A stretch of DNA of 64,000 nucleotides from contig NZ_CP088924.1 in assembly GCF_021545845.1 (NCBI RefSeq), forward strand, positions 124,001-188,000, given 5' to 3'. A program made the position numbers and the translations under genes. Shown here piece by piece: positions 1 to 64,000 of this stretch. The stretch is from Rhodanobacter thiooxydans. GTDB lineage: Bacteria > Pseudomonadota > Gammaproteobacteria > Xanthomonadales > Rhodanobacteraceae. Within the stretch, counting starts at the first letter, position 1. Every line of letters starts with the position of its first letter. A model generated the notes under the pieces. The model worked only from the letters and a program-made list of their open reading frames with translations. It had not been told where the DNA came from and did no database searches.

Positions 1-2
1 AG

Positions 3-2165
3 CTGGCCCTGATCACGGAGCTGGGCTACGAGGCATTCTTCCTCACCGTCCACGACATCGTCCGGTACGCGCGCTCCCGCGGCATTCTCTGCCAAGGACG
101 CGGCTCGGCCGCCAACTCGGTGGTCTGCTACGCCCTGGGCATCACCGAGGTCGACCCCGAGCGCGGGCACTTGCTGTTCGAGCGCTTCCTCTCCCGAGAG
201 CGCGCCGAGCCGCCGGACATCGACGTCGACTTCGAGCACGAGCGGCGCGAGGAGGTCATCCAGTACATCTACGGGCGATACGGTCGCGACCGCGCTGCCC
301 TGGCAGCTGCCATCACCACCTACCGACCGCGCAGTGCCGTGCGCGATGTGGGCCGTGCCCTCGATCTCGATCCTGTCCTGGTCGACCGCGTGGCCCAGCT
401 GCTCGGCCACTGGGGTGGCATGGAGGACGTGACCGCTCGCCTGGCTGAGTCCGGTATCGACACCGACACGCCCAGCATGCAGCGCTGGCTGACCCTCGCT
501 GCCCAGCTGGTCGGCACGCCTCGCCACCTTTCCCAGCACGTGGGCGGCTTCGTCATAAGCGCTGCGCCGCTCACAGAGCTGGTCCCGGTCGAGCCGGCCA
601 CGATGCCCGGACGCACGGTGATCCAATGGGACAAGAGCGACCTGGAGACGATGGGGTTGCTCAAGGTGGACATCCTGGCGCTCGGCATGCTGTCGGTCCT
701 TCGTCGCGCCTTCGAACACGTCGAGCGTCACCACGGCACCACCCTGTCGATCGCCACCATCCCAGCCGAAGACCCCGCGACCTACGCCATGCTCCGCCGC
801 GCCGACACCGTTGGGGTGTTCCAGGTGGAAAGCCGGGCACAGATGGCGATGCTGCCGCGACTGCGGCCGACGTGCTTCTACGACCTAGTTGTCCAGACCG
901 CGATCATTCGGCCCGGCCCGATCCAGGGCGGCATGGTTCACCCGTACCTGCGCCGCCGGCAAGGCCGGGAGGTGGCCAGCTACCCATCGGACGAGGTTCG
1001 CGGCGTGCTCGAGCGAACACTGGGCGTGCCGATCTTCCAGGAGCAAGTGATGCAGCTGGCCGTGGTCGCCGCGGGCTTTACTGCCGGCGAAGCCGACCAG
1101 CTGCGGCGATCGATGGGTGCGTGGGAGCGCCACGGCACCCTTGAACATTTCAGGGCGCGACTTCTGTCGGGCATGACCGGCCGAGGCTACGCCCCAGCCT
1201 TCGCAGATCAGGTCTTCGAGATGATTCGTGGCTTTGGTGCCTACGGATTCCCTGAATCGCACGCGGCCAGCTTCGCGCTGCTCGCGTACGCATCGGCCTA
1301 CCTGAAGGCCCACTACCCAAGCGCCTTCCTCGCCGCGCTCCTCAACTCGCAGCCCATGGGGTTCTACACCACCGACCAGCTCGCACAGGACGCGCGTCGT
1401 CACGGGATCGAGATCCGTCCACCAGACGTCCGGGTGAGTGGCTGGGAGTCACACCTAGAGGGGGAAGGCGCGCGGGCACCGATACGCCTGGGTTTGCGCG
1501 AGATCTCCGGGCTACGAGCAGAGAGCGCCGCACGGCTGCTGCAGGCGCGCCGTGAGGCGCCCTTCAAGGATTTGTCCGACGTCGCGCGCCGGGCGGCACT
1601 GGACCAGCGAGACCTGCCACTGTTGGCCGATGCCGGAGCGCTCCAGAGCCTTGCAGGGCATCGCCACGTTGCCCGCTGGGTGGCAAGCGGCGTCGAAGCG
1701 ACGCTCCCGCTGTTCGGCGGAACCGCTGAGGCAACCGTGGCGCTGCGCGCGCCGACCGCAGGTGAAGAGATGGCCGCTGACTACGCGTCGATGGGCCTCT
1801 CGACCGGGAGCCATCCGATGGCGCTGCTTCGGTCATCGCTGCTCGGCAGCTCGTATGCGACGCTCGCTGAGGCCGCGCGTGCAGGCCACCGCAAGCGGAT
1901 CCGGGTAGCGGGCCTCATCGGCATGCGCCAGAGCCCGCCAGCAGCCGGCGGCGTCACGTTCCTGACGCTCGAGGACGAGACGGGCTGGCTCAACGTCGTG
2001 GTGTGGCGCGACGTCGCCGAGCAATGCCGGCAAGCACTCCGTTCGGCTGGGCCAGTTGTGGTCGACGGGCGCATCGAGCACGCGGACGGCGTCACCCACC
2101 TGATCGCGGCGAGGGTGTGGACGGCCGCGTTCGCCGCCGCTGCGTTGGGTGACACCGTGGCGTAG
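3..2165 (+). CDS. dnaE2: Error-prone DNA polymerase DnaE2 (ImuC), 3' part; 5' end outside window
   Basis: C-family polymerase of the ImuC/DnaE2 branch, which performs SOS translesion synthesis with ImuA/ImuB. The reading frame is open to the left edge (720 residues visible), so the N-terminal PHP domain and the start lie outside. Seen: the palm-type signature [16 protein letters not shown] followed by [12 protein letters not shown], whose aspartates are the family's catalytic residues; fingers and thumb; a helix-hairpin-helix region near the end; and a C-terminal OB-fold ([16 protein letters not shown]). Lack of a long tau-binding tail fits DnaE2 rather than the replicative DnaE1. imuA and imuB usually sit just upstream and would be off-window. 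Other conjugative elements carry UmuDC-type genes in a comparable role. Family assignment is firm; plasmid location is inferred. Confidence 0.93.
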
Positions 2166-2219
2166 CGCGCCGGCTAGGACGTCGAGCCACGACTGGAGCA
2201 GTGGAGCGACTGCCGCCGA

Positions 2220-2939
2220 CTAAGTCCCGCTGCCCACGCACCATCGACCGTTCGACCATCGAAAATCGCCGCATGCGAATGCAGACAGCACGTCTGGGAG
2301 AGAGGTCCGCAACTGCGGGCCGACAACCATCGGCGTGCCCTGGAGCTCAAGGCAGGCAACGGGAAGCCCGGCAATCCACACCGCCTGATCCTCCGGCCAG
2401 CGCTTCTGCCCGGCAAACTCCTCGCGCATCCGGTGTTTGGCCATGGCCTTGCTGAGGGTCAAATACCGCGGCTTCATCAGTAGCCACAAACAGGGTAGGC
2501 CGGCGTCCGCGTACCGCCTCTGCCTCTCTACATAGTCCCTGAGGTGCTGGTAGCTGCGCTGCAGCTCGACGACGAAAGGCCCGCCGCCTGACTCCACCCA
2601 CAGGTCCGCCCGCCAACGCGGTGCACCGGGTGCGCTGGCCCGCTCAAGGGCGACTTGGTACCCGAGCGCCCGGGCGGCGTCGCGCACCGCCTGTTTGCCT
2701 GCCAGATGCCACTGGCTCTCCGGCGAGGTTTGGCACGCGCCGGCCAGGTGAGCGAAGAAGGGGAATCCGTTGGGGCTGGTCTTTGGCACTGCCGGGGCGC
2801 GACAGCACGGCATCTCCAGTTCACCCACGCGGTAGGTAACCTGCAATGCGCGCCAGGCGACGGGATCGAGCGCGGACCCATCGAGCACGTCGTCGGTCCC
2901 CGCTCGATACGCAATATCCCAGCCATGGGGGTGATTCAT
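2220..2939 (-). CDS. CoiA-like predicted nuclease
   Basis: 239 residues. The pattern FFAHL then SQWHLAGKQ, followed by WRADLWV and FVVELQRSYQ with YADAGLPCLWLL, is the layout of the competence protein CoiA-like family, a PD-(D/E)XK-type nuclease fold; D in RADLW and E-x-Q in VELQ would be metal ligands. The start was set at the ATG at 2939 because AGGAG lies seven bases upstream; an in-frame start at 2963 has no such site. Transcribed against dnaE2, ending 54 bases from its stop. In transformation CoiA acts on incoming DNA during recombination; here a role in DNA processing or defence is only a guess. Confidence 0.7.
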   Translation of the reverse strand: MNHPHGWDIAYRAGTDDVLDGSALDPVAWRALQVTYRVGELEMPCCRAPAVPKTSPNGFPFFAHLAGACQTSPESQWHLAGKQAVRDAARALGYQVALERASAPGAPRWRADLWVESGGGPFVVELQRSYQHLRDYVERQRRYADAGLPCLWLLMKPRYLTLSKAMAKHRMREEFAGQKRWPEDQAVWIAGLPVACLELQGTPMVVGPQLRTSLPDVLSAFACGDFRWSNGRWCVGSGT

Positions 2940-3023
2940 CGCTTGCTCCTGAAGCGCTCGCACGGGCGACCGCAGAATTGCGTCAGCCTGGCCCCGGCAG
3001 ATTCCAGCATTGCGTCCTGCACC

Positions 3024-3788
3024 TCAACCAGAACTTTCATCTGCCTCGGGTGGCGACCAGCGGCGACCTTTCCGCATGTCATCGAATGACGCGATGGTTT
3101 CCGGAGACGGCACTGTCGGGTCAGTTAGTTCTCTGAGCGCATCAGCTAGATCCCTTCTGCTGAGAGTCGCGATAATCGCCGGACCCTGTGTCAGCTCGTA
3201 GTTCAGCGATCCCGTCCACCGATCCATCATGGCGTGGGAGCGGACAAAGGACTTCGCGTTTCCGGGCTCCTGATATTTCGCCAATTGCACCCGCACCCAC
3301 TCCAGCAAATGAAAGGAGACGTGCGTGCGCAAGAGATCGTCTCGGATGCGTTGCGCCATGTCGGGCTCCGCGCGCACTCGTTTCAGCTGCCGGCTCACCA
3401 TCAAGCTGCCGTGGTCCCACGGTGGCTTCGATTCCAGATGGTTGATCTTGTGCTCAAGGCCGCCGCTGTCGACCAGCTTGATCGCCATTTTGGCCCGCTC
3501 TCGCCATGACCGAAGGAGTTCATAGGCGGCGAAGATCCACATCTCCGTTTGCGCCCCCAGAAAGATCGCCTCAAACGGGTCACGCGGAGTGTCCTCATCG
3601 AATCGGCTGCGGAGGAATCGGCTCTCCAGCTCCATAAGGAACTTGTCTACGGCAGCAAGATTGAATGCCTGGCTGGACATGGCCAGGTCATCGCTCAGCA
3701 AGGCCAGCCCGCGCAGAGCCGCCACCAGCTCGTGAGGCTCAATCTCCGAGTGCGAGCGTGGGATGCCGTCTTCGTCGATATCGGACAT
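3024..3788 (-). CDS. Hypothetical protein, helical, 254 aa
   Basis: No family recognised. The protein is acidic and mostly helical (SDDLAMSSQAFNLAAVDKFLMELESRF; WIFAAYELLRSWRERAKMAIKLV), with no signal peptide or membrane segment. It resembles in style the soluble hypothetical proteins often found as accessory cargo. An ATG at 3788 is preferred over a TTG five codons upstream. It ends 84 bases before the CoiA-like gene start and could be its operon partner. Confidence 0.6.
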   Translation of the reverse strand: MSDIDEDGIPRSHSEIEPHELVAALRGLALLSDDLAMSSQAFNLAAVDKFLMELESRFLRSRFDEDTPRDPFEAIFLGAQTEMWIFAAYELLRSWRERAKMAIKLVDSGGLEHKINHLESKPPWDHGSLMVSRQLKRVRAEPDMAQRIRDDLLRTHVSFHLLEWVRVQLAKYQEPGNAKSFVRSHAMMDRWTGSLNYELTQGPAIIATLSRRDLADALRELTDPTVPSPETIASFDDMRKGRRWSPPEADESSG

Positions 3789-3885
3789 AAGGTTCTCAGG
3801 CAACGTTCCAGCGAATCGGCTACGTTAATAGCGGCGGCGCTGATGCGCACGGCCATTTCACGATCCAGACCAAAAGGAATAATTG

Positions 3886-4320
3886 ATGGCTATCGATCTT
3901 GCCGGACTCTCACCCGCTGAATTGGCGAAGCTGATATCCCAAGCCAACGCCCAAATGGCGACCGCGCGTGCGAACGAGATTGCAAAAGCAAAGGGAAAGA
4001 TCGAGGCCATCCTTACCGGTGCTGGTTTGAGCATCGACGACGTGTTCCCTCGTCGAGGCAAGGCCGGCGGGAAGCCGGGTAAGAGGGCCGGCTCCGGCGT
4101 GCCGAAGTATCGGAACCCGCGGAACAAAGAGCAGACCTGGTCAGGCATGGGCAAGCGGCCCCGTTGGCTGGCCGACGCACTGGCGGATGGCGCGAAGCTG
4201 GAGTCGTTTGCGATCGCCGATAAGCCTGTCTCCCCCTTGTCTGGCACGAGGGGTGCGGGCCAAGGCCGGAAGCCAGCGAGCAAGAAGGCGGCGGCTGGCA
4301 GGAAGGCGGCGCGGAAGTAG
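3886..4320 (+). CDS. H-NS family nucleoid-associated protein with Lys/Ala-rich tail
   Basis: 144 residues. An N-terminal helical oligomerisation segment (ELAKLISQANAQMATARAN) is followed by the H-NS DNA-binding core at about residues 74-96, KYRNPRNKEQTWSGMGKRPR, matching the YRNP...TW.G.G..PRWL signature. A basic tail of Lys-Ala repeats (PASKKAAAGRKAARK) follows, as in histone-H1-like extensions. The ATG at 3886 has AGGA seven bases upstream. H-NS binds AT-rich curved DNA and silences it; plasmid-borne copies are known to lower the cost of newly arrived plasmids by covering their AT-rich DNA. Monocistronic, divergent from the upstream unknown gene. Low-G+C stretches such as 7280-7390 are plausible targets. 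Confidence 0.88.
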   Translation: MAIDLAGLSPAELAKLISQANAQMATARANEIAKAKGKIEAILTGAGLSIDDVFPRRGKAGGKPGKRAGSGVPKYRNPRNKEQTWSGMGKRPRWLADALADGAKLESFAIADKPVSPLSGTRGAGQGRKPASKKAAAGRKAARK

Positions 4321-4467
4321 ACCACAAGACCCTGAATGCGGTCCGTGCGCACCATCGAGGTCCACGGGCTGGCGGCAAATGGGCGGACGATGAGTCAGAA
4401 GTCGAGCAGGAGTAGGCACGGCAGCCGCCGCGCCACTGACGTTGTGAGGCGCAAGCGCGCGGCAGTC

Positions 4468-5436
4468 TCACCCCAGTCGCTTCAAAGGACTGACCTCTAC
4501 GAGTGCGTCGGACGCGCCTGGGAAGTGCTCCAGAGGCAATACGGTCGCCCATGCGGGAGTGGGGGCCTGCCCTTTCCGCACCAGCAGCATCGGATTGAAC
4601 AGTGGCGCGTGGACGCAGACGACATCCATAACTTGGCGAGCCGCGGCATCAAGCGTCCGGTGCCTCTCCTCAGAGAGGCGTTGCTGCTCCAGATGCCAGT
4701 ATCCATTCTGGCCGAGCTGACTCAAGCTATCTTCGGCCTCCGTGCGAATCTGCTGGTGCGCGAGCTGCAACGGCGTGCAGAGGCGCTCCAAGATCGTCTT
4801 GCAGTGGATCGCGTGTGTCTCGGCAGCTTCGCGGCACAGCGTCGCCTTCTCATCGGTGGACAGGACGACTTCGGCCAGCAGCGCGGCGGTGATGGCCTGC
4901 AGCGTGCGTAGCAGGCCCGCGTCTTCGATATGTCCCTGCCAATCATCTGGGCGCCGCCAGCCGACCGTCCTGTGGTTCGGCCACAACCTCGCGTCCAAGT
5001 CCGTTAGCTGGTCCTGCCACACACGTTCCAGCCGATCCCTTAGGGCGATGACGCGGTCGCGCTGGTGGGCGATCGCCTTGTCACTCGCGCTGCCAGCCAC
5101 GTGGCGAAAGACCTCCCGCAAAGTGGCCTCGGCTGCTGCCAGCTCGTTGTTGTTTGAGCGGTGCCGGTAGTTATCGAGGGCCTCGGCCATGGTGCGCGCG
5201 ACCGTCGCGTGGAACAGCGACCAGTCCACCGGTGGAGACACGAATACCGGCGGCAACGGCCAGCCGGCATCCCGGGTGAGCACGTGAGCGCCGGAGCGAA
5301 ACCGCCCGGTCGCGTCCCTCGCACGTTCGCAGGTGCCGTGGAACGAAGCGGTGACTGTGTTGCCGTTAGGCAGGCGCACGACCTCCGTGATGGTCGCCTG
5401 TCGGCGCGGGTATGAGGGGTTGGTGGAGTGGGGCAT
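4468..5436 (-). CDS. Hypothetical protein, 322 aa
   Basis: No family recognised. A short basic N-terminus leads to a beta-rich segment (TEVVRLPNGNTVTASFHGTCERARDATGRFRSG) that looks like a small barrel, followed by a long helical body with charged heptads (LAAAEATLREVFRHV, RVIALRDRLERVWQDQL). No signal peptide or membrane segment. It follows the KfrA-like gene by 33 bases on the same strand, so the two are probably cotranscribed. No strong ribosome binding site is seen before the ATG at 5436. Confidence 0.65.
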   Translation of the reverse strand: MPHSTNPSYPRRQATITEVVRLPNGNTVTASFHGTCERARDATGRFRSGAHVLTRDAGWPLPPVFVSPPVDWSLFHATVARTMAEALDNYRHRSNNNELAAAEATLREVFRHVAGSASDKAIAHQRDRVIALRDRLERVWQDQLTDLDARLWPNHRTVGWRRPDDWQGHIEDAGLLRTLQAITAALLAEVVLSTDEKATLCREAAETHAIHCKTILERLCTPLQLAHQQIRTEAEDSLSQLGQNGYWHLEQQRLSEERHRTLDAAARQVMDVVCVHAPLFNPMLLVRKGQAPTPAWATVLPLEHFPGASDALVEVSPLKRLG

Positions 5437-5469
5437 GGGGTGTGGGCCAATGAGTGGGCGAGTTGCCGG

Positions 5470-7188
5470 TCAGCGGGGCTTGCGGACGTCGGATGGGGCC
5501 AGGCGCGCAAGGAGCTGGTCGAGCCGATCGCGTTCGCGCATGACGGCCTGGTGGTTGGCGGTGGCGGTGAGCAGCTCGGCCTGAAGGGTGGAGGCGCGCG
5601 CCTCGCTCGCTTCCAGCTGGGTGCGCAGTTGCGTCACGGCCTGCTGATGCTCGCGGCGCCGCTCGGCCGCGGACGCTTCTGCCGCGGCGAGGCGTTCGGT
5701 GAGCTGGACGCTCCGGGCGTTGGCGTCAGCCACGGCCCGCTCGGCGGTGGCCAACGCGGCGCGCAGGTCGCCGTGCGCTTGCTCGGCCGTCCGCAGTTGG
5801 CTCTGCAACGCCTCGGCCGTTTGGCGGGCGCTGGCCAACTCGGCCGTCCGTTGCTCCAGCTGGGCTGCGGCCTGCTCCGCGGCGGCCGCGCTCGCGCGCT
5901 GTTGCCGCTCGAGCTCCGTCTGCGCGCGATCGCGCGCCTGGCTCGCCTCGGCGAGCTCGGCTTCCGAGGCGTCGCTGCGCTGCCGCGCGTCGGCCAGCCG
6001 GATCTGCAGGCCGTCCCGCTCGGCACGCAGGCTGACCAGTTCCTGGGCCTGGCCGCGCTCCACGTCGGTGAGGGACTCGATCCGCGTGCGGGCCGCCGCC
6101 AGTTCGGTATCGAGGCGCTCGAGCAGTTGCTGGCGCTCGGCGGCCGCGCGGCTGTCACGCTCGCGTTCGGCGGCGAGCGCGGCCTGCGCCTCGGCCAGCG
6201 CCTCGCGCTCGGTGGCCAAGGCGGCCCGTTCCGGGGCGAGGCTCTCCTCAGCGAGCGACTTGGCGGCCGACTTCAGCGTGCTCCACACCTCGCGGAGCAC
6301 CGGATCGGCCTCGTCGTCGGCCGGGCGGCGGGGGGCGAGCCGGTGCATGGCGTCGGCCAGCTTCGGATACACCGAGTTCGGCGAGCCGCGGTTGTCGGTG
6401 GCCGCGTGCACCAGTTCCAGATTCACCAGCAGGCCGTGCGCCAGGGCGGTGCGCACGATGACGTCGATGTCCTCCTGCGTCACGGCGCGAGGCTGGGGGC
6501 CGCGGTGGTCCTGGTAGGCCGCCCGCACCGCGGCGATCGCGTCCTCCTTGGCCTGCCGCACGGCCGGATCGACATACCCCTCGCGCGGCCGGCCGCGGAC
6601 GGCTTCCCCCAGGGCGTCGAGGTCGTCGGGGTCGACCTTGGGGTACAGCAGCCAGCCGATGTCCAGCTCCGCATCGGCCAACAAGAGGTGGCCACCCCGC
6701 CCAAAGAACAGCGACGGCGTCGCGAGGGCGGGTTCGTTGAGGAACGCCCCGGGCCGCACCTCGCCCAGGCGAATGTGGAAGACCACCCGTTCGGCCGGCG
6801 CGCCGCGGCGGGCCGGCAGATAGGTCAGCGCGGCGATGTTGATCACGAATGCGCCGGCATCGCCCTCGAGGGCGAAGGCGCGCCACTGGGGATCCTTCGC
6901 CGGGTCGTCGGGCGCGGTCCGCTTGGCGTAGGTGCGCGGCAAAGGTCCGGGAGCCATGGGCTGCTGATTGGCCGCGCGCAGGTGGCGAACCGCGAGCGAA
7001 TGGCCGTGGCCATCCGACGCGCGGCAGCGGCCGGTCGCGATCAAGGCTTCCAGCGCGGCTTGCAGCTGGTCGGCATCGCCGGCGATCGGCTGCTCGCACG
7101 TCGCGTCGCGGCCGTCGAGCACGGTGCGGACGGCGTCGGCCCAGGTCGGCGGCGCGGCGGGTGCGGCGGGGGGTGTGGATCGGGCCAT
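5470..7188 (-). CDS. KfrA-like plasmid protein, DNA-binding head with long coiled coil
   Basis: 572 residues. The N-terminal half contains TQEDIDVIVRTALAHGLL and then ELVHAATDNRGSPNSVYPKL, which matches the KfrA_N helix-turn-helix layout (variable ... GSPNTV). From about residue 300 to the end it is one unbroken coiled coil (AERAALATEREALAEAQAAL and similar). KfrA proteins are plasmid autoregulators whose coiled coils help organise and maintain the plasmid. The ATG at 7188 is chosen for an AGGAG about nine bases upstream; the frame opens 14 codons earlier. The head is longer than in RK2 KfrA, with an extra domain of about 200 residues. Divergent from the toxin-antitoxin operon across an AT-rich promoter region. 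Confidence 0.7.
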   Translation of the reverse strand: MARSTPPAAPAAPPTWADAVRTVLDGRDATCEQPIAGDADQLQAALEALIATGRCRASDGHGHSLAVRHLRAANQQPMAPGPLPRTYAKRTAPDDPAKDPQWRAFALEGDAGAFVINIAALTYLPARRGAPAERVVFHIRLGEVRPGAFLNEPALATPSLFFGRGGHLLLADAELDIGWLLYPKVDPDDLDALGEAVRGRPREGYVDPAVRQAKEDAIAAVRAAYQDHRGPQPRAVTQEDIDVIVRTALAHGLLVNLELVHAATDNRGSPNSVYPKLADAMHRLAPRRPADDEADPVLREVWSTLKSAAKSLAEESLAPERAALATEREALAEAQAALAAERERDSRAAAERQQLLERLDTELAAARTRIESLTDVERGQAQELVSLRAERDGLQIRLADARQRSDASEAELAEASQARDRAQTELERQQRASAAAAEQAAAQLEQRTAELASARQTAEALQSQLRTAEQAHGDLRAALATAERAVADANARSVQLTERLAAAEASAAERRREHQQAVTQLRTQLEASEARASTLQAELLTATANHQAVMRERDRLDQLLARLAPSDVRKPR

Positions 7189-7435
7189 GGGGCGGCGCTC
7201 CTGCGCAACGAAAGTGCGCGCCGGCGGCACGCGTTGGCCAGAGTATCCGCGCTTTTCCTCGCCAATTCAAGGCGACGCGCAGGACTACATATACTCATAT
7301 ACCTCCGCGAATCTCGGGCCGGCAAAGATGTCTGATAATTTCAGTTATTGGATTACGGCACTTGATAAGAAGGATAAGGCGCGCCATGCTGCCCGCCAGT
7401 CGGTGCACGCGCCGACGATCTCAGAGGAACCACCC
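7189..7435. promoter_or_regulatory. Divergent promoter region between kfrA-like gene and toxin-antitoxin operon
   Basis: 247 bases with markedly lower G+C in the middle. A direct repeat CATATAC-T-CATATAC spans 7288-7302, a plausible operator for the KfrA-like protein or the antitoxin. An AT-rich stretch with TTGATA near 7361 could hold the promoter for the plus-strand operon. AGAGGAA sits before the antitoxin ATG at 7436. No transcription start can be fixed from sequence alone. Confidence 0.45.
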
Positions 7436-8440
7436 ATGAGCGCCACCAGCATCGCTGTGATGGATGTGCCCGCGGCCGACGGCGAGGTGAGCTACCGCGC
7501 CCTGACGCTGAACGCATTCAAGCGCGAAACGCGCGAGACGCCGCGGGGATCCCGCGCGCCGCGACTGCGGGTGTACTTCGCAACCGGTGACCGCAGCACC
7601 CATCTCTCCAGCTCGGCTATTCGGACGCTCGACCATGTGGCGTTGAAGCTGTCTTCGACCAACTTCGCCGCTCGGATCGAACGCGCGCTGACGCCACGCC
7701 CAACCCATGCCTGGCCAGGAGTGCGTTACTACCAGCTGGAGAACGAATCCCAGATCCGTGAGATCGACGCCGGAGACGTGGCCAGTCGCGTGATCGAATG
7801 GGGCATTCGAGCGCGCTCCCCCCGTCGCGACGCGGTGCCTGGCGTGATCTTCGCCGTGGAGAATTCAGATCCTCACCTGCCGATTCGAACCCTCTGGGAG
7901 GAGTTCCACCGGACGCTCGTCCTGTCCCTCGGGCCGGCCGAGGTGCGCACGGAGGCCCACGCCGGCCAAGTGGTCGTGACACCCCCGACAGCTTCCCCGG
8001 CGCAGGCGGCCGACGCCCTGCGCCAAACACTGCTTGCGCAAGGCTGGCCGACCTCAGTCGAAGTCGGACGCGCGAACGGCAGCCAGTCTGCGAACAAGGC
8101 GCAATGGGCCAAAGACAAGCGTGACGCGGGTGAGTTGCTGGGGGTCTGGTCCGCGAGCGAGCGCGCCTACCGTCATCCGGCCTTCCAGTTCACCGCCGAG
8201 GGTCTCCTGCTCCCGAAAGTCAGAGAGCTGCTCGCGGCGCTGGCCAGCAACCCCGACTTCACCGCCGCGAACGATCCCGGTGGTTGGCGCAAGGCGTTCT
8301 GGTTGCACGGGGCCACGCTGGCGCTGGCCGGCGCAGAGGGAGCGGCGCGGGTGCCCGCCGAGGTCTTTCCTGACGATCCCGACGCGGTGATCGCCGCGGC
8401 GCGCAAGGATGCGGAGGGCGACCCCAATGCCGCCTGGTGA
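7436..8440 (+). CDS. ParS/MbcA-type antitoxin with N-terminal extension
   Basis: 334 residues. The last third has the layout of Xre/MbcA/ParS toxin-binding antitoxins: a helix-turn-helix-like stretch (WPTSVEVGRANGSQSANKAQ), then GELLGVWSASERAYRHPAFQF, a segment LLPKVRELLAALASN and finally GGWRKAFWLHG with APAEVF-like PAEVFPDDPDAVI. The first 200 residues are an unrecognised domain not present in the compact members. The gene overlaps the following RES toxin by 14 bases, the expected antitoxin-first order. ATG at 7436 chosen for the AGAGGAA site; the open frame extends far upstream without a better start. It probably represses its own operon and neutralises the RES protein. Confidence 0.7.
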   Translation: MSATSIAVMDVPAADGEVSYRALTLNAFKRETRETPRGSRAPRLRVYFATGDRSTHLSSSAIRTLDHVALKLSSTNFAARIERALTPRPTHAWPGVRYYQLENESQIREIDAGDVASRVIEWGIRARSPRRDAVPGVIFAVENSDPHLPIRTLWEEFHRTLVLSLGPAEVRTEAHAGQVVVTPPTASPAQAADALRQTLLAQGWPTSVEVGRANGSQSANKAQWAKDKRDAGELLGVWSASERAYRHPAFQFTAEGLLLPKVRELLAALASNPDFTAANDPGGWRKAFWLHGATLALAGAEGAARVPAEVFPDDPDAVIAAARKDAEGDPNAAW

Positions 8441-9146
8441 AATCGATCTGCTCGACGCCATCGTCTTCGATCCGATGCAGCCCGGACTCTATTACCGGGT
8501 GCACCCGCAGCAAATCGGCGGCGCTGCGGTCGATCCCTTGGCACCCAACCCCTTCTCGCAGGCGCGCCTGGCGCTGACGCCGGCCGTGTCTCTTGGCCGC
8601 CAGCGCATAGGCATGTTCTACGCCGCCGATACGCCGGCGGGGGCCTTGTTCGAGGCGCTGTTCCGGAATGCCACCGTCTACCCGGGCCGGCAGCTCTACC
8701 TCAGCCGGAGTCGGCTGGAGGGCTACAGTCTGTCGGTCGTGCACCTGGTGAAGTCCATCGATCTGTTGCCGCTGGGCTTGCCCGCCCGCAAGCTCATCGT
8801 GGTGGACCCCGAGCGCACCAAGCGCTGGCTCCACCTGATGTCCACGCCAGAGCACAGCGAGACGCACGCGGCCGCCGGTGCGGTGGCGGCGCAGCTGGCG
8901 GCGGCGGGACAACTTCATGCCGGCTGGTCCTGGCCGTCGCTGCAGTTTCCATCCTCCACCGTGTACCTGCTCTATGACCCCCCGCTCGATCGGGCTGCTT
9001 GGGTGCTTCAGGAGACCATTGCGCTGGACACGCCGGCCGGTGAAGCGTTCATCACGGACGCCTTGGCCAGTGCCGGTTACGCGTGGCTGGCCGATCCGAT
9101 CGGCGCGGCCTACGGTCCGGGGCCAGCCGACGCCGGAGCGCTATGA
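8427..9146 (+). CDS. RES-domain toxin, predicted NAD+-degrading enzyme
   Basis: 239 residues. RES proteins such as MbcT and ParT act on NAD+ by phosphorolysis or ADP-ribosyl transfer. The Arg-Glu-Ser pattern is visible: Arg in GLYYRVHP, Tyr and Glu in GMFYAADTPAGALFEALFRN, and Ser in WPSLQFPSS. YSLSVVHLVKSIDLLPL is also typical. ATG at 8427 is preferred because GGAGG lies just upstream within the antitoxin gene; the frame opens at 8409. It overlaps the antitoxin by 14 bases and its stop overlaps the integrase start (ATGA), so all three should be translationally coupled. Confidence 0.85.
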   Translation: MPPGEIDLLDAIVFDPMQPGLYYRVHPQQIGGAAVDPLAPNPFSQARLALTPAVSLGRQRIGMFYAADTPAGALFEALFRNATVYPGRQLYLSRSRLEGYSLSVVHLVKSIDLLPLGLPARKLIVVDPERTKRWLHLMSTPEHSETHAAAGAVAAQLAAAGQLHAGWSWPSLQFPSSTVYLLYDPPLDRAAWVLQETIALDTPAGEAFITDALASAGYAWLADPIGAAYGPGPADAGAL

Positions 9147-10270
9147 GCAACGATCTCCTGGTCGTCGACAGCATCGACGGGTTGATCGGCGCTCCCGGCG
9201 TGGCTGAGGTCGCGGTGCGGGCCGCGGCTGCGCCCACCAGCGCCAAGGAGGTCCGTGCACGACTGGTGCGCTGGGAAGCCCGTTTCGTGGGCGGCCACCC
9301 CAAGGCGACGGTGCGCGCTGTGCGCGCCGACTGGGGACAGTACGTCAGCTGGTGCCAGGGGCTACGCCGATCTCCCCTGCCCGCGTCGGTCCTTCAACTG
9401 GAGGAGTTCGTCCGTAGCGCCATCGTGCTGGGGCGCAAGCGCTCCACCGTGCAGCGCTACGTGTATACGATCAACCTCGTGCACAAGGCCGCTGGTCTGC
9501 CCTCTCCTGCCGCGCATGCCGATTGGCCAGAGACCTGGAAGATGCTGCTGAAGCACCTCAAGGCACGCGGCGGCCTCATCACCAAGCAGGCCGGCGCCCT
9601 GGAGTACACCGACGTCCAGACCATCCTCGCCACCTTGGGCGAGTCACCGCGCGATCTGCGCGACGCGGCGATGCTGGCGCTGGCGTCAGATACGCTGGTG
9701 CGCGAGTCCGAGCTGGTGGCCGTGCGCGTCGAGCACTTCGAGCACAACCGGACCAAGGGCGTCTGGACGCTCCTGGTGCCCTTCTCCAAGAGCAACCAGG
9801 ACGGCCGTGGGGATTATCGGTTCGTCGACGGACCCACCATGGACGGCGTGCGGCGCTGGCTCGACGTGGCCGGTATCACGTCCGGGTTCGTGTTTCTGCC
9901 GATCGGCGGGCGACCGAAGTCGCCCCCGCCCGAGGACGAAAACACTCTGGAGCTCGCGGGGCAGAACGATGTGGACTTACGCGAGGCCACACGGTCCGCT
10001 GATGAAATCCAGCCGCTGGGCGCGGAGCAGGTGGCGCGTATCTTCCGGCGCCGCGCGCGCGCCGCGGGGCTCGAACATGCGCCGACCGTGTCCGGGCATT
10101 CGACACGAATCGGCACAGCCAACGACCTCATCAATGCCGGCAAGACCACGGCGCAGATCCAGCACGCGGGAGGCTGGCGCAGCGCGGAGATGGTGAACCT
10201 CTATACGCGTAGGTCCCAGGCAGGGGTCAACGCTGTGGCGGAGCTGCGTGGAAGCTGCAAGCCGAAGTAG
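9143..10270 (+). CDS. Tyrosine recombinase/integrase
   Basis: 375 residues. N-terminal SAM-like core-binding domain (RWEARFVGGHPKATVRAVRA), then a catalytic domain with the tetrad in order: Arg187 in TLVRESEL, Lys216 in FSKSN, His319-x-x-Arg322 in SGHSTRIG, His341 in QHAGGW, and nucleophile Tyr354 in MVNLYTRR. It would cut and rejoin DNA through a 3' phosphotyrosine, for integration, cassette exchange or dimer resolution. It starts inside the RES stop codon (ATGA overlap). No flanking att repeats were recognised, so its substrate is unknown. It belongs to the phage-type integrase family, not XerC/D proper. Confidence 0.88.
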   Translation: MSNDLLVVDSIDGLIGAPGVAEVAVRAAAAPTSAKEVRARLVRWEARFVGGHPKATVRAVRADWGQYVSWCQGLRRSPLPASVLQLEEFVRSAIVLGRKRSTVQRYVYTINLVHKAAGLPSPAAHADWPETWKMLLKHLKARGGLITKQAGALEYTDVQTILATLGESPRDLRDAAMLALASDTLVRESELVAVRVEHFEHNRTKGVWTLLVPFSKSNQDGRGDYRFVDGPTMDGVRRWLDVAGITSGFVFLPIGGRPKSPPPEDENTLELAGQNDVDLREATRSADEIQPLGAEQVARIFRRRARAAGLEHAPTVSGHSTRIGTANDLINAGKTTAQIQHAGGWRSAEMVNLYTRRSQAGVNAVAELRGSCKPK

Positions 10271-10508
10271 GTGCTTTCGACCACTCGGCCAAGATCCGCC
10301 GGGAGGCAAGGCTGATCCGGGCAGTGCGGACAAGGGCTGGCAGCTGAGATAGTCGACTCGTTCAGCCAGCCCACGTGGACAGCGAGCACTCGCCCAACAT
10401 TGAGCGACCCATCAGTTGCTCGTCCCACGCACCTTGATCGTGCGCGGGGGGCCGCCACTTGGCCTGCCATCCTTTAGGCTTGTCCGATGTGACCACAGGG
10501 ACGTAGCG

Positions 10509-13500
10509 ATGCCGCCGATCCAACAAGACGCCAGCGAGGCGTTCATCGCAAAGTGGCGCGGTGTCACGGCTTCCGAGCTGTCCACCGCACAGAGCTTCGC
10601 GATGGACCTGTGCCATCTCCTTGGGGTGGAGCCTCCGCACCCAGACCCCGACCAGCAGTACATGTTCGAGCGGCCAGTCACGTTCGCCCATGGCGATGGC
10701 AGCAGCTCGGCCGGACGCATCGATCTCTATAGGCGCAGCTGCTTCGTCCTGGAGGCCAAGAAGCTTAAAGCGCCGACACACACCAAGGGCTTCGACGACG
10801 CGATGCTGCGCGCGCGCAGCCAGGCTGAACAGTACGCCCGGGCATTGCCCGCCGCCGAGGGGCGGCCGCCGTTCCTGATTGTCGTTGACGTGGGCAACCG
10901 GATCGAGCTCTACGCCGAGTTCTCGCGCTCGGGCGGCACTTACACGCCCTTTCCCGATCCTCGCAGCCACCGCATCGCCCTCGAGGACTTGGCCCGAGAC
11001 ACCGTCCGGGAGCGGCTGCGCAAGGTCTGGACCGATCCCCTCTCGCTTGACCCCAGCCGCGAATCAGCGCGAGTCACCCGCGAGATAGCCGGCCGTCTGG
11101 CCGCGTTGGCCCGGAGCCTGGAAGCCGCTGGCCACCCGGCGGAGAGCGTGGCGCAGTTCCTCATGCGCTGTCTGTTCACCATGTTCGCCGAGGACGTCAG
11201 GCTCCTGCCCGAGGACAGCTTCCGGATCCTTCTGCAGACCCACGCCGAACAGCCCGAGACGGCGATGCGCATGCTCTCCAGACTGTGGCAGGACATGGAT
11301 GGCGGTGGCTTCTCCGCTGCCATCGCCACCGACGTGCTGCGATTCAACGGCAAGCTGTTCAAGCAGCCCGACACGCTGCCCCTCACCCGGGAGCAGATCG
11401 CGCTCCTGATCGAGGCGGCCAAGGCCAAGTGGGAACACGTGGAGCCGGCCATCTTCGGCACCCTGCTGGAGCGTGCACTGGACCCCAGCGAGCGGCACAA
11501 GCTCGGTGCGCACTACACACCCCGCGCCCACGTGGAGCGCCTGGTGCTGCCCGCGGTCATTGAACCGCTGCGCGACGAATGGGGCGACGCCCACGCCGCG
11601 GCACTCACCCTGGCCACCGAAGGCAAGTCGGACGATGCCGTGCACGTTCTCCGCCAGTTCCACCATCGGCTATGCACCGTACGAGTGCTCGACCCTGCGT
11701 GCGGCAGTGGCAACTTCCTCTATGTGACGCTAGAACACCTCAAGCGGCTGGAAGGCGAAGTGCTCAATGCGCTCGACGAGCTGGGCTACCGCCAGACCGG
11801 CCTGGCCTTGAGTGGTGAGCGCGCCGACGCTATGGGCGGAGAAACCGTTGACCCACACCAGCTCCTCGGGGTCGAACTGAATCCGCGCGCGGCGGCCATT
11901 GCCGAGGTGGTGCTATGGATCGGCTATCTCCAGTGGCACTTCCGCACCCGCGGCGACGTGAACCCGCCGCAGCCGGTCATCCGCGACTTCCGCAACATCG
12001 AGAACCGCGACGCCGTGCTCGCCTATGACGCGGTGGAGTTGGTGACCGGGGAGCACGGTGTGCCCGTCACCCGTTGGGACGGCAAGACCATGAAGCGCTC
12101 TGCAGTGACTGGCGAGCCCGTACCCGACGAGACATCTCGCGTGCCGCTTGAGCGCTACGTGAATCCCCGCAAGGCTGCGTGGCCCGAGGCAGATTTCCTG
12201 GTGGGAAACCCCCCGTTCATCGGTACAAAGCGCATGAAGTCCGTGTTGGGCGATGGTTATGTCGAAGCGCTGCGCGCCACGTGGTCGGACGTGCCCGAGT
12301 CGGCCGATTTCGTCATGTACTGGTGGCACATCGCGGCGCTGAACACTACAGCCGGAAAGGTGAAGCGGTTCGGTCTGATCACGACCAATTCCATTAGCCA
12401 GACGTTCAATCGCCGCGTGATGGAGGGGCCCCTCACCGATCCCAAGCGCCCTATCTCCCTAACCTTTGCTATACCGGATCACCCGTGGGTGGACGCCTCC
12501 GACGGCGCCGCGGTGCGCATTGCGATGACGGTCGGTATGCCGGGGCGCGGAATTGGGCAGTTGGCACGCGTCATCGAGGAGCGGGAAACCGAAACCGACG
12601 ATCGGGAGGTCATCCTTGAGACCAGTCAAGGTTTGATCCATGCCGATCTGCGGGTTGGAGCGGATGTGGGGTCAGCCAGACCGCTAATGGCCAATGAGCG
12701 CATCGCAGGCATGGGCGTTGCCCTGCACGGGTCCGGCTTCATCCTGACGCCGGAGGATGCCGAACGCTTGCGGGTCCATGGCCCCGGAATCATCAAGCCG
12801 TACATCGGCGGCAGGGATCTGTTGCAACGGCCTCGAGAGCGCTATCTCATCGATTTTTTCGGGCTTACCCAGGTCGAGGCACGCGCAGCCAATCCCGCTG
12901 CGTTCCAGCACGTCATCGACTACGTGAAGCCCGAGCGGGATCACAACAACCGAACGGCGCTTCGAGAGCTGTGGTGGCGCTTCGGATGGGAGCGCCCTGT
13001 CCTTCGGCGATCGATGACTGGCCTAAGTCGGTATATCGGAACCACCGAGACCTCGAAGCATCGCGTCTTTCAATTCATAGACGGCTGCGTTCTGGCGGAT
13101 CACAAGATCCTTTGCATCGCATGCGATGACGCTGCGATCCTCGGAGTTCTCTCTTCGATAATCCATAGCACTTGGTCTGACACCGTCGGCGGGCGCTTAG
13201 GCGTCGGTAACGACCCCGTTTACAACAAGACCCGATGTTTCGATCCCTTCCCATTTCCCGAGTTTGATCAGAACGACAAGCTCGCCGGCTCGATCGCGAT
13301 GGCGCGGGTCGACCGAGACGGTCAAGCTGGCCCCAGAGAGGCTCTCGCCACCTGTCCATCCGAGCGACTGCGTGAACTGGGCGAACAGCTCGATGCTCAC
13401 CGCAAGCGTCAGCAGGCCACCCACCCCGACCTGACTCTCACCGCCATGTACAACGTGCTGGAAAAGCTCCGCGGCGGTGAGTCACTGACGGGCAAAGAGC

Positions 13501-14066
13501 GGGTGATTCACGAGCAAGGATTGGTGTCGCTGCTTCGCCATCTGCATGATGAGATAGACGAGGCGGTGCTGGATGCATACGGCTGGGCCGACCTGCTGCA
13601 CCTATTGCGGGTGGCCCATGGCAACGATGTACCAGCGGCGAATACGAGTCGCGAAGACGCCCAGCGTGCGTTCGACGAAGTGCTGCTGGAGCGGCTTGTG
13701 GCACTCAATTCCAATCGTGCCGCCGAGGAGGCACGCGGTCAGGTGATGTGGCTGCGCCCCGCGTTCCAGAATCCCTCCGCCGAGGTCGCTCCCGATCAAC
13801 GCGATTTCCAGGGCGACTCGTTGGACGACGACGCCCCTGCAGCGGTCATCGGCAGAAAGCCGGAGCCCTGGCCCAAGGACGCCGTCGCCCAAGTGCGAGC
13901 TGTCGCAGATACCTTGGCCGCCACCCCGGTGCCGCTGGACGTTGATGAAATCGCTGCCCGATTCACCGCCCGTGGCCCGTGGAAAAAGCGCTTGCCTCAG
14001 CTGCTCCATATGCTGGTCGCGCTCGGCCGTGCCAGAGTCAACAACGGCAAGTATTCGACCCTGTAG
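10509..14066 (+). CDS. Single-chain type IIL (MmeI-like) restriction-modification enzyme
   Basis: 1185 residues combining endonuclease, adenine methyltransferase and target recognition. Seen: a PD-(D/E)XK site near the N-terminus (RIDLYRRSCFVLEAKKLK; Asp72, Glu82, Lys84); a helical linker; the SAM-binding motif DPACGSGNFLYVTLEHL from about residue 395; catalytic motif NPPF near 566; a target-recognition domain (PYIGGRDLL onward to NDPVYNKTRCFDPFPFP); a C-terminal helical tail. MmeI-like enzymes methylate one strand and cut at a fixed distance, so one gene gives host protection. The ATG at 10509 was chosen at the domain start; the frame is open about 30 codons further up. Part of the recognition domain around 13020-13220 is lower in G+C, as expected for a swapped specificity module. 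Confidence 0.9.
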   Translation: MPPIQQDASEAFIAKWRGVTASELSTAQSFAMDLCHLLGVEPPHPDPDQQYMFERPVTFAHGDGSSSAGRIDLYRRSCFVLEAKKLKAPTHTKGFDDAMLRARSQAEQYARALPAAEGRPPFLIVVDVGNRIELYAEFSRSGGTYTPFPDPRSHRIALEDLARDTVRERLRKVWTDPLSLDPSRESARVTREIAGRLAALARSLEAAGHPAESVAQFLMRCLFTMFAEDVRLLPEDSFRILLQTHAEQPETAMRMLSRLWQDMDGGGFSAAIATDVLRFNGKLFKQPDTLPLTREQIALLIEAAKAKWEHVEPAIFGTLLERALDPSERHKLGAHYTPRAHVERLVLPAVIEPLRDEWGDAHAAALTLATEGKSDDAVHVLRQFHHRLCTVRVLDPACGSGNFLYVTLEHLKRLEGEVLNALDELGYRQTGLALSGERADAMGGETVDPHQLLGVELNPRAAAIAEVVLWIGYLQWHFRTRGDVNPPQPVIRDFRNIENRDAVLAYDAVELVTGEHGVPVTRWDGKTMKRSAVTGEPVPDETSRVPLERYVNPRKAAWPEADFLVGNPPFIGTKRMKSVLGDGYVEALRATWSDVPESADFVMYWWHIAALNTTAGKVKRFGLITTNSISQTFNRRVMEGPLTDPKRPISLTFAIPDHPWVDASDGAAVRIAMTVGMPGRGIGQLARVIEERETETDDREVILETSQGLIHADLRVGADVGSARPLMANERIAGMGVALHGSGFILTPEDAERLRVHGPGIIKPYIGGRDLLQRPRERYLIDFFGLTQVEARAANPAAFQHVIDYVKPERDHNNRTALRELWWRFGWERPVLRRSMTGLSRYIGTTETSKHRVFQFIDGCVLADHKILCIACDDAAILGVLSSIIHSTWSDTVGGRLGVGNDPVYNKTRCFDPFPFPEFDQNDKLAGSIAMARVDRDGQAGPREALATCPSERLRELGEQLDAHRKRQQATHPDLTLTAMYNVLEKLRGGESLTGKERVIHEQGLVSLLRHLHDEIDEAVLDAYGWADLLHLLRVAHGNDVPAANTSREDAQRAFDEVLLERLVALNSNRAAEEARGQVMWLRPAFQNPSAEVAPDQRDFQGDSLDDDAPAAVIGRKPEPWPKDAVAQVRAVADTLAATPVPLDVDEIAARFTARGPWKKRLPQLLHMLVALGRARVNNGKYSTL

Positions 14067-14133
14067 CCTACCAGCATCGCCCACCATGCCACTCAACGCC
14101 CTGTCGAGGCCGAACACTACTTTGCAGCCAGCC

Positions 14134-15225
14134 ATGACACAGATCACGTCTTACCTAAGGTCTTTTGCCGGCCTCGATGAAGCGATCGCCGCGTGCCCGC
14201 ACTCCACCACCCACGAAGACCTGGTGTGCGTGATTCATAGAGGAGCTTCACTCCGCTCAGCCCGCCTTGCAACGAGCCGCGGCGACAAGTGGCTCCTGCG
14301 GCGGAAAGTCTTCGCCGCCGACGGCACGCTCGTTGCCAACGATCACCAGGCGTGGCTGGCGCAGGAGGTCGAGCGGGACGACGGGAACGTTGCCGACACG
14401 TGCGCGCGCCTTGACGCAGCGGGGTATCGCCTTGGGCTCTGCCGGATCACGACGCTCTACGTCGTAGCCGCCGGCGACTCAGGGGCGGCCGCCGACTTCC
14501 TGCAGGTGGAGGTAGATCTCGAGGAAGAGATCATCGATCGTGAGATCCAGCCCGGCCAAGGATGGAGCACGCCACTCACACTTGACGCGCTTGTGCACGA
14601 GGCGGAGCAGGGCCCTGCCCTTTCCGACCCCGAGCGTCGAGTAGTTCGTGGGCCGACCTATCGCCTGCGGCGCGTGGTTGATGTCGGCGCCTGGCTTGGA
14701 GCGGCGGACGCACTGGAGGACGTGCGCCGCGAAGCCGTTCGCGACCGGCGCTATCGCGTCACCACCGCTGCCAACCCCGCAGGGGTCGTTCGGACGCAGG
14801 ACGAGCTCGACCTCGGGTGGGACCGGTACCCGACCAAGCACCGACGCTTCTTCCAGGACTGGGCCCGGTCCAGCGCCGGCCAACACCGGCTGTGCGACCA
14901 CTGGGTGCTCGACTTGAAGGACTGGACCGACCCGCGCACCGGCCACCGGTCCATGGAAATGATTCCCGTGTGGGCGTTCAACCGGCCCCTCGCCAGGGTG
15001 AATGCAGCCAAGGGGAGCGAGTACGAGTTCTACGGTGCGTTGGAAAAGCTCGATCGCCGCGTCGGCGTGCCTTTCGCGTGGTTCTTCTACATGGTGCACG
15101 GCAACCGGGTCGACGCCGACGCCGGCGACCGTGTCATCCGCGCAGCTGAAGCCGGGACCATCGTGATCCCTGAGCGCGACTATCGCGTCCTGAAGGACTG
15201 GCAGGCGGCGCCGTACGCCTTCTGA
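14134..15225 (+). CDS. Hypothetical protein downstream of the restriction enzyme
   Basis: 363 residues, no family recognised. Segments such as TYRLRRVVDVGAWLGAADAL and KHRRFFQDWARSSAGQHRLC suggest a soluble alpha/beta protein, and MIPVWAFNRPLARVNAAKG lies in the second half. No signal peptide or membrane helix. It begins 67 bases after the restriction enzyme on the same strand and may belong to its operon as a defence accessory, but no sequence motif proves that. ATG at 14134 is the probable start; another in-frame ATG at 14086 is possible and neither has a strong ribosome binding site. Confidence 0.6.
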   Translation: MTQITSYLRSFAGLDEAIAACPHSTTHEDLVCVIHRGASLRSARLATSRGDKWLLRRKVFAADGTLVANDHQAWLAQEVERDDGNVADTCARLDAAGYRLGLCRITTLYVVAAGDSGAAADFLQVEVDLEEEIIDREIQPGQGWSTPLTLDALVHEAEQGPALSDPERRVVRGPTYRLRRVVDVGAWLGAADALEDVRREAVRDRRYRVTTAANPAGVVRTQDELDLGWDRYPTKHRRFFQDWARSSAGQHRLCDHWVLDLKDWTDPRTGHRSMEMIPVWAFNRPLARVNAAKGSEYEFYGALEKLDRRVGVPFAWFFYMVHGNRVDADAGDRVIRAAEAGTIVIPERDYRVLKDWQAAPYAF

Positions 15226-15267
15226 TCGCGACTGGCCACATTTCCGCCCGCCGATAGGAGCAGGCCA

Positions 15268-15287
15268 CCCGGGGCACGAGCCCCGGG
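15268..15287. terminator. GC-rich hairpin between convergent genes
   Basis: Perfect inverted repeat CCCGGGGC, loop ACGA, GCCCCGGG, between the stops of two convergent genes (15225 and 15311). No T-tract follows on either strand, so it may act as a bidirectional RNA-end structure rather than a canonical intrinsic terminator. Confidence 0.45.
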
Positions 15288-15310
15288 CACCAGATCGCCA
15301 CTTCAACCGG

Positions 15311-16813
15311 TCACGACGCGCGCCTAGCTGCTTTACGCTGCGCAAAGAACTGCCCAAGATAGCGATTACGCGGGTCTGCCTTCTTTGCGCTAGCCATCGT
15401 GACCGCGCCGCTATCAAGCAAAGCTGACAACTCGTCAGCCCAACGAATTGCGCGGTGGGAGCGCAAGAACTCCTCAAGGCCTTCCCATCCGTCCCCCGCG
15501 GGAACGGTAGCATCTCCACGGATGAAGAGATCAGCCGCCGAAGCCGTTCCCTTCTTACCTTCGACCTCAAGGACACCGAGCACCGCGACAATCCGCTCCA
15601 GGGCCTCTCTCTCTTGGCGTCCACTCCGAGCCGCCAAGGTCAAAGCGATCTCGACCACGTCGTGGCCATAGGTGGCGCCCATGAACAGCACGTCGTTGAA
15701 CTCCAGCCACGTGTCGCCGGCGATGTAGTGGGCTTCGACCAGCATGCGTCGGTAGCCTTGTGCATACGCACTTTCGATCGACGGCAAGAACGGCAGCTGC
15801 TTGATCGGTTCAGGCACCATCCAATCCTTCGCCGGTGTTCCGCGGTGTCGCGACATGATCCTGGCCGCCGGCCCCGCATGATCCGTCAGTGCCAGCGCGG
15901 CGGCCAGCTGCTCGTAGCCTGTGTGGTCCGTGACGTTCGAAGACCCGAACAGCACCATGCCATGCGAACGCCCCGCAAGCTCCCTCCGCAGGGGTTCCAG
16001 CGCCGCACGCGGAATCGCATCGATGTCGGACGGCGCCTTGACCAGCATCGGCTTCGAATAACCGTGCGAGAAGGGACGCCGATCCTCCATCTGCCCGTCG
16101 TCGGTTATGACGCCTCGGAGAGCGGTGTGCGTGTCAGACCCTAGCGAACGGGCCATCAGGTCCAGGTCTTCACAGACCCGATCAGGCGTGGGCGTGTCGA
16201 CGAGAACGGCGACGCGATGATCTGAATTGAGAGCATGCAGGCATGCCATCTCCACGCGCTGGGCCGCGTCCTTCCACGCCGACTGGTCCAAGGCGACGGG
16301 GCCCACGACCAGTAACGTTCCGCTCGGAAGTCGATCAATCCCCTGCGACCACAACCCGTATTCACCCAGGTCGATGCTGCTCGCTGACCCGTTTGCGGCG
16401 CGCTCCGCGTAAATGAGCCCGCCGTCCGTAGCCTCCTCGTAGCGCGCCAGCAAGGCATCAATAGCCGTGGAGGATGTCGTTACATAGACGCCGGGAAAGG
16501 GGCCGCTGGGCCACACCTGCAGCGCGCCCCGCGGCGAAATGCCCTCCACCTGGGACAGCAGTTCCAACCACTCCCTCGCATCGATCTCGAGCGAGAACTT
16601 TCTCTCGACGCGATGAGCAAGGCGCGCGATGGACCCGATATCCAGTTCGCAGCCTGCAACACGTGAGGGAAATGCCATCACTTCAGGCCAGTTGCGCAGG
16701 CCTGGCAGCGCGGCGATCAAGTCGAGCGCTTGGCTATGGCCAATCACGCATGACGACTGCTTCAGGTGCTCGCGCACGCAAGCCGCCAACAGCTTTAACT
16801 GTGAGATATCCAT
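15311..16813 (-). CDS. Hypothetical protein with SHxQALDL...NW N-terminal motif
   Basis: 500 residues. The first 60 residues include IGHSQALDLIAALPGLRNWPE, a short motif shared by several plasmid and phage proteins, some grouped as glyoxalase-related; the rest is unrecognised. Seen further on: alternating strands (RVAVLVDTPTPDRV, HGMVLFGSS) that look like a nucleotide-binding or TIR-like alpha/beta layout, and a helical C-terminus with a basic tail. ATG at 16813 has GGAGT upstream; the frame opens 115 codons earlier without support. The start codon lies within an arm of a 10-bp inverted repeat, hinting at translational control. Confidence 0.6.
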   Translation of the reverse strand: MDISQLKLLAACVREHLKQSSCVIGHSQALDLIAALPGLRNWPEVMAFPSRVAGCELDIGSIARLAHRVERKFSLEIDAREWLELLSQVEGISPRGALQVWPSGPFPGVYVTTSSTAIDALLARYEEATDGGLIYAERAANGSASSIDLGEYGLWSQGIDRLPSGTLLVVGPVALDQSAWKDAAQRVEMACLHALNSDHRVAVLVDTPTPDRVCEDLDLMARSLGSDTHTALRGVITDDGQMEDRRPFSHGYSKPMLVKAPSDIDAIPRAALEPLRRELAGRSHGMVLFGSSNVTDHTGYEQLAAALALTDHAGPAARIMSRHRGTPAKDWMVPEPIKQLPFLPSIESAYAQGYRRMLVEAHYIAGDTWLEFNDVLFMGATYGHDVVEIALTLAARSGRQEREALERIVAVLGVLEVEGKKGTASAADLFIRGDATVPAGDGWEGLEEFLRSHRAIRWADELSALLDSGAVTMASAKKADPRNRYLGQFFAQRKAARRAS

Positions 16814-16875
16814 TGTTTCTACTCCAGGGCGTAACGTCCGGTGCACGCATTGCGGACCGCCCATGGAAACAATGG
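16810..16875 (-). promoter_or_regulatory. Inverted repeat overlapping the start codon of the 500-aa gene
   Basis: CCATTGTTTC at 16810-16819 and GAAACAATGG at 16866-16875 are perfect 10-base complements separated by 46 bases. On the minus-strand transcript the 3' arm contains the ATG at 16813 and the 5' arm lies in the leader, so pairing would hide the start codon. It could instead be two halves of a repressor operator. Confidence 0.4.
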
Positions 16876-17152
16876 TTTCAGGGTAGGTCTGCGGTCTTTC
16901 CGTCTTCGTCTTGCCCGGGAGGGCGCGTGCGGCAGGCGACGGCAGCCACCGCCGAATATACTCCGGCCGACCAGGGTGGCAAGCCACGCCGCCGTCTGGC
17001 GCCTCGCCGGCAAAGGCCAAAACCAACCTGCGCAAAGACGTCGCCTCGCATCGTTCGGCGACGGGAAACCACGCCCGGTGAGGACGGCGATCTGCGAGTT
17101 CGGCGCCTTCGCACGTGGGCACAATGGCTGCTCGTAACCGCTGAGGTGCACC
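16814..17152. other. Divergent intergenic region
   Basis: 339 bases between the 500-aa gene and the small membrane protein gene, which point away from each other, so at least two promoters should lie here. Apart from the inverted repeat near 16810-16875, no clear promoter boxes or further repeats were recognised. Confidence 0.5.
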
Positions 17153-17458
17153 ATGCAATCGTCATCACCGGTCCCTACCGGCAAAACGCGCTCGCCACGG
17201 GATCGGATGCTCATCGCCTTCCTGGTTCTCACCACCGCGCTCGACATTGCCCAGATCGGCGCGCTCGTTGTGGGAGTCCTGCTGTTGTTAGACCTCCTGC
17301 GAGGGGCACTGAACGGCATCACACCGCCTACGGCCGATCTCATGCTGTTCGGGGTTGCCGCCGCGGCAGGCGTCCTCTTTAACGGCATCGGTCATGCCCT
17401 CGAGGGCTGGCACGACAAAGCGGTGCTAGATTTCGCGGATGACGTACACACGCACTGA
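17153..17458 (+). CDS. Small membrane protein, two transmembrane helices
   Basis: 101 residues with two hydrophobic segments: LIAFLVLTTALDIAQIGALVVGVLLLLDLL and LMLFGVAAAAGVLFNGIGHAL. The N-terminus is short and basic (TGKTRSPRDR), placing it in the cytoplasm by the positive-inside rule. GAGGTG lies before the ATG. It overlaps the next gene by 20 bases, so the two are translationally coupled. No function assigned. Confidence 0.65.
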   Translation: MQSSSPVPTGKTRSPRDRMLIAFLVLTTALDIAQIGALVVGVLLLLDLLRGALNGITPPTADLMLFGVAAAAGVLFNGIGHALEGWHDKAVLDFADDVHTH

Positions 17459-17864
17459 ACTGGAAGCGCAACTTGCGGCCTTGGAGCAGTTGGCAGTGAA
17501 GCTGCTCACCGAGCACGAAGACCCCGCGGAATTCTGGCCAGCATTCGCCGCAGAGGCAGATGACTTCGTCTCGCGCGTCGGACCAGCTGACTGGGACTGG
17601 GCGGACGAGCGCTTGGCAGACATTCTGCGCCGTCACGGCGCGCCTGTGCGGGGTGCCTCAAGGGCTACCCTGCAGCAATACCTCGATCAGCTTGATGCGG
17701 CGATGCCGCACATGGTCCGCGGGTCGCCGACCTATGAGTTGTTCGCTGAGGCGTATCTTCCCCGAGAAATCTACATCTTGGACGAGGCTGGTGAGCTGAA
17801 CCAGGAATGGGCCCGTGAGCGCTTGCGCGAGATGCTGCTCAAGCATGGCGCGGTGTTTGACTGA
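17439..17864 (+). CDS. Hypothetical acidic protein, 141 aa
   Basis: Mostly helical and acidic (ELEAQLAALEQLAVKLLTEHED; FAAEADDFVSRVGPADWDWADERLADILRRHG). The C-terminal part REIYILDEAGELNQEWARERLREMLLKHG looks like a small globular domain. No family recognised. The gene overlaps the upstream membrane protein gene by 20 bases, and its stop overlaps the ATG of the SRAP remnant by one base. Confidence 0.6.
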   Translation: MTYTRTELEAQLAALEQLAVKLLTEHEDPAEFWPAFAAEADDFVSRVGPADWDWADERLADILRRHGAPVRGASRATLQQYLDQLDAAMPHMVRGSPTYELFAEAYLPREIYILDEAGELNQEWARERLREMLLKHGAVFD

Positions 17865-18078
17865 TGTGCTACTCGACGCAGGTTTGGGCGGCACATACCT
17901 GGTTCGCGCACGTGCATGGAGGCCGCGAGCTAGAGGCGGCGATCGAGGGCGACCTCGTCGCACAGCGAGCGCCTGGCCAAGGCCGAGGCTGCGCTCGCTA
18001 GCCCAAGCCTGCCAAGAATGTCGCAACCGCGACCGATCGGGGCAGCGATAGCACCGGCGAAGAATCCACGCCCGCCAA
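17864..18078 (+). pseudogene. Decayed SRAP/YedK (HMCES) gene remnant
   Basis: The ATG at 17864 begins MCYSTQVWAAH, close to the MCYSAQ N-terminus of SRAP-family proteins, whose Cys2 crosslinks abasic sites in single-stranded DNA. A linker typical of the family then appears in pieces: ELEAAI...LVAQ in the first frame, ERLAKAEAALAS in a second frame from about 17960, and KPAKNVATATDRGSD in a third from about 18005. The catalytic body (WGLIP-type motifs) is missing. At least two frameshifts plus a deletion make this non-functional. SRAP genes are commonly SOS-linked, like the dnaE2 at the left edge. Confidence 0.6.
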
Positions 18079-18148
18079 ACGCTGCGTTTCGGCGAACGGA
18101 ATGGACCTTGGGTGTCTACCTTGTCCGCACCCACACCGGAGCGTCCCC

Positions 18149-18334
18149 ATGTTGCCCACTATCGAATCCATTCTCGCCGACCCCTCCGCATCCGACTGGC
18201 TCAAAGCCAGCCTGACGGCCGCGCTTCCTCGCGATCCGGTCGATGCTGCCAATGACGCGTGCATGCTCAAGCACCTGCTCGAACAACGCTGCGATGCGGT
18301 GCTGCAAAACACCTATCGCTCCGAGGCGCACTGA
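18149..18334 (+). CDS. Small hypothetical protein, 61 aa
   Basis: Sequence begins MLPTIESILADPSASDWLKA and ends with a helical stretch including DPVDAANDACMLKHLLEQR. No signal peptide. GGAG lies eight bases before the ATG. The stop codon shares a base with the start of the DsbD-alpha gene (TGATG), so it is probably translated and coupled to it. Function unknown. Confidence 0.6.
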   Translation: MLPTIESILADPSASDWLKASLTAALPRDPVDAANDACMLKHLLEQRCDAVLQNTYRSEAH

Positions 18335-18768
18335 TGCGCTCGTGTTTCCTAGCGCTGGTGCTCCTTGCCCCGCTTAGCGCGGCAGCCGAGGGCGTGCTCG
18401 ACGCGCGGGAAGCATTCCGTCTGATAGACGCATCACGCACCGAAGCCGGCCTGGTGATCACCTGGGATGTCGCGCCTGGTTACGCCCTATATCGCGACAG
18501 GATTCGCGTGGCCACGCCGACCCCAGGCGCTCTTGCAGGCGTACCGTTCCTCCCCGCCGGCACTATGGCCGCTGACGGCCTCGGCGGCTCGGCCGAGGAG
18601 TATCTCGAGCCCTTCACCATGTTGATTCCTGTCACCGACGCGGCCTATGGCCACGTCTCAGTGCGCCTCCAGGGCTGCCACATGCGCGAGCCGCTTGTGT
18701 GCTTTCCGCCCTTCTCGGTCGACGTTCCCGTGGAGGGACTGCCCGGGGGCTTCTCCCCCCGCCGCTGA
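18334..18768 (+). CDS. Periplasmic DsbD-alpha domain protein
   Basis: 144 residues with a signal peptide (MRSCFLALVLLAPLSAAAEG). The mature part matches the N-terminal domain of DsbD: ITWDVAPGYALYRDRIRV, YLEPFTMLIPV, and the redox pair in LQGCHMREPLVCFPPF, corresponding to the family's QGC...CYPP motif. In full DsbD this domain carries electrons from the membrane segment to periplasmic thiol partners. A free-standing copy could serve disulfide-rich transfer proteins such as TraN, TraU and TraF, but that link is an inference. Coupled to the 61-aa gene by a TGATG overlap. Confidence 0.8.
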   Translation: MRSCFLALVLLAPLSAAAEGVLDAREAFRLIDASRTEAGLVITWDVAPGYALYRDRIRVATPTPGALAGVPFLPAGTMAADGLGGSAEEYLEPFTMLIPVTDAAYGHVSVRLQGCHMREPLVCFPPFSVDVPVEGLPGGFSPRR

Positions 18769-18839
18769 CCCGCCGCTACGGGCCTTCGCCCGCCGGCTCA
18801 AACCCCCGTGGCACAATTCCTGGCCACATGGGAGGCGGT

Positions 18840-19862
18840 ATGGTCGCGAAAGGATTTCCAGGCGGGTCGAGGTCGCGCGTCAATCGCGCCGGCGATCGCG
18901 TTCGCGCACGCGCCGCCACGCCCGAGGACTACGACGTCATCAACGAGTGGCGCGCCGCCCATCGGTACGTGATCAACACGTTCCAGGCGGCGCTGCGCCA
19001 ACGAGCGAAGGCCGCCGGTGCCGGTGTTCATGTCGGCCAGCGACTGAAGCGCGCCAGCACCATCTACGACAAGCTGACTCGCCAACCCGATATGAATCTC
19101 GGACGCATGGACGACGTCGCCGGCGTTCGGCTGATCTTCCCGGACGTGGATGCGCTGGCCGACTTCCGTGAGCGCTTCCACCGGGCGCATTTCAAGCACC
19201 AGCGGCGCAACCGCGACGACCAGTACGACTACATCGCGCGGCCCAAGGCAAATGGCTACCGGGGCGTCCACGACATCTACACGTACCAGGTCAACTCCAA
19301 GCACTCCGAGCGCGCGGCCGGACTCTTCATCGAGGTGCAATATCGGACCTTGGCGCAGCACGCCTGGGCGACGGCCAATGAGGTGATCGGCTACATCACC
19401 GACAGCGAGCCAAAGTTCGACCGGGGCGACAAGCGCATCGGCTATTTCATGTCGCTGTGTAGCGAGATCCTGGCGCGCGGCGTCGAGCAGCTGCCCGGAC
19501 CGTTACATGACATGCCGGCCGAGGTGCTTCTACGCGAATACTCAAGGGTCGATCAGGAGCTCGGTCTGATGCAGAGATTGAGGTCTTTGCACGTCGCCAA
19601 GCTCGACATCCCGCGGCGAGCGCACTACCTCCTGATTTTCGACCGGGAGGGCAAGCTGGAAGTGAGAGAGTACGCCAAGAACAAGCGTGCTCTGGCCGCG
19701 CTATTCCACATCGAGTCCGAACGACCCGAGGCAAACGTCGTGATGGTTGGTGCATCAAGTCCTGAGGAGGTGCAGTTCGCCTTCCGCAACTACTTCTCCA
19801 ACACCGTCGACTTCCTTGGTCTCATCGACCAGGGCTTGCGGAACATCGTGGCCAGCGCCTGA
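18840..19862 (+). CDS. RelA/SpoT-domain nucleotide synthetase
   Basis: 340 residues. The synthetase core is complete: RLKRASTIYDKL, MDDVAGVRLIF, YDYIARPKANGYRGVHDIYT and the nucleotide-contact motif FIEVQYRTLAQHAWAT, corresponding to EIQIRT in RelA. It lacks the HD hydrolase, TGS and ACT domains of long RSH enzymes, so it is a small alarmone synthetase type. A C-terminal domain (HYLLIFDREGKLEVREY...) may regulate it. Products in this family range from (p)ppGpp to (p)ppApp, and some members are toxins or phage defences. No antitoxin-like partner is adjacent. ATG at 18840 has GGAGG only four bases away; an ATG at 18828 is the alternative. Confidence 0.85.
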   Translation: MVAKGFPGGSRSRVNRAGDRVRARAATPEDYDVINEWRAAHRYVINTFQAALRQRAKAAGAGVHVGQRLKRASTIYDKLTRQPDMNLGRMDDVAGVRLIFPDVDALADFRERFHRAHFKHQRRNRDDQYDYIARPKANGYRGVHDIYTYQVNSKHSERAAGLFIEVQYRTLAQHAWATANEVIGYITDSEPKFDRGDKRIGYFMSLCSEILARGVEQLPGPLHDMPAEVLLREYSRVDQELGLMQRLRSLHVAKLDIPRRAHYLLIFDREGKLEVREYAKNKRALAALFHIESERPEANVVMVGASSPEEVQFAFRNYFSNTVDFLGLIDQGLRNIVASA

Positions 19863-19909
19863 GCGGCCACCGCGGTCACGCGGCGACTGCCCACCTCGGC
19901 ACGAGGGAA

Positions 19910-20467
19910 TCAGAGGTTCTTTGCCGCGCCCGACAGCTTCGACTTCAGCCTCGCGTCGACCCAGTCCGAATTGATCAACGTCACGCCTGCGAACGAACTT
20001 CCCTCGTCGTGAGGCGCCGCCACCAGCCACCAGTGGTCGCCGGTCCAGGTGACGTCCGCACTCGAGGCCATGGCCGGCCGGTGAGCTGCGTCGTCCGGGG
20101 AACCGAACTTGGTGATCATCGCGCTGACGATCAGGTTGAACTTGTCCCCCTCAAGTGCCTTCGCGCCAATGGCCACCGCGTGATCGCTCTCCAGGATGAT
20201 CTGGAGGATGCCCGACTCGGATCCGCCGTAGCCCGTCCCGTTGACCTGGCAAAGCACCTGCCCGCCCTTCGCCTCGCATGCCGCGGTGGGAAACCGGGCC
20301 GACACCTGCGCCTGGCTGTCCCCTAGTTTCAGCCCCCGGATGTCCGGGATCGCCCTGACCGGTGCCGGAGCCGCCGCGACCGGGACCGCCGCGCTGTCTT
20401 GGTGATCGGCTGCCTTGCCGCAGCCCGCGAGGACGATGGCCAGTGCCAGGGTCAATTCTTTGCGCAT
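19910..20467 (-). CDS. Lipoprotein of unknown function
   Basis: 185 residues. Signal with lipobox LAGC (Cys16) gives a membrane-anchored periplasmic protein. After a proline/alanine-rich linker comes IRGLKLGDSQAQVSARFPTAAC, a layout common in small periplasmic proteins that measure ligand or envelope state, then beta-rich sequence to TLINSDWVDARLKSKLSG. Two cysteines (EAKGGQVLCQV and TAACEAK) may form a disulfide. It is the last gene before the transfer operon end and lies on the same strand, so it may be a late member of it. Confidence 0.7.
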   Translation of the reverse strand: MRKELTLALAIVLAGCGKAADHQDSAAVPVAAAPAPVRAIPDIRGLKLGDSQAQVSARFPTAACEAKGGQVLCQVNGTGYGGSESGILQIILESDHAVAIGAKALEGDKFNLIVSAMITKFGSPDDAAHRPAMASSADVTWTGDHWWLVAAPHDEGSSFAGVTLINSDWVDARLKSKLSGAAKNL

Positions 20468-20559
20468 TCTCGATGTCTTCCATCTCTGAGGGCTGCGAAG
20501 TCTGCCATAGCGCGGTGCCCGTGACGGGCGCCGTAACGCGCGCCAGTGCGCTGATCGGG

Positions 20560-21018
20560 TTAGCGCCGTCGACGCCAGCGGCGTCCGGCACGGACACCGG
20601 CGTCGCCGACCAGTGACGCCGCTACCGCGTCCGCCTCGGTCAGCCGCTTACTGAGACCGAGCCAGCCTATCCACACCACGCCACTGAGGGCCGCGGCGAG
20701 GGCAACTTCATCGAATCCGCGATCGGCCGCGATCAGTGCAGCAGCGCCGCCGCACAGCAGCACGCCGACCGAGGCGAGCAGGTGGCCGCGAACCACCCTG
20801 CCCCAAGCGCGGGCGAGAAGGAAGCGGCGGACATACGCCGGTGCGTCCAGGACGGCCTGGCTCACCATTAATCGCCCGAAGGCGATCGTGACCAGCCCGA
20901 AGAGCCGCCCGACCAGCGGCGGCACTACGATGACGCGCTCACCCACCCACGGCGCCCAGCGAGTCGGACGACGCGATCGCAGGTCGTCGAAGTCACGCTG
21001 CCAGAGCGCGTGGGTCAT
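20560..21018 (-). CDS. Small membrane protein at end of transfer operon
   Basis: 152 residues with three hydrophobic stretches: VIVVPPLVGRLFGLVTIAFG, LLASVGVLLCGGAAALIAA and ALAAALSGVVWIGWLGL. Basic ends (GRRWRRRR). It starts at 21018 with ATGA overlapping the stop of the upstream gene, so it belongs to the traN operon. No family recognised; a role as an entry-exclusion or transfer-associated membrane factor is possible but unsupported. Confidence 0.6.
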   Translation of the reverse strand: MTHALWQRDFDDLRSRRPTRWAPWVGERVIVVPPLVGRLFGLVTIAFGRLMVSQAVLDAPAYVRRFLLARAWGRVVRGHLLASVGVLLCGGAAALIAADRGFDEVALAAALSGVVWIGWLGLSKRLTEADAVAASLVGDAGVRAGRRWRRRR

Positions 21019-21809
21019 TGGCCCTGCACCAGCTGCGGCCGCGTCGAAGCGGCCCGCCACAGATCCTTCGTGGATTGGACGGAGCCGTGGTTCATCCGCA
21101 TCACCGCCTGATCGGCGAAGACAACTTCCGGTCGCGAGCCAAACACGTAACCCTGGCCGAACCATGTGGTGCCGCTGCGCTGCCAGATCAGTCCATCGGG
21201 ACCGGCGCTGAAGGCGTCCCGACCGGTCAGCCACGTCATGCGCCCATCCACCATCAGCGCGACAGCACGGTCGGTGTAGCGGCCGTTCGTGCGCTCCGCC
21301 CACGCTGCCTCGAGCACGCGCTCCATCGCCTCGACGTGCGTGAGCTGGTAAACCATCAGGATGCGCTCGGCCACGTCCGTAGGGGACAGCGGTCGACCGT
21401 TGAGGTAGATCACTCCATCGCGCTTGTCCGCGTCGGCCGCACCGGAGACCTGGCCGAATCGTGCGAAGAGGTCGCGCATCAGGTGGGCGCTAAACAGCGC
21501 GCAGGCCTCGAGCATCGCCAGATATTCCGGTTTCTGCCAATTCAGCCCGTCGCCAAACGACGGCGGCGCGAACGGATCGAGCACCATGCTCATGCAGCGC
21601 AGGATGAAAGCCCGGCGATCGCGATCGAGTGAGTCGGTCGGCGTCGCGCCGGAGGCGGCGAAGGCGCGGCGGAGGCCGCTGACCAGGCCATCATTGAGCG
21701 CCTTGTCGGCGCAAAGGGCCTGGCGCAGCCGCTGACCGGCCTCCGGCGGCAGGTCCTCGGCAAGATTTTCATAGAACAGCGGCATGGCCGCGGCGGACAT
21801 CAGGGTCAC
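21015..21809 (-). CDS. Hypothetical protein in transfer operon
   Basis: 264 residues with no signal peptide. The N-terminal half is helical (YENLAEDLPPEAGQRLRQAL, EACALFSAHLMRDLFARFG); the C-terminal half carries Trp/Gly-rich strands (WLTGRDAFSAGPDGLIWQRSG). GTG at 21809 has GGAGAA six bases upstream inside the end of traN. It follows traN by two bases, so it is certainly cotranscribed. No family was recognised. Confidence 0.65.
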   Translation of the reverse strand: MTLMSAAAMPLFYENLAEDLPPEAGQRLRQALCADKALNDGLVSGLRRAFAASGATPTDSLDRDRRAFILRCMSMVLDPFAPPSFGDGLNWQKPEYLAMLEACALFSAHLMRDLFARFGQVSGAADADKRDGVIYLNGRPLSPTDVAERILMVYQLTHVEAMERVLEAAWAERTNGRYTDRAVALMVDGRMTWLTGRDAFSAGPDGLIWQRSGTTWFGQGYVFGSRPEVVFADQAVMRMNHGSVQSTKDLWRAASTRPQLVQGQ

Positions 21810-21811
21810 GA

Positions 21812-23209
21812 TCAGTTCTCCGGGAGAAGTTCGACGTCATCCGTCGTATAGGGGGTCACTACCGCGCCGCCGGTGGGCTGGCTGAGCGACACGCGGAACA
21901 CGCGCTTGTCGGTGCCAGTGAAAGCGTTGGTGCGGATGGTGACCGTCTTGCTCGTCACATCACCTTGGCTCCAGTACACGGTCTGGTCCACGCCGCTGTA
22001 GTCCCGTCCATCGAGCGCCGTACCGGGCTGTGTGGACACGACCACGGACACCATGCCGCTGCCGCCGTTGCGCGTGATGGAGATCGCCAGCGGGCGCCCG
22101 CCGGTGACGCTGTAGAAGCCGGTGGCGAAGGTGATTTCGCCCGGCCCCGTGGGGGCGTCGGAGGTCTGCGTGGGGACGGTCTTGGAGACGTCCGCCTCGA
22201 TCGCTTCCGTGGACCCCTGGTAGTCCATGTCGTCCAGACGGCTTTGCGTGCGGTCGCTCACCGGGACGCGATCGGGGTTGCCGTAGTTGTTGCCCGAGCC
22301 GGTGTAAAGATCCTCGGCAGCATTCGGGTCCATCACGTCGTCTGGCAGGAAGCCGCCCATCTGCATTCGCCCGATGATCTCGTTGAGGTCGTCCTCGTCG
22401 CTGATGTTGAGACTCATCATCTGAGCCATCGGAATGCCCGCGCAGTTCGGGTGCTTGGCCGAACCCATGTCACCCACGCCTTGCTGGAGAAGCTCCTCGC
22501 GCATCATGCGGCTCATAGGGGAGTTGAAGCAGCAGTAGATCTCCTTCTTGACCAAGCACGTCCCGAGAACTTTGCTCTGGCATCGTGACCCCAGGTAATG
22601 GCACGTGCCGGCATTGCGCTGCACCGCCGTCTCGAAGTCCGAGTCGTCGCAGTACCACTGGAGGTTCGGCTTCACCCGGGTGTTCTGGTCCTTCATGAAA
22701 GCCGCGTTCACGTCCGCCATGCTCCCGCTCTGGTCACCGGACACGTCGCCGCCGCCGCCGAGCAGGTTCTCGAAGCTCGAGGTGAATGACTGCGACAGAT
22801 CCCAATGGTCGGCGCCGCCGTCCATCTGTGACCACGCACCCTGCACGTGGTCCACGAGCTTGCTCGCGTCGACGGCGGACGCCTGCTTCTGCGTCTTGCG
22901 GTAGGCGTCCCACCAGCTCTTGTTCGCATCGGGGACCGGCTTCTTGCAGCACTTGAGCAGTCCGCCAAGCATGTTCTTGCAGTCCAGCCGCTTGCCCGCC
23001 ATGAAGGTGAGCTTGTTCAGATCCAGGTTCAGCGACTCCACGCCGCCAATGTCGTCCGGCGACCTCACTTCCTTCTGCGTCTGCCACTGGATCGCCTGCT
23101 GCTCGGTCCATCCTTCCGGGATCGCCGGCGGGTTTGACTGGGCATACGCGACCGCGGTCACGGCTAGGCCACACAGGACGCCAGCGAGCGCCTTCATCGT
23201 CTTCTTCAT
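21812..23209 (-). CDS. TraN C-terminal half as a separate secreted protein with a Calx-beta domain
   Basis: 465 residues with its own signal peptide (LAGVLCGLAVTAVAYA). The middle matches the C-terminal conserved block of TraN mating-pair stabilisation proteins: CHYLGSRCQSKVLGTCLVKK then YCCFNSPMSRMMREELLQQG, with PNCAGIP. From about residue 345 the sequence ITFATGFYSVTGG...YSGVDQTVYWSQGDVTSKTV is a Calx-beta domain, a calcium-binding beta sandwich found in adhesins and not known in F TraN. It starts 15 bases after the preceding TraN piece. Together the two gene products appear to supply one TraN function in the donor outer membrane. Confidence 0.8.
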   Translation of the reverse strand: MKKTMKALAGVLCGLAVTAVAYAQSNPPAIPEGWTEQQAIQWQTQKEVRSPDDIGGVESLNLDLNKLTFMAGKRLDCKNMLGGLLKCCKKPVPDANKSWWDAYRKTQKQASAVDASKLVDHVQGAWSQMDGGADHWDLSQSFTSSFENLLGGGGDVSGDQSGSMADVNAAFMKDQNTRVKPNLQWYCDDSDFETAVQRNAGTCHYLGSRCQSKVLGTCLVKKEIYCCFNSPMSRMMREELLQQGVGDMGSAKHPNCAGIPMAQMMSLNISDEDDLNEIIGRMQMGGFLPDDVMDPNAAEDLYTGSGNNYGNPDRVPVSDRTQSRLDDMDYQGSTEAIEADVSKTVPTQTSDAPTGPGEITFATGFYSVTGGRPLAISITRNGGSGMVSVVVSTQPGTALDGRDYSGVDQTVYWSQGDVTSKTVTIRTNAFTGTDKRVFRVSLSQPTGGAVVTPYTTDDVELLPEN

Positions 23210-23224
23210 TGATCTACCCGCCTC

Positions 23225-26200
23225 CTACGGGTTTGCCCACGCGGGCACCAGCGCGTTCGTCGTCTGGGTGTTAGTTGATTGAGTGGCGGCGGCGCCGGCC
23301 GGCTCGCCGGTGTACTCCCAGTCGGTCATGACCGCGTTGGCCTTCGCCTGAGTGGCCAGCGACTTGTTCCGGGAGTAGGACTCTTCATCCCGTTTGTCCG
23401 GCGAGGTGCACGAGCCGTCTAGGCAGGCCTGGTTGCCTGAGCACGTGGTCACCTCGGAAACGGTGTGGTCCGTGACCGGCACGCCCTTCGTGCATGCGTA
23501 CTGGTTGGTCTCCACGTAGCAGAAGCCGTTGGAGCCGCGGCCGCCGTCGGCGCAATCTGTCGACTTGAGCTTGCAGGTGGGATCCTTCTCGAGGTCTTCG
23601 CAGGAATCCGGCGAATCGGCGTCCTTCGGCGGCGCCTCCACGCAATGGCGCGTGCCGTCATCGTCATCCCAGCAGACCGTGCCCTCGGTCTGCGTGATGC
23701 CCTGGCAGTCGTAGTGGAGCGTTGCCACCATGCACGTGCCGCCGTCGCCGTCGAACAGCGGCGGCTCCTGCTGCACAACCTCGGCCGGGATCACGCCGCT
23801 GGCGACGGTAATCGGCGCGCGGGTGTCACACGTCCAGTAGACGCGGCAGAACGCATCGCTCTGCATGTCGCACTTGCCATCGTCCTTGATCTCGAAGCCA
23901 TAAACCGGATACCCGTCCATGTCCCACGTCAGCGTGACCTTAGGCTGCCCAGGGGGCTCATCGGCCCAGGAGTCGCGCGTCGTCTCGAAGACGGCGATCC
24001 AGCCATTGGCGTAGGTCGGCGGCTGGACCAGCTTCACGGTGACGCCGGTGATCGGCAGGGAGACCACCCATTTGAAGTTGTAGAGCTCGCGCGTGATAGG
24101 AAGCACTTGGTCGGCGATCGACACCGAGGTGCGCTTGCCTCCAGTCCCCGCGCACACCTGGTCATACTCGGCGTTGAGGCAGCTCTCGGCTTCGCCCGGG
24201 TACAGGTCGCCACGCCCGCCGGCAATCAGGTCGCTATACGTCAGGGGGATGCCGTCGTCCGTGGTGCCCGGCACTTTCTTGGTGCACCTCCAGACCATCT
24301 TGCAGCTGGGGCTCTCCGGCGATGCGTTGCAGTCACCCGCGTCTACGGTGCCGGTCGCGATCTTCTGCTCGCTCAGGACGTCCCAGGTCATGTGGATGTG
24401 GGGCTTCGCGGGGGTTGCAGCGCCGTTACCGGTGTACTGGCGCGTGACCTTGAAGGACGCCGTCCAGCCGTTCTGCAGCGTTGGCGCCGACACGAGGCCA
24501 ACGGCCAAGTTCGTGTCCGGGTTGGTCACGTACCACTTGAACGCTGAGATATCCGTCGTGCCCGCCGGCAGCAGGTCGCCGATCCCGATGCTGGTGCCAA
24601 TCGACGACGATCCGTTGCACACGCGGTTCAACTCACCCACCACGCACGTGTTCGGCGCGCCGGGGAACAGAGGTGCCTTCGTCGCGGCCAGAGTGGTGGA
24701 CACCGCCAGACCGTTGATCGTCGTCGGGGCGTTCTGCGTGCACGTCCACTTCGTCGGACACGCGGCGCTGCCCGTATCAGCACAGTTGCCGGTGTCGCCC
24801 ACGCCGACGTCCGTGGTGGACGTCGTCACGCTCCACGTCATCACGATGTGGGGCTTCTGCGGCACGTAGGAGAAGTTCGTGCGGCTGACCTTGAACCCGG
24901 CCACCCAGCCATTGGCCTGCGTCGGCGTCTGGGTAAGGGTCACCGTGACGCCGGGCTGCGGATTGGTCACGGTCCACTGGAAGTTCGTCACCCGAACGGC
25001 GCTGATCTCGCCCGCGGCGGCCACCGGAATGACGAAATTCGCGAACGTGGTGAAGAGGTCAGGATCCGCGGCACGACGCAGCAGCGAGCCATAAGTCGCG
25101 CCCGTGGGAACCTTGTCACCGATCGAGATGGACGAGCCTAAAGCAGCTGTGCCGCCGCACGTGCGGTTCAAGTTTGCGACCACGCACGTCGATGGCGCGC
25201 CGGGGTACAGCGGTGCCTTGCTCTGAGCCAGGGCGGCGGTCACCGTCTTGCCGTTTACCGTGTATGGCGCGCCTGCCACGCAGGACCACTTGGTCGGACA
25301 CTGAGAGCTACCGGGATCACCGCAGTTGCCGCTGTCCCCGACGGTCGCCGTCTCCGATCCGACGTTGTAAAAGACGCTAAAGCTGTAACCGTTGTTGTAC
25401 TGCGTGAGGAATTTCTGAGTCCAAGACACCACAGACCCGTGCAGGGCAATATTTGTAATCGAAACGCCGGGGTCGTGACTGAGTATGTATCGGTTAAACA
25501 CTGTACCGCGTGGAACGGGATTTGGATTGGTAATCGAGTTGTATACAGACAGATCGACCGACTGGTTCGTAACTTGGCCAACCGGCGCGGGAGCGCCGAA
25601 ACCCGACATATGGCTGATCACTAAATAGAACGTCGACGCTTCCGATACCGAGCCCGTGACGCCGATTGTGCGGGTACACGAGAGCCCACCCATTTCCGTG
25701 CTGATCGGCAAGTCGCCCTGCGCCGTCCCCGTCGAGGTCGCGCTCGTTGACCCAGCCGTCATCACCCGTCGACACGACAAACCCCCGGTCTCAGTCGTGA
25801 TATTGAGGTCGCCGTCGCGGGTCTGGTGCAGGGTGTCGCGGTAGTAGTGCGCGGTGGTCTTGCGCGTGCAGACCTGGCCGGTCGTGCCATGCTCCACTAG
25901 CAGCTCAGCTGTCTTGGTGCCGGGCTGGCGCGGGATCGACACGGTGCCGACACGGGTGCGCTTGCAGATATCGCCCTGCTCCATGGGCGTCAGGATCTTC
26001 TCGCACGTCTTGTAGTCGGTGATGTAGCCCTCGGTCTCCACCGGCGTGACGACGGTGGTGTCCTTGCAGTCGGAGAACGCCTCACCGAGCACGTTGCCGT
26101 TCTGTGCATCAGACAGGGTATCCAACGATCCAGTCAGGGTGCCGTCGTTGGCCACCTGTTCTTTCGTGACGGACTTATTGGTGGCCGATGCATCCACCGT

Positions 26201-26614
26201 GCTGGACGCCTGCTGCAGGACGCTGGTGCCGTTGGCCGACACAGCCTCCTGCTCGTCGTAGGTCTTCTTCAGCTGCAGCAGGTCATCGTGCGTATTGGCG
26301 TCCTCGAGCTTCTTGACGTAGTCCTTGTCGGCCGTGGTCGACCCAGGCACCAGCCGATTCATGTCGATCTGGGTGCCGTTGATGTTGGCCACGCCCGTGC
26401 CCGCCTCGCCGCCCTCCTGGAAGCCGACGTTCGGCTTGGCCGAAAGCAGCGCGTCCCCGTCCGAGCTACCGCTTTGGGTCGCAGTCGTCGTCGCTTGGGT
26501 CGTAAGAGGCGCGACGGTCGGCGTCGTGTCCTGCGCGGACGCGACACCACCCCCGAAGCAAACGAGGGCAGCGGACAGCGCCACGGCGATGAGTCGGGCC
26601 GGTGGAATACGCAC
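23225..26614 (-). CDS. traN: TraN N-terminal/central part, Cys-rich repeat adhesin
   Basis: 1129 residues, signal peptide to about residue 27. Residues 170-250 carry the TraN-type N-terminal block (SDCKDTTVV, YKTCEKILTPMEQGDICKRT). Four tandem units follow, each a beta-rich part (FKWYVTNP..., KPHIHMTWDV) plus a Cys-rich part with the pattern GDxGNC...CPTKWxC...APLxPGAPxTCVV: Cys parts start near residues 426, 606, 757 and 911. A last Cys cluster (VCWDDDDGTRHC to CLDGSC) ends near 1070. TraN contacts recipient outer-membrane proteins and sets recipient preference. GTG start with AAAGGA upstream. Residues about 325-415 are encoded by DNA near half G+C, well below the surroundings. Confidence 0.8.
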   Translation of the reverse strand: MRIPPARLIAVALSAALVCFGGGVASAQDTTPTVAPLTTQATTTATQSGSSDGDALLSAKPNVGFQEGGEAGTGVANINGTQIDMNRLVPGSTTADKDYVKKLEDANTHDDLLQLKKTYDEQEAVSANGTSVLQQASSTVDASATNKSVTKEQVANDGTLTGSLDTLSDAQNGNVLGEAFSDCKDTTVVTPVETEGYITDYKTCEKILTPMEQGDICKRTRVGTVSIPRQPGTKTAELLVEHGTTGQVCTRKTTAHYYRDTLHQTRDGDLNITTETGGLSCRRVMTAGSTSATSTGTAQGDLPISTEMGGLSCTRTIGVTGSVSEASTFYLVISHMSGFGAPAPVGQVTNQSVDLSVYNSITNPNPVPRGTVFNRYILSHDPGVSITNIALHGSVVSWTQKFLTQYNNGYSFSVFYNVGSETATVGDSGNCGDPGSSQCPTKWSCVAGAPYTVNGKTVTAALAQSKAPLYPGAPSTCVVANLNRTCGGTAALGSSISIGDKVPTGATYGSLLRRAADPDLFTTFANFVIPVAAAGEISAVRVTNFQWTVTNPQPGVTVTLTQTPTQANGWVAGFKVSRTNFSYVPQKPHIVMTWSVTTSTTDVGVGDTGNCADTGSAACPTKWTCTQNAPTTINGLAVSTTLAATKAPLFPGAPNTCVVGELNRVCNGSSSIGTSIGIGDLLPAGTTDISAFKWYVTNPDTNLAVGLVSAPTLQNGWTASFKVTRQYTGNGAATPAKPHIHMTWDVLSEQKIATGTVDAGDCNASPESPSCKMVWRCTKKVPGTTDDGIPLTYSDLIAGGRGDLYPGEAESCLNAEYDQVCAGTGGKRTSVSIADQVLPITRELYNFKWVVSLPITGVTVKLVQPPTYANGWIAVFETTRDSWADEPPGQPKVTLTWDMDGYPVYGFEIKDDGKCDMQSDAFCRVYWTCDTRAPITVASGVIPAEVVQQEPPLFDGDGGTCMVATLHYDCQGITQTEGTVCWDDDDGTRHCVEAPPKDADSPDSCEDLEKDPTCKLKSTDCADGGRGSNGFCYVETNQYACTKGVPVTDHTVSEVTTCSGNQACLDGSCTSPDKRDEESYSRNKSLATQAKANAVMTDWEYTGEPAGAAATQSTNTQTTNALVPAWANP
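23699..25339 (-). repeat. Four tandem Cys-rich modules inside traN
   Basis: At protein level, the Cys parts lie at about 25339-25100, 24799-24560, 24346-24095 and 23884-23699, separated by 150 to 180 residues from start to start. The first two are closest to each other (shared TxxxGDxGNC, CPTKW, APLxPGAPxTCVV, NRxC), the last most diverged. DNA-level identity is low enough that slippage is unlikely now; this reflects older duplication. Confidence 0.75.
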
Positions 26615-26680
26615 GGTCGATAATCCTTTCTTCTGTTCCGCGATAATCAGCTTGCTGTGCTTTCAATAACCCCTATGGGA

Positions 26681-27763
26681 TCAGTAGAAAGTCATGCAGC
26701 ATTCTGTGTATTCCCACGACATAATGACGAAGTCTTCGCCTTTCACCGGAATGTTTCGCCACTCGCCCCATTCAAACGTGCTCGCGCCCAGCCAGTGATT
26801 ACTTTTCTTTTCGGGCATCGGGTAAAACTGCTGGAGCTTGTATTGCTGCTTGGGAATAAGAACGTCGATTTTGTTCTTGCACACCGCGCTGTTGCCGTAG
26901 CTCTTCCGCGCAAGGGTGCGACGATGGAGCGCCGCGATCGCGCGGAACGTCAAAAGCGACGTGGTGCGCGGCGGACTGTCGTCATCGATCACATTGCCGC
27001 TGAATGGGTAGGCGTGCCCCCAGGTTCCGGCACACCAGTACAGCAGCCGGATCGGCTTGCTGACCGTCGCCGCCACCGCATCCGCCGCGCACGCGGCGAT
27101 CGCGATCGGGTTGGCGAAGAGCTTCGACTCGGGCGCGGTGTAGAACGACAGCTCGTCGTCGTTCCACGTCGGATCGATCTCGCTCAGGTACATGATGTCC
27201 ATGTCGTACCCGCCCTTGCCCGTACAGACCGAGCCGATGAGCGAATCGAGCAGGATGTTCACCGGGTACGCCCACCAGTGCCAGTTGTAGTAACTCCCTT
27301 CCGACTCGTGGTGGCCCTGGCCACCGGGTTCATAGCCGCCCCACCGCGCCAGGCCACTGACGCCGAGCTTGGTCTTCTTCTTGATCAGCGCCTTGCCAAA
27401 GACGGGGCTGCACCAGGGCTGACGGACCATTTCGAACAGGTGCCGCGGCTGCCAGTAGCCCAGCGTGATACCCGGCGACGGGATGCCGAACGTCCGACCC
27501 GGGCACAGGCAGAACGGCGCCGCAGTGTCGTCGGGCGTCTGGCCGCCACCGATGGGAATGCCCATGATCTTGATCGGGAAAAAGCACTTCCAGCACACGT
27601 TGCGGATCATGGCGCCAGAAAAGAACTTCGAATCCGGGCAGGTCGCTGAGGTTCCGGTGACGTCGCTGGCGTCATCGGCGGAGGCCGTAGTCACGCCGCC
27701 CAGCAGAAGAGCGATGCCGAGCATGAAGTGCCACAGACGGGGGCGCGCGATCGCCTTACGCAT
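26681..27763 (-). CDS. traU: Conjugal transfer pilus assembly protein TraU
   Basis: 360 residues with an N-terminal signal peptide. Conserved TraU landmarks: MIRNVCWKCFFPIKIMG near the start, PGITLGYWQPRHLFEMVR, WHWWAYPVNILLD, YLSEIDPTWNDDELSF, and the C-terminal ECCMTFY. Ten or more cysteines make it a disulfide-rich periplasmic protein needed for DNA transfer more than for pilus growth in F. GGAGG eight bases before the ATG. Overlaps the csrA-like gene by eight bases. Confidence 0.95.
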   Translation of the reverse strand: MRKAIARPRLWHFMLGIALLLGGVTTASADDASDVTGTSATCPDSKFFSGAMIRNVCWKCFFPIKIMGIPIGGGQTPDDTAAPFCLCPGRTFGIPSPGITLGYWQPRHLFEMVRQPWCSPVFGKALIKKKTKLGVSGLARWGGYEPGGQGHHESEGSYYNWHWWAYPVNILLDSLIGSVCTGKGGYDMDIMYLSEIDPTWNDDELSFYTAPESKLFANPIAIAACAADAVAATVSKPIRLLYWCAGTWGHAYPFSGNVIDDDSPPRTTSLLTFRAIAALHRRTLARKSYGNSAVCKNKIDVLIPKQQYKLQQFYPMPEKKSNHWLGASTFEWGEWRNIPVKGEDFVIMSWEYTECCMTFY

Positions 27764-27959
27764 CTGCGCCCGCCTCCATCGGCTCGTCCATCAGCTCGTC
27801 GCGAATGATCGTGACGTGGGGTGCCGCCTGGAAGCGCAGACTGCACTGGCCTCCCTTCACGAACACAACGCGCACGTGCAGCTGCTCGTTGGATCCGTCG
27901 CCTCTGGGTATATCGATGGTCACGCCCTGACCCCGCCTGCGCGTCAATAGCAGCGCCAT
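27756..27959 (-). CDS. CsrA/RsmA-family RNA-binding regulator inside the transfer operon
   Basis: 67 residues. Matches CsrA throughout: MALLLTRRRGQGVTID, then LHVRVVFVKGGQCSLRFQAAPHVTIIRDEL. The key RNA contacts of E. coli CsrA, Leu4-Thr5-Arg6-Arg7 and Arg44, correspond to LLTRR and the Arg in IIRDEL. An insertion (PRGDGSNEQ) sits between the first two strands, and the C-terminal tail differs. CsrA dimers bind AnGGA hairpins near ribosome binding sites. It lies between trbC-traW and traU, with GGAGG upstream. Plasmid and ICE copies (for example RsmQ, LvrC) are known to alter host physiology or transfer; here targets could be either. Confidence 0.9.
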   Translation of the reverse strand: MALLLTRRRGQGVTIDIPRGDGSNEQLHVRVVFVKGGQCSLRFQAAPHVTIIRDELMDEPMEAGADA

Positions 27960-27960
27960 C

Positions 27961-29238
27961 TCACTTCCCTCCCTGGTGCACGGGCACCTCAGTCACAACG
28001 AATCGAGTCTTGGTCGCCGTCACCGTGCTGGGGATCCGCTCCAGGTGGAACGCATCGCGCACTGCGCTGTTGAGCATGTAGACCGGGTGGCTCATAGCAA
28101 TCTCCATGTCCACGTAGCCGTCCGCACCCTTGTCGCGATCGATGCTGGTGGTGATCAGCTTGACCTTGGCGCCGGCGGCGTCCGCGAGCGCCTTGCGGGC
28201 GAACGCCACCTGCGCCGGGTCCGTCGCGTCGTAGATCACCAACGTCTGGTGAAAGCCGATGGACTCCAGCGGATTGAACGTATCCCCAGCTCGTGCGATC
28301 ACCTTCCCGTCCGGCGTCACGATGTCCTTGGGCACAACCACCGTCGGGTCGATCTCCCGCACGCGGCGCATGGTGGCCAATGGCAGCTCGGTGAACGGCG
28401 CCTGCTTCCAGTAATTCTCGGCGGCCTTCGTCTTCCAGGTCTCCCAGTCGAAGTCGCGCGCCTTCTGCTCGAAGGCCTCCAGGAGGTCGATCTCGGCCAC
28501 CGGGTAGGTCTGGCCGCGCGCGCCCAGATCGCCCTTCGCGCCACCTCGAATTTGCTCATCGATCCACGACGGATCCAGCACGCCGCGGACGCTGGCAACG
28601 ACTTTCCCGCTGGCGTCGAGCTTCTCCAGCGTCGGCACTGACGTCACCTTGTGATCGGTGAAGACGGTCGGGTCCACCTCGACGTTCGGGATCGGCTCGC
28701 CCTTCGATGCCTCCTCCTTGACGTAGGCGCCCAGCACCGCCTGCAGCTGCGACACCGTTTGACCTTCCAGCGGGCCGCGCAGCACCAAGACCATGTCGGC
28801 ACGGCCCGCCGCATAGGTCATTGCCTCGCGCAAGCCGCCCTCCCCCATCGCCTGGGAGACGTAGAGGCGGTAGGTACGCACCTCCGTGGGGCGCGCAGCG
28901 ACCTGCTGCCCCGAGGAGTCCACTGGCGACGGCAGGTTCATCGTCCGAGCTGCGTCAGCCAGCACCTTGCGCATGTCGGCCGGCGAGCTGTCGACGATCG
29001 ACTGCAGCGCCCCGCCATTCGTCGCCTTCTGCGCCTTGACGGCGGCGTCGGCGGATTCCTGCCAGCCGGACCCAGCATAGGTCTCCGGGCGGTCCACCGC
29101 GTCCGCCGCGCGCTGGAGCGCCGCGCGGTCACTGGCGTTGACCGACGCGGCTGCCGCCGGCGCCGTCTGCGCTCCGGCCACCGCCGCGTGCACGGCGAGC
29201 GCGAGGGCCGCAACTGAGATCCACCGCAACGTCACCAT
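27961..29238 (-). CDS. TrbC-TraW fusion, type IV secretion pilus assembly
   Basis: 425 residues. After a signal peptide, residues about 115-215 match F-type TrbC (YRLYVSQAMGEGGLREAMTY, LVLRGPL, VEVDPTVF, VTSVPTLEKL, SVRGVLD). From about residue 235 the sequence matches TraW (YPVAEIDLLEAFEQKARDFDW, LPLATMRRVREIDPTVVVP, PDGKVIARAGDTFNPLESIG, TLVIYDATDPAQVAFARK, VPVHQG end). In F these are two periplasmic proteins that work with TraU and TraF in assembly; here they are one chain. Single open frame with no sign of a recent frameshift. Confidence 0.88.
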   Translation of the reverse strand: MVTLRWISVAALALAVHAAVAGAQTAPAAAASVNASDRAALQRAADAVDRPETYAGSGWQESADAAVKAQKATNGGALQSIVDSSPADMRKVLADAARTMNLPSPVDSSGQQVAARPTEVRTYRLYVSQAMGEGGLREAMTYAAGRADMVLVLRGPLEGQTVSQLQAVLGAYVKEEASKGEPIPNVEVDPTVFTDHKVTSVPTLEKLDASGKVVASVRGVLDPSWIDEQIRGGAKGDLGARGQTYPVAEIDLLEAFEQKARDFDWETWKTKAAENYWKQAPFTELPLATMRRVREIDPTVVVPKDIVTPDGKVIARAGDTFNPLESIGFHQTLVIYDATDPAQVAFARKALADAAGAKVKLITTSIDRDKGADGYVDMEIAMSHPVYMLNSAVRDAFHLERIPSTVTATKTRFVVTEVPVHQGGK

Positions 29239-29756
29239 AGCGGGCGGGCCTTAGCGATGACCTGGGCCGTGGGAATGAGGCCCCAGTAACGGCCGTCCCA
29301 CGAGCGGGATTCGGTACCCAGCATCAACACCTGCCCAGCGGGCACGGTGTAGTCCTTCGCGACATCCGACATGCCAACCTTTCCTTTTTCCATGACTGAG
29401 GGGTTGAGCGGCCCCCAGTAGCGTCCGTTGATCGAGATCCCCTTGCTGTCCACGTGGACCTGGTCACCGGCGATGGCCGCCGCGTACTTGATGACCTGTG
29501 CGCCCTCGGGCATGAGCGGGATGTGGCGTGCGCGATAGGCGTAGATCCGACCGGCCTCGACAACCTCCGGCCGCTTCTGTCCGACGGCGTAGACCTTCCA
29601 CGGCAGGCAGCGCGTCGCCTGTGGATCGAATCCAATGTGGACGAAGGCACCTACGCCCTGGATGAGTGCGATCCAGGCGATCGCCACCAGGCACGAGAGA
29701 TTGATCGCCTTGGCGCGGCTCCAGCGGGGCTGGGTGGGCTTACTTTGAGCCGACAT
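29232..29756 (-). CDS. S26-family peptidase TraF/TrhF type
   Basis: 174 residues from the ATG at 29756, which has GGGAGG upstream; a GTG two codons earlier also opens the frame. One transmembrane helix (INLSCLVAIAWIALIQGVGAF) and the S26 fold: FDPQATRCLPWKVYAV, then VIKYAAAIAGDQVHV with the general-base Lys90, and GRYWGLIP near the end. This family matures pilin in several conjugation systems. The residue at the nucleophile position is Cys50 (RCLPW) where many S26 peptidases have Ser; other conjugation-associated members may share this. Located between trbI-like and trbC-traW, as trhF is in IncHI and SXT systems. Confidence 0.82.
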   Translation of the reverse strand: MSAQSKPTQPRWSRAKAINLSCLVAIAWIALIQGVGAFVHIGFDPQATRCLPWKVYAVGQKRPEVVEAGRIYAYRARHIPLMPEGAQVIKYAAAIAGDQVHVDSKGISINGRYWGPLNPSVMEKGKVGMSDVAKDYTVPAGQVLMLGTESRSWDGRYWGLIPTAQVIAKARPLW

Positions 29757-30123
29757 CGGCACCTCCCGTCCGGCCCGTCTCTTGCGGAAGCCGTGCCTCG
29801 TACTCGGCTGGGAACGCGTACACGTAGGAGGTATCGAGAACGATGTAGCCGGCCGAGCGCAGCCGTCGTGCCGCGTCCTGCACCCGCGCCACCGAAGCGC
29901 GCAGGTCTTGATCGGTGCTTCCCGGGTGCAGCCCGGCCTGCACCTGGGCCTGGATATCCATCACTGCAATCCGCGGGCGCTCGGCAAGCTCGCCGGCGAG
30001 GCCGGTGACGCCGGCGAGCCGCAAGGCAACTGCGGCGACCACGACGGGCCAACCGAGTACCACCGCCCAGCGCGTAGCGCTCCACGACCCGCCGACGGGG
30101 GTCTGGCTTGTTGGGATATTCAT
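29740..30123 (-). CDS. TrbI-like (F-type) inner-membrane transfer protein
   Basis: 127 residues. One N-terminal transmembrane helix (WAVVLGWPVVVAAVALRLAG), then a periplasmic domain PRIAVMDIQAQVQAGL...AARRLRSAGYIVLDTSYVYAFP. The order and size fit F-type TrbI, in which a short periplasmic domain with an ITFDMKG-like strand follows the helix; the match is by pattern, not strong identity. Overlaps traC by ATGA and its 3' end overlaps the S26 peptidase start. TrbI influences pilus retraction in F. Confidence 0.55.
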   Translation of the reverse strand: MNIPTSQTPVGGSWSATRWAVVLGWPVVVAAVALRLAGVTGLAGELAERPRIAVMDIQAQVQAGLHPGSTDQDLRASVARVQDAARRLRSAGYIVLDTSYVYAFPAEYEARLPQETGRTGGADVGSK

Positions 30124-32549
30124 GCTGCGGTCCTCCGGCCTTCTCCGCCGCCCTTGCGGTCGCGGATCACCGCCCAGATCGCCTCTTCCAGCGTCATGCC
30201 CGCCTGCTGGTAGCTCGCGATGGCTGCCTTGTCCTTCGCGTGTGACGAGAACATCAGGGTGTTGAACGGCGACTCGACCAGTCGGCCGATGCCGGTGCCA
30301 AACGGCCCGAGAATGAGGATCTCGGAGTATTCGCCCTGGACCGTGTGCACGGTCTCGAGCAAGCTGTACTCCACCTCCGAGAGGGACAGCCGTCCGTTCT
30401 TTTTCGCGAGCGAGATCGAGTCGCGTTCCTGCGCAAGGAGTAACTTATGCGCTGAGTTTTCGACGATCGCCGCCGAACCCTCGTTCTGATAGAAGTCGTT
30501 CACCGACTGGGTGCAGATGCCCGCCGCGGCGCCGAACTTACGCAGCTGGCGGTACCAGCTGATGATGAAGTCTTTGGTCTCGCCCGTCGCGATCAGGTTG
30601 AACGCCTCGTCGATCAGCAGCACCTTCGGCATTTCGACCGGCAGGTTGTCCATGCCCTGCTGAATCTGATACATCAGCTGCAGCAGCACGACGCGCTGCA
30701 GGTGCTGACGGCCAGTCAGCTGCTGGAGCTCCAACACGACCAGGCGGTTGTCGAGGTTCACGTTCGACGGGCCGTTGAAGTAGCGCCCGTACTGGCCCTT
30801 GGACGTGAAGGGAAAGAGCTGGTGGCCAACGTCCTGCAGGCGCGTGTCCGGCTCAGCCAGCAACGCCGCCTCAAGGTGGTCGATCATCAGCTCGTGTTTG
30901 TAGATCGCCCACTGTTCCGTCAGGACGCGCTGGACGCCGGGGCTCTGGTACTCGTCAAAGCCGCCCTTCGGCGCGGCCATGATCTGCAGAATGCCGAGCA
31001 GGATCTCCACCTCGTCCTCGAACACCTTCACGATCGAGAACGGGTTGATGCAGATGTCCGAATCCGGCTCGAACTCGATGTACTGGCCGCCACGGTCCAG
31101 ACAGGTCTTCTTGTAGGAGAAGCCCTTATCGATGATCCACGCGCGCCCGCCGACACTCATGAAGTTGCTGACGACGGCATTGGCCAAGAAGCTCTTGCCG
31201 GAGCCTGACTTCGCCGCGATGACGAAGTTGTTGTTCGAGTCGGTGTCGTAAGGGGACCACGGCATCAACTGGCCGTCGCGACTGATCAGCGTCAGCAGCG
31301 GCTGACGTGTGCCGCGCCAACTCCCGATCACTGGAAGCATCGGCACGATGTGCCGCGTCGCGTAGGTCCGGTACCGCGTCAGGAACTTCTGCACGCTGGC
31401 CTCGGCTGCAAAAGGCAGCAACTGGGAGAAGAGAGGCTGGAGTGCATACCGATCCGGCAGCGCCTGGAAGCCCAGCGTCCGCAACATCGCTTGCACGTCG
31501 CCAGCGGCCTGGATGGCCAGATCGTTCGTGCGGCTGAAGACGGCGGCGCCGAGGTAGGCGTAAACGATACGGTCGCCGCTGTCGAACGCCTCGACCATCA
31601 ATCGAAGGCTCTCCGCCCGTCGGCCGTACTCGGGAACGAACCGAGCAAGCGGGCCGCTGGCGTTCTTAGTTGCCCACCCGAAATCGTTGGTCAGCGCGCT
31701 GCGGCGCGACTCATGATCCGGGTAGAGAATGTTCACGGTGTAGAGCACCGGATCGCGCATGGCCTTGGTGCCACGCATGATGTCGCCCATGTAGTACTGG
31801 GCCATGCCCGGGAAGAGCGAGTCGGGATAGCGCTTCACGCTCATCACGCGAACGTGGGCGTGCTCGCCCAGCTTGATCGCGTCAGCGCTGTAGTCGATCG
31901 CGGTGTCCGGATCGAGCAGCTGGTTACACAGCAGCACGTCGTCTTCGCACTCAGCAACGGCGGTCCGACGCCAGATCGCCTCGGGACTGTGATTCAACAG
32001 CGACTCCATGAAGCGCACATACAGGCGGTCGGTGAGGCGACGGAACGGCAGGCGCACCGCCTTGAGCGCGGCCTCGAAGTTCTGACGCAGCTCGCGCAGC
32101 TTCTGCAGCTGGGCATCGCTCATCGGACCGGTGCCGTTGGGCAGCGAGACGCAGATCACGACCTGCAGCTGACGCAGGCGCGCGCCGGCAACCTGACCAG
32201 CCGGCTCGAGCGTCAGCTCGCGCAGGTAACGCACGCGCTCGGACGACATCATCTTGAGCGTGGGTTCCTGCTCGTGTTTACGCAGCTCGTTGAAGTCCCA
32301 GATCGTGGACTCAATGTCCGGCGACGCGTAATGCATGATCTGCAGTAGCGCGCCGGTCGGGAATGGAACGTTGAGGAGGGTATTGAGGGCCTCCATGGTC
32401 GACGTATCGATGCCGGACAAGGGCGGCGAGATCGCGCCGAACCCGATGCGATCGGGCGAAATAACGAACAAGCCCTCGTCGACATCGAAAGCGTGGACGA
32501 CACCAAATTGGCGAATCAGCGCCTCCTGGCGCTCAGCGTAACTAGACAC
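30120..32549 (-). CDS. traC: Type IV secretion ATPase TraC (VirB4-like)
   Basis: 809 residues. Walker A AAKSGSGKSFLANAVV at about 447-460 and Walker B VLLIDEAFNLIATG near 645. Upstream, the TraC-specific N-terminal domain (FGVVHAFDVDEGLFVISPDRIGFG) is intact, and the C-terminal part has LLLAQERDSISL and TVQGEYSEILI. TraC powers pilus assembly and retraction at the inner membrane. GTG start with GGAGG close by. Downstream coupling by ATGA to the TrbI-like gene. Full length for the family (F TraC is about 875). Confidence 0.96.
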   Translation of the reverse strand: MSSYAERQEALIRQFGVVHAFDVDEGLFVISPDRIGFGAISPPLSGIDTSTMEALNTLLNVPFPTGALLQIMHYASPDIESTIWDFNELRKHEQEPTLKMMSSERVRYLRELTLEPAGQVAGARLRQLQVVICVSLPNGTGPMSDAQLQKLRELRQNFEAALKAVRLPFRRLTDRLYVRFMESLLNHSPEAIWRRTAVAECEDDVLLCNQLLDPDTAIDYSADAIKLGEHAHVRVMSVKRYPDSLFPGMAQYYMGDIMRGTKAMRDPVLYTVNILYPDHESRRSALTNDFGWATKNASGPLARFVPEYGRRAESLRLMVEAFDSGDRIVYAYLGAAVFSRTNDLAIQAAGDVQAMLRTLGFQALPDRYALQPLFSQLLPFAAEASVQKFLTRYRTYATRHIVPMLPVIGSWRGTRQPLLTLISRDGQLMPWSPYDTDSNNNFVIAAKSGSGKSFLANAVVSNFMSVGGRAWIIDKGFSYKKTCLDRGGQYIEFEPDSDICINPFSIVKVFEDEVEILLGILQIMAAPKGGFDEYQSPGVQRVLTEQWAIYKHELMIDHLEAALLAEPDTRLQDVGHQLFPFTSKGQYGRYFNGPSNVNLDNRLVVLELQQLTGRQHLQRVVLLQLMYQIQQGMDNLPVEMPKVLLIDEAFNLIATGETKDFIISWYRQLRKFGAAAGICTQSVNDFYQNEGSAAIVENSAHKLLLAQERDSISLAKKNGRLSLSEVEYSLLETVHTVQGEYSEILILGPFGTGIGRLVESPFNTLMFSSHAKDKAAIASYQQAGMTLEEAIWAVIRDRKGGGEGRRTAA

Positions 32550-32580
32550 GTGCCCTCCAATCCTGCGGGAATCGTTGAAA

Positions 32581-32608
32581 GGGGCCGGCCCCGAGCGGGC
32601 CGGCCCTT
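32581..32608 (-). terminator. Strong hairpin between pilin gene and traC
   Basis: GGGCCGGCCC is repeated as an inverted pair with a four- to five-base loop, immediately after the pilin stop on the minus strand, followed by a short TTTC. It is likely a partial terminator or mRNA stabiliser that lets pilin be made in excess over TraC. The tail is too short for a full intrinsic terminator. Confidence 0.6.
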
Positions 32609-32617
32609 GCCTTCGCG

Positions 32618-32995
32618 TCAGATCGCGAAGCTGAAGACGGCGTCGATGATCTTCGGCGCGTAAGCGAGTACCGCAGCGAAGCCGATGCCGATGGCCAGGG
32701 CCATCAGAGACTGCTTGACGATGCCGATGCCCATGCCGACGCCGAAGGCGGCGACGGCGATCACCTTGCCGAGAGTGCCTTCCAGCCAGTTGCGGATCTT
32801 GTCGTAGATGTCCTGGAACTCCGCGCCATCCGTGCCGGCAAATGCGGTGGCACTGACGAGGCAGAGCAGCAGGATCAGCAAGCCGTACTCCGAGACGAAC
32901 AACGTCGCGCGGTCGCCGTACGTCAGCTTCTTCAGCGGCTCCTGCGCCGCGTTGTTGGAGTCGGCCTTGGCCGGGCTAAGAGTCATTGCGTGCAT
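32618..32995 (-). CDS. traA: F-type pilin (TraA)
   Basis: 125 residues. An N-terminal leader with charged start and a hydrophobic stretch (GLLILLLCLVSATAFA) is followed by a predicted mature pilin of about 72 residues starting GTDGAEFQDIYDKIRNW and containing two hydrophobic helices (KVIAVAAFGVGMGIGIVKQSL and ALAIGIGFAAVLAYAP), close to F pilin in size and layout. Signal cleavage after AFA is predicted. AGGGA lies about eight bases before the ATG. It follows traV, the order of IncC and SXT elements, not of F. Confidence 0.85.
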   Translation of the reverse strand: MHAMTLSPAKADSNNAAQEPLKKLTYGDRATLFVSEYGLLILLLCLVSATAFAGTDGAEFQDIYDKIRNWLEGTLGKVIAVAAFGVGMGIGIVKQSLMALAIGIGFAAVLAYAPKIIDAVFSFAI

Positions 32996-33010
32996 ATCGG
33001 GAATCCCTGG

Positions 33011-33766
33011 TTATTCGCCACCGTGTGATCCCGTGCGGTGTGCCGTCGGAGTGGCTTTACCAACGCCAGCCGATGCGTCCTGCGCCGCTTCCTTACCGGG
33101 GGTTCCAAGAAGACGGAACAGACCGGAGTCGTCGGCCACGCGCTGCGCGACCGACCACTTCCGAGGCTCAATCTCCGTGAAAATGAATCCACTCATGTGC
33201 AGGTCACCCGCGTCGTCCTCCCAAGGACGCAGGTAGATCCGCATGATCTTTGCCGCCTGACGAAACGCGTCGGGCGAACCATCAGCGCCAAGCGCCGGCA
33301 CGCCGGGGCGCGGCCGGGCGGCTGCAGGTTGCCGCGCCAATGTCGGCGTTGGCGTTGTCGCAACACGCGCGGTCCCAGGTGCCACCACCGCCAGCGTGGC
33401 CCCGTCCAGCGCTAGCGCTGCCGGCGGCACTTTGGCGTGACCTCGGCGAACCGTGGCAGGCGCGCGGTGTTCCGCAGCGCCGACCGCCCCACCATGTACC
33501 GGCTCGGCGATGACGGAGGCCTGCGCCGGCTCAGCTCCCGCAACTTTTCCCGCGGACAGACCCTCGCGCGATAGCTTGGCCGCCTCCTTCGGATCGATGC
33601 CCTTGATCTCGTCGGCGTGGTTCGTCGCCTCGTAGACGTCCATGGGGCTCATGCAGGTGACGCCCGTCGGATTCGGGCAGGCGAACTTGGTGCCGCCGGT
33701 GGCGGCGCACCCCGAGAGCAGGCCAAGAGTGAGTGCAGCTAATGAGAGGTTGCGAAAAGCGGACAT
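33011..33766 (-). CDS. traV: Outer-membrane lipoprotein TraV
   Basis: 251 residues. Lipobox LSGC (Cys20), then the family's two-cysteine motif FACPNPTGVTCMSPMDVYEATN. A long Ala/Pro-rich, low-complexity linker follows, then a structured C-terminus (AKIMRIYLRPWEDDAGDLHMSGFIFTEIEPRKW). TraV anchors the TraB-TraK-TraV core complex in the outer membrane (VirB7-like). Located between traB and the pilin gene. Confidence 0.92.
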   Translation of the reverse strand: MSAFRNLSLAALTLGLLSGCAATGGTKFACPNPTGVTCMSPMDVYEATNHADEIKGIDPKEAAKLSREGLSAGKVAGAEPAQASVIAEPVHGGAVGAAEHRAPATVRRGHAKVPPAALALDGATLAVVAPGTARVATTPTPTLARQPAAARPRPGVPALGADGSPDAFRQAAKIMRIYLRPWEDDAGDLHMSGFIFTEIEPRKWSVAQRVADDSGLFRLLGTPGKEAAQDASAGVGKATPTAHRTGSHGGE

Positions 33767-33851
33767 GCGTGTCTCCTTGACGTCGCCATGATGGGCGAGT
33801 TCTACCGGCGCGAATCAGGAAAAGAGGCGGGTTACGAGGGCGCGTTTCGCG

Positions 33852-35138
33852 CTACTTCACGACGCCCATTTGGGCGCCTTTGACCAGCATGAAAGTGACC
33901 TTCTGGCCAGCGTCGACCTCGACCACGGGAAACATCTGGTCGGCCATGTCGAGGTAGTACTTCGCAATGCGATCGAACGCGGACCCGACGCCGCCACCAA
34001 CGCCCTGCTGCAGTGCCTGGCCGTAGTCCTGTTGCTCCGCGCCGAAGTTCAGCCGGTAGTTGCTGCCGCTGAAGGCCTGGGCAATGCTCTGCATCACACC
34101 AGCCGCGGCGGCCTTCGCGATGATCTGGCCCTGTTTGCTGACCAGCCGGCCGCGAATACCCGCCTTGCCGTCGGGGCCAATCGCGACCATCTCCACCGGC
34201 ACATCGATGACGCGCTTATCGCGGCGAATGCACGAGATGTTGGTCGAGCGCAGGTATGCCCGCTCACTCGCGAGGTCACCGTGTCCTGACGCGACAACAA
34301 AGCACTCGCGTACGTCCGCGCGATACCTATTCGGCAGGACCGCGGACGCCTTCACACGAAAGAGCATCGGCAACGGATCCTTCATGGCCTGCCGGCCAGT
34401 GGGTGCGTCCATACCCGTGATGCTCACCACCTGCATCATCGAGCCTGACGGCAGATACATGGTCGGCACGCTGGTGTCAGGGGCAGATGCCGGCTTGTCG
34501 TCGCCGCGCGACGCCGCGGTCCCGGGTACCGACGGAACGGCAGGACGCGTGGACATGCCGCTCGGAGCATCCGACGCGGCGTCTGCCGGCACCGAAACGC
34601 CGATCTCGCGGATGCCGCCGCTGGCAGCGCCTGTCGGGCGCAAAGGCTGCGCGGGACTCGAGCCTGCCATCGGAGCCAGGTCGCCGGTGCTCGGAGCGAC
34701 CGGTGCCGCAGATGCTGCCGGAGTTGCCGCAGGGACGCCGCCCTGCTGCATCGCCTGAATCTGGCGACGGAGCTCCGCAAGCTCCTCCTGCGTCCGTTGC
34801 GCGCTCTCACGCTCGGCACTGTTCTCTCGGTGGTGTCGCTGGGCCTCCTGTTGCTCACGGAGCTTGTCGACGGACTGAGCAAGCTGCTTTTGGTCGCGCG
34901 CCTGCTCGGCCAGACCCGTAGCCAGACCCGTAACGCCGAGGTCACGCGCCGCGCCTGCGGGCATCAGCTCGTTCGCCATCCGCGTCTTGACGGCACCTGG
35001 CGCCGACGCCCTGGGGGACGGCGATCCGAAAATGAAGGTGCCCAGCAGCATCAGCATGGCAACGCCGACGCCCCAAACCACGTACTGCTTATGGGTCGCA
35101 CTGAGTGCCTCCCATCGCTTCCTGGGATTGAGCTCCAT
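33852..35138 (-). CDS. traB: Type IV secretion core protein TraB (VirB10-like)
   Basis: 428 residues. N-terminal cytoplasmic stretch, transmembrane helix (YVVWGVGVAMLMLLGTFIFG), a coiled coil (LREQQEAQRHHRENSAERES...ELAELRRQIQAM), a Pro/Ala linker, and the C-terminal beta barrel domain (FVVASGHGDLASERAYLRSTNISCIR; IRGRLVSKQGQIIAKAAAAG). ATG at 35138 chosen because AGGAGGGG precedes it; the frame is open 31 codons upstream but in traK. Spans inner and outer membranes in the core complex. Separated from traK's stop by one base. Confidence 0.94.
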   Translation of the reverse strand: MELNPRKRWEALSATHKQYVVWGVGVAMLMLLGTFIFGSPSPRASAPGAVKTRMANELMPAGAARDLGVTGLATGLAEQARDQKQLAQSVDKLREQQEAQRHHRENSAERESAQRTQEELAELRRQIQAMQQGGVPAATPAASAAPVAPSTGDLAPMAGSSPAQPLRPTGAASGGIREIGVSVPADAASDAPSGMSTRPAVPSVPGTAASRGDDKPASAPDTSVPTMYLPSGSMMQVVSITGMDAPTGRQAMKDPLPMLFRVKASAVLPNRYRADVRECFVVASGHGDLASERAYLRSTNISCIRRDKRVIDVPVEMVAIGPDGKAGIRGRLVSKQGQIIAKAAAAGVMQSIAQAFSGSNYRLNFGAEQQDYGQALQQGVGGGVGSAFDRIAKYYLDMADQMFPVVEVDAGQKVTFMLVKGAQMGVVK

Positions 35139-35139
35139 A

Positions 35140-36141
35140 TCAGCGCCCCTCCTTGACCAGCACCGGACGCGACTCTCCGCCGACGTCCTCCACCGGCGCC
35201 CGAATGGCGACGTAAAGCTCGGTCGCCTCACCGGGCATGAGCCTGACGCGCGGCCACGCGGCGGCGGCGATCACGTCGTCACCGCGGCATCCAGCCTCCA
35301 CCACGTCCACGGGCACCGGCTGCAGGTTGGTTACGCGGGACACCACGACCAGCATGTTGAACCCGGTCATGAGCTGGCGAGCCTCGACCTTCAGACCCGG
35401 CATATCGCATCGCGCGCGTGCGACCGAATCGGCATCTGGCCGGCCGAACGAATAGCCGTCCGGTACCTTTCCGACCGCCAGCGTCCGAAAGAGATCCTTG
35501 ACGGTTTCGGTGAATGGCTGATCCGTCTCCCACCCGCGCGCTGTCGCCCGATCACCTGGGCGCGTGATCACCGCTTCCTCAGTGGCGTGTGGGTAATAGC
35601 CGGGCACCCGCAAATCCACGCTCACCGGCGGAATGTCCGCGGGCACCATGGAGACCACGACCGCGAAGGCCGGATCCGGTTTGTCATAGAGGATTACCGA
35701 CACAGGCTCAGTCGAGTCCGTCTTTACGTAAACCACCCCAGAAGGATCAACGCTGATATCAGCCGAACTGGAGGTGGTGATGGCGGGGGTCTTGAAGGGC
35801 ACCACCAGACGGTTGATCTGGGACCGTGAAATCCCGAACACGGTCGTCACGCCTGGCTTGACCGTGAGAGTCGGCGGTGGCGCGTGTACCGACGGCGAGT
35901 GCGACTGCGGGACGCTCCGCTGGACGGTTCTCGGTGCCGGACCGGTGAGACCCGCGACAGCCTGCTGCTCCTGGGCGGTGAGGTTCGGGCGCTGCGCCGG
36001 CGCATCCTGTGGCACCCCGACCGTCGTAGCCGGTGGGTTGAGCGGCTGAACGGGAAGGCCCGGCGTCACCTGGGCAGCTGCGATGGACGAAACGGCGATC
36101 GCGCCGACGGCCACGATAGTCTTGATGCAGGACATGGGCAT
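35140..36141 (-). CDS. traK: Transfer core protein TraK (VirB9/secretin-like)
   Basis: 333 residues. Signal peptide ending near SSIAAAQ, a proline-rich N-terminal region, then the TraK domain (VFGISRSQINRLVVPFKTPAI, VYVKTDSTEPVSVILYD, LVPADIPP-like MVPADIPPVSVDLRVPGYY) and a C-terminal beta domain (NMLVVVSRVTNLQPVPVDV). AGGAG seven bases before the ATG at 36141. TraK contacts TraB and TraV in the outer-membrane core. Longer than F TraK (242) because of the N-terminal linker. Confidence 0.92.
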   Translation of the reverse strand: MPMSCIKTIVAVGAIAVSSIAAAQVTPGLPVQPLNPPATTVGVPQDAPAQRPNLTAQEQQAVAGLTGPAPRTVQRSVPQSHSPSVHAPPPTLTVKPGVTTVFGISRSQINRLVVPFKTPAITTSSSADISVDPSGVVYVKTDSTEPVSVILYDKPDPAFAVVVSMVPADIPPVSVDLRVPGYYPHATEEAVITRPGDRATARGWETDQPFTETVKDLFRTLAVGKVPDGYSFGRPDADSVARARCDMPGLKVEARQLMTGFNMLVVVSRVTNLQPVPVDVVEAGCRGDDVIAAAAWPRVRLMPGEATELYVAIRAPVEDVGGESRPVLVKEGR

Positions 36142-36152
36142 CCTTGCTCTCC

Positions 36153-36767
36153 TCATTGTTTCTTGTCACGAGCGGCGAGTGCCGCGGCGCGCTTCTGGCG
36201 TTCCTCGAGCGGGCGCCACGGCCCCTCGTAGACGTCCAGGTTCGTCATCACGACGTGGTAGTTGCGAACGCGAATGCCGAACTCGAACGTCTGCACAAAG
36301 CGACGCTCGTTTTGTCGAAGGCCGCGGATCGTGTACTCGCCGGTCACGACAACGGTGTCGTCGGCCAGAGTGAACACATCCGTAGGGCTGAATTGGATCG
36401 TGACCTGCTCTTCCTTCACTTCCTTCGCCTGGGTGGCGATCAGCTGGCGCACGTGCGCGCTGATGGAGGTCGACAGGTTTCGAGCGAGCTTCTTGTCGAC
36501 GAAGTCGGCGGTCCGCGGCGTCACGTTGCCGAGCTGGTCGGCGAAGTACATCGCCCAGGACTCCTTCACGGCATCGCTGGCGTCGTCGACCATGACGGTG
36601 CCCTTCTCGGTCAGGCCCGGCGGGATCTCCACGATGATCGGGTCCTTATTCAGGACGAAGATGGAGAGGAGCAGCGTCGTCGCAGCGAGGAGGATCATCA
36701 CGAACCGACCAAAGCGGTTCTCCAGACGGGTTGCATCCCACGAGGCCAGGTACTTGGAGCGCTTCAT
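36153..36767 (-). CDS. traE: Transfer protein TraE (VirB5/TraE family)
   Basis: 204 residues. N-terminal transmembrane helix (FVMILLAATTLLLSIFVLN), then the TraE periplasmic domain including KESWAMYFADQLGNVTPRTADFVDKKLA and GLRQNERRFVQTFEFGIRVRNYHV. The ATG at 36767 overlaps the traL stop (ATGA), and the frame upstream of it is not supported. In the F system TraE is needed for pilus assembly. Length matches F TraE (188) closely. Confidence 0.94.
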   Translation of the reverse strand: MKRSKYLASWDATRLENRFGRFVMILLAATTLLLSIFVLNKDPIIVEIPPGLTEKGTVMVDDASDAVKESWAMYFADQLGNVTPRTADFVDKKLARNLSTSISAHVRQLIATQAKEVKEEQVTIQFSPTDVFTLADDTVVVTGEYTIRGLRQNERRFVQTFEFGIRVRNYHVVMTNLDVYEGPWRPLEERQKRAAALAARDKKQ

Positions 36768-37054
36768 GCGGGGAAGATCCTCCGCACAAATGGGTTGACC
36801 ACGGAGCGGACCTTGGCGCCCGTGGAGGCCATCCCGTACCACCAGAACATGTGTTTGATATAGCCGTCCGAACGCGACTCTTTGTACCGGTTGAAGTAGT
36901 AACTCAGAGCGATGCCAATGATGATCGAGAGCATCAGCATGTTGAGGAAGATGCCGAGACCGACGATCAGTAGAAACGGGATGGCCTGGTCGACCGTCCA
37001 CAGCAGAAAGCGCTGAGGTGCATCGACGTGGCGCGGAAGCGAAACACGTTCCAT
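36764..37054 (-). CDS. traL: Transfer protein TraL
   Basis: 96 residues. Two adjacent hydrophobic segments (AIPFLLIVGLGIFLNMLMLSIIIGIALSYYF) and the conserved GYIKHMFWWYGMAS. Starts MERVSLPRHVDAPQRFLLW, matching the TraL N-terminus. ATG at 37054; the longer open frame upstream crosses a terminator and is unlikely. First gene of the L-E-K-B-V-A core, overlapping traE by ATGA. It sits downstream of an intrinsic terminator, so a promoter or read-through is needed. Confidence 0.93.
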   Translation of the reverse strand: MERVSLPRHVDAPQRFLLWTVDQAIPFLLIVGLGIFLNMLMLSIIIGIALSYYFNRYKESRSDGYIKHMFWWYGMASTGAKVRSVVNPFVRRIFPA

Positions 37055-37160
37055 GGGGGAGGCTCCAAGCGTTGGAGCGCACAAGGTAGAGCGACACCCT
37101 TCATTCGGACCCTCGAAACAGAGCCTCCTGCACCCCTTGTTTCGGTCGAGGGCTTCACCC

Positions 37161-37192
37161 AAAAAAAAGCCGAATCCAGAAGGATTCGGCTT
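37161..37192 (-). terminator. Rho-independent terminator upstream of traL
   Basis: On the minus strand an 11-bp perfect stem (AAGCCGAATCC, loop TTCT, GGATTCGGCTT) is followed by a run of eight T. This is the best intrinsic terminator in the transfer region. It lies between the 137-aa gene and traL, so transcription starting upstream of the 137-aa gene would largely stop here unless antitermination or a second promoter serves traL. Confidence 0.92.
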
Positions 37193-37210
37193 GATCGGTC
37201 GGGTGAAGAC

Positions 37211-37624
37211 CTACACCGATGCGCGATCGGCGTGGGCAATCTCCCAGGCTTGCAGAGGCACCTCCTCTCGGAGGATCTCCGGCGGTAGGTCCACCGACAC
37301 CTCCTTGGCGGGCTGCGCCTTGGCGGGCTCGGGTTCCGGAGCAACCGGAAAGCCTTCCGGCATGCCCAGCTTCAGAAACAGCTCCTTGCTCGAGAGCGGG
37401 AACTCGGTCATGGCGAAACCATCGGCCATGCCCAGTTTGGCGAATAGCGCGCGGCTGGACATCGGCTCCCAGCCTTCCGCAATCACATCCAGGATGGCGG
37501 TATTGCTGGTTTCGGGCAGCGGGGGTGGTGCAGCCTTGGAGCGGCGGAACGTCCCCTTCTTGCTGACGTAGAGGCCGAGGACAGCGAAGCTGATAAGGGT
37601 GAACAGATCGGACATAGGAACCAT
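37211..37624 (-). CDS. Small membrane protein, head of the transfer operon
   Basis: 137 residues. One N-terminal transmembrane helix (DLFTLISFAVLGLYVSKKG), a basic segment, a PPPLP proline motif, then repeated LFAKLGMADGF / LFLKLGMPEGF segments, an internal duplication. ATG at 37624 has AGGAG seven bases upstream. It lies between a pair of palindromes (37662-37695) and a terminator, so it may be the only fully transcribed gene of its unit. It shares the helix, basic linker and PPPLP layout with the divergent 88-aa gene. Confidence 0.7.
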   Translation of the reverse strand: MVPMSDLFTLISFAVLGLYVSKKGTFRRSKAAPPPLPETSNTAILDVIAEGWEPMSSRALFAKLGMADGFAMTEFPLSSKELFLKLGMPEGFPVAPEPEPAKAQPAKEVSVDLPPEILREEVPLQAWEIAHADRASV

Positions 37625-37661
37625 GTCAACTCTCCTGACGAAGATGATGAAAATGGTTCTT

Positions 37662-37695
37662 CCGCCATTTGGCGGGAAGAACCGCCAAATGGCGC
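37662..37695. promoter_or_regulatory. Paired 14-bp palindromes, probable operator
   Basis: CCGCCATTTGGCGG at 37662-37675 and CCGCCAAATGGCGc at 37682-37695 are each palindromic and are reverse complements of each other, with centres 20 bp apart, two helical turns. They sit about 40 bp upstream of the 137-aa gene start in the divergent region that would carry the promoter of the transfer operon. Spacing suggests cooperative binding of two dimers, for example the FlhDC-type activator or a repressor. Confidence 0.65.
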
Positions 37696-37896
37696 GCACA
37701 AGGCAACGTGCGCTGATCGTGTGGCCTGTTTCGAGGAACAGGTGCGGCCGTTAAGTGGGCCTCGGCACTGAGCATCCCAAGGATGCGATACTGCAGGTCA
37801 GGCTACGGGGCTCCACTTCGCCTGTCAATTTGCAATCGACTTTTGGTTTCGCGATCTGCACGTACACTCCAAGCGTGCTTACAACACGGCCAAGCC

Positions 37897-38163
37897 ATGA
37901 ACATCTTCGACATCGCTACGGCACTGGGAGTCCTCGCCCTGGGGTACTTCGGCCTTCGGGCAATCCGGCGCGCCGTATTGCTGCGGAAGCATCGGGTTCC
38001 CGCGCTGCCGAAACGTGTGCTGCCCCCTCCCCTGCCCCAGGCCGCGCAGGCGACTCAGAATGCCAATAACGACGGTCTGGACCTCCTCGAGCTGGCGCGT
38101 ATTCGGCAGTATGAGGCGCTCGGCGTTTCCGAGCAGTTCCGTCGCCCCGGGCATTGGCGCTAA
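37897..38163 (+). CDS. Small membrane protein with PPPLP motif, divergent
   Basis: 88 residues. One N-terminal helix (IFDIATALGVLALGYFGLRAI), a strongly basic stretch (RRAVLLRKHRVP), PPPLP, then a short acidic and helical C-terminus (LDLLELARIRQYEALGVSEQF). Same layout as the 137-aa protein on the other strand. ATG at 37897. Convergent with traG, separated by a hairpin. Role unknown. Confidence 0.6.
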   Translation: MNIFDIATALGVLALGYFGLRAIRRAVLLRKHRVPALPKRVLPPPLPQAAQATQNANNDGLDLLELARIRQYEALGVSEQFRRPGHWR

Positions 38164-38190
38164 GTAGCGCATACCAGCGCGTAGACCCAA

Positions 38191-38228
38191 GGAGCCCCGG
38201 TTCGCCACTAGGACGAGCCGGGGCCTCC
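38191..38228. terminator. GC-rich hairpin between convergent genes
   Basis: GGAGCCCCGG pairs with CCGGGGCCTCC (one bulge) across a 17-base loop, between the stop of the 88-aa gene and the stop of traG. No clear T-run on either strand. Probably a bidirectional 3'-end structure. Confidence 0.5.
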
Positions 38229-38233
38229 ACGGG

Positions 38234-41200
38234 TCACATGGGATTGGTGAGACCGTTGGGGTTGAGGCCCGCACGCGAGACCGCCGGTCCCAGATCACCG
38301 ACACCGCCACCGATGTTCGCGTTGTTCGCCACACCTGCGTACTTCTGGAAGTAGAGCTTCTCGTTGTCAGACAGGCGACCGTACGCATCGTCGTACGCCT
38401 TCGCCATCGCCGGCGTGGCGCCGTGCTCGGAGTAGATGGTGTCAGCGACGGCCCGAGCTGTGATCAGATCGCTGCTCTGGTACGGACCATCGGATGCTTG
38501 CAGGGACGCCAGGCGCTCCTGGAAAGCTCCGTCGATTTGCGCGCCCCTCTCCGGGTCAGTGGCGGCAGCCAGCATGGTCGACTCGGTCGTCCCGTGGAAG
38601 GCCGTTAAGGATCCGCCGTATTCGGCCAGCTTGGTGAGTCCATAGGTCGCCGGGCCGCCGCCGCTGGCAGTCAGAACCGCGCCCATGTAGGCGGTGGAGC
38701 TCTCGTTGTACCCCTTCAAACCTTCCTCCACCTTCGATGCCGGTGCGCCACCTTCGGCCATGCGGGCGGCGGCAAGCGACGCGCCGATACTGAGCGGGGA
38801 ATTGTTCTTCACGGCCTGCGCGACGGCGTTATAGCCTGACTTGAGCGAGCGGGAGAACCCGCCAGTGTCGTTCTCAAGTGCTCGCTCTGTGTTGGCCTCC
38901 CGTACGACTCGGCCTGCGTCGCGCTGGTCCTGAAGGTGATCATCGTGGTACCCATCCACCTGCTTCGTCAGCTCAGATCCGGACGGGTTCGCGCGGAACT
39001 CATCCAGGGCCGCCTTGCTGCCGAGCAGCCCATCGGCGTCGCTCATGCCTGACCGCTGAGCGACGTCAGCCTGAGCGCCGCCTGTGTCGCCGGCGAGGAA
39101 CGGGGTCGCCCTACTGCGAATCTCGCCCTCGGTGACGCCCGAGCCCGGATTGGCGCGATTGACCGCGGCCGTAGCCTGGCCGGCTCTGACCCCACTGGCC
39201 AAGCCTTCGTTCGCGCGTGCGTCACCGGTCGCGGCGCTCATCACGCCACCGCCGAACGCACCGCCTGCGTATTGCAGCGACTGCATGAGCGCGAGCTGGC
39301 GAGCCCCTTCTGTGCCGGGCCTCAGGACGCCTTGATCGGGCAGGTCGGTGCCCTTCAATGCCAGCTGCGCCGCCTGGATCTTCCGCTCTTCCGCGTCGCT
39401 CGATCGCCACGGCGCGTTATCCACCATGTGCTGTGCATCGCGCATGGCGTCGGCACCCGCCAGCTCCTGTGCTTTGGCGATAACCTCGGCGCCGCGGTTG
39501 CTCTGCTTGATCCCGTGCGCGGCCTCCAAGCTGCCGAGCGACTGCCCCAAGGTAAACGACCCTCGGCTGGACACGGCCGTCTGGTAGGCCTCCTGCTTCT
39601 GCTCCATGTCGCTGCGCGCAGCCTGAAAGGCGGATGAGCCCATAACCGACTGGGTCGCCGTCGACCCATTGCTGGCCATCTGGTTGACCGAGTCGGTCGA
39701 GGCCTTGGCCAGTGTTGCGCTGAACGAACCTCCTCGACTGACTTCGTCCTTAACCGACTCAAGCAGCGAACGAGCGTCTTTCTCGGAGAAGCTCGAACTC
39801 CCGCTGGCACCGGCGCCCACGTTCAAACCCAACCCCTTGGCCGCAGAAAGACCTGCCTCGACACCACCGCTGGCAGAGACCGCCATCACCGCAGCCCAGG
39901 CAGCCTCTTGGTTTGCACCGATGGTCATGCCCTGGCCCTTGATGAAGTCGGCCGCCTCCTTCTGGCTCTGCGTGGCGGTGGAGGAGATAGCCGAGCCACC
40001 GGAGACGTTGACACCCTCGTTGTTGGCGATACCCGCCTGCAACGCCTTGCCGTTTTGCGCAGTCATCGTGCGCGACGCCGACTGTAGGGCGCTGCTAGTG
40101 GAGCTGACCGCAGCCTCGCTCACCTCGCTGCCGCTGAAGGTCGGCTGGATACCGCCGGCGCCAGTCACGTGGGTGCCGGCGGTCTGGCTGTGCGTCTGCA
40201 TCGACTTCATTTCCATCACCGGCGCCTCCTTGGCGACGTCGGGGGTGGTCAGCTTCTCGTTGCTGAACTCTGCGCCCTGCAGTCGGCCCGAGAGCGAAGT
40301 GGCAGCGACGGCGCCGCCGAAAATCAGCATCATGGTGATGGCCGGCGTAGCGGCAGCGATCGTCGAGCCGGTGGCAATCCAGTTCACGATCTGGTGCTGA
40401 AGGTTGGCTGCGCCAGCCAGGCTCGTCATCGATAGCGGTGTCGCACCGGGCGGCACCTGCGACATCGCCGCGACGGAATGCTCGACCATGGTCATCTGGA
40501 ACAGGTTCACCACGGCCAGCACCGGCTGCCACAGCGCCACCCAGATCGTCAGGATCATGTACTGACCCATCTTGCGGATGCCCCAGGGACCGAGGCCGAC
40601 CATCAGTGCCATGAACGGCGCCATGGCGTAGATCATCGATTCGAAGAACGCCGCCGTTGGACGCATGACCTGGCGGAACATGCTCTCATCCGCCCCCCAT
40701 TGCGTGGCGCGCTGTTCGGTGCCTTGGTTGATCATCACCTGGGACATGACGTCGAGGCCGGACGGGTCGCTGCCCTTGCGCAGGGCCATCGTCCAGATTG
40801 CGTTAACCGCAGACGCCGCCATGTAATCGGCCGCCTTGTCACCAGAGATCCCGATGTCGGCGAAGGCGTCCATCATCTGGGTGTCGGCGGGGACACCGGG
40901 CGCGAGACGCTTCATCCGCGGCGCGGCTGCGTTGGCAAACGAGGCAAACAGCGCATTGCCATGTGCGTCAGCCGCGAGGGCCGTCATCGCGCTGGCGCAG
41001 TCCTTGCCGCCGATCGTGCCGTCCGCGTTCTGCCACTTGGTGGTCACGTACATGTTGTTGTAGCCAATACCACCGCCGCTGGTACTGCCCATCTGAAAGG
41101 GATCAGATGCCTGGAAGGCACGCGGTAAATCGATGAGCCCATTGTCGGCACCGACCAGGGTGCAGTTGGCCACGTAGTCGGTGACATTGCGCTTGAATCG

Positions 41201-41740
41201 CGAGACGACATCGTTCGCGCCGGCGCCAGCAAACTCCGGCAGCTCCCAATTTCGCACGGCGTTGATCCATTCCAGGCTCCGCCCAAAGCCGCTCACGCCG
41301 TTCTCGTCCGTCGCCCCGCCGGGCAAGCCGTAGCCCTGGCTCATCTTCTCGGAGAGGGTGAGTCCAACCTTTGAAATGAGGCTGCCGGCGACAGCGAGGC
41401 CAAATGGTACGTTGTCCACCGCGTACGCAGCGTTCTGGACCGAGCCCGGCGCCCCACCCAGATCCTCGATTACCACGTTGGTCTTTGCCCCGAAGAAGAC
41501 GGCAAAAAGCATGAAGGACATCAGAAGCGATCCAATCTCGAGCTTCTGTCCATTTGCGACCAGGTGCTGGAAGGCGATCATCAGCAGCCCCAGCATCATG
41601 CCCAGCGCGCCGAGCGCCAGGAATAGTCCACTGTTGGACATCGCAGCGACGCCATCCAACACGCGCTTCATGAACAGGCCGTCGCCGACGGAGTAGATCG
41701 TCCAGGTGCCGCCGACATTGTGAAAGAGGGGAATGAGCAT
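38234..41740 (-). CDS. traG: Mating pair stabilisation protein TraG
   Basis: 1168 residues. N-terminal TraG_N region with several membrane helices (FLALGALGMMLGLLMIAFQHLV, SLLMSFMLFAVFF, ATPAITMMLIFGGAVAATSL) and a start MLIPLFHNVGGTWTIYSVGDG characteristic of the family. The long C-terminal half is soluble, Ala/Ser/Gly-rich and helical, as in F TraG, where the N-terminus helps pilus assembly and the C-terminus stabilises mating pairs and takes part in entry exclusion. It follows traH by eight bases on the same strand. Confidence 0.93.
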   Translation of the reverse strand: MLIPLFHNVGGTWTIYSVGDGLFMKRVLDGVAAMSNSGLFLALGALGMMLGLLMIAFQHLVANGQKLEIGSLLMSFMLFAVFFGAKTNVVIEDLGGAPGSVQNAAYAVDNVPFGLAVAGSLISKVGLTLSEKMSQGYGLPGGATDENGVSGFGRSLEWINAVRNWELPEFAGAGANDVVSRFKRNVTDYVANCTLVGADNGLIDLPRAFQASDPFQMGSTSGGGIGYNNMYVTTKWQNADGTIGGKDCASAMTALAADAHGNALFASFANAAAPRMKRLAPGVPADTQMMDAFADIGISGDKAADYMAASAVNAIWTMALRKGSDPSGLDVMSQVMINQGTEQRATQWGADESMFRQVMRPTAAFFESMIYAMAPFMALMVGLGPWGIRKMGQYMILTIWVALWQPVLAVVNLFQMTMVEHSVAAMSQVPPGATPLSMTSLAGAANLQHQIVNWIATGSTIAAATPAITMMLIFGGAVAATSLSGRLQGAEFSNEKLTTPDVAKEAPVMEMKSMQTHSQTAGTHVTGAGGIQPTFSGSEVSEAAVSSTSSALQSASRTMTAQNGKALQAGIANNEGVNVSGGSAISSTATQSQKEAADFIKGQGMTIGANQEAAWAAVMAVSASGGVEAGLSAAKGLGLNVGAGASGSSSFSEKDARSLLESVKDEVSRGGSFSATLAKASTDSVNQMASNGSTATQSVMGSSAFQAARSDMEQKQEAYQTAVSSRGSFTLGQSLGSLEAAHGIKQSNRGAEVIAKAQELAGADAMRDAQHMVDNAPWRSSDAEERKIQAAQLALKGTDLPDQGVLRPGTEGARQLALMQSLQYAGGAFGGGVMSAATGDARANEGLASGVRAGQATAAVNRANPGSGVTEGEIRSRATPFLAGDTGGAQADVAQRSGMSDADGLLGSKAALDEFRANPSGSELTKQVDGYHDDHLQDQRDAGRVVREANTERALENDTGGFSRSLKSGYNAVAQAVKNNSPLSIGASLAAARMAEGGAPASKVEEGLKGYNESSTAYMGAVLTASGGGPATYGLTKLAEYGGSLTAFHGTTESTMLAAATDPERGAQIDGAFQERLASLQASDGPYQSSDLITARAVADTIYSEHGATPAMAKAYDDAYGRLSDNEKLYFQKYAGVANNANIGGGVGDLGPAVSRAGLNPNGLTNPM

Positions 41741-41748
41741 GACTGTCC

Positions 41749-43227
41749 TTAGTTCAACGAGCCGATCGGGCGCTGAATCGGGTCGCGCTTCTCGACCACC
41801 GAGTTCAGGTTGACGAAGTAGTCGAAGACGGCGCTCCGACCCTGAGCCTTGCGGTAGTACTCGGACAGCTGATCCCGGTTACGGTCCATGGCCTCGCCGA
41901 TCAGCTTGCGTACCTCCGACGTGTCGGCACCGTCGCGGCGTGACAGGGCGGTCAGCGCGGCATCGATGTTCACAAACACGATGTTGCGGACCAGCTCGGC
42001 GGCAATGAGGTCGTCAAACTGCTGGACATAGAGCTTGGCCGCCGCCGGCGACTTCTTGGCGAGATTCACCGCCATCTGGCTGTATGCGCCGCCACCGGTC
42101 ATGAAGGCCTGCTCCATCGCGGTGGGCGCGCGATCGCCGCGAGCAATCGCGTCGATCATGCCGCCGCTGCTGTCGGCGCCCGTCCCGAGAAACACCTCGC
42201 GGATGCGCTGGCGCATGCCGACGAAATTCGGGTAGTCCTTGACCACGACCTCATTGCAGCCCTTCGGCTCATACGCGTTCTGGCCCGCGCAGGTCATCCG
42301 CTTCACGGCTCGATTGCCCTGTGACCCCTCGACCAGCTCTTCAAGCGTGAGCGTGGGCTGGAGCGTGCGCTGCACGAGGCGGCCATCCTGATCTTTCGTC
42401 TCGGTGCCGGTTTTGGATACGAGACAGTCAGGGCCGGAGCTCCCCGGCTGCTTGGGCATACACACGATGATCGTGCCCGTAAGGGACATGATGTCCTCAA
42501 GCAGTTCGTGGGAGGTGTCACCGAACCACAGCCCGGTGTTCTGGGCGGCCATGGACTGCCAGACGATGTTGCCGGACACGATCTGGTCGTAGATCTGCGG
42601 CGACTTCCTGAGCACGTCCAACAGCGGCGTTGAGCTGCCGCCCTGGTTCTTGGCCGCCTGTCGGTCGTCGGCCCAACCCATCGTGTCGCGGATGCCAGCG
42701 CCCGACTTGTCGATCGCGCTGGCGATCGAGTTGTCGCCCCCCGCCTGGATCAGTGCCTGGCCAACCTCGCAGCTGTTGATGTTGCTGGAGGTAAGGGAGT
42801 TCATGGTGTCCTGCATGGTCGCCATCATCTTTTCGCAGGAGGGGCACATGCTGGCCAGCGCCAGCTTGAAGGCGTAGCCGACAGCCGCCGACGCAATGGA
42901 CCGCAGCGCCTGAACCACCTGTTGCTTGGAGATGAAGCTGAAGCTGCCCATGAAGGCATCGATGCCTCCACACCCGACCGAGACGCTGGGCGCGTTCATC
43001 GACAGGAGCTGGACGTTCATCATCCGGTTCTTGGCAACGAAAGAGCCGCCGGTGATCACGCCGCGGCGAGCACCCATGACCACCTTGGGGTCAGTGGTGT
43101 TGGTCATCGAGTCGAAGATGTTCTTCGACTGCTTGGCTACGCCGATGTCCTGGGCCGCAACGGGCGGCAAGCTCCCTCCGGCGAACGTCAGGAGCGACAA
43201 GAGGAGGATCAGGTGAAGTCTGCGCAT
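41749..43227 (-). CDS. traH: Pilus assembly protein TraH
   Basis: 492 residues. Signal peptide, then the TraH signatures: CGGIDAFMGSFSFISKQQVVQ, LRSIASAAVGYAFKLALASM, CPSCEKMMATMQ, SSNINSCEVGQALI. A C-terminal coiled region follows. TraH is a periplasmic partner of TraF, TraU and TrbI in pilus extension. Three bases separate it from traF. Length close to F TraH (458). Confidence 0.95.
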   Translation of the reverse strand: MRRLHLILLLSLLTFAGGSLPPVAAQDIGVAKQSKNIFDSMTNTTDPKVVMGARRGVITGGSFVAKNRMMNVQLLSMNAPSVSVGCGGIDAFMGSFSFISKQQVVQALRSIASAAVGYAFKLALASMCPSCEKMMATMQDTMNSLTSSNINSCEVGQALIQAGGDNSIASAIDKSGAGIRDTMGWADDRQAAKNQGGSSTPLLDVLRKSPQIYDQIVSGNIVWQSMAAQNTGLWFGDTSHELLEDIMSLTGTIIVCMPKQPGSSGPDCLVSKTGTETKDQDGRLVQRTLQPTLTLEELVEGSQGNRAVKRMTCAGQNAYEPKGCNEVVVKDYPNFVGMRQRIREVFLGTGADSSGGMIDAIARGDRAPTAMEQAFMTGGGAYSQMAVNLAKKSPAAAKLYVQQFDDLIAAELVRNIVFVNIDAALTALSRRDGADTSEVRKLIGEAMDRNRDQLSEYYRKAQGRSAVFDYFVNLNSVVEKRDPIQRPIGSLN

Positions 43228-43230
43228 CGG

Positions 43231-44256
43231 TTATTCCTTGTCCGTCCACGGCGTTGAGTTGGTGGTGGCAGCCTCATTGATCGCCCGCAGGTCCCCGGCC
43301 GCCTCTGTGGCGCCGTGCGTCCCGGCAGCCCGTAGCGCCTCTAACACCTGGGCCGGATCATTGGGATCGGTGATCGTCGCCGGGTCGAACGTCGTCGTGA
43401 GAAAGCGCTGCGGCGTGCCGCGCATTGCGCTTTGGTAGTCGGCCTCGTCGATCCAGTTCTGCTCCCGCGCGATCTCCACGATGCGGCGCTGCAGGTCCGG
43501 CAGCGACCTCAAACCGACAGCGAGGCTGGCCACCTTCTGCGTGCCCGGATGGACCAGGAATATCGTGGGCGTGCTGGTGACGTTGAGGTAGGCCCCCTGC
43601 CCCGCATCCGGAACCCAATCTCCAAAGCTCCCATCCTGCATCGGCTGGTGATCGAGGCTGATTGGCAGGATCGATATGCCCGTGTCCCGCTGGAGGAAAC
43701 CGAGCAGCGGGTTCTCTCTGTGGCAGTACGGACAGTCGCTTCGGAAGAAGTACCAGAGAGACGTCTGGCTCGCGATCTTCTTCAAGACCGCCTGCATGCT
43801 GGCCTCGCGTTGGTCGCCCATTTCGCGCAACGCGAAGGTCGAGGTCGGGTTGCTGATCGTTTCGTCCAGTGATGGATTCGCTGTCATGGTGCGGATGTAG
43901 GCGTTCGCGAACACCTCCGACTTATCCATGGCGAGCTTCTGCACGTAGGCGTACAGCTCCATTTTCGCCTTGTCGGTCGGGTCGTCGATCGCCTCTTCGC
44001 GGATCCGGTCGATGTTCGCGGCGATCCAGGCAGCGGACCCCACCTTGGGTGGCTTCGGGGCGGCGGCGGAGGCCGAACCCGTCGGCTTCTTCGGAGGCGG
44101 CTTCGGCGGCTCAGGTTTCGGATCGTGGTAGAAAAACCACCCGCGCTCAGGCGGCGCGGAAGTGCTCGGCGCACTGCGTGGGGCATCCTGGGCTGATGCC
44201 GGGCTCAGGCCAGCAAGGGCCAGGAGAACCAAGAGGACAGTGGAATGTGCGCGCAT
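43231..44256 (-). CDS. traF: TraF, thioredoxin-fold pilus assembly protein
   Basis: 341 residues. Signal peptide, GWFFYHDPKPE, a Pro/Lys linker, a helical middle, then a thioredoxin fold with the active-site pair CPYC (Cys175-Cys178) in WYFFRSDCPYCHRENPLL, and VTSTPTIFLV with the cis-proline Thr-Pro. F TraF lacks this CxxC, so here disulfide catalysis is possible and could serve the Cys-rich TraN, TraU and TraH. First gene of the F-H-G block, 57 bases after the FlhC-like gene. Confidence 0.92.
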   Translation of the reverse strand: MRAHSTVLLVLLALAGLSPASAQDAPRSAPSTSAPPERGWFFYHDPKPEPPKPPPKKPTGSASAAAPKPPKVGSAAWIAANIDRIREEAIDDPTDKAKMELYAYVQKLAMDKSEVFANAYIRTMTANPSLDETISNPTSTFALREMGDQREASMQAVLKKIASQTSLWYFFRSDCPYCHRENPLLGFLQRDTGISILPISLDHQPMQDGSFGDWVPDAGQGAYLNVTSTPTIFLVHPGTQKVASLAVGLRSLPDLQRRIVEIAREQNWIDEADYQSAMRGTPQRFLTTTFDPATITDPNDPAQVLEALRAAGTHGATEAAGDLRAINEAATTNSTPWTDKE

Positions 44257-44313
44257 TCCCGCATGCTAGGGGGGCGCACGCGGGCACGAAGCGGGAAACG
44301 GGCCTGTCTGGAC

Positions 44314-45090
44314 CTATCCTTTCCCGGACGTCCTTATCGGCGGATTGGGCAGGGCGGGCAGTGCCGCACGCAACCGCTGCCGCCGCTCGTGAAGGTCGGC
44401 CGTTAGCGTTGGGATGACCGTTTTGGTCGACGTGCGCACGCGCGCCCCGACCACAACGGCTTCCGTTCCACCGGTGCGAACAATCTCGGTAGACGACGCA
44501 GCGATGCGGCAGAGGGGACAAGACCGGTCCGACTCATTGATACGAGAACCGGCCGCGCTCTCGCCACCGGCGGGCACGACATGGCGGGTATGGCACGCGG
44601 TACACGTGACCAGGGCAAGCGTGCCGTCCTGCAGGTGGATGGCGGCTTCGACCATCCGCTCCCAATCCAGGTCGCGTTGCGACGGAAGACAGGCGCAAAG
44701 GGAACGAATGGCGTCCAGCACGTGGACGGATAGCAATCTGGGCGCCGGGTTAAGCGCGAGCTGCCGCTCGATCATCACAAGGAACGCCGACGTCTGCTGC
44801 TGGCTGAACGCGGTCCTGAAGATGTCATCGAGACTCGTCTTGCGCCGACCCGTTTTCGCATTCCCGACGGCCTTTGCAATCCGGGTGGCGTTGCTCAGCG
44901 GCAAGCCGGTCAATTCGGCGACCAGGCTCGCGCGAATGCCGAGCACCGCCAGATCTTCAGCCTGCTGCACGTAGTTGGCGGGATGGTAGCCCGCAAGCGA
45001 CTTCGCTTGGAGCACCGTGAGCATGATTGCTGGGTCGGCCATCGACTTGGCGACCAGGCGTCGTGAACGCAGCGGGCGGCTGTTACTCAT
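44314..45090 (-). CDS. FlhC-like transfer activator (SetC/AcaC type)
   Basis: 258 residues. After an N-terminal helical region (ANYVQQAEDLAVLGIRASLVAELTGL, which resembles the FlhC LGAR...ETGLS motif) comes a four-cysteine zinc site: CTAC (163, 166) and CPLC (191, 194), matching the CxxC...CxxC zinc ligands of FlhC. FlhC pairs with FlhD to activate transcription; the homologues SetCD (SXT) and AcaCD (IncC) are master activators of transfer. The start overlaps the stop of the FlhD-like gene (ATGA), the FlhD-then-FlhC order. Assignment by motif and context, not strong overall identity. Confidence 0.72.
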   Translation of the reverse strand: MSNSRPLRSRRLVAKSMADPAIMLTVLQAKSLAGYHPANYVQQAEDLAVLGIRASLVAELTGLPLSNATRIAKAVGNAKTGRRKTSLDDIFRTAFSQQQTSAFLVMIERQLALNPAPRLLSVHVLDAIRSLCACLPSQRDLDWERMVEAAIHLQDGTLALVTCTACHTRHVVPAGGESAAGSRINESDRSCPLCRIAASSTEIVRTGGTEAVVVGARVRTSTKTVIPTLTADLHERRQRLRAALPALPNPPIRTSGKG

Positions 45091-45716
45091 CGTTGAAGCA
45101 CCGGCGAAGACGGGGGCACGTGGCAGATCGCGGCCATGCCGGCGACGGCGAGGCGGCGAGGTTCTGTAGCGCCCTGCCCTTCCAGGCCGACGGCGAGCTC
45201 AAACGCCGGTGATTCCTTCAGACGCATCGCAATAGGATAACGCGAAAGCGCGCGAATCTCCGGGAGGCGCAGGCGCCCCAGTCGGACAACCAGCGCCCTG
45301 TCCGTAAACCCAAAGACAGAAGCCGCGGCCATCGGATAGCGCTCCGCCTCGTAACGCACCAGCGTCCAGAATTGCTGCTGTAGGAACTCCAGCTCCCGGG
45401 CATAGGCGGGGTTATCCGCGAAGTACGGGTGAACGTTGGCGACCGTGGTCACCGGTGACTTCCCCGCCTCAATCGACGCGATCGCGTCTGCAACGTCGCC
45501 CTCATCCGCACGAAACGGGCAACCGAACTCGGCGAGGAGCCTTCGGATGGCTGACTGGTCGAGGCGCTCAAGAACGTAGAGCAGTCGAGCATTGCTTAGG
45601 CGGCAAACGCTTTGGGTAGCTTCCGGCGCGACGCTGGTAAGGCGGCGGACGAATGCCATCGCGCTCTCGCCATAGCTGACGAGGTCCTGAAAAAAAACCG
45701 AGTCCGTTTTGCTCAT
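45087..45716 (-). CDS. Tandem FlhD-like protein, predicted partner of the FlhC-like activator
   Basis: 209 residues. Two segments have the same layout as E. coli FlhD (AQRLIVQDKASAMFRLG, then LPQMVKLAE): residues about 9-85 (AFVRRLTSVAPEATQSVCRL, LDQSAIRRLLAEFGCPFRAD) and about 105-180 (TLVRYEAERYPMAAASVFGF, LPEIRALSRYPIAMRL). FlhD itself is 119 residues and dimeric, so this would be a covalent dimer. AGGGA before the ATG at 45716. Resemblance is by pattern and gene order; it should be confirmed by profile search. Likely top of the transfer regulatory cascade. Confidence 0.5.
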   Translation of the reverse strand: MSKTDSVFFQDLVSYGESAMAFVRRLTSVAPEATQSVCRLSNARLLYVLERLDQSAIRRLLAEFGCPFRADEGDVADAIASIEAGKSPVTTVANVHPYFADNPAYARELEFLQQQFWTLVRYEAERYPMAAASVFGFTDRALVVRLGRLRLPEIRALSRYPIAMRLKESPAFELAVGLEGQGATEPRRLAVAGMAAICHVPPSSPVLQR

Positions 45717-46143
45717 AGTTCCCTGATCGCTCGATGTAAGCAGCATGCTTTGGGGCCGGCTCAGAGTCGGCGTCCTCAGGCAGGAAGCTAGCACCACCGC
45801 GCAGGCTCCCCAAGCGTGGTCGCGGACGTATCTGCATGCGCGCGGCGGAGGAAACCCTTGCCAACGAGGCGAGCCGATTGCCCAGTGGGAGACGGCCGCA
45901 TCTGGGCATGGCGCGCATTAAGCCATCCGTGACCGCACCTAGATCGGCCGGCGGCGCAGAAACTTCAGTCGACGGTTTGCCGGGTCCGTTGGCGCGCCCT
46001 GTCAATCGCACACGGGAGCTGCCGTTGACTGCGGGCGTTCGGTGGAGCGCACCTCACTTCGGCGATCCATACGGTGTGGTCGCCTGCCATGATGCCTTAG
46101 GTATGTCCGTCATGAGTGCCAGTCGGCTTTTGCGACGACGGCG
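45717..46143. other. Intergenic region upstream of the FlhD-like gene
   Basis: 427 bases between the activator operon (transcribed left from 45716) and the end of the helicase gene. It should hold the activator promoter and 5' leader. No clear promoter boxes, operators or hairpins were recognised. A short plus-strand open frame here has unconvincing composition. Confidence 0.5.
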
Positions 46144-48156
46144 TCATATGCCCAGTGCCTCCATTGCGTTATGTGGCCACCAAAGCTCATCACGCACTCG
46201 GCTCATCGACAGGTAGATCGCACGCACTTTGCGGTCCTGGTTGCCGACGTATGGGCCGCTCGAATCGGTGGTGAAGCAGCACGGCGACATGAACACCACG
46301 CTCGATTCGATATTTCTCGTGTGTTCTAGGAGCCCAAGCGTGACGCGGTCTTGTCCACCCTGCTTCGCGACGGCGTTTGCCTCCGCGATGGATTTCGCGA
46401 GCTGCGAGGCCTCTTCAAACCCGAAGCCCTGCGCGAACAGCCGGCGCACCTTATCCTGGCCGACTGCTGCAAGGTGCTCCTCGAGTGCGTCGCGGGTCGT
46501 GATCCCAGCCAGCTCACGCCGCCGCGGTCTGTCACCAAACTTCCAGAGCGCCAGCGCGTCAGTGAGGACTTTTTGCAGCGCGCCGAAGGATGGCTCGAGC
46601 ATCGCGAAGGGCTTCCCGCTATCGCGCAAACGCATCGCGTCTGCGAACAACTGCCAGATCGACCCGTATACCCTCAAACCCGCATCCCGCACTTCGTCTC
46701 GGTTGGCGTAGGGGCGCACTCTGGTCTCGTGCTCTTTCGTGCCGCGAATGTCGTCGTCGACTAACGACTCACTATGTTTGCGGAGTACCGCCTGGATGGC
46801 AGGTATTGCTTGCTCCCCAGTGCGCACCGACTGCGCCATCGTGGCGCGTTTCATACGCTCGGTGCTGTGCTGAGCGCCTTCAAGACGCTGATAGGGGTCG
46901 CCCATCATCAACATGCCCCCCGAGTACTCGCCAAGCAACTGCTGCCACGGCGCGGAGAGATCGTGCCCCTCGTCGATCACGAGGTAGCCCATCGGAGGGA
47001 TCTTGGCCCCGCGCAACGCAAGCCACTTTGCCAAGTGATACTCCCAGATCGCGAAGGGTCGGGGCGCGTTTGCTTGAGTCGGCTCGAACATCGCGGACCA
47101 CAGGCGCTCGGCTAGAGCGGCCAGCACCGGAAGATCAGCGGCGGCGTATCCCTTGGTCACGAACAGGCTGGGGCTGATTGCCTGGTCCGGTCTCCACGCG
47201 AATGACTTAATGGCCCGAATCAGGTCGCCCATCACGACAGCCGGTGGCTTTCCCCCTACACCGCCGCGATCGATACCGATTTCGTCAGCCTGTTGGGCCA
47301 ACGACAGATGACCTGGTCCGATTCGTGGAGGTACGTAGCGCGAACCGAGCTGGCCTCGAAATTGATCAGCAGCCATCCGCGTGGCGATCTGACCGAGCGT
47401 CACGCTCACCACGTCCCGTAGACCGGTCCGCACCTTAAATGCTTCGCGGTCATCGGCTCGGAGCAACACGTGCGTCAAGCCCCCAAGTGACTCGTGGAGC
47501 GTCGTGAGAAGGTGGGTTTTGCCGGTGCCGGCGTAGCCCTGCAGATCAATGTGCTCTTCCGGCGACGCGGCCACGATGGTGAAAATGCGAGCTTGGTCGC
47601 TTGTGGATCGGACACGAACAGTCGTTCTCGCCGGGGCCCGGGCGTCGTCCGCGTCGGTCAGGCCGCTGCTGAGGTTAAAACGCGCCGCTACATCTAGCCC
47701 TACCCTGTCCGCGTGGAACGCGAAGGGGGTGACAGTGGTTCGGCATCGCTCCTGGAAAATGGGATGGAAGCGGCCACTGGGCCCGCGCCAAAATGCCTGC
47801 TCCATGGCCTCATCACTGGCCAGGATCAGTCCGGCTTCGAGGAGCTGCTCGGCGAGGTTGTCGATCAGGGGCTGACCGTGGTTTCGCCGCATCTCACGAA
47901 GCGCGTCGCCCGTCTCTGCTTCGGGCTGCTCTAGGAATAGAGCCTCCGCCTCGCTAAGCGCCTGGCAAACCTGCGTGACTGATGCGACGCCACGTCCGTG
48001 GAACATCAGCAGGGTGATCAGCGCGGCTCGCTCGATCGGGAGATCTGGCAGCGCTGCCTCCTCGAGGAACGCGCGAGTGACCCGTTCCGTGACAGGGAGG
48101 TAGACCGCGATGCGCTCGGCGTTCGCTGCTTGGCGCTGCTGTGGGCTTGAGTTCAT
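46144..48156 (-). CDS. UvrD/Rep-like superfamily 1 helicase
   Basis: 670 residues. Walker A GYAGTGKTHLL (about 206-216), Walker B YLVIDEGHDLS (near 395), motif III MMGDPYQRLEGAQ, and a C-terminal SMSRVRDELWW. The first 190 residues are an additional helical domain without recognised motifs. No TraI relaxase domain is present, so it is not the transfer helicase-relaxase. Located beside the rep-like gene, it may assist plasmid replication. The start is uncertain: the ATG at 48156 has an AGGAG about 13 bases away. Confidence 0.78.
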   Translation of the reverse strand: MNSSPQQRQAANAERIAVYLPVTERVTRAFLEEAALPDLPIERAALITLLMFHGRGVASVTQVCQALSEAEALFLEQPEAETGDALREMRRNHGQPLIDNLAEQLLEAGLILASDEAMEQAFWRGPSGRFHPIFQERCRTTVTPFAFHADRVGLDVAARFNLSSGLTDADDARAPARTTVRVRSTSDQARIFTIVAASPEEHIDLQGYAGTGKTHLLTTLHESLGGLTHVLLRADDREAFKVRTGLRDVVSVTLGQIATRMAADQFRGQLGSRYVPPRIGPGHLSLAQQADEIGIDRGGVGGKPPAVVMGDLIRAIKSFAWRPDQAISPSLFVTKGYAAADLPVLAALAERLWSAMFEPTQANAPRPFAIWEYHLAKWLALRGAKIPPMGYLVIDEGHDLSAPWQQLLGEYSGGMLMMGDPYQRLEGAQHSTERMKRATMAQSVRTGEQAIPAIQAVLRKHSESLVDDDIRGTKEHETRVRPYANRDEVRDAGLRVYGSIWQLFADAMRLRDSGKPFAMLEPSFGALQKVLTDALALWKFGDRPRRRELAGITTRDALEEHLAAVGQDKVRRLFAQGFGFEEASQLAKSIAEANAVAKQGGQDRVTLGLLEHTRNIESSVVFMSPCCFTTDSSGPYVGNQDRKVRAIYLSMSRVRDELWWPHNAMEALGI

Positions 48157-48283
48157 GGGTTTGCTCTTGCTCCTGGAAATAATCACCCAACCAACCACGA
48201 CCGCTGCCCTACCCTGGCCTCTCGCGCACGCGCACGCGAGGTGTTGGTTCTTGAAGATAAGGGTTCGTTTTGAGAACCCTGTT

Positions 48284-49480
48284 TTAGTGCACAATGGGGT
48301 GTGCATGGCCCTCCCGATGTGCCGTCGCCCCCAAGAGGCTGCGCAACGTGATGCCAGACCATTCGGATCGGTCGCTCGACCAGCCTCGCGGCTCACTCCA
48401 GCGTTTCGATTCGACGAGGCGAACACCGGCGCGGACGCCGGCGAGTACATTGCCCTGGCCCAGACCCTTGGTAGCGACCTGATACGCGATCTGGTCAGAC
48501 AGCGCAAAGGCTTGCGCTTTGGATCCGGTGATCGCTTGGAGGCGCTGAAGGGACTGCGTCAGAGCAGCGGCGAGATCAGGGCTCGCCGTCAGCTTCGCCT
48601 GCCGAGCGTGAGCGACGGCCCTCCTTGGGGCCGGCTTCTCCTCCTTGGGGAACAAGGCGCGGAAATGTTCCACCTCACGATCGGTCAGACCCCACGCTAG
48701 GTCGAGCGGAACGTCCGCGTAGCTCTTGGCCTGCATGGCGCGCATGCGGGCTTCGGAGGGTACCTTGGCGGCCATAGAGTCGTTGATGGCTTTGTCGAAC
48801 AGGAACGGGGCTGCTTTGCCTTCGGTACCGTCCTTTGGCGATTCCGCGCGGACCGGCTGGGCCGGCTGGGCCGATGTAGCGTCGGGGGCTTCGGGCAGCA
48901 CTTCGTGGTGGGCTTCGGGAATACTGTACTGAACGGTACACGAACCAGCGGCAGGGAAGGATGGCGCCGCGCACACCTCTGGATGGCCGGCCATGCTGTC
49001 GACGCCGCCGTGTCCTCCTGAGGGCCGAATATCGGCACCGTCACCGCCAAGGGGCCGGTCGGGCCCAGTTGAGCTCTCGGGGCTGCCCGGTGTCTTGCCG
49101 TCTACCAGCAGCGCGGCGGCGCCCGTGAGGCGCGTCCGAGTCGGCGCGCCGCGGTGTTTGACGGCGATACGCTTGACGAGACCTGCCGATTCCAGGCCCG
49201 AGTAGGCGGCACTGACCGCGTTGCGGTGGACGCCAAGTTGCTCAGCAACGGCAGCAACGGGCATTGCCTCAGTGGAGCTACCGCGACGAATCATGCGGGC
49301 GAGTGTGTTGAGCGCCACGCGCATCGCTGTTGCCGAGAGATTGGCGCGTGCCAGCTCGTCGCATAGTGCCGCGACGTGGGCGCGGTACTGCAGACGATTC
49401 TGCCGGCGCTCGGCGGATTTGAAGTGGACAAACGGGATGTTGCGGGCGTAGCCAGCCGACTCATGTGCGTGAGCGTGCAT
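48284..49480 (-). CDS. Candidate plasmid replication initiator, winged-helix protein
   Basis: 398 residues. A winged-helix DNA-binding fold at about residues 70-110 (EAMPVAAVAEQLGVHRNAVSAAYSGLESAGLVKRI), then a Pro/Gly linker, and a C-terminal helical domain (DREVEHFRALFPKE, LTQSLQRLQAITGSKAQAFAL). ATG at 49480 has AGGAG seven bases upstream. It lies beside a candidate antisense RNA, an array of palindromes and the par genes, the classic place for a Rep. No match to RepA, TrfA or Rep_3 was recognised, so this is based on context. Confidence 0.55.
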   Translation of the reverse strand: MHAHAHESAGYARNIPFVHFKSAERRQNRLQYRAHVAALCDELARANLSATAMRVALNTLARMIRRGSSTEAMPVAAVAEQLGVHRNAVSAAYSGLESAGLVKRIAVKHRGAPTRTRLTGAAALLVDGKTPGSPESSTGPDRPLGGDGADIRPSGGHGGVDSMAGHPEVCAAPSFPAAGSCTVQYSIPEAHHEVLPEAPDATSAQPAQPVRAESPKDGTEGKAAPFLFDKAINDSMAAKVPSEARMRAMQAKSYADVPLDLAWGLTDREVEHFRALFPKEEKPAPRRAVAHARQAKLTASPDLAAALTQSLQRLQAITGSKAQAFALSDQIAYQVATKGLGQGNVLAGVRAGVRLVESKRWSEPRGWSSDRSEWSGITLRSLLGATAHREGHAHPIVH

Positions 49481-49514
49481 GGGGTTCTCCTAAATGCAGA
49501 GACAAAACGGCCCC

Positions 49515-49542
49515 TTGACAGCGCTGTGCCCGCAATTAAGAT
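49515..49542 (+). promoter_or_regulatory. Strong sigma70-type promoter for the candidate small RNA
   Basis: TTGACA (49515-49520), a 16-base spacer, TAAGAT (49537-49542). The -35 box is consensus and the -10 box has four of six matches (TATAAT). Start predicted near 49549. It faces away from the rep-like gene. Confidence 0.75.
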
Positions 49543-49548
49543 CGTGAC

Positions 49549-49619
49549 TGCGACATCACTTGATTGCGTGGATTAGCGCTATCTGACAGAAAGCTCACCG
49601 TTGGCGCGGTGGGCTTTTT
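49549..49619 (+). ncRNA. Candidate ~70-nt small RNA antisense to the rep leader
   Basis: From a strong promoter (TTGACA, 16-base spacer, TAAGAT) to an intrinsic terminator 70 bases later, with no open frame. The rep-like gene starts at 49480 on the opposite strand, so its mRNA leader would run through this interval if its promoter lies beyond 49620. That makes this RNA a candidate counter-transcribed copy-number regulator, as in ColE2, R1 and IncB/I plasmids. The alternative is a stray transcript or an sRNA acting elsewhere. Not tested. Confidence 0.5.
49591..49619 (+). terminator. Rho-independent terminator of the small RNA
   Basis: AAGCTCACCG pairs with CGGTGGGCTT (one G-T pair) across loop TTGGCG, followed by TTT in a run of five T. 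Only 70 bases after the predicted start at 49549. Confidence 0.82.
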
Positions 49620-49711
49620 GCTTTCTGGGGATAGCCAGTTGTGAGCGGGCAGGTCGCTACGTCATGGCTGGTCCTCCCGCGTCAGGTCTGAGTTGTTCGT
49701 TCGCCCGCGAG

Positions 49712-50397
49712 TGACCCGGCCCGGGTCATAGATCCACCAGGCCAGCGGTCCGTAGAAGCCGGCGCTCTTTGCGCGCGCTCCGGCGTCACCCGAGCGGCGG
49801 CATGCAAGCCCACCCGACTCACTGACCCGGCCCGGGTCAGTCGTCCTCGCGCACGGTTGCAGCGACCCGGCGCGGGTCAGCTCAGCGAGAAAGCCGATCG
49901 TGGCCACCTCGAACAGCCGCCGGGATGCGTGCTGGTTCAAGCCTGGTGCCGAAGCGCGAGGGGAGAGTGACCCGGCCCGGGTCAGCGGCAAGACCGATGC
50001 CCAGCGAGAGCCCGTCCTCTGTCGTTTGGCGTTGTCCGCGCGTGCCCGGTAGGTGCCGACCCGGCCCGGGTCAGTCATCCCGACGCAGGGTTGCATTGAC
50101 CCGGCCTGGGTCAGTTGCTGGCGCAAGGCCGTCAGTAGCCATTCGGGCAGCCGCAGCGAGGCGTGCAGGGTCGACCCAGGCCACGAAGCGCATGCAGTGA
50201 GTGACCCGGCCCGGGTCAGCGGCAAAGCAGGCAGCCAACCCGAGCATGTCCTCGAAAGGCTGGGGGTGGCCGCACGTTGACTGTGGACGCTGACCCGGCT
50301 CGGGTCAGTGCCGCGGGACAGCGGATAGGTGCGACGCTGGGGTAGGGGCGGGGTGTAGATCTCAGGGCAATCGCCGCGCGTGACCCGGCCCGGGTCA
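49712..50397. repeat. Nine copies of a 17-bp palindrome, candidate ParB centromere or Rep iterons
   Basis: Consensus TGACCCGGCCCGGGTCA, eight-base arms around a central C. Copies start at 49712, 49823, 49863, 49968, 50057, 50097, 50202, 50291 and 50381; variants differ at one or two positions (for example TGACCCGGCCTGGGTCA at 50097). Start spacings are 111, 40, 105, 89, 40, 105, 89, 90, so the 40-105-89 block occurs twice as a degenerate 234-bp unit. The array lies between the rep-like gene and parB on otherwise non-coding DNA. Inverted symmetry favours a dimeric ParB or KorB-like binder over classic direct-repeat iterons. Confidence 0.9.
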
Positions 50398-50561
50398 GCC
50401 GACGGCCATCCTGACTGCCGAGGGGCAAAGCCCCCAACATGTCGCGCGACACCGCGGCGAGGGCAAGGAACGGAAGCGGCCCGGCTTAGCCGGAAGGCCG
50501 AATCCGGGCCACCTGACTCACCGGGGGCCGTTGGGCTCCGATTCTCCATCCCCAACAACGC

Positions 50562-50589
50562 CGAAGGCCCGGATTTCTCCGGGCCTTCG
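50562..50589 (-). terminator. Perfect hairpin after parB
   Basis: CGAAGGCCCGG and CCGGGCCTTCG form an 11-bp stem with a six-base loop, about 30 bases past the parB stop. No T-run on either strand, so it is a probable 3'-end structure rather than a canonical terminator. Confidence 0.6.
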
Positions 50590-50620
50590 TGGGGTGTTGC
50601 GAGAGGGTAGGGCAGGAGCC

Positions 50621-51658
50621 TCACCGAGGCGTCCCCTCGTGTGCACTGTGGTAGTCCGCGATCAGCTTCTTCAGCTGCTCCACCAGCTCGTCCGGCGCGT
50701 CCTTGTAGAGGACGATCGCCTTGCGGTCGTGGATCATCCTTACGGATGCGAGGGCCTTACCCGCAGTCGCCACGATAGACGCGCTGCTGTTGATGCCGGT
50801 GAGGCGCTTGTATACGTCGGTGGGCTTGAGGTTGTCCCGAGCCCGGAGGCTTTGAGCTTCCTCGGCCACTGCCGCCGCGTTGCGGCCGCAGGCGTCGAGC
50901 AGGGGCTTGATCCAGTTGGAGCGGATCGCCCGGGGATCACGAAAGGCCGAGATCACAATCTCCGGCAGCTCGCCGTATGCGATTAGGCGCTGCAGGACAG
51001 CGAAGGGCTCATTCAGCGCCTCGGCCATCTTTCGCATACTGGGGAACTTGCCTTCCTTGAGGAGGAGGGCGTAGTGCCGACCTTTCTCGAAGTGGGATAG
51101 ATCCTTGCGCCCCTTGTTCTCCGTGACCATCGACACGACCAGCTGCTCGTCCGACAGCTCGCGGACAAAGCAGAAGAAGTCGAGGCCGGCGGTCAGGCAT
51201 GCGCGATGCCGGCGATGGCCGGCGGCAAGCTCGTAGTCGAAGTCCGGGTCGCCCTGGATGGGGCGGACTATGCCTGGCTCCGAATTACCACCGGTGCTTT
51301 TAATCTCATCCACAAAGGCGAGGAATTCCTCGTCTTCGAAGGCCTTGGGATGGCGGTCAGCGTAGGCGCTGGGGCGCACCCGCGCCGGGTCCACCTTGAT
51401 GGCAACGTCGCCCGAGGCAAACTTCGCCTTCAGTTCATCGGCTTCGTGTCGCGCGACCGCGGCTTCCCGCTGGGCTTCTTCGAGCTGCGCATCGAGCGAC
51501 TTGTTGCCCGTATCCAGTACCTTGCCGACGAACCCGGTGACCCGCGGGGACGCAGGGCTAGGCGCTGCGGCGGGCTCGACGGCGGGATCTGCGTTGCGCT
51601 TCGCGGCGGCATTAAGAATGCCATCTACAAGCGCGCTGGTCTTCTTACCCGCGGCCAT
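50621..51658 (-). CDS. parB: Partition protein ParB
   Basis: 345 residues. The ParB/Srx CTPase motif AAGHRRHRA at 145-153, with an N-terminal coiled linker (LEEAQREAAVARHEADELKAKF) and a helix-turn-helix block (PSMRKMAEALNEPFAVLQRL) that would bind the centromere, followed by a dimerisation tail. ParB loads on parS-like sites and spreads as a CTP clamp. The neighbouring palindromes are the natural candidates. The start overlaps parA's stop by 14 bases. Type Ia-like layout together with parA. Confidence 0.93.
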   Translation of the reverse strand: MAAGKKTSALVDGILNAAAKRNADPAVEPAAAPSPASPRVTGFVGKVLDTGNKSLDAQLEEAQREAAVARHEADELKAKFASGDVAIKVDPARVRPSAYADRHPKAFEDEEFLAFVDEIKSTGGNSEPGIVRPIQGDPDFDYELAAGHRRHRACLTAGLDFFCFVRELSDEQLVVSMVTENKGRKDLSHFEKGRHYALLLKEGKFPSMRKMAEALNEPFAVLQRLIAYGELPEIVISAFRDPRAIRSNWIKPLLDACGRNAAAVAEEAQSLRARDNLKPTDVYKRLTGINSSASIVATAGKALASVRMIHDRKAIVLYKDAPDELVEQLKKLIADYHSAHEGTPR

Positions 51659-53000
51659 GACTCACCTCCAATGCAGCGTCCTCGGGGTGGGGCGTGCCGG
51701 CGGCTATGCCCGCAGCAGCCTCGCGCGCCAAGCGCTCCAGCTCCAGCATTTCGGCGACCACCGCCGGATCCTCCTTAGCGAAACCGGAAGCCCACGCGGC
51801 ACGGATGGCATTGACGACCTTACCGCCCAGTTCGGCATACGCCAGGCGTGCCTGGCGCAGCCCGCGGCTATCAACATCGCTCGGTGTTGCCTCCCAGACG
51901 GACATCTGGCGCGCGAGGGCATTGGGAATCGCAGTGGTGTCAGGGATGCCAGCCTCGCTGAGGTGCCGCCCGAACGCTTCCTTCGAAAGGCTCTGAATCA
52001 CCTCGGAGGACTGGCTGCGGTTCTTCACGCGGTTGTGCACGAACATCACTGGTGCCCACTGGCGCTCGGGGTCGCCGGCGCGGTTGGCCAGGCTCTGGAG
52101 GCCAGAGCTGGCCATCGCGCAGAATGCGGCCGTTGCCTTGAAGTCAGGGGAGGCCGGTGGCACCGGAATGATCATGCCGTCGGCCGCCCACATCGTGGCC
52201 AGCGCGGCAAATGAAAAGGCAGGGGCTCCGTCGATCAGCACGATGTCGTAGTTGTGCTCCACCGTGCGAATCGCGCGATCGACGCAGGCGTAGAAATCCC
52301 GGGCTGCCGGCAGCCGCTCCATGAAGGCTGCAGTGATGTCGAAGTCCGCACCGATCATCTCCAGGTTCGCCGGCACGATGTCGAGCCCATCGATGTGGGT
52401 CTTGAGCGGCGACAGGGTGATCTGGTTGAACAGGTCCTGCGAGCTGACGCTGTTGAGCGCCGGCAACAGGGTGTGCTGCGGATCCACGTCCTCGGGGGAG
52501 AAGCCGAACATGGTGGAAAGCGAACCCTGTGGGTCCGCGTCGATCACCAGGGTGCGCCAGCCATACAGGGCGAAGAAGCCCGCGAGGTTGAAGCATGTCG
52601 ACGTCTTGGTGGAGCCACCCTTGAAATTGAAGCAGCCAAGGCGGATCGCACGCGAGCCTTTAGGGCGTCGCGGCGCCACGCCCAGCTCTTGCATCATCCG
52701 GTGCATTTCCGCGAGTGTCAGCGGAAGCTGCGGCAGGGTTCCCTTGGTTTCGGCGGCAGGATCGTAGGACTCAAGCGTATGCTTGTTCGCACGGCGCCAC
52801 TCACGCACCTGGCGGTCGTTCAGTCCGGTGATCTCGAGTAGGTCGGACGTGCGGAAGTTACGAAATGACCGGTTTTCAGCGGTGCCCGCCACTTCAGCGT
52901 ACGCCGCCGACATTCGGTTGATCGCGTCAGCGATGTCGCTCAAAGCCGATGCGGTCATCGGCAAGGCGAGGGCTGCCGCGTGAGGAGAGTTCGGAGCCAT
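51645..53000 (-). CDS. parA: Partition ATPase ParA with N-terminal HTH (type Ia)
   Basis: 451 residues. Deviant Walker A FNFKGGSTKTST (about 125-136), Walker A' VIDADPQGSLSTMFGF, Walker B IVLIDGAPAF. The N-terminal 110 residues hold a helix-turn-helix (DLLEITGLNDRQVREWRRANK), as in P1 and F ParA/SopA, which use it for autorepression. ATG at 53000; the open frame upstream is not supported. A 19-bp tandem repeat upstream (53075-53112) would suit its operator. Confidence 0.95.
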   Translation of the reverse strand: MAPNSPHAAALALPMTASALSDIADAINRMSAAYAEVAGTAENRSFRNFRTSDLLEITGLNDRQVREWRRANKHTLESYDPAAETKGTLPQLPLTLAEMHRMMQELGVAPRRPKGSRAIRLGCFNFKGGSTKTSTCFNLAGFFALYGWRTLVIDADPQGSLSTMFGFSPEDVDPQHTLLPALNSVSSQDLFNQITLSPLKTHIDGLDIVPANLEMIGADFDITAAFMERLPAARDFYACVDRAIRTVEHNYDIVLIDGAPAFSFAALATMWAADGMIIPVPPASPDFKATAAFCAMASSGLQSLANRAGDPERQWAPVMFVHNRVKNRSQSSEVIQSLSKEAFGRHLSEAGIPDTTAIPNALARQMSVWEATPSDVDSRGLRQARLAYAELGGKVVNAIRAAWASGFAKEDPAVVAEMLELERLAREAAAGIAAGTPHPEDAALEVSHGRG

Positions 53001-53423
53001 GGGTACCCGAATGGTGCGTGTGTGGAGATGCTTATACGCCGCGAAATGGCTCTGTGCAACGTTTTCGGCGAGCCGGGCAAAAAAACGCGGCATGGGCAAA
53101 AAATCGCGACATGAACGATATGCCGCGACAACGCGGTTTAAGCCCCTCGCCCGCCCGGCTGGATGAGCGCAGTGAGCCCCCAAGCGCGCCGGAGGTCCGA
53201 CCACCCTCGGTATGGCGGTGGCGATCGCCGCTAGCGCGACTGCACCGCGGATCCTTTCGTCAGTGGCGCTTAAAAGCGCTGGCATAGCGGGTCCTCATCG
53301 TGATTCGGTCAAAAATGTGGGCGGCCGATGCAGCCAGGGCCCGGCGCTGTAACCGTTGGCCACAGCGGCCTTATGACGTCCCGAGGTCGTTGTCCTTGGA
53401 CGATCGCCCGGGTCGCCTCTGGA
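53001..53423. other. Intergenic region upstream of parA
   Basis: 423 bases between the parA start and the end of the 117-aa gene, which runs the same way. It should contain the parAB promoter. A 19-bp tandem repeat lies at 53075-53112; the remainder (53113-53423) showed no further repeats, promoter boxes or convincing frames. Confidence 0.5.
53075..53112. repeat. 19-bp tandem repeat upstream of parA, candidate operator
   Basis: GGGCAAAAAAACGCGGCAT directly followed by GGGCAAAAAATCGCGACAT, 17 of 19 bases identical. Exact head-to-tail placement 75 bp upstream of the parA start suggests a binding site for ParA or another repressor. The A-tracts in each copy may bend DNA. Confidence 0.65.
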
Positions 53424-53777
53424 TCAAACCTCTTCCATGGAGGCCAGCAGCTCGTCGAGTCCCGCTCCGCCTGTGTCCTCAGGCACGGCCGGCACGCGCG
53501 GGAACGCCCCAGAGAGTGGGGCGCCTGCGCCAGGCGAGGGCGGGGGCGCGACGTGCGTAGGAAGTACGAGCTGACCATCAGGCCTGCGCCCTTCCAAGTG
53601 GGCGCCTCGGGCTTCCACCAGCAGCCCAAGCCGCGCCAAATACTTCAGTCGCGCCCCGCGACTGCGAGCCTGGAAGCGGTCCAGCTCATTCAGCAGCTCG
53701 CCATCGCGGCCATCTCGATCCCAGTAGACAATCGTCCGCGGGCGGGGCCGTAGTTCCTTGACCACGGTGCGCGCCAT
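53424..53777 (-). CDS. Candidate ParR-type adaptor downstream of parM
   Basis: 117 residues. MARTVVKELRPRPRTIVYWDR at the N-terminus, a helical middle (LLNELDRFQARSRGARLKYLARLGLLVE), then a disordered Pro/Gly tail ending LLASMEEV. In ParMRC systems the small protein after parM binds the centromere and the ParM filament end through its C-terminus. Order and size fit that role, but no ribbon-helix-helix domain is clear. ATG at 53777 immediately follows the parM stop. Confidence 0.5.
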   Translation of the reverse strand: MARTVVKELRPRPRTIVYWDRDGRDGELLNELDRFQARSRGARLKYLARLGLLVEARGAHLEGRRPDGQLVLPTHVAPPPSPGAGAPLSGAFPRVPAVPEDTGGAGLDELLASMEEV

Positions 53778-53779
53778 GG

Positions 53780-54841
53780 TCACGCCCGCTTCTGCTTGCC
53801 GACAGCCGCCTGCCGAATGGCTGCCTGGTGCGCCCGGCGGGCCAGCCACAGATAGCCCTGGGCATTCGCCATGACGGGATCAGCGGTCATCCGGACGTCC
53901 GAGGCGCGGAAGCTCAACCGGGCAGCGGGCTCGAATAGGCCTGCGCCCCCGCCCGTCAAGATCACGGAGTCGATGACGTCGCCAAGATCGCGCACCGAGG
54001 CCAGGACCGCCGACATGACTTGCCGCGACACGACGGCCGCGGCCTGATCGATGTACTGGCGATACGCAACCGTATGGACGCCCAGCCTGAGCTGCTCCTG
54101 GCCGGAGCGAAATGCAGCCTCGAGGCGGTTAACACTGACCTGCGCGCCGTCGTGGTTCTCTGAGATCTGGCGCGCGGCCAGCTCCAGGATGCGCCCGGTG
54201 GCCGCTGGATTCGTCTGCGCGGTTCCCCCGCGCACGGAGCCGCCCTGCATGAGCACCCAGTCCACCGAGTAGAACCCGACGTCGATGACCAGAACCGTAC
54301 GGCCGTCGTCCAGGGTCGCCTGGTCATGGAAGACCGAGGCATAGGTACCCATGGGCTGGGCCATGACGAACACCCGGTCCACCCTGACCGTTCGAGTAGG
54401 AGAGATGCGGTGCTCGCCCTTCAGGCGCTCACCCAGCCGCTGCCGAATCATTTTGCTGTCCGGACCGTCGTACTGATCGCACGGGAGCCCCGTGACGAGG
54501 ATTCCCACGTGGTCGTAGCCCAGGCGGGCCAGCGCGGCGTAGTACAGGGCCAGATACTCCGGCGACGTGATGTAGGAGCGATCCGCTTGGCGGGTAAAGC
54601 CCTGCAGGATCATGGGATCCGTGCCCCCCACCCACGGGAGCCCCTGGATCGTGACCGCCTCGCCGCCCCTCAGGTCCGGCTCATTGTTCAGCAGGGTAGG
54701 CGCCTGATCGAGGGGCGCGGCGCCCACGGGCAGCTTGACCACGTCGACCGACTCGGTTCCCAGAACCATGCCGCAGGCCTTCAAATTCCCATAGCCGACG
54801 TCCAAACCCACCAGCGAACTCGACGTGGTGCAGATTTCCAT
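53780..54841 (-). CDS. parM: Actin-like plasmid segregation protein (ParM/StbA type)
   Basis: 353 residues. Actin-superfamily phosphate-1 loop LVGLDVGYGNLK at 10-21, phosphate-2 VLVIDVGFYSVDWVL and adenosine motif SVILTGGGAGLFEPAAR. These bind ATP and drive filament growth that pushes plasmid copies apart. AAGGAG lies before the ATG at 54841. It sits near a set of GGTGCAGAT repeats that could be the centromere. A second, ParA-type system lies 0.8 kb away. Confidence 0.9.
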   Translation of the reverse strand: MEICTTSSSLVGLDVGYGNLKACGMVLGTESVDVVKLPVGAAPLDQAPTLLNNEPDLRGGEAVTIQGLPWVGGTDPMILQGFTRQADRSYITSPEYLALYYAALARLGYDHVGILVTGLPCDQYDGPDSKMIRQRLGERLKGEHRISPTRTVRVDRVFVMAQPMGTYASVFHDQATLDDGRTVLVIDVGFYSVDWVLMQGGSVRGGTAQTNPAATGRILELAARQISENHDGAQVSVNRLEAAFRSGQEQLRLGVHTVAYRQYIDQAAAVVSRQVMSAVLASVRDLGDVIDSVILTGGGAGLFEPAARLSFRASDVRMTADPVMANAQGYLWLARRAHQAAIRQAAVGKQKRA

Positions 54842-55039
54842 GCTTGCTCCTTGATTCCAAGTTATTGAACTTACGGCGATAACCAGCGAGCGACCGAGGC
54901 GGCGCGCGGTCGATGGTGCAGATTCCGCCCCATGGACCGTCGACTGCCCCAGATGGAGTCGTGATCTGCACCACCGACGGCCGGACAACCCAGCCAAACG
55001 GCGTCAGATCGCGATCCGACGCGCATTAGAATCTGCACC
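54827..55039. repeat. Four GGTGCAGAT(T) repeats, candidate parC
   Basis: GGTGCAGATT at 54827-54836 (within the parM start) and 54914-54923, and its reverse complement at 54963-54971 and 55030-55039. The arrangement is two forward then two reverse copies. Their position at and upstream of parM fits a ParMR centromere or operator. Only four copies, fewer than R1 parC, so an operator is the main alternative. Confidence 0.6.
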
Positions 55040-55347
55040 AGGGGAATTGGGCCGGCGAAAGGGGGCCGCTGGAGGGGGCCGTTACGGCCGAGCGCATCCT
55101 CGACCGAGGCACGCACCAGCCCTTGGCGTCCCCCGCGGGCGGCGTCGAGATCTGGCGGGATCGGTGGTCCTACGACGCGATGGCGGACAGGTTCGCGGGA
55201 TCAGCATGTAGCGAACCCCCATGGGGAACGCCCCCCGTTCCCCATGTCTGTCATGGGGAACGCTGCAGACGCCCATGACCGAAACGGACGGTCGAAACGG
55301 CAGCGTTTCGCCTGAGTGGGGAAACCGCCTTTCCCCATGATAGATAG
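54842..55347. other. Divergent non-coding region between parM and mobI-like gene
   Basis: 506 bases with no convincing coding sequence. The left third holds the GGTGCAGAT repeats. From 55201 onward it is dominated by inverted repeats built on CATGGGGAACG. Both divergent promoters should lie here, and the mobI side is the best oriT candidate in the window. Base composition is similar to the neighbours. Confidence 0.6.
55220..55337. other. Inverted-repeat-rich segment upstream of mobI-like gene, candidate oriT
   Basis: CATGGGGAACG (55220-55230) pairs with CGTTCCCCATG (55236-55246), a perfect 11-bp stem with a five-base loop; a third copy CATGGGGAACG occurs at 55252-55262. Then CCGAAACGG (55279) and TCGAAACGG (55292) with CGTTTCG (55304), and finally TGGGGAAA (55317) facing TTTCCCCA (55330). 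In IncC and SXT elements oriT lies directly upstream of mobI, so position and repeat structure agree. A nic site cannot be assigned. A regulatory role is the alternative. Confidence 0.5.
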
Positions 55348-55944
55348 ATGAATGGGAACACGCCCCAAAACCAGCACCTAACAATCTCTTCCGTCGAAGC
55401 CAGCCAAGGGCTCGACGAGCTTCGGGCCATCGCATCCCACCTTCAGCTCGCCGAGGCATTGGTCGAGGCCGAAGCAACGGCCTTGATGACGGCCTTCCGA
55501 GAGGCACGACTCGAACTGAGAAACCAGGCCGCAGTCCAGCAGCCAGGGGAGGCGGTTGACACCAAGGCGGGCAAATACTCGCCGCTCAATCTCGGGGTCA
55601 GGGCGCACAAGGGTGGGCTGGAGATCTACTGGTTCACCCAGAACAAGGCCGCGACGGGTAGGACCGCATATCGGTACTTGCCACTGGGGCGAGGCGGGCG
55701 GGCGGGGCACGGGTACCAGCTGCCCGGGCTGCTGGCCCATGCCAGGCCGTATGAGCGTGACTTGGTTCGAGAAACCGAGGGACGGGCAACCGCGCTCCGC
55801 GCCCGGCGAGCCGCCCTTGTTGATCTGCGCCGATCCGCCCAGCGACTCGTGAAGCAGTACGAGGAGCAAGTGAGCCGGGACCAGGCCCAGCCGGACAGGC
55901 ATGTTGGCGCGGACCCGTTTGGTGCCGTCCAGCTCCCGGGGTAA
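55348..55944 (+). CDS. MobI-like conjugative transfer initiation protein
   Basis: 198 residues. Layout of MobI(A/C) proteins: helical N-terminus (LDELRAIASHLQLAEALVEAEATAL), a central strand pair (LEIYWFTQNKAATGRTAYRYLPL), GYQLPGLLAHARPYERDLVRETEGRATALRARRAALVDLRR. MobI is needed for relaxase action at oriT in IncC and SXT/R391. ATG at 55348 immediately follows the inverted-repeat segment. Assignment rests on residue pattern and position; identity to known MobI is modest. The N-terminus also tolerates small helical-protein alternatives. Confidence 0.6.
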   Translation: MNGNTPQNQHLTISSVEASQGLDELRAIASHLQLAEALVEAEATALMTAFREARLELRNQAAVQQPGEAVDTKAGKYSPLNLGVRAHKGGLEIYWFTQNKAATGRTAYRYLPLGRGGRAGHGYQLPGLLAHARPYERDLVRETEGRATALRARRAALVDLRRSAQRLVKQYEEQVSRDQAQPDRHVGADPFGAVQLPG

Positions 55945-55977
55945 ACCTGAGCCACACCGCAGGACGCCCAGGAGCCC

Positions 55978-56235
55978 ATGGATTCACACACCCACATTCA
56001 ACCGCCCGTACAGCCGCCGGGTAGTGCCCCGCCCGCCGCATGGTCTGCCGTGGCGCATTACCTCGCGCATCAGCGAGGCCACCACATCCCGCTTGCCGCC
56101 CTGCTCCGGGCGCCGTGGCGCTGCCTGTTGAACCTCAAGGCAGGCCACGTCGACCGCGGCACTGCCAGCGCAACGGTCCGGACACTGCCGGTCCGGGCGG
56201 GAGGCAGTGGCCTCGACAGCTCTTGCAACGATTAA
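55978..56235 (+). CDS. Small hypothetical protein, first of the S49/CFI/Cas4-like operon
   Basis: 85 residues with a His/Pro-rich N-terminus (DSHTHIQPPVQPPGSAPPAAW), a short helix (AVAHYLAHQRGHHIPLAALL) and a basic middle. AGGAG three bases before the ATG at 55978 makes translation likely. It ends 64 bases before the S49 peptidase start, whose ribosome binding site lies in the gap. No family recognised. Confidence 0.6.
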   Translation: MDSHTHIQPPVQPPGSAPPAAWSAVAHYLAHQRGHHIPLAALLRAPWRCLLNLKAGHVDRGTASATVRTLPVRAGGSGLDSSCND

Positions 56236-56299
56236 CCACCACCGGGTCAAGCGGCCCGATCGCGCCGAGGAAGTCGGTGTGCCACACCAGGAGAACGTA

Positions 56300-57295
56300 G
56301 TGACTGATACCAAAGACCATGACCACGCGGGTGCCGACCAGGGCGACTGGCGCATCGCCGTCGTTGATGCCGCCCAGGCGGTGGCCAACCACATGGTCCG
56401 CAGCGAGGCCAGGGAGCGCCGGGAGGCGAACTGGAGAAAGCTGAAGCGTGGCGTGTTCATCGGCTTGGCTCTGGGCGGCATGCTCTCGTACTGGATGTTC
56501 ATTCGGAGCCTCGCCGGTACGCCGGCCAGCGACCCCAATCCGAGCTCCAACGCCGTGGCGGTCATCCCCATCGAGGGGGAGATCTCCGGCGCGGCCAGGG
56601 CCTCCGCCGACAAGGTCGTCGGGATGCTCGAGCGGGCGTGCAGCAACGCCAAGGTCAAGATCGTGCTGCTGGACATCAACTCGCCGGGTGGCTCGCCTAC
56701 GGAGGCGGAGCGGATGGTGGCGGGCATTAATCAGTGCCGCACCAAGCAGCACAAGCCGATCTATGCCCTGATCGACCAGATGGGGGCCTCGGCGGCCTAC
56801 ATGGTGGCGATGCACGCGGATCGGGTTTACGCCGGGAAGTACTCCGTCGTGGGCTCGATCGGGGCGATCATGCGCTACCTCGACGCCAGTGACGCCGCTG
56901 CCCGCTTTGGCCTGACCGAGCACGTGTTCCGATCCGGCGACCTCAAGGGTGGGGTGTCGACGTGGTCCAAGACCTCTCCCGAGGACGCCGCGCTGAACAC
57001 AGAGATGGTCAAGGCCATGGGCGCGGCGTTCGTTGATGACCTGTTCGCCACGCGCGGCGCGCGACTGCATGCCACCCGAGAGGAGATCGCTTCCGGGCGG
57101 GTCTGGACCTCCGACCAAGCCCTTGCGATGGGGTTGATCGACAAGCAGGCCGTCTTCGAGGAGCTCAAGACCACCGAGTTCAAAGGGCTGAAGGTGTCCC
57201 GGTACGACAGTCGCCCCCCGGTGACGCGCCTCCTCGGTCTTGAAGAGACGCTGCGCTCGGTCGTGGCGGATGTGCTGCAGCCGAGGTTCGAGTGA
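56300..57295 (+). CDS. Membrane-anchored S49 peptidase (SppA/SohB-like)
   Basis: 331 residues. One transmembrane helix near the N-terminus (KRGVFIGLALGGMLSYWMFI), then the S49 fold: VAVIPIEGEISG, KIVLLDINSPGGSPTEAERM, catalytic Ser164 in DQMGASAAYMVAMHAD, SVVGSIGAIM, and a likely general-base Lys in FRSGDLKGG. S49 enzymes cut within or at the membrane surface and clear signal peptides or membrane fragments. GTG at 56300 follows AGGAGAACGTA. Overlaps the CFI-box gene by a GTGA. A single-domain member, shorter than E. coli SppA, resembling short bacterial SppA36 forms. Confidence 0.88.
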   Translation: MTDTKDHDHAGADQGDWRIAVVDAAQAVANHMVRSEARERREANWRKLKRGVFIGLALGGMLSYWMFIRSLAGTPASDPNPSSNAVAVIPIEGEISGAARASADKVVGMLERACSNAKVKIVLLDINSPGGSPTEAERMVAGINQCRTKQHKPIYALIDQMGASAAYMVAMHADRVYAGKYSVVGSIGAIMRYLDASDAAARFGLTEHVFRSGDLKGGVSTWSKTSPEDAALNTEMVKAMGAAFVDDLFATRGARLHATREEIASGRVWTSDQALAMGLIDKQAVFEELKTTEFKGLKVSRYDSRPPVTRLLGLEETLRSVVADVLQPRFE

Positions 57296-57768
57296 AACCC
57301 AGGAGCGAGCAGGACTACCTCCCGGCGACGGCGTTGGCCTCGCTGGGGTTCTGTGAGGTCAAGATTCTCAACGAAGGCCGCTATGGCCGGCAGAGCACCG
57401 CGGAGCAGGCGGAATCGGCCAAGGCTGGGATCCAGGAGCATGACCGATTTCACCAGGTCGTCTCGGAACTCCACAACCAGCCCAAGCCGCCACAGGACCG
57501 CCGGTGCTTCATCGCTACGGCCATGTGGGGTGCGGACGATCCGCGCACTCAGCAGCTGCGCGACTGGAGGGACAGGGTCCTGCTCACGCATCGGTTTGGA
57601 CGGTGCGCGGCAGGTGTCTACTATGCCATCAGCCCATCGCTGGTCCGGCTCATTGAGCGCTGGCCGGGGCTGCGTGGCCCGGCCGGCCGCACCTTGGAGT
57701 GGGTGCGTCGATGGCTGGTTGGGCGTGAATCAGGGAGGGAATCTCAATGGCCATCGAGAATGAGCTGA
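57292..57768 (+). CDS. CFI-box domain protein
   Basis: 158 residues. The box RRCFIATAMWGADDPRTQQLRDWRD begins at residue 71 with Cys72, then a hydrophobic stretch (RCAAGVYYAISPSLVRLIERW). An N-terminal part (RYGRQSTAEQAESAKAG...HDRFHQVV) has the charged look of the family. CFI-box proteins are of unknown function and often lie in membrane-linked operons. GTG at 57292 shares bases with the S49 stop. It overlaps the next gene by 22 bases. Confidence 0.72.
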   Translation: MKPRSEQDYLPATALASLGFCEVKILNEGRYGRQSTAEQAESAKAGIQEHDRFHQVVSELHNQPKPPQDRRCFIATAMWGADDPRTQQLRDWRDRVLLTHRFGRCAAGVYYAISPSLVRLIERWPGLRGPAGRTLEWVRRWLVGRESGRESQWPSRMS

Positions 57769-58415
57769 CGACCGTGAGGCTGCGCGTAGAACTGACCGAC
57801 ACCCGAGACTTGGTCCTCTTCGAGGAGCAGGACCGTGCCGAGCGCCACTACCGCCACATCCACGGGGCGCTTATGGACGCGGGGAGCCGTCGATCTGCAG
57901 CCGAGACGCAGGCTCAGGTGGACCGGGCGGGTGAGTTTGTCCTGTCGGCAGCGGACGCGGGCCGCGCGACCATCAAGTCGCTGCAGTCGCAGATTCAGGC
58001 CATCCGGGAGGACACGAGCCGGAGTCGAGCAGAGACCGACTGGCGTGTGGCGGCCGTAGCCGACATGGACACGATTCGAGAGAAGGGCCAGTACGTGCTG
58101 GGCGTGCATGCCAACGCGGCCTTGGCGGGCCGGGCCATCACGGACGCGGCCCTTGCCACAGCGTGGGAGACCAACGGGCTGCTGCACGGGACGGGGTTTG
58201 AGCGCCTCCACCAGACCGCCCACTGGCTCCACGCCTACGTCAGGGAGCGGCGCGCGGTGTGGCTTGCCCGCCTGACCACGATCACCGGGCTGGAGATTCG
58301 GTCCCTTGCGGACGCGGACGTGACGTGGGAGTCGGAGTCCGCTCAGCGTACCCACTGGGTCGTGAGCAACCTCCCGTCCGGTTGGGACGCGGCGATCCCC
58401 AGCGAGGAGGCGTGA
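57747..58415 (+). CDS. Helical protein, 222 aa, in S49/CFI/Cas4-like operon
   Basis: Mostly helical and charged (AGEFVLSAADAGRATIKSLQSQIQAI, RRAVWLARLTTITGLEIRSLA). GGAGGGAATCTCA lies before the ATG at 57747. It starts inside the CFI-box gene and ends with TGATG overlapping the Cas4-like start. No membrane helix or known domain. Tight overlaps on both sides suggest it works with its neighbours. Confidence 0.62.
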   Translation: MAIENELTTVRLRVELTDTRDLVLFEEQDRAERHYRHIHGALMDAGSRRSAAETQAQVDRAGEFVLSAADAGRATIKSLQSQIQAIREDTSRSRAETDWRVAAVADMDTIREKGQYVLGVHANAALAGRAITDAALATAWETNGLLHGTGFERLHQTAHWLHAYVRERRAVWLARLTTITGLEIRSLADADVTWESESAQRTHWVVSNLPSGWDAAIPSEEA

Positions 58416-59017
58416 TGCACTGGCTTGATGCTCTCTTCCTGCTTGGCCTGGTCGCCGCTTATCTGCTCTACCGGGCGGACGTGGCGCGCCGGGGCCGGCG
58501 AGAGGGGGCTCGTGGCCTGTACGAGCGCCACGAGCGCAGCCGGATGCCGGCCGTGATCGCCGAAGGGCGGCTGGTTCTCTCCGAGACCTATCACCGCACC
58601 GACGTTCCCCGTCGTCTCGGCGCGCGGTTCGACCAGGTGTTCTCCGGAACGGACGGTCTGCTGTACGTGGTCGACACGAAACGCCGTCGGCGCCGGGTCG
58701 TCTACGGCTACGACCAGATCGAGCTGTCCGTCCAGGCGGCGGTGCTTCGCCACGGGCGCGTACCGGGCGGAACCGGTCCTGTGGCCCCCGTGGGTTTTAT
58801 TCGCATCGTCTGTCAGGGGGTGGTGAGCTATGAGCGTGTGGCCTTGCTGAGTGACGAGCGGTTGGCCAACTTGCACGCGCGGTATTTCGCCGTGGTGCGG
58901 GGCCAGGTGCAGCCTTGCGGACCGGAGACGCCCGGCGCGTGCCGGAAGTGCGCGTATCTCGCGCGTTGTGAGACGGGTCGGCGGTTCGTCGCCTCCGGAC
59001 GCCGACGGGCCGCCTGA
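58415..59017 (+). CDS. Membrane-anchored Cas4-like PD-(D/E)XK nuclease
   Basis: 200 residues. N-terminal transmembrane helix (WLDALFLLGLVAAYLLY), then a nuclease core: FDQVFSGTDGLLYVVDTKRR with Asp80 and Asp87-x-Lys89, then YDQIELSVQAAVLRH, which looks like the helical Q motif of Cas4/RecB nucleases. A C-terminal cluster Cys168, Cys176, Cys179, Cys185 (PCGPETPGACRKCAYLARC) could hold an iron-sulfur cluster; Cas4 uses one N-terminal and three C-terminal cysteines, so here all four are C-terminal. Starts within the 222-aa stop codon. No cas genes are nearby. Confidence 0.65.
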   Translation: MHWLDALFLLGLVAAYLLYRADVARRGRREGARGLYERHERSRMPAVIAEGRLVLSETYHRTDVPRRLGARFDQVFSGTDGLLYVVDTKRRRRRVVYGYDQIELSVQAAVLRHGRVPGGTGPVAPVGFIRIVCQGVVSYERVALLSDERLANLHARYFAVVRGQVQPCGPETPGACRKCAYLARCETGRRFVASGRRRAA

Positions 59018-59046
59018 TCGGCCGGTCGGCAGGGTGGGCGATTGAT

Positions 59047-59072
59047 GGGCCGGGAGACCGGCCCTTCTTTTT
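59047..59072 (+). terminator. Rho-independent terminator of the S49/CFI/Cas4-like operon
   Basis: GGGCCGG, loop GAGA, CCGGCCC, followed by TTCTTTTT. Perfect seven-base GC stem with a GNRA loop; it lies 30 bases past the Cas4-like stop. Marks the end of the unit that begins at or before 55978. Confidence 0.93.
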
Positions 59073-59138
59073 GCCTGAACTTTGGCCCCCGTGTGCTTGG
59101 TTGATCGTGGGTGGGACACCACCGCGTAGGAGTAGCCC

Positions 59139-59600
59139 TTGACCACGACCACGACCACCGACACCGCCACGGCAGTCGCACCCATCCTCGGCACCGAGGT
59201 GGCGCGCCGCGTGGAGCAGGCCTGCGCCCGATGCGGCGGGACAGACGTCACGATGGAGGCGGCCGTTCGCTGGGACATCAACAGCCAGGAGTGGCAGGTG
59301 AGCGCGGTGTACGACAAGAGCGCCTACTGCGGCGGTTGTTCGGCCGATGTCTCGGTTGACGAGCGCGAGCTTGCACCGACCCCGGCGCTGGCCACCTACA
59401 CCGTCTTCGTGCGCCAGGCCAACGGCCAGGGGACAACCCATGTGTCGGCACACGAGGCGCCCTCGCTGGTGGAGGCCGAGCGGCTCGCTCTGGCCGAGAC
59501 TGCAGCCGACTGGAACGACGACGTCGATAGTCTGGCGGTGCTGGGCGTGATCGCCGGCGACGTGGAGCTGCTGAGCTGGGACGATGACTCGTGGTCGTGA
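59139..59600 (+). CDS. Hypothetical protein with CxxC pairs
   Basis: 153 residues. Threonine-rich start, then CARCGGTDVT and YCGGCSADVS, two CxxC-type pairs that could bind zinc, followed by a domain with TYTVFVRQANGQGTTHVSA and an acidic C-terminus (GVIAGDVELLSWDDDSWS). TTG start at 59139 is supported by AGGAG six to seven bases upstream; no ATG is better placed. Overlaps the next gene by ten bases. Confidence 0.6.
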   Translation: MTTTTTTDTATAVAPILGTEVARRVEQACARCGGTDVTMEAAVRWDINSQEWQVSAVYDKSAYCGGCSADVSVDERELAPTPALATYTVFVRQANGQGTTHVSAHEAPSLVEAERLALAETAADWNDDVDSLAVLGVIAGDVELLSWDDDSWS

Positions 59601-59833
59601 CGGAAGGGGTGGTGGCGTCGGTCTACGGCTGCGGGTGCCCGCGCAACGCCGACGGCTCGCGTTCTCGTCGCTGCCTCGAGAGCGCGAACCCTTGGCACGA
59701 CTGCTGCCAGTTCACCCGAGAGGAAACGCAGGGCAAGGTCGTGTCCGGTGACGGCTTCGACTGGAAGGGCACGCGCTGGGTCGTCGTCCACGCCACAACG
59801 AGCAGGGTCTACGGCAAGCCGGTGCCTGCTTGA
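59591..59833 (+). CDS. Small Cys-rich hypothetical protein
   Basis: 80 residues with several cysteines (GCGCPRNADGSRSRRC, HDCCQF) and a C-terminal strand-rich segment (GFDWKGTRWVVVHATTSRVYG). GTG start at 59591 overlaps the upstream gene by ten bases, so translation is probably coupled. No family recognised. Confidence 0.55.
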   Translation: MVVTEGVVASVYGCGCPRNADGSRSRRCLESANPWHDCCQFTREETQGKVVSGDGFDWKGTRWVVVHATTSRVYGKPVPA

Positions 59834-60133
59834 ACGGCTGGTCCGTGAAACATTTTTGGCGCGCCCAGCCATAACCATCTGAAAAGACGTAGGAAATGGA
59901 AGCGTGGAACATGAGGTGTCAACGTTTCACGGAGCGGCGCTTGTCGTGCTGTCGTGAGCAGACGTCCCCTCTTGGGTCACGTAAGTGTTTGTACGTGCGG
60001 CGAAAAGTGAGTCGGCAGACCTGGAGGCGTGGTTCATCACGGCCGAGCCGGTCCCCTGACGTCCGCGGGGGACGACTGACGCGCAGGTGAGAGTTAGTGG
60101 TTACTCTAGTCATACCAACTGGTGAGAAGTGCC
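59834..60133. other. Intergenic region with a weak inverted repeat
   Basis: 300 bases without a convincing gene. CACGTA (59978-59983) and TACGTG (59992-59997) form a small inverted repeat with an eight-base loop, and GTCCCC...GGGGAC near 60052-60073 forms another. These may be operators for the 149-aa gene. No clear promoter boxes. Confidence 0.4.
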
Positions 60134-60583
60134 GTGGCTAAGCTCGAAGACGAAGGCAAGCGCAAGTCGATCTACATCCGTGACCACCTCGGCGCGCTGC
60201 TGGGGAGTGGGCGCGTCCCAGCGAAGACGATCTCCAAGCGGATCGATCGCGTGGTCGCCCGCTACAACGCTCTGGTTCGCGAGGCCATGCCTCGTCGCTT
60301 GGAGCTGACGCCGGCGGAGCTCGTGCTCCTGGCCGAGCTGGTCAGCAAGACGGATCTCTCCGAGCCCGACTACGCACACATCCTCCCTGTGAAACTTCAG
60401 CAGACAGCAGACCGAGGGGAGAGCAAGGGCGCCGACGCCGCCGGACTGGCCTTTCGTCTGCGCGCCCTGAAACTGGGCGAACTGCTGGCCGTGGTCGACC
60501 TGGTGGAGCAGTTTCTCGGTGAGGTGGGAGAGATCAGTCGCGAGACGGCGAAGGCATTTCTCGTGCGGCAACGCCCGTCGTGA
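60134..60583 (+). CDS. Hypothetical protein, possible small regulator
   Basis: 149 residues, helical and basic at the N-terminus (EDEGKRKSIYIRDHLGALLGSG...KTISKRIDRVVARYNALVR), then acidic helices. The size, charge and position after a region with inverted repeats would fit a repressor, but no HTH or ribbon-helix-helix was recognised. GTG at 60134 was preferred because GGTGAG lies upstream; the frame opens at 60122. Confidence 0.5.
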   Translation: MAKLEDEGKRKSIYIRDHLGALLGSGRVPAKTISKRIDRVVARYNALVREAMPRRLELTPAELVLLAELVSKTDLSEPDYAHILPVKLQQTADRGESKGADAAGLAFRLRALKLGELLAVVDLVEQFLGEVGEISRETAKAFLVRQRPS

Positions 60584-60683
60584 CCGAAGCGTGTCGCATC
60601 GCGACGCGATTCAGAGACGGAACCGGGCGATCCGTGGCCCCGGCAAGAGCGATTGAATCAACGAATCGAAGGCTGGCAGCCGT

Positions 60684-61745
60684 ATGACCGACCATTTGGA
60701 GCAATCCGCCGCGTCGTTTCGCGACAACCGCTCAAATGACGCCTCGATAGGCGAGGAGGGCGGAGCGGTCCGCCTTGAGCCGGCGGAGAGACCGGTGTCC
60801 CCGCAACTTCGCGCCTCGGCAGAGCGGTTCGTCGCGGCCGTCGACGACGAGTGCCTTGCGGTCGCCGGGGGGCCTTTCCATGTCCTGACAAGAACGCTCC
60901 CCTTTCTGCAGGCAGACTCAACCGAGGACGAGACACCCCAGTGGGTACCTCTGCGTTGCGTCATTGGAGAGTCTTGGCGATGGACAGAGCCTGCGGAGCG
61001 TCCTGGCCGTGAGGACCTGGAGGCCTACCTGGTGTCTCCCGCGCGGGCCCATCGTAACGACCCGGATGCTGCGTCAGGCTGGTGGGTACCGGAGCTAGGT
61101 ATCGGCGCCATGCACGAAGGCAAGAACCGCGTCCGCTACCTTCGCGAAACCTGTGGTGCTTCGCTCATGCCGGCCCTGATGAGTACGCTTCGATTTCCTG
61201 GGCCTGACCGGCTTTGCTTGCTGACCGCCGATGCTGCTCCTGGGCCGTTTTACGCCCTGATGCTGGACAAGCGCTGGCTGACGTTACTTCAACATCCTTC
61301 CCTTTCCCTGCCGCTGCTGCGGTCCTACGGGATCTTCCCTACAGCATGGCCTTACCACCTCCCCGCGATCGAGGAGCTGCTGGGCTCGTGTTCGTGGCAG
61401 GCCTATGCCCACGGAACGCCGTTTGCGTTGGATGTCGACGCGTGGCAGCGGCGCCAGCGTGGGCAGAAGGAACGGCTCCACGGTGACGCATTCGGCCTGG
61501 TCGACAGCTCACCGCACTGGCCAGGCGTCCGACGCCTCGCTTGGAGCGCCGCCGCAATCGGCGTGCTGGGCGGTGTGATAACGGCACTGAGTGGCGGTCA
61601 CCTCGCGGTGTTTGGAGCGGCGGCGCTCACTGCCACCTCGGTGGTGACCGGGGCGCTGCTGGCGCTCAGCACCCCGTTGATCTCAGCCCCCCGCTCTGTT
61701 TGGGCGCCCGGTCAAGGCCAGTCCAAATCGGACGGGCTCGAATAG
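60684..61745 (+). CDS. Hypothetical protein, C-terminal membrane anchor
   Basis: 353 residues. The first 290 are soluble with a segment ELGIGAMHEGKNRVRYLRETCG that recalls the G-x-x-R(V/H) loop of ParB/sulfiredoxin folds, though the rest does not match ParB. Two C-terminal helices (LAWSAAAIGVLGGVITALSGGHL and VFGAAALTATSVVTGALLALST) anchor it. ATG at 60684. No family could be given. Confidence 0.6.
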   Translation: MTDHLEQSAASFRDNRSNDASIGEEGGAVRLEPAERPVSPQLRASAERFVAAVDDECLAVAGGPFHVLTRTLPFLQADSTEDETPQWVPLRCVIGESWRWTEPAERPGREDLEAYLVSPARAHRNDPDAASGWWVPELGIGAMHEGKNRVRYLRETCGASLMPALMSTLRFPGPDRLCLLTADAAPGPFYALMLDKRWLTLLQHPSLSLPLLRSYGIFPTAWPYHLPAIEELLGSCSWQAYAHGTPFALDVDAWQRRQRGQKERLHGDAFGLVDSSPHWPGVRRLAWSAAAIGVLGGVITALSGGHLAVFGAAALTATSVVTGALLALSTPLISAPRSVWAPGQGQSKSDGLE

Positions 61746-61848
61746 TGCTCCGTGTCCAGCCCGTCATGCCCGCAGCGGGTTGAATCCGTCCAGGTGATGA
61801 GCGGTACCCTTAACTGCCCGCTGGCCCGCGGGCCATCAGACGAGCGCC

Positions 61849-62130
61849 ATGAGCCGACGAGTGCAAAATCGTTTCCGCGATCCGATGCTGCGCAAGCAAT
61901 TCGACGCGCTCATTGACGCCTATCGCCGCGGCCACCCGAGCCTTCTGGGTCCTGACGGCACGAAGCAACGAGGCAACGCCGCCGCCCAGGCATTCTGGTC
62001 CGGTTTCGACAGCGGCGACGTTTGCCGTCTGTACCCGACGCCCGCTTCCCGGCGCACGATTGCTTACGCGTGCTTCCGGGCCGGCCAAGAGGCGACGTGG
62101 TTGCCGCGACCGGTCTGCCTGCCAGGGTAG
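61849..62130 (+). CDS. Small conserved-looking hypothetical protein
   Basis: 93 residues, basic. DPMLRKQFDALIDAYRRGHPSLLG then AFWSGFDSGDVCRLYPTP and IAYACFRAGQE look like a compact helical protein of the kind seen on plasmids. GAGC-type weak ribosome site; ATG at 61849. Unknown function. Confidence 0.55.
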   Translation: MSRRVQNRFRDPMLRKQFDALIDAYRRGHPSLLGPDGTKQRGNAAAQAFWSGFDSGDVCRLYPTPASRRTIAYACFRAGQEATWLPRPVCLPG

Positions 62131-62208
62131 GCGCGAATCGTCGACATCTTTCGTGGCCGCCCATGGGGCTGACTCTGTCTTCCGACTTTCATTACGCCGG
62201 AGACCGCC

Positions 62209-62907
62209 ATGCCCACCGCCAGTGTGCTCACCATGCCCGCCCTTCGCGTCGCCGTTGAACAGGCCTTGGACGCGAAGGTGTTCTACCAGGAGGACTTCAA
62301 GCAGGCCTGCCGTGCCGGATGGGATGCCGCCGTGCCCGTCACGGAGGCGAGGCTGGCGGACGTAATGCAGGACGCGGACACTCCCTTCGACGCCCGCCGC
62401 GAGAACGAGCGCGCTGCGCGCGAGACGCTGTTGGCGGGGCCGCGCGGTGCATGGGTGGTGGTCCGCACCGCCTTTGGACATGGCCGAGAGGGTTACCTCG
62501 CCCTCATCCACGATGGCTTCGGTACCGTGCACGCTCGCTCCGACGGTTGGGCTGCCTTCCCGACCTTCGACGCGGTCGTTGACCGAATGATCGGGTCGGA
62601 GGTGTATGACCTGCGGCGAATGATTGAGGCCGAGCGCGAGCGTGCCGCCTGCGTCGCAGCAGTCGCCTTCCTGCAGCTGAGGGTCGGCACCCGACTCCGG
62701 CAGGTTGCCTTGGGCGGCATCACCTACAGCACCGCGGTGGTCGCCGAGATCCACGAGGCGTCCGGCCGCGTCACCCTGGTATTGACCAAGCGCGGCTCGT
62801 CCAAGCGCTATCGCGGCATCGTGCCGGCGACGGTCCTGGTTCCTCGTGCAGAAAATCGCCGGGCCGGACCGATGGTCGTCGTCAACGGCGAGGCCGCAGC
62901 GGCGTGA
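62209..62907 (+). CDS. Hypothetical protein upstream of the methyltransferase
   Basis: 232 residues. Helical N-terminus (VAVEQALDAKVFYQEDFKQACRAGWD), then strands (GAWVVVRTAFGHGREGYLALIHDGFG) and a C-terminal beta segment (TLVLTKRGSSKRYRGIVPATVLV). GGAGACC precedes the ATG. Stop and methyltransferase start overlap as GTGA, so these two genes are coupled. No family recognised. Confidence 0.6.
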   Translation: MPTASVLTMPALRVAVEQALDAKVFYQEDFKQACRAGWDAAVPVTEARLADVMQDADTPFDARRENERAARETLLAGPRGAWVVVRTAFGHGREGYLALIHDGFGTVHARSDGWAAFPTFDAVVDRMIGSEVYDLRRMIEAERERAACVAAVAFLQLRVGTRLRQVALGGITYSTAVVAEIHEASGRVTLVLTKRGSSKRYRGIVPATVLVPRAENRRAGPMVVVNGEAAAA

Positions 62908-64000
62908 GCGCGGGTGACGGCGGGGTAGGGCATCCGCTCTTCGAGCACGTCGCGGCGGCCTACAGCGACAGCGACGACGGGCGGCTCGATAACGCCAGCC
63001 TGTATCGGATGGTCGCCGAGCGTGCTGGCATTCCTGAGAGTAAGCGACGGGCGCGCTCGCCTATCGGACGAACCGGTCAGCTGCACAGCCCGGTGGAACG
63101 CGCGATTCGCTGGCATACCCAGACACTCAAGCACATGGGCGCCATCCGCAGGGTCGACGGGGAGCGAGGTGTGTGGGAGCTGGTGGAACGCACGCGCCAG
63201 GGCCTTCACGTGCCGGCGGTGCCGGTCAAGCTGGTGGCCTTCTCCACCGCACTTGGCGTCGCGATCTGGGGCGACAACCGCGGCGTGATTGCCAACCTCG
63301 ATGAGCCGATCCACCTGGTCCTGACGTCTCCTCCCTATCCCTTGCGCAAGCCGCGGGCCTACGGCAACGTGCCGGTGTCCGAATACGTCGACTTCATCGT
63401 GCACGCGATCGAACCTCTGGTGCGCACGCTGGTGCGCGGCGGTTCCATGGCACTGAACCTGTCCAATGACGTGTTCATGGCATCGAGTCCTGCCCGGTCC
63501 ACCTACCTCGAACGCCTCATCATTGCGCTGGAAGACCGCCTCGGCCTTCAGCTGATGGATCGTCTGCCGTGGGTCAACCTGAGCAAGGCGCCCGGCCCGA
63601 TCGCCTGGGCGTCGAAGGAGCGCATCCACCTCAACGTGGGATTCGAGCCGATCATCTGGATGTGCAATGCGCCGCGCGAGTCCTTTGCGGACAACCGGCG
63701 CGTCCTCGAGCCGCACACCGAGAAGCATCGCCAACTCATCGCCGCGGGCGGCACTGCAGTGGAGGGCGACTACTCCGACGGCGCGTACCGGCGCCGGGCA
63801 GGGGCCTTTGGCCGCGAGACCGCGGGGCGCATACCGAAGAACGTGCTTATGCGGGGACACCGGTGCGCCGACGCGATGGCGACGCGGCGCGACGCACAGA
63901 GGCTCGGTCTGCCGCCCCATGGCGCCGTCATGCCCACGTCCGTAGCGGACTTCCTTGTGCGCTACCTGACCGAACCGGGCCAGCTCGTGGTCGATCCGTT
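62904..64000 (+). CDS. DNA methyltransferase with N-terminal winged helix, 3' end outside window
   Basis: At least 365 residues; the frame stays open to the right edge. Motif IV LTSPPYPL around residue 142 identifies an N4-cytosine or N6-adenine methyltransferase of the beta class. The last visible residues PGQLVVDPF start the SAM-binding motif I (DPFxGS), which by the circular permutation of this class comes late. The N-terminal 120 residues include SLYRMVAERAGIP and ERAIRWHTQTLKHMGAIRRV, a possible winged helix. No restriction enzyme is adjacent, so an orphan, plasmid-protecting methylase is likely. GTG at 62904 overlaps the upstream stop. Confidence 0.85.
   Translation, partial: MSAGDGGVGHPLFEHVAAAYSDSDDGRLDNASLYRMVAERAGIPESKRRARSPIGRTGQLHSPVERAIRWHTQTLKHMGAIRRVDGERGVWELVERTRQGLHVPAVPVKLVAFSTALGVAIWGDNRGVIANLDEPIHLVLTSPPYPLRKPRAYGNVPVSEYVDFIVHAIEPLVRTLVRGGSMALNLSNDVFMASSPARSTYLERLIIALEDRLGLQLMDRLPWVNLSKAPGPIAWASKERIHLNVGFEPIIWMCNAPRESFADNRRVLEPHTEKHRQLIAAGGTAVEGDYSDGAYRRRAGAFGRETAGRIPKNVLMRGHRCADAMATRRDAQRLGLPPHGAVMPTSVADFLVRYLTEPGQLVVDP

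Follow-up and report, generated by a model that had tools for sequence, protein, structure and literature searches.

The operon at positions 55978–59072 of the window, which is the whole 64,000-nucleotide stretch of Rhodanobacter thiooxydans DNA that was analysed, probably has as its functional core a split, usually membrane-tethered nuclease of the Cas4/Exo5 type, with an active site and a metal cluster that would be common to two polypeptides. Nucleases of this kind take part in CRISPR immunity and in DNA repair. Many conjugative plasmids carry the same two-protein pair, among them members of the clinically important IncC group, and each half has relatives in roughly a thousand sequenced plasmids. 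If the reading is correct, two conserved genes of an important plasmid group, one of them beside mobI and oriT, would gain a function, the CFI box would have its first mechanistic lead, and two chains would be shown to suffice for building the active site and cluster of a Cas4-type enzyme.

Organization of the operon and its plasmid setting

The features of the region are as follows, with fetched relatives designated by L numbers:

55220..55344, no strand assigned: inverted and direct repeats (CATGGGGAACG family) 5′ of mobI, a candidate oriT, from repeat analysis
55348..55944, forward strand: MobI-like transfer protein (PF19456, E 9.1e-13)
55978..56235, forward strand: small protein of 85 amino acids (profile matches in L004, L005, L006, L020 and L022)
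56300..57295, forward strand: S49 (SppA-type) peptidase (PF01343, E 1.4e-27; start by homology to L004)
57292..57768, forward strand: CFI-box protein (NF041770, E 1.8e-18)
57313..57468, forward strand: partner domain, at the start of the CFI-box protein (Cys and GxxxH invariant)
57747..58415, forward strand: helical protein of no named family (profile matches in L004, L005, L020 and L022)
58415..59017, forward strand: PD-(D/E)XK nuclease core (PF12705), with an N-terminal membrane-type helix and a C-terminal CxxCx5C
59047..59072, forward strand: intrinsic terminator (stem and T-run, folding energy)

The preliminary description of five genes in this order, preceded by a MobI-like gene and closed by a strong terminator, is confirmed, as are its assignments of the S49 and CFI-box families. 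The ORF list contains open frames at 55978–56235, 57292–57768, 57747–58415 and 58415–59017, and the last of these sits within a longer open frame beginning at 58259. The genes overlap as described, by GTGA at 57292–57295, by 22 bases at 57747–57768 and by TGATG at 58413–58417. The terminator consists of a stem at 59047–59064 followed by the T-run, and the fold of 59035–59080 has an energy of -26.6 kcal/mol (z -5.07), which was equalled by 0 of 200 shuffles. The S49 start was revised: instead of 56207, GTG at 56300 is most likely, because the Rhodanobacter homologue (L004) begins at the matching residue, and there is therefore a 64-base gap between the small gene and S49.

The repeats 5′ of mobI have spacings of 32 and 93, which are seen again 5′ of mobI in L004, and oriT in IncA/C plasmids is placed immediately 5′ of mobI in PMC5587640. 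The mobI gene was found in L020 and L022 as well. A TraI/TraD-type cluster had been suggested as a check, and a MOBH relaxase and a TraG/TraD coupling protein are on the same replicon; with MobI and F-type T4SS genes, they all lie on one 218,064-base contig. By its transfer genes, this replicon fits an A/C-like MOBH/MPF_F conjugative plasmid.

The nuclease core

The PD-(D/E)XK identity of the 58415–59017 product is borne out by PF12705, at 22.1 bits against a gathering cut-off of 22, in a match spanning profile positions 102–247 of 247 only. The fold of the core was predicted at high confidence as a single chain (AF2), and VIA-align matched this model to Cas4, MGME1, Exo5, Dna2 and AdnA, which are the families among the matches listed, with others possible. 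The predicted fold is of the Cas4/MGME1/Exo5 kind. The core residues are D73, D87 and K89, together with a QxxxQ/Y helix, and the D and D/ExK are conserved, all within the nuclease chain. The C-terminal "four-Cys cluster" of the preliminary description is not conserved, as the first of the four varies and there are three ligands only, CxxCx5C. Among 56 sequences, the C-terminal ligand triplet is CxxCx5C in 26, CxCx4H in 21 and another arrangement in 9.

The core begins at Cas4 residue 60–66 in structures 7mi4, 7mi5, 8d3l and 8d3q, that is, without the first ~60 residues of Cas4, where its first cysteine and GxxxH sit. The L019 core maps to positions 57–179 of 180 in TIGR00372 (E 3.4e-10), the L009 core to positions 68–179 of 180 (E 1.2e-4) and that of an IncC relative to positions 67–119. 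The curated TIGR00372 cut-off of 65 bits was not reached, with L019 the best relative at 40.0 bits, and the window nuclease gave no match to this model. A PDB sequence search with the nuclease profile, A9, retrieved no Cas4; the AdnAB helicase chain (6ppu_B, 7sjr_B) appeared at E 0.89.

The partner domain and its alignment to Cas4

The partner is a protein that opens with a domain of ~50 residues, SATELAxLGxCE...GxxxH. The CFI-box protein of the window has this domain at its N-terminus, and in the IncC plasmid examined (L014) a small gene after mobI encodes it, with no CFI box. In the 19-row alignment of the domain, A6, residues C14, G39 and H43 are invariant. A model of the CFI-box protein gave no useful fold match, and no paper on "CFI-box" was found in the open-access literature.

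The two halves align to complementary parts of Cas4. Using hhalign against 25 Cas4 sequences, A9 aligned to columns 109–223 (E 1.1e-7) and A6 to columns 42–85 (E 0.002, at a probability of just 13.8%), the latter with both its Cys and its GxxxH matched to their Cas4 counterparts. None of 400 column-shuffled versions of A6 scored as high; against 7 Cas4 sequences, the E-value of A6 was 0.024, with 1 of 200 shuffles as good. A profile limited to the N-terminal half of the CFI-box proteins gave E 0.0047, and control profiles (S49, helical, nuclease and CFI-box half) gave E 0.24–0.8. The four putative cluster cysteines do not lie in one chain, as three are in the nuclease and one is in the partner, and the helices with the N-terminal Cys and GxxxH are absent from the nuclease's own chain. 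Searches for a one-chain fusion gave a best E of 0.66 for the partner profile against 68 nuclease homologues, and of 0.38 for the nuclease profile against 11 CFI homologues.

The nuclease could instead be complete alone, as a shortened PD-(D/E)XK enzyme with a three-ligand metal site. The partner would then be a separate regulator or inhibitor, which turns the enzyme off by docking as a mimic of the Cas4 N-terminus. The confident prediction of the core fold alone and the location of the D and D/ExK in one chain fit this view, and co-occurrence would be expected of an inhibitor also. Against it, the segment missing from the core is part of the Cas4 profile, the partner keeps Cas4-type residues there, with the Cys, Gly and His invariant in 19 of 19 aligned sequences, and an inhibitor would have no need of the histidine. 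We consider this alternative unlikely.

In the proposed split enzyme, the 58415–59017 product would give the alpha/beta core and three of the four ligands, and the N-terminal domain of the 57292–57768 product would supply in trans the counterpart of the first ~60 residues of a one-chain Cas4, as a helix with the first cluster cysteine and a helix with the GxxxH histidine. We infer that the halves assemble physically and share the cluster, most likely at the inner membrane, where the tethers would be the N-terminal helix on the nuclease, a C-terminal membrane-type helix on short partners and the CFI box in long forms. The assembled enzyme may act on single-stranded or resected DNA in plasmid transfer, establishment or recombination. 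The chances are about even that A/C-like and related MOBH plasmids carry such a heterodimeric Cas4-type nuclease, in which the active-site His and one of four ligands come in trans from an often membrane-anchored subunit. This enzyme would be complete only where and when both membrane proteins meet, and the CFI box would be the membrane/assembly module of the long form.

Co-occurrence and paired anchoring

The expected conservation of gene order held within Lysobacterales and failed outside. Five fetched relatives, each from Lysobacterales, share the order mobI-small-S49-CFI-helical-nuclease. In two further Lysobacterales arrangements, and outside this group, what stays constant is the pairing of the PD-(D/E)XK nuclease with the partner-domain protein. 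The five-gene order is not a fixed unit.

The nuclease was found in 4 of 398 genomes of the taxonomic order, and the partner in the same 4 at E < 1e-10. The partner is within the fetched DNA at 29 of 33 nuclease loci, a count in which several loci are nearly identical and which used a partner profile derived from 21 of these same sequences. Three of the 4 remaining loci gain a partner by whole-record or whole-genome search, and in Photobacterium both genes are present though unlinked, 38 kb apart. Nuclease homologues occur in 1095 plasmid records (E 1e-3) and short-partner homologues in 1079 (E 1e-2), counted separately and not intersected record by record; most of these are conjugative plasmids from Klebsiella, Salmonella, Escherichia and similar. 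The two IncC records examined annotate both genes, or the one displayed, as hypothetical.

As both genes lie in plasmid backbones with transfer genes, common ancestry alone would yield co-occurrence, and in several plasmids they are kilobases apart. In L014, for example, the partner is at 867–1154, directly after mobI, the nuclease at 6249–6770 and S49 at 8503–9462. The pair could then be two old conserved genes of the MOBH/MPF_F backbone, co-inherited and not one enzyme, a reading that we regard as improbable. Against it stand the complementary alignment of the pair to one Cas4 chain and the adjacency of the genes in unlike settings: they diverge in L009, L010 and L023, the arrangement is downstream in L029, they are neighbours in L060, and in L013, L017, L018 and L019 they share a few bases. 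Further, membrane-type or soluble forms come paired: anchoring agrees in 17 of 17 pairs examined, of which 6 are both membrane-type, 5 are neither, and 6 combine a membrane-type nuclease with a CFI-box partner.

S49, small and helical proteins

The S49 match to PF01343 scores 97 bits against a cut-off of 24.9. The Ser of GASAAY and the Lys of SGDLKGG are invariant in 7 aligned sequences; these are S195 and K247 (numbered from 56207), which we take to be the Ser/Lys catalytic dyad. The membrane anchor claimed for this protease was not supported, as its hydrophobic stretch scores 1.41, below the threshold of 1.6 applied here (19-residue Kyte-Doolittle).

The preliminary description proposed a five-gene membrane system of protease and nuclease that processes DNA or proteins at the pore or excludes competing DNA. 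In its favour, the genes are tightly coupled and five Lysobacterales loci keep their order; in IncC and Vibrionaceae plasmids, too, S49 lies only a few genes away from the nuclease. The other members are not constant elsewhere, however: profile searches did not detect the helical and small genes in the remaining fetched loci, and of 15 plasmids with the pair 5 lack S49, which was rejected as an obligate partner on this ground. In PADLOC, the best match was E 0.02 for the nuclease (Cas4 model), the other eight proteins had no match at E 1 or better, and the defence reading was rejected. We give the five-gene system very little credence. In the favoured reading, the split nuclease, the S49, helical and small proteins are accessories.

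The small-protein gene was left unannotated in L004 and L005. The gene at the helical position in L006 is only 19% identical and is not matched by the helical profile. Homology of the helical protein to the product of the gene that precedes the nuclease in IncC, pAsa4 and Pseudoalteromonas was rejected as unsupported, at 15–19% in a forced alignment. A phage origin was also rejected: among six proteins, PHROG gave one uninformative match, to the helical protein (E 0.03).

Comparison with known systems

No report of such a split nuclease was found in searches of an open-access library, nor one joining Cas4, IncC and plasmid backbone. We know of no membrane anchor like the one here in MGME1, Exo5, Dna2 or AdnA/AddB. 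In these enzymes the nuclease domain is one chain, as opposed to two chains here, where activity is putative.

The pair resembles Cas4 (TIGR00372, PF01930; including solo- and MGE-Cas4) in its PD-(D/E)XK core, QxxxY-type helix and C-terminal CxxCx5C, and its partner has the two helices, with Cys and with GxxxH, in the sequence expected of Cas4. It differs in consisting of two polypeptides, with a membrane-type helix where the chain is broken, in the three ligands of its core, and in a nuclease score below the curated Cas4 cut-off. According to PMC5704561, all Cas4 members have four conserved cysteines and one Cas4 clade is apparently associated with Burkholderiales conjugative plasmids; its main text contains no word beginning with "split".

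The plasmid resembles IncA/C (IncC) and A/C-like MOBH plasmids in MobI, the MOBH relaxase, the MPF_F genes and, in many relatives, the ParM-mobI arrangement. The IncC plasmid L014 holds both halves as well; there, unlike in the window, they are parted by a replication gene and others, the partner is without a CFI box, and the nuclease ends with CxCx4H in place of CxxCx5C.

The operon and its replicon

The operon lies on the second contig (C2, 218,064 bases) of a 4.2-Mb genome, the window being C2:124001-188000. The plasmid records closest to the window belong to Rhodanobacter and Dyella, in a collection that may exclude the window itself. The five open frames and the couplings between them are as preliminarily described and the closing terminator is strong, while the start of the S49 gene has been moved: GTG 56300 is probable because the Rhodanobacter S49 protein starts at the matching residue. 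Upstream are mobI and repeat-rich DNA; the spacings of these repeats, 32 and 93, recur ahead of mobI in a Rhodanobacter relative (L004). F-type transfer families identified in the window by Pfam are TraN, TrbC, TraC, TrbI, TraK, TraE, TraG, TraH and TraF; the genes for the MOBH relaxase and for a TraG/TraD-type protein lie outside the window on this contig.

Features of the operon and other genes of the window
55348..55944, mobI
55978-59072, operon: small, S49, CFI-box, helical and nuclease genes
57292-57768, CFI-box protein, whose N-terminus is the partner domain
58415-59017, PD-(D/E)XK nuclease
59047-59072, terminator
120-2165, +, DNA polymerase III alpha-type protein (PF07733, PF17657); the contig is plasmid-sized
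10416-14066, +, 1216-aa MmeI-like restriction-modification protein (PF20473, E 3.1e-29, plus three more MmeI domains)
21812-23209, -, TraN-like protein; sub-threshold Calx-beta match near the C-terminus (25.5 bits, cut-off 27)
23225-26614, -, 1129-aa open frame adjoining TraN, without a Pfam match at E 0.001

Gene order in relatives

The gene order is kept in five loci but is not universal. The arrangement mobI-small-S49-CFI-helical-nuclease is found in Rhodanobacter (L004, L022), Dyella (L005, L020) and Xanthomonas citri (L006), where the gene in the helical position has no recognisable homology to the helical protein. Even Lysobacterales loci depart from it: the CFI-box and nuclease genes are adjacent in Rhodanobacter R5 (L013; L062 is alike), with S49 several genes off, and at L060 this adjacent pair is alone of the operon genes within the stretch read. 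Elsewhere the order dissolves. The IncC plasmid (L014) has mobI, a 95-residue protein and a replication gene, with the nuclease and an S49-DsbA further on; in Pseudomonas (L009, L010) a 72-residue gene is divergent to the nuclease, and in Aeromonas pS121-1b the nuclease overlaps the CFI-box gene.

The small gene between mobI and S49 is conserved (L004:6402-6707, L005:5405-5713), without annotation in either record. The pair of L062 (G442:C1:2057000-2075000) sits on a 4.2-Mb single contig and therefore may be carried by an integrated element and not by a plasmid. In a Pseudoalteromonas plasmid, the gene before the nuclease (L012:7373-7861) appears by eye to be transglutaminase-like.

The nuclease

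In the AlphaFold2 model of the nuclease (pLDDT 92.2, pTM 0.77), residues 3-43 form a long N-terminal helix, and the nuclease fold comes after it. The Cas4/RecB-type fold proposed for this product is supported, as the predicted model aligns to Cas4, MGME1, AdnA, Exo5 and Dna2.

VIA-align matches of the nuclease model (Z; rmsd; aligned residues)
MGME1 8xa9_B: 11.4; 3.5; 123
Cas4/Cas1 7mi4_A: 10.7; 4.0; 136 (model 50-196 on chain 65-213)
AdnA 9np6_A: 10.4; 3.5; 152
Cas4 8d3l_J: 8.9; 4.2; 133 (chain 60-206)
Exo5 7lwa_A: 8.8; 3.8; 139
Dna2 5eaw_A: 8.1; 4.1; 146

In Cas4 the match starts at residues 60-66 (7mi4, 7mi5, 8d3l, 8d3q); SSO0001 (4ic1_G) gives a wider aligned range, -2 to 202, yet at 7.6 angstrom. 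Matches to the curated Cas4 model (TIGR00372) begin at position 57 of 180 for L019 (E 3.4e-10), 67 for the IncC protein (E 4.4e-4) and 68 for L009 (E 1.2e-4); the L006 and window nucleases have no match to this model. The PD-(D/E)XK active-site residues are conserved (D73 in 55/56, D/E87 in 56/56, K89 in 56/56). Among the four C-terminal cysteines originally noted, three are conserved and the first is not, the ligands being CxxCx5C in 26 of 56 proteins, CxCx4H in 21 and others in 9. The Azospirillum frame (L011:7923-8393) stops before any C-terminal cysteines.

The partner domain

A profile built from CFI-box proteins recovers short partner genes, and the part common to both is a domain of approximately 50 residues with an invariant Cys, Gly and His (19 aligned rows, leaving out the Azospirillum partner, whose cysteine is one residue off). 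The short partners belong to no Pfam family (six tested) or NCBIfam family (two tested). They lie immediately 3' of annotated mobI in L008, L012, L014 and L016, and after mobI, one gene before the nuclease, in L011. In pVCR94, mobI is vcrx001 and repA is vcrx003 (PMC3915882, PMC4207636); from gene order, the short partner should therefore be vcrx002, a name that one paper uses for a map boundary.

A probable split of the nuclease over two chains

Aligned by hhalign, the partner domain covers the N-terminal part of Cas4 and the nuclease the remainder, with no overlap. Here, Cys lies on Cys and GxxxH on GxxxH, whose histidine is an active-site residue of RecB/Cas4 nucleases. Against 25 Cas4 sequences (frames with a CxxCx4-6C motif among PF01930 hits) the partner scores E 0.002, a score reached by 0/400 column shuffles, and four control profiles give E 0.24-0.8. 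The hhalign probability is low, 13.8%, because the domain is short. In addition, nuclease and partner occur in the same 4/398 genomes, five further weak partner hits being taken as chance. The partner is present at 29/33 nuclease loci, which are not independent and some of which were used to build the profile; three of the other four were resolved by whole-record search and the last (L025) is a 4-kb contig of a metagenome-assembled genome. Membrane-type helices are on both proteins in six pairs and on neither in five, and each of six CFI-box partners is paired with a membrane-type nuclease, which suggests that the CFI box replaces the membrane helix. In a two-chain enzyme, three core C-terminal ligands would be joined by one from the partner, making four.

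Against a split enzyme stand the poor structure model of the CFI-box protein, the lack of a one-chain fusion among the homologues searched, a plain profile search of the PDB in which neither half matches Cas4, and the absence of C-terminal cysteines from some nucleases.

Possible role

Nuclease and partner sit in plasmid backbones beside transfer genes. Nucleases of this fold class act on single-stranded or resected DNA ends. A tentative role is therefore the processing of plasmid DNA ends or strands at the membrane in transfer, establishment or recombination. By gene count, vcrx012, where an AcaCD-regulated operon begins in IncC (PMC10954446), may lie directly 3' of the nuclease. A role in exclusion is argued against, since eexC and sfx explain IncC exclusion (PMC11493245).

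Thus, an operon of ordinary appearance likely harbours a two-chain Cas4-like nuclease, a new variant of a known enzyme.
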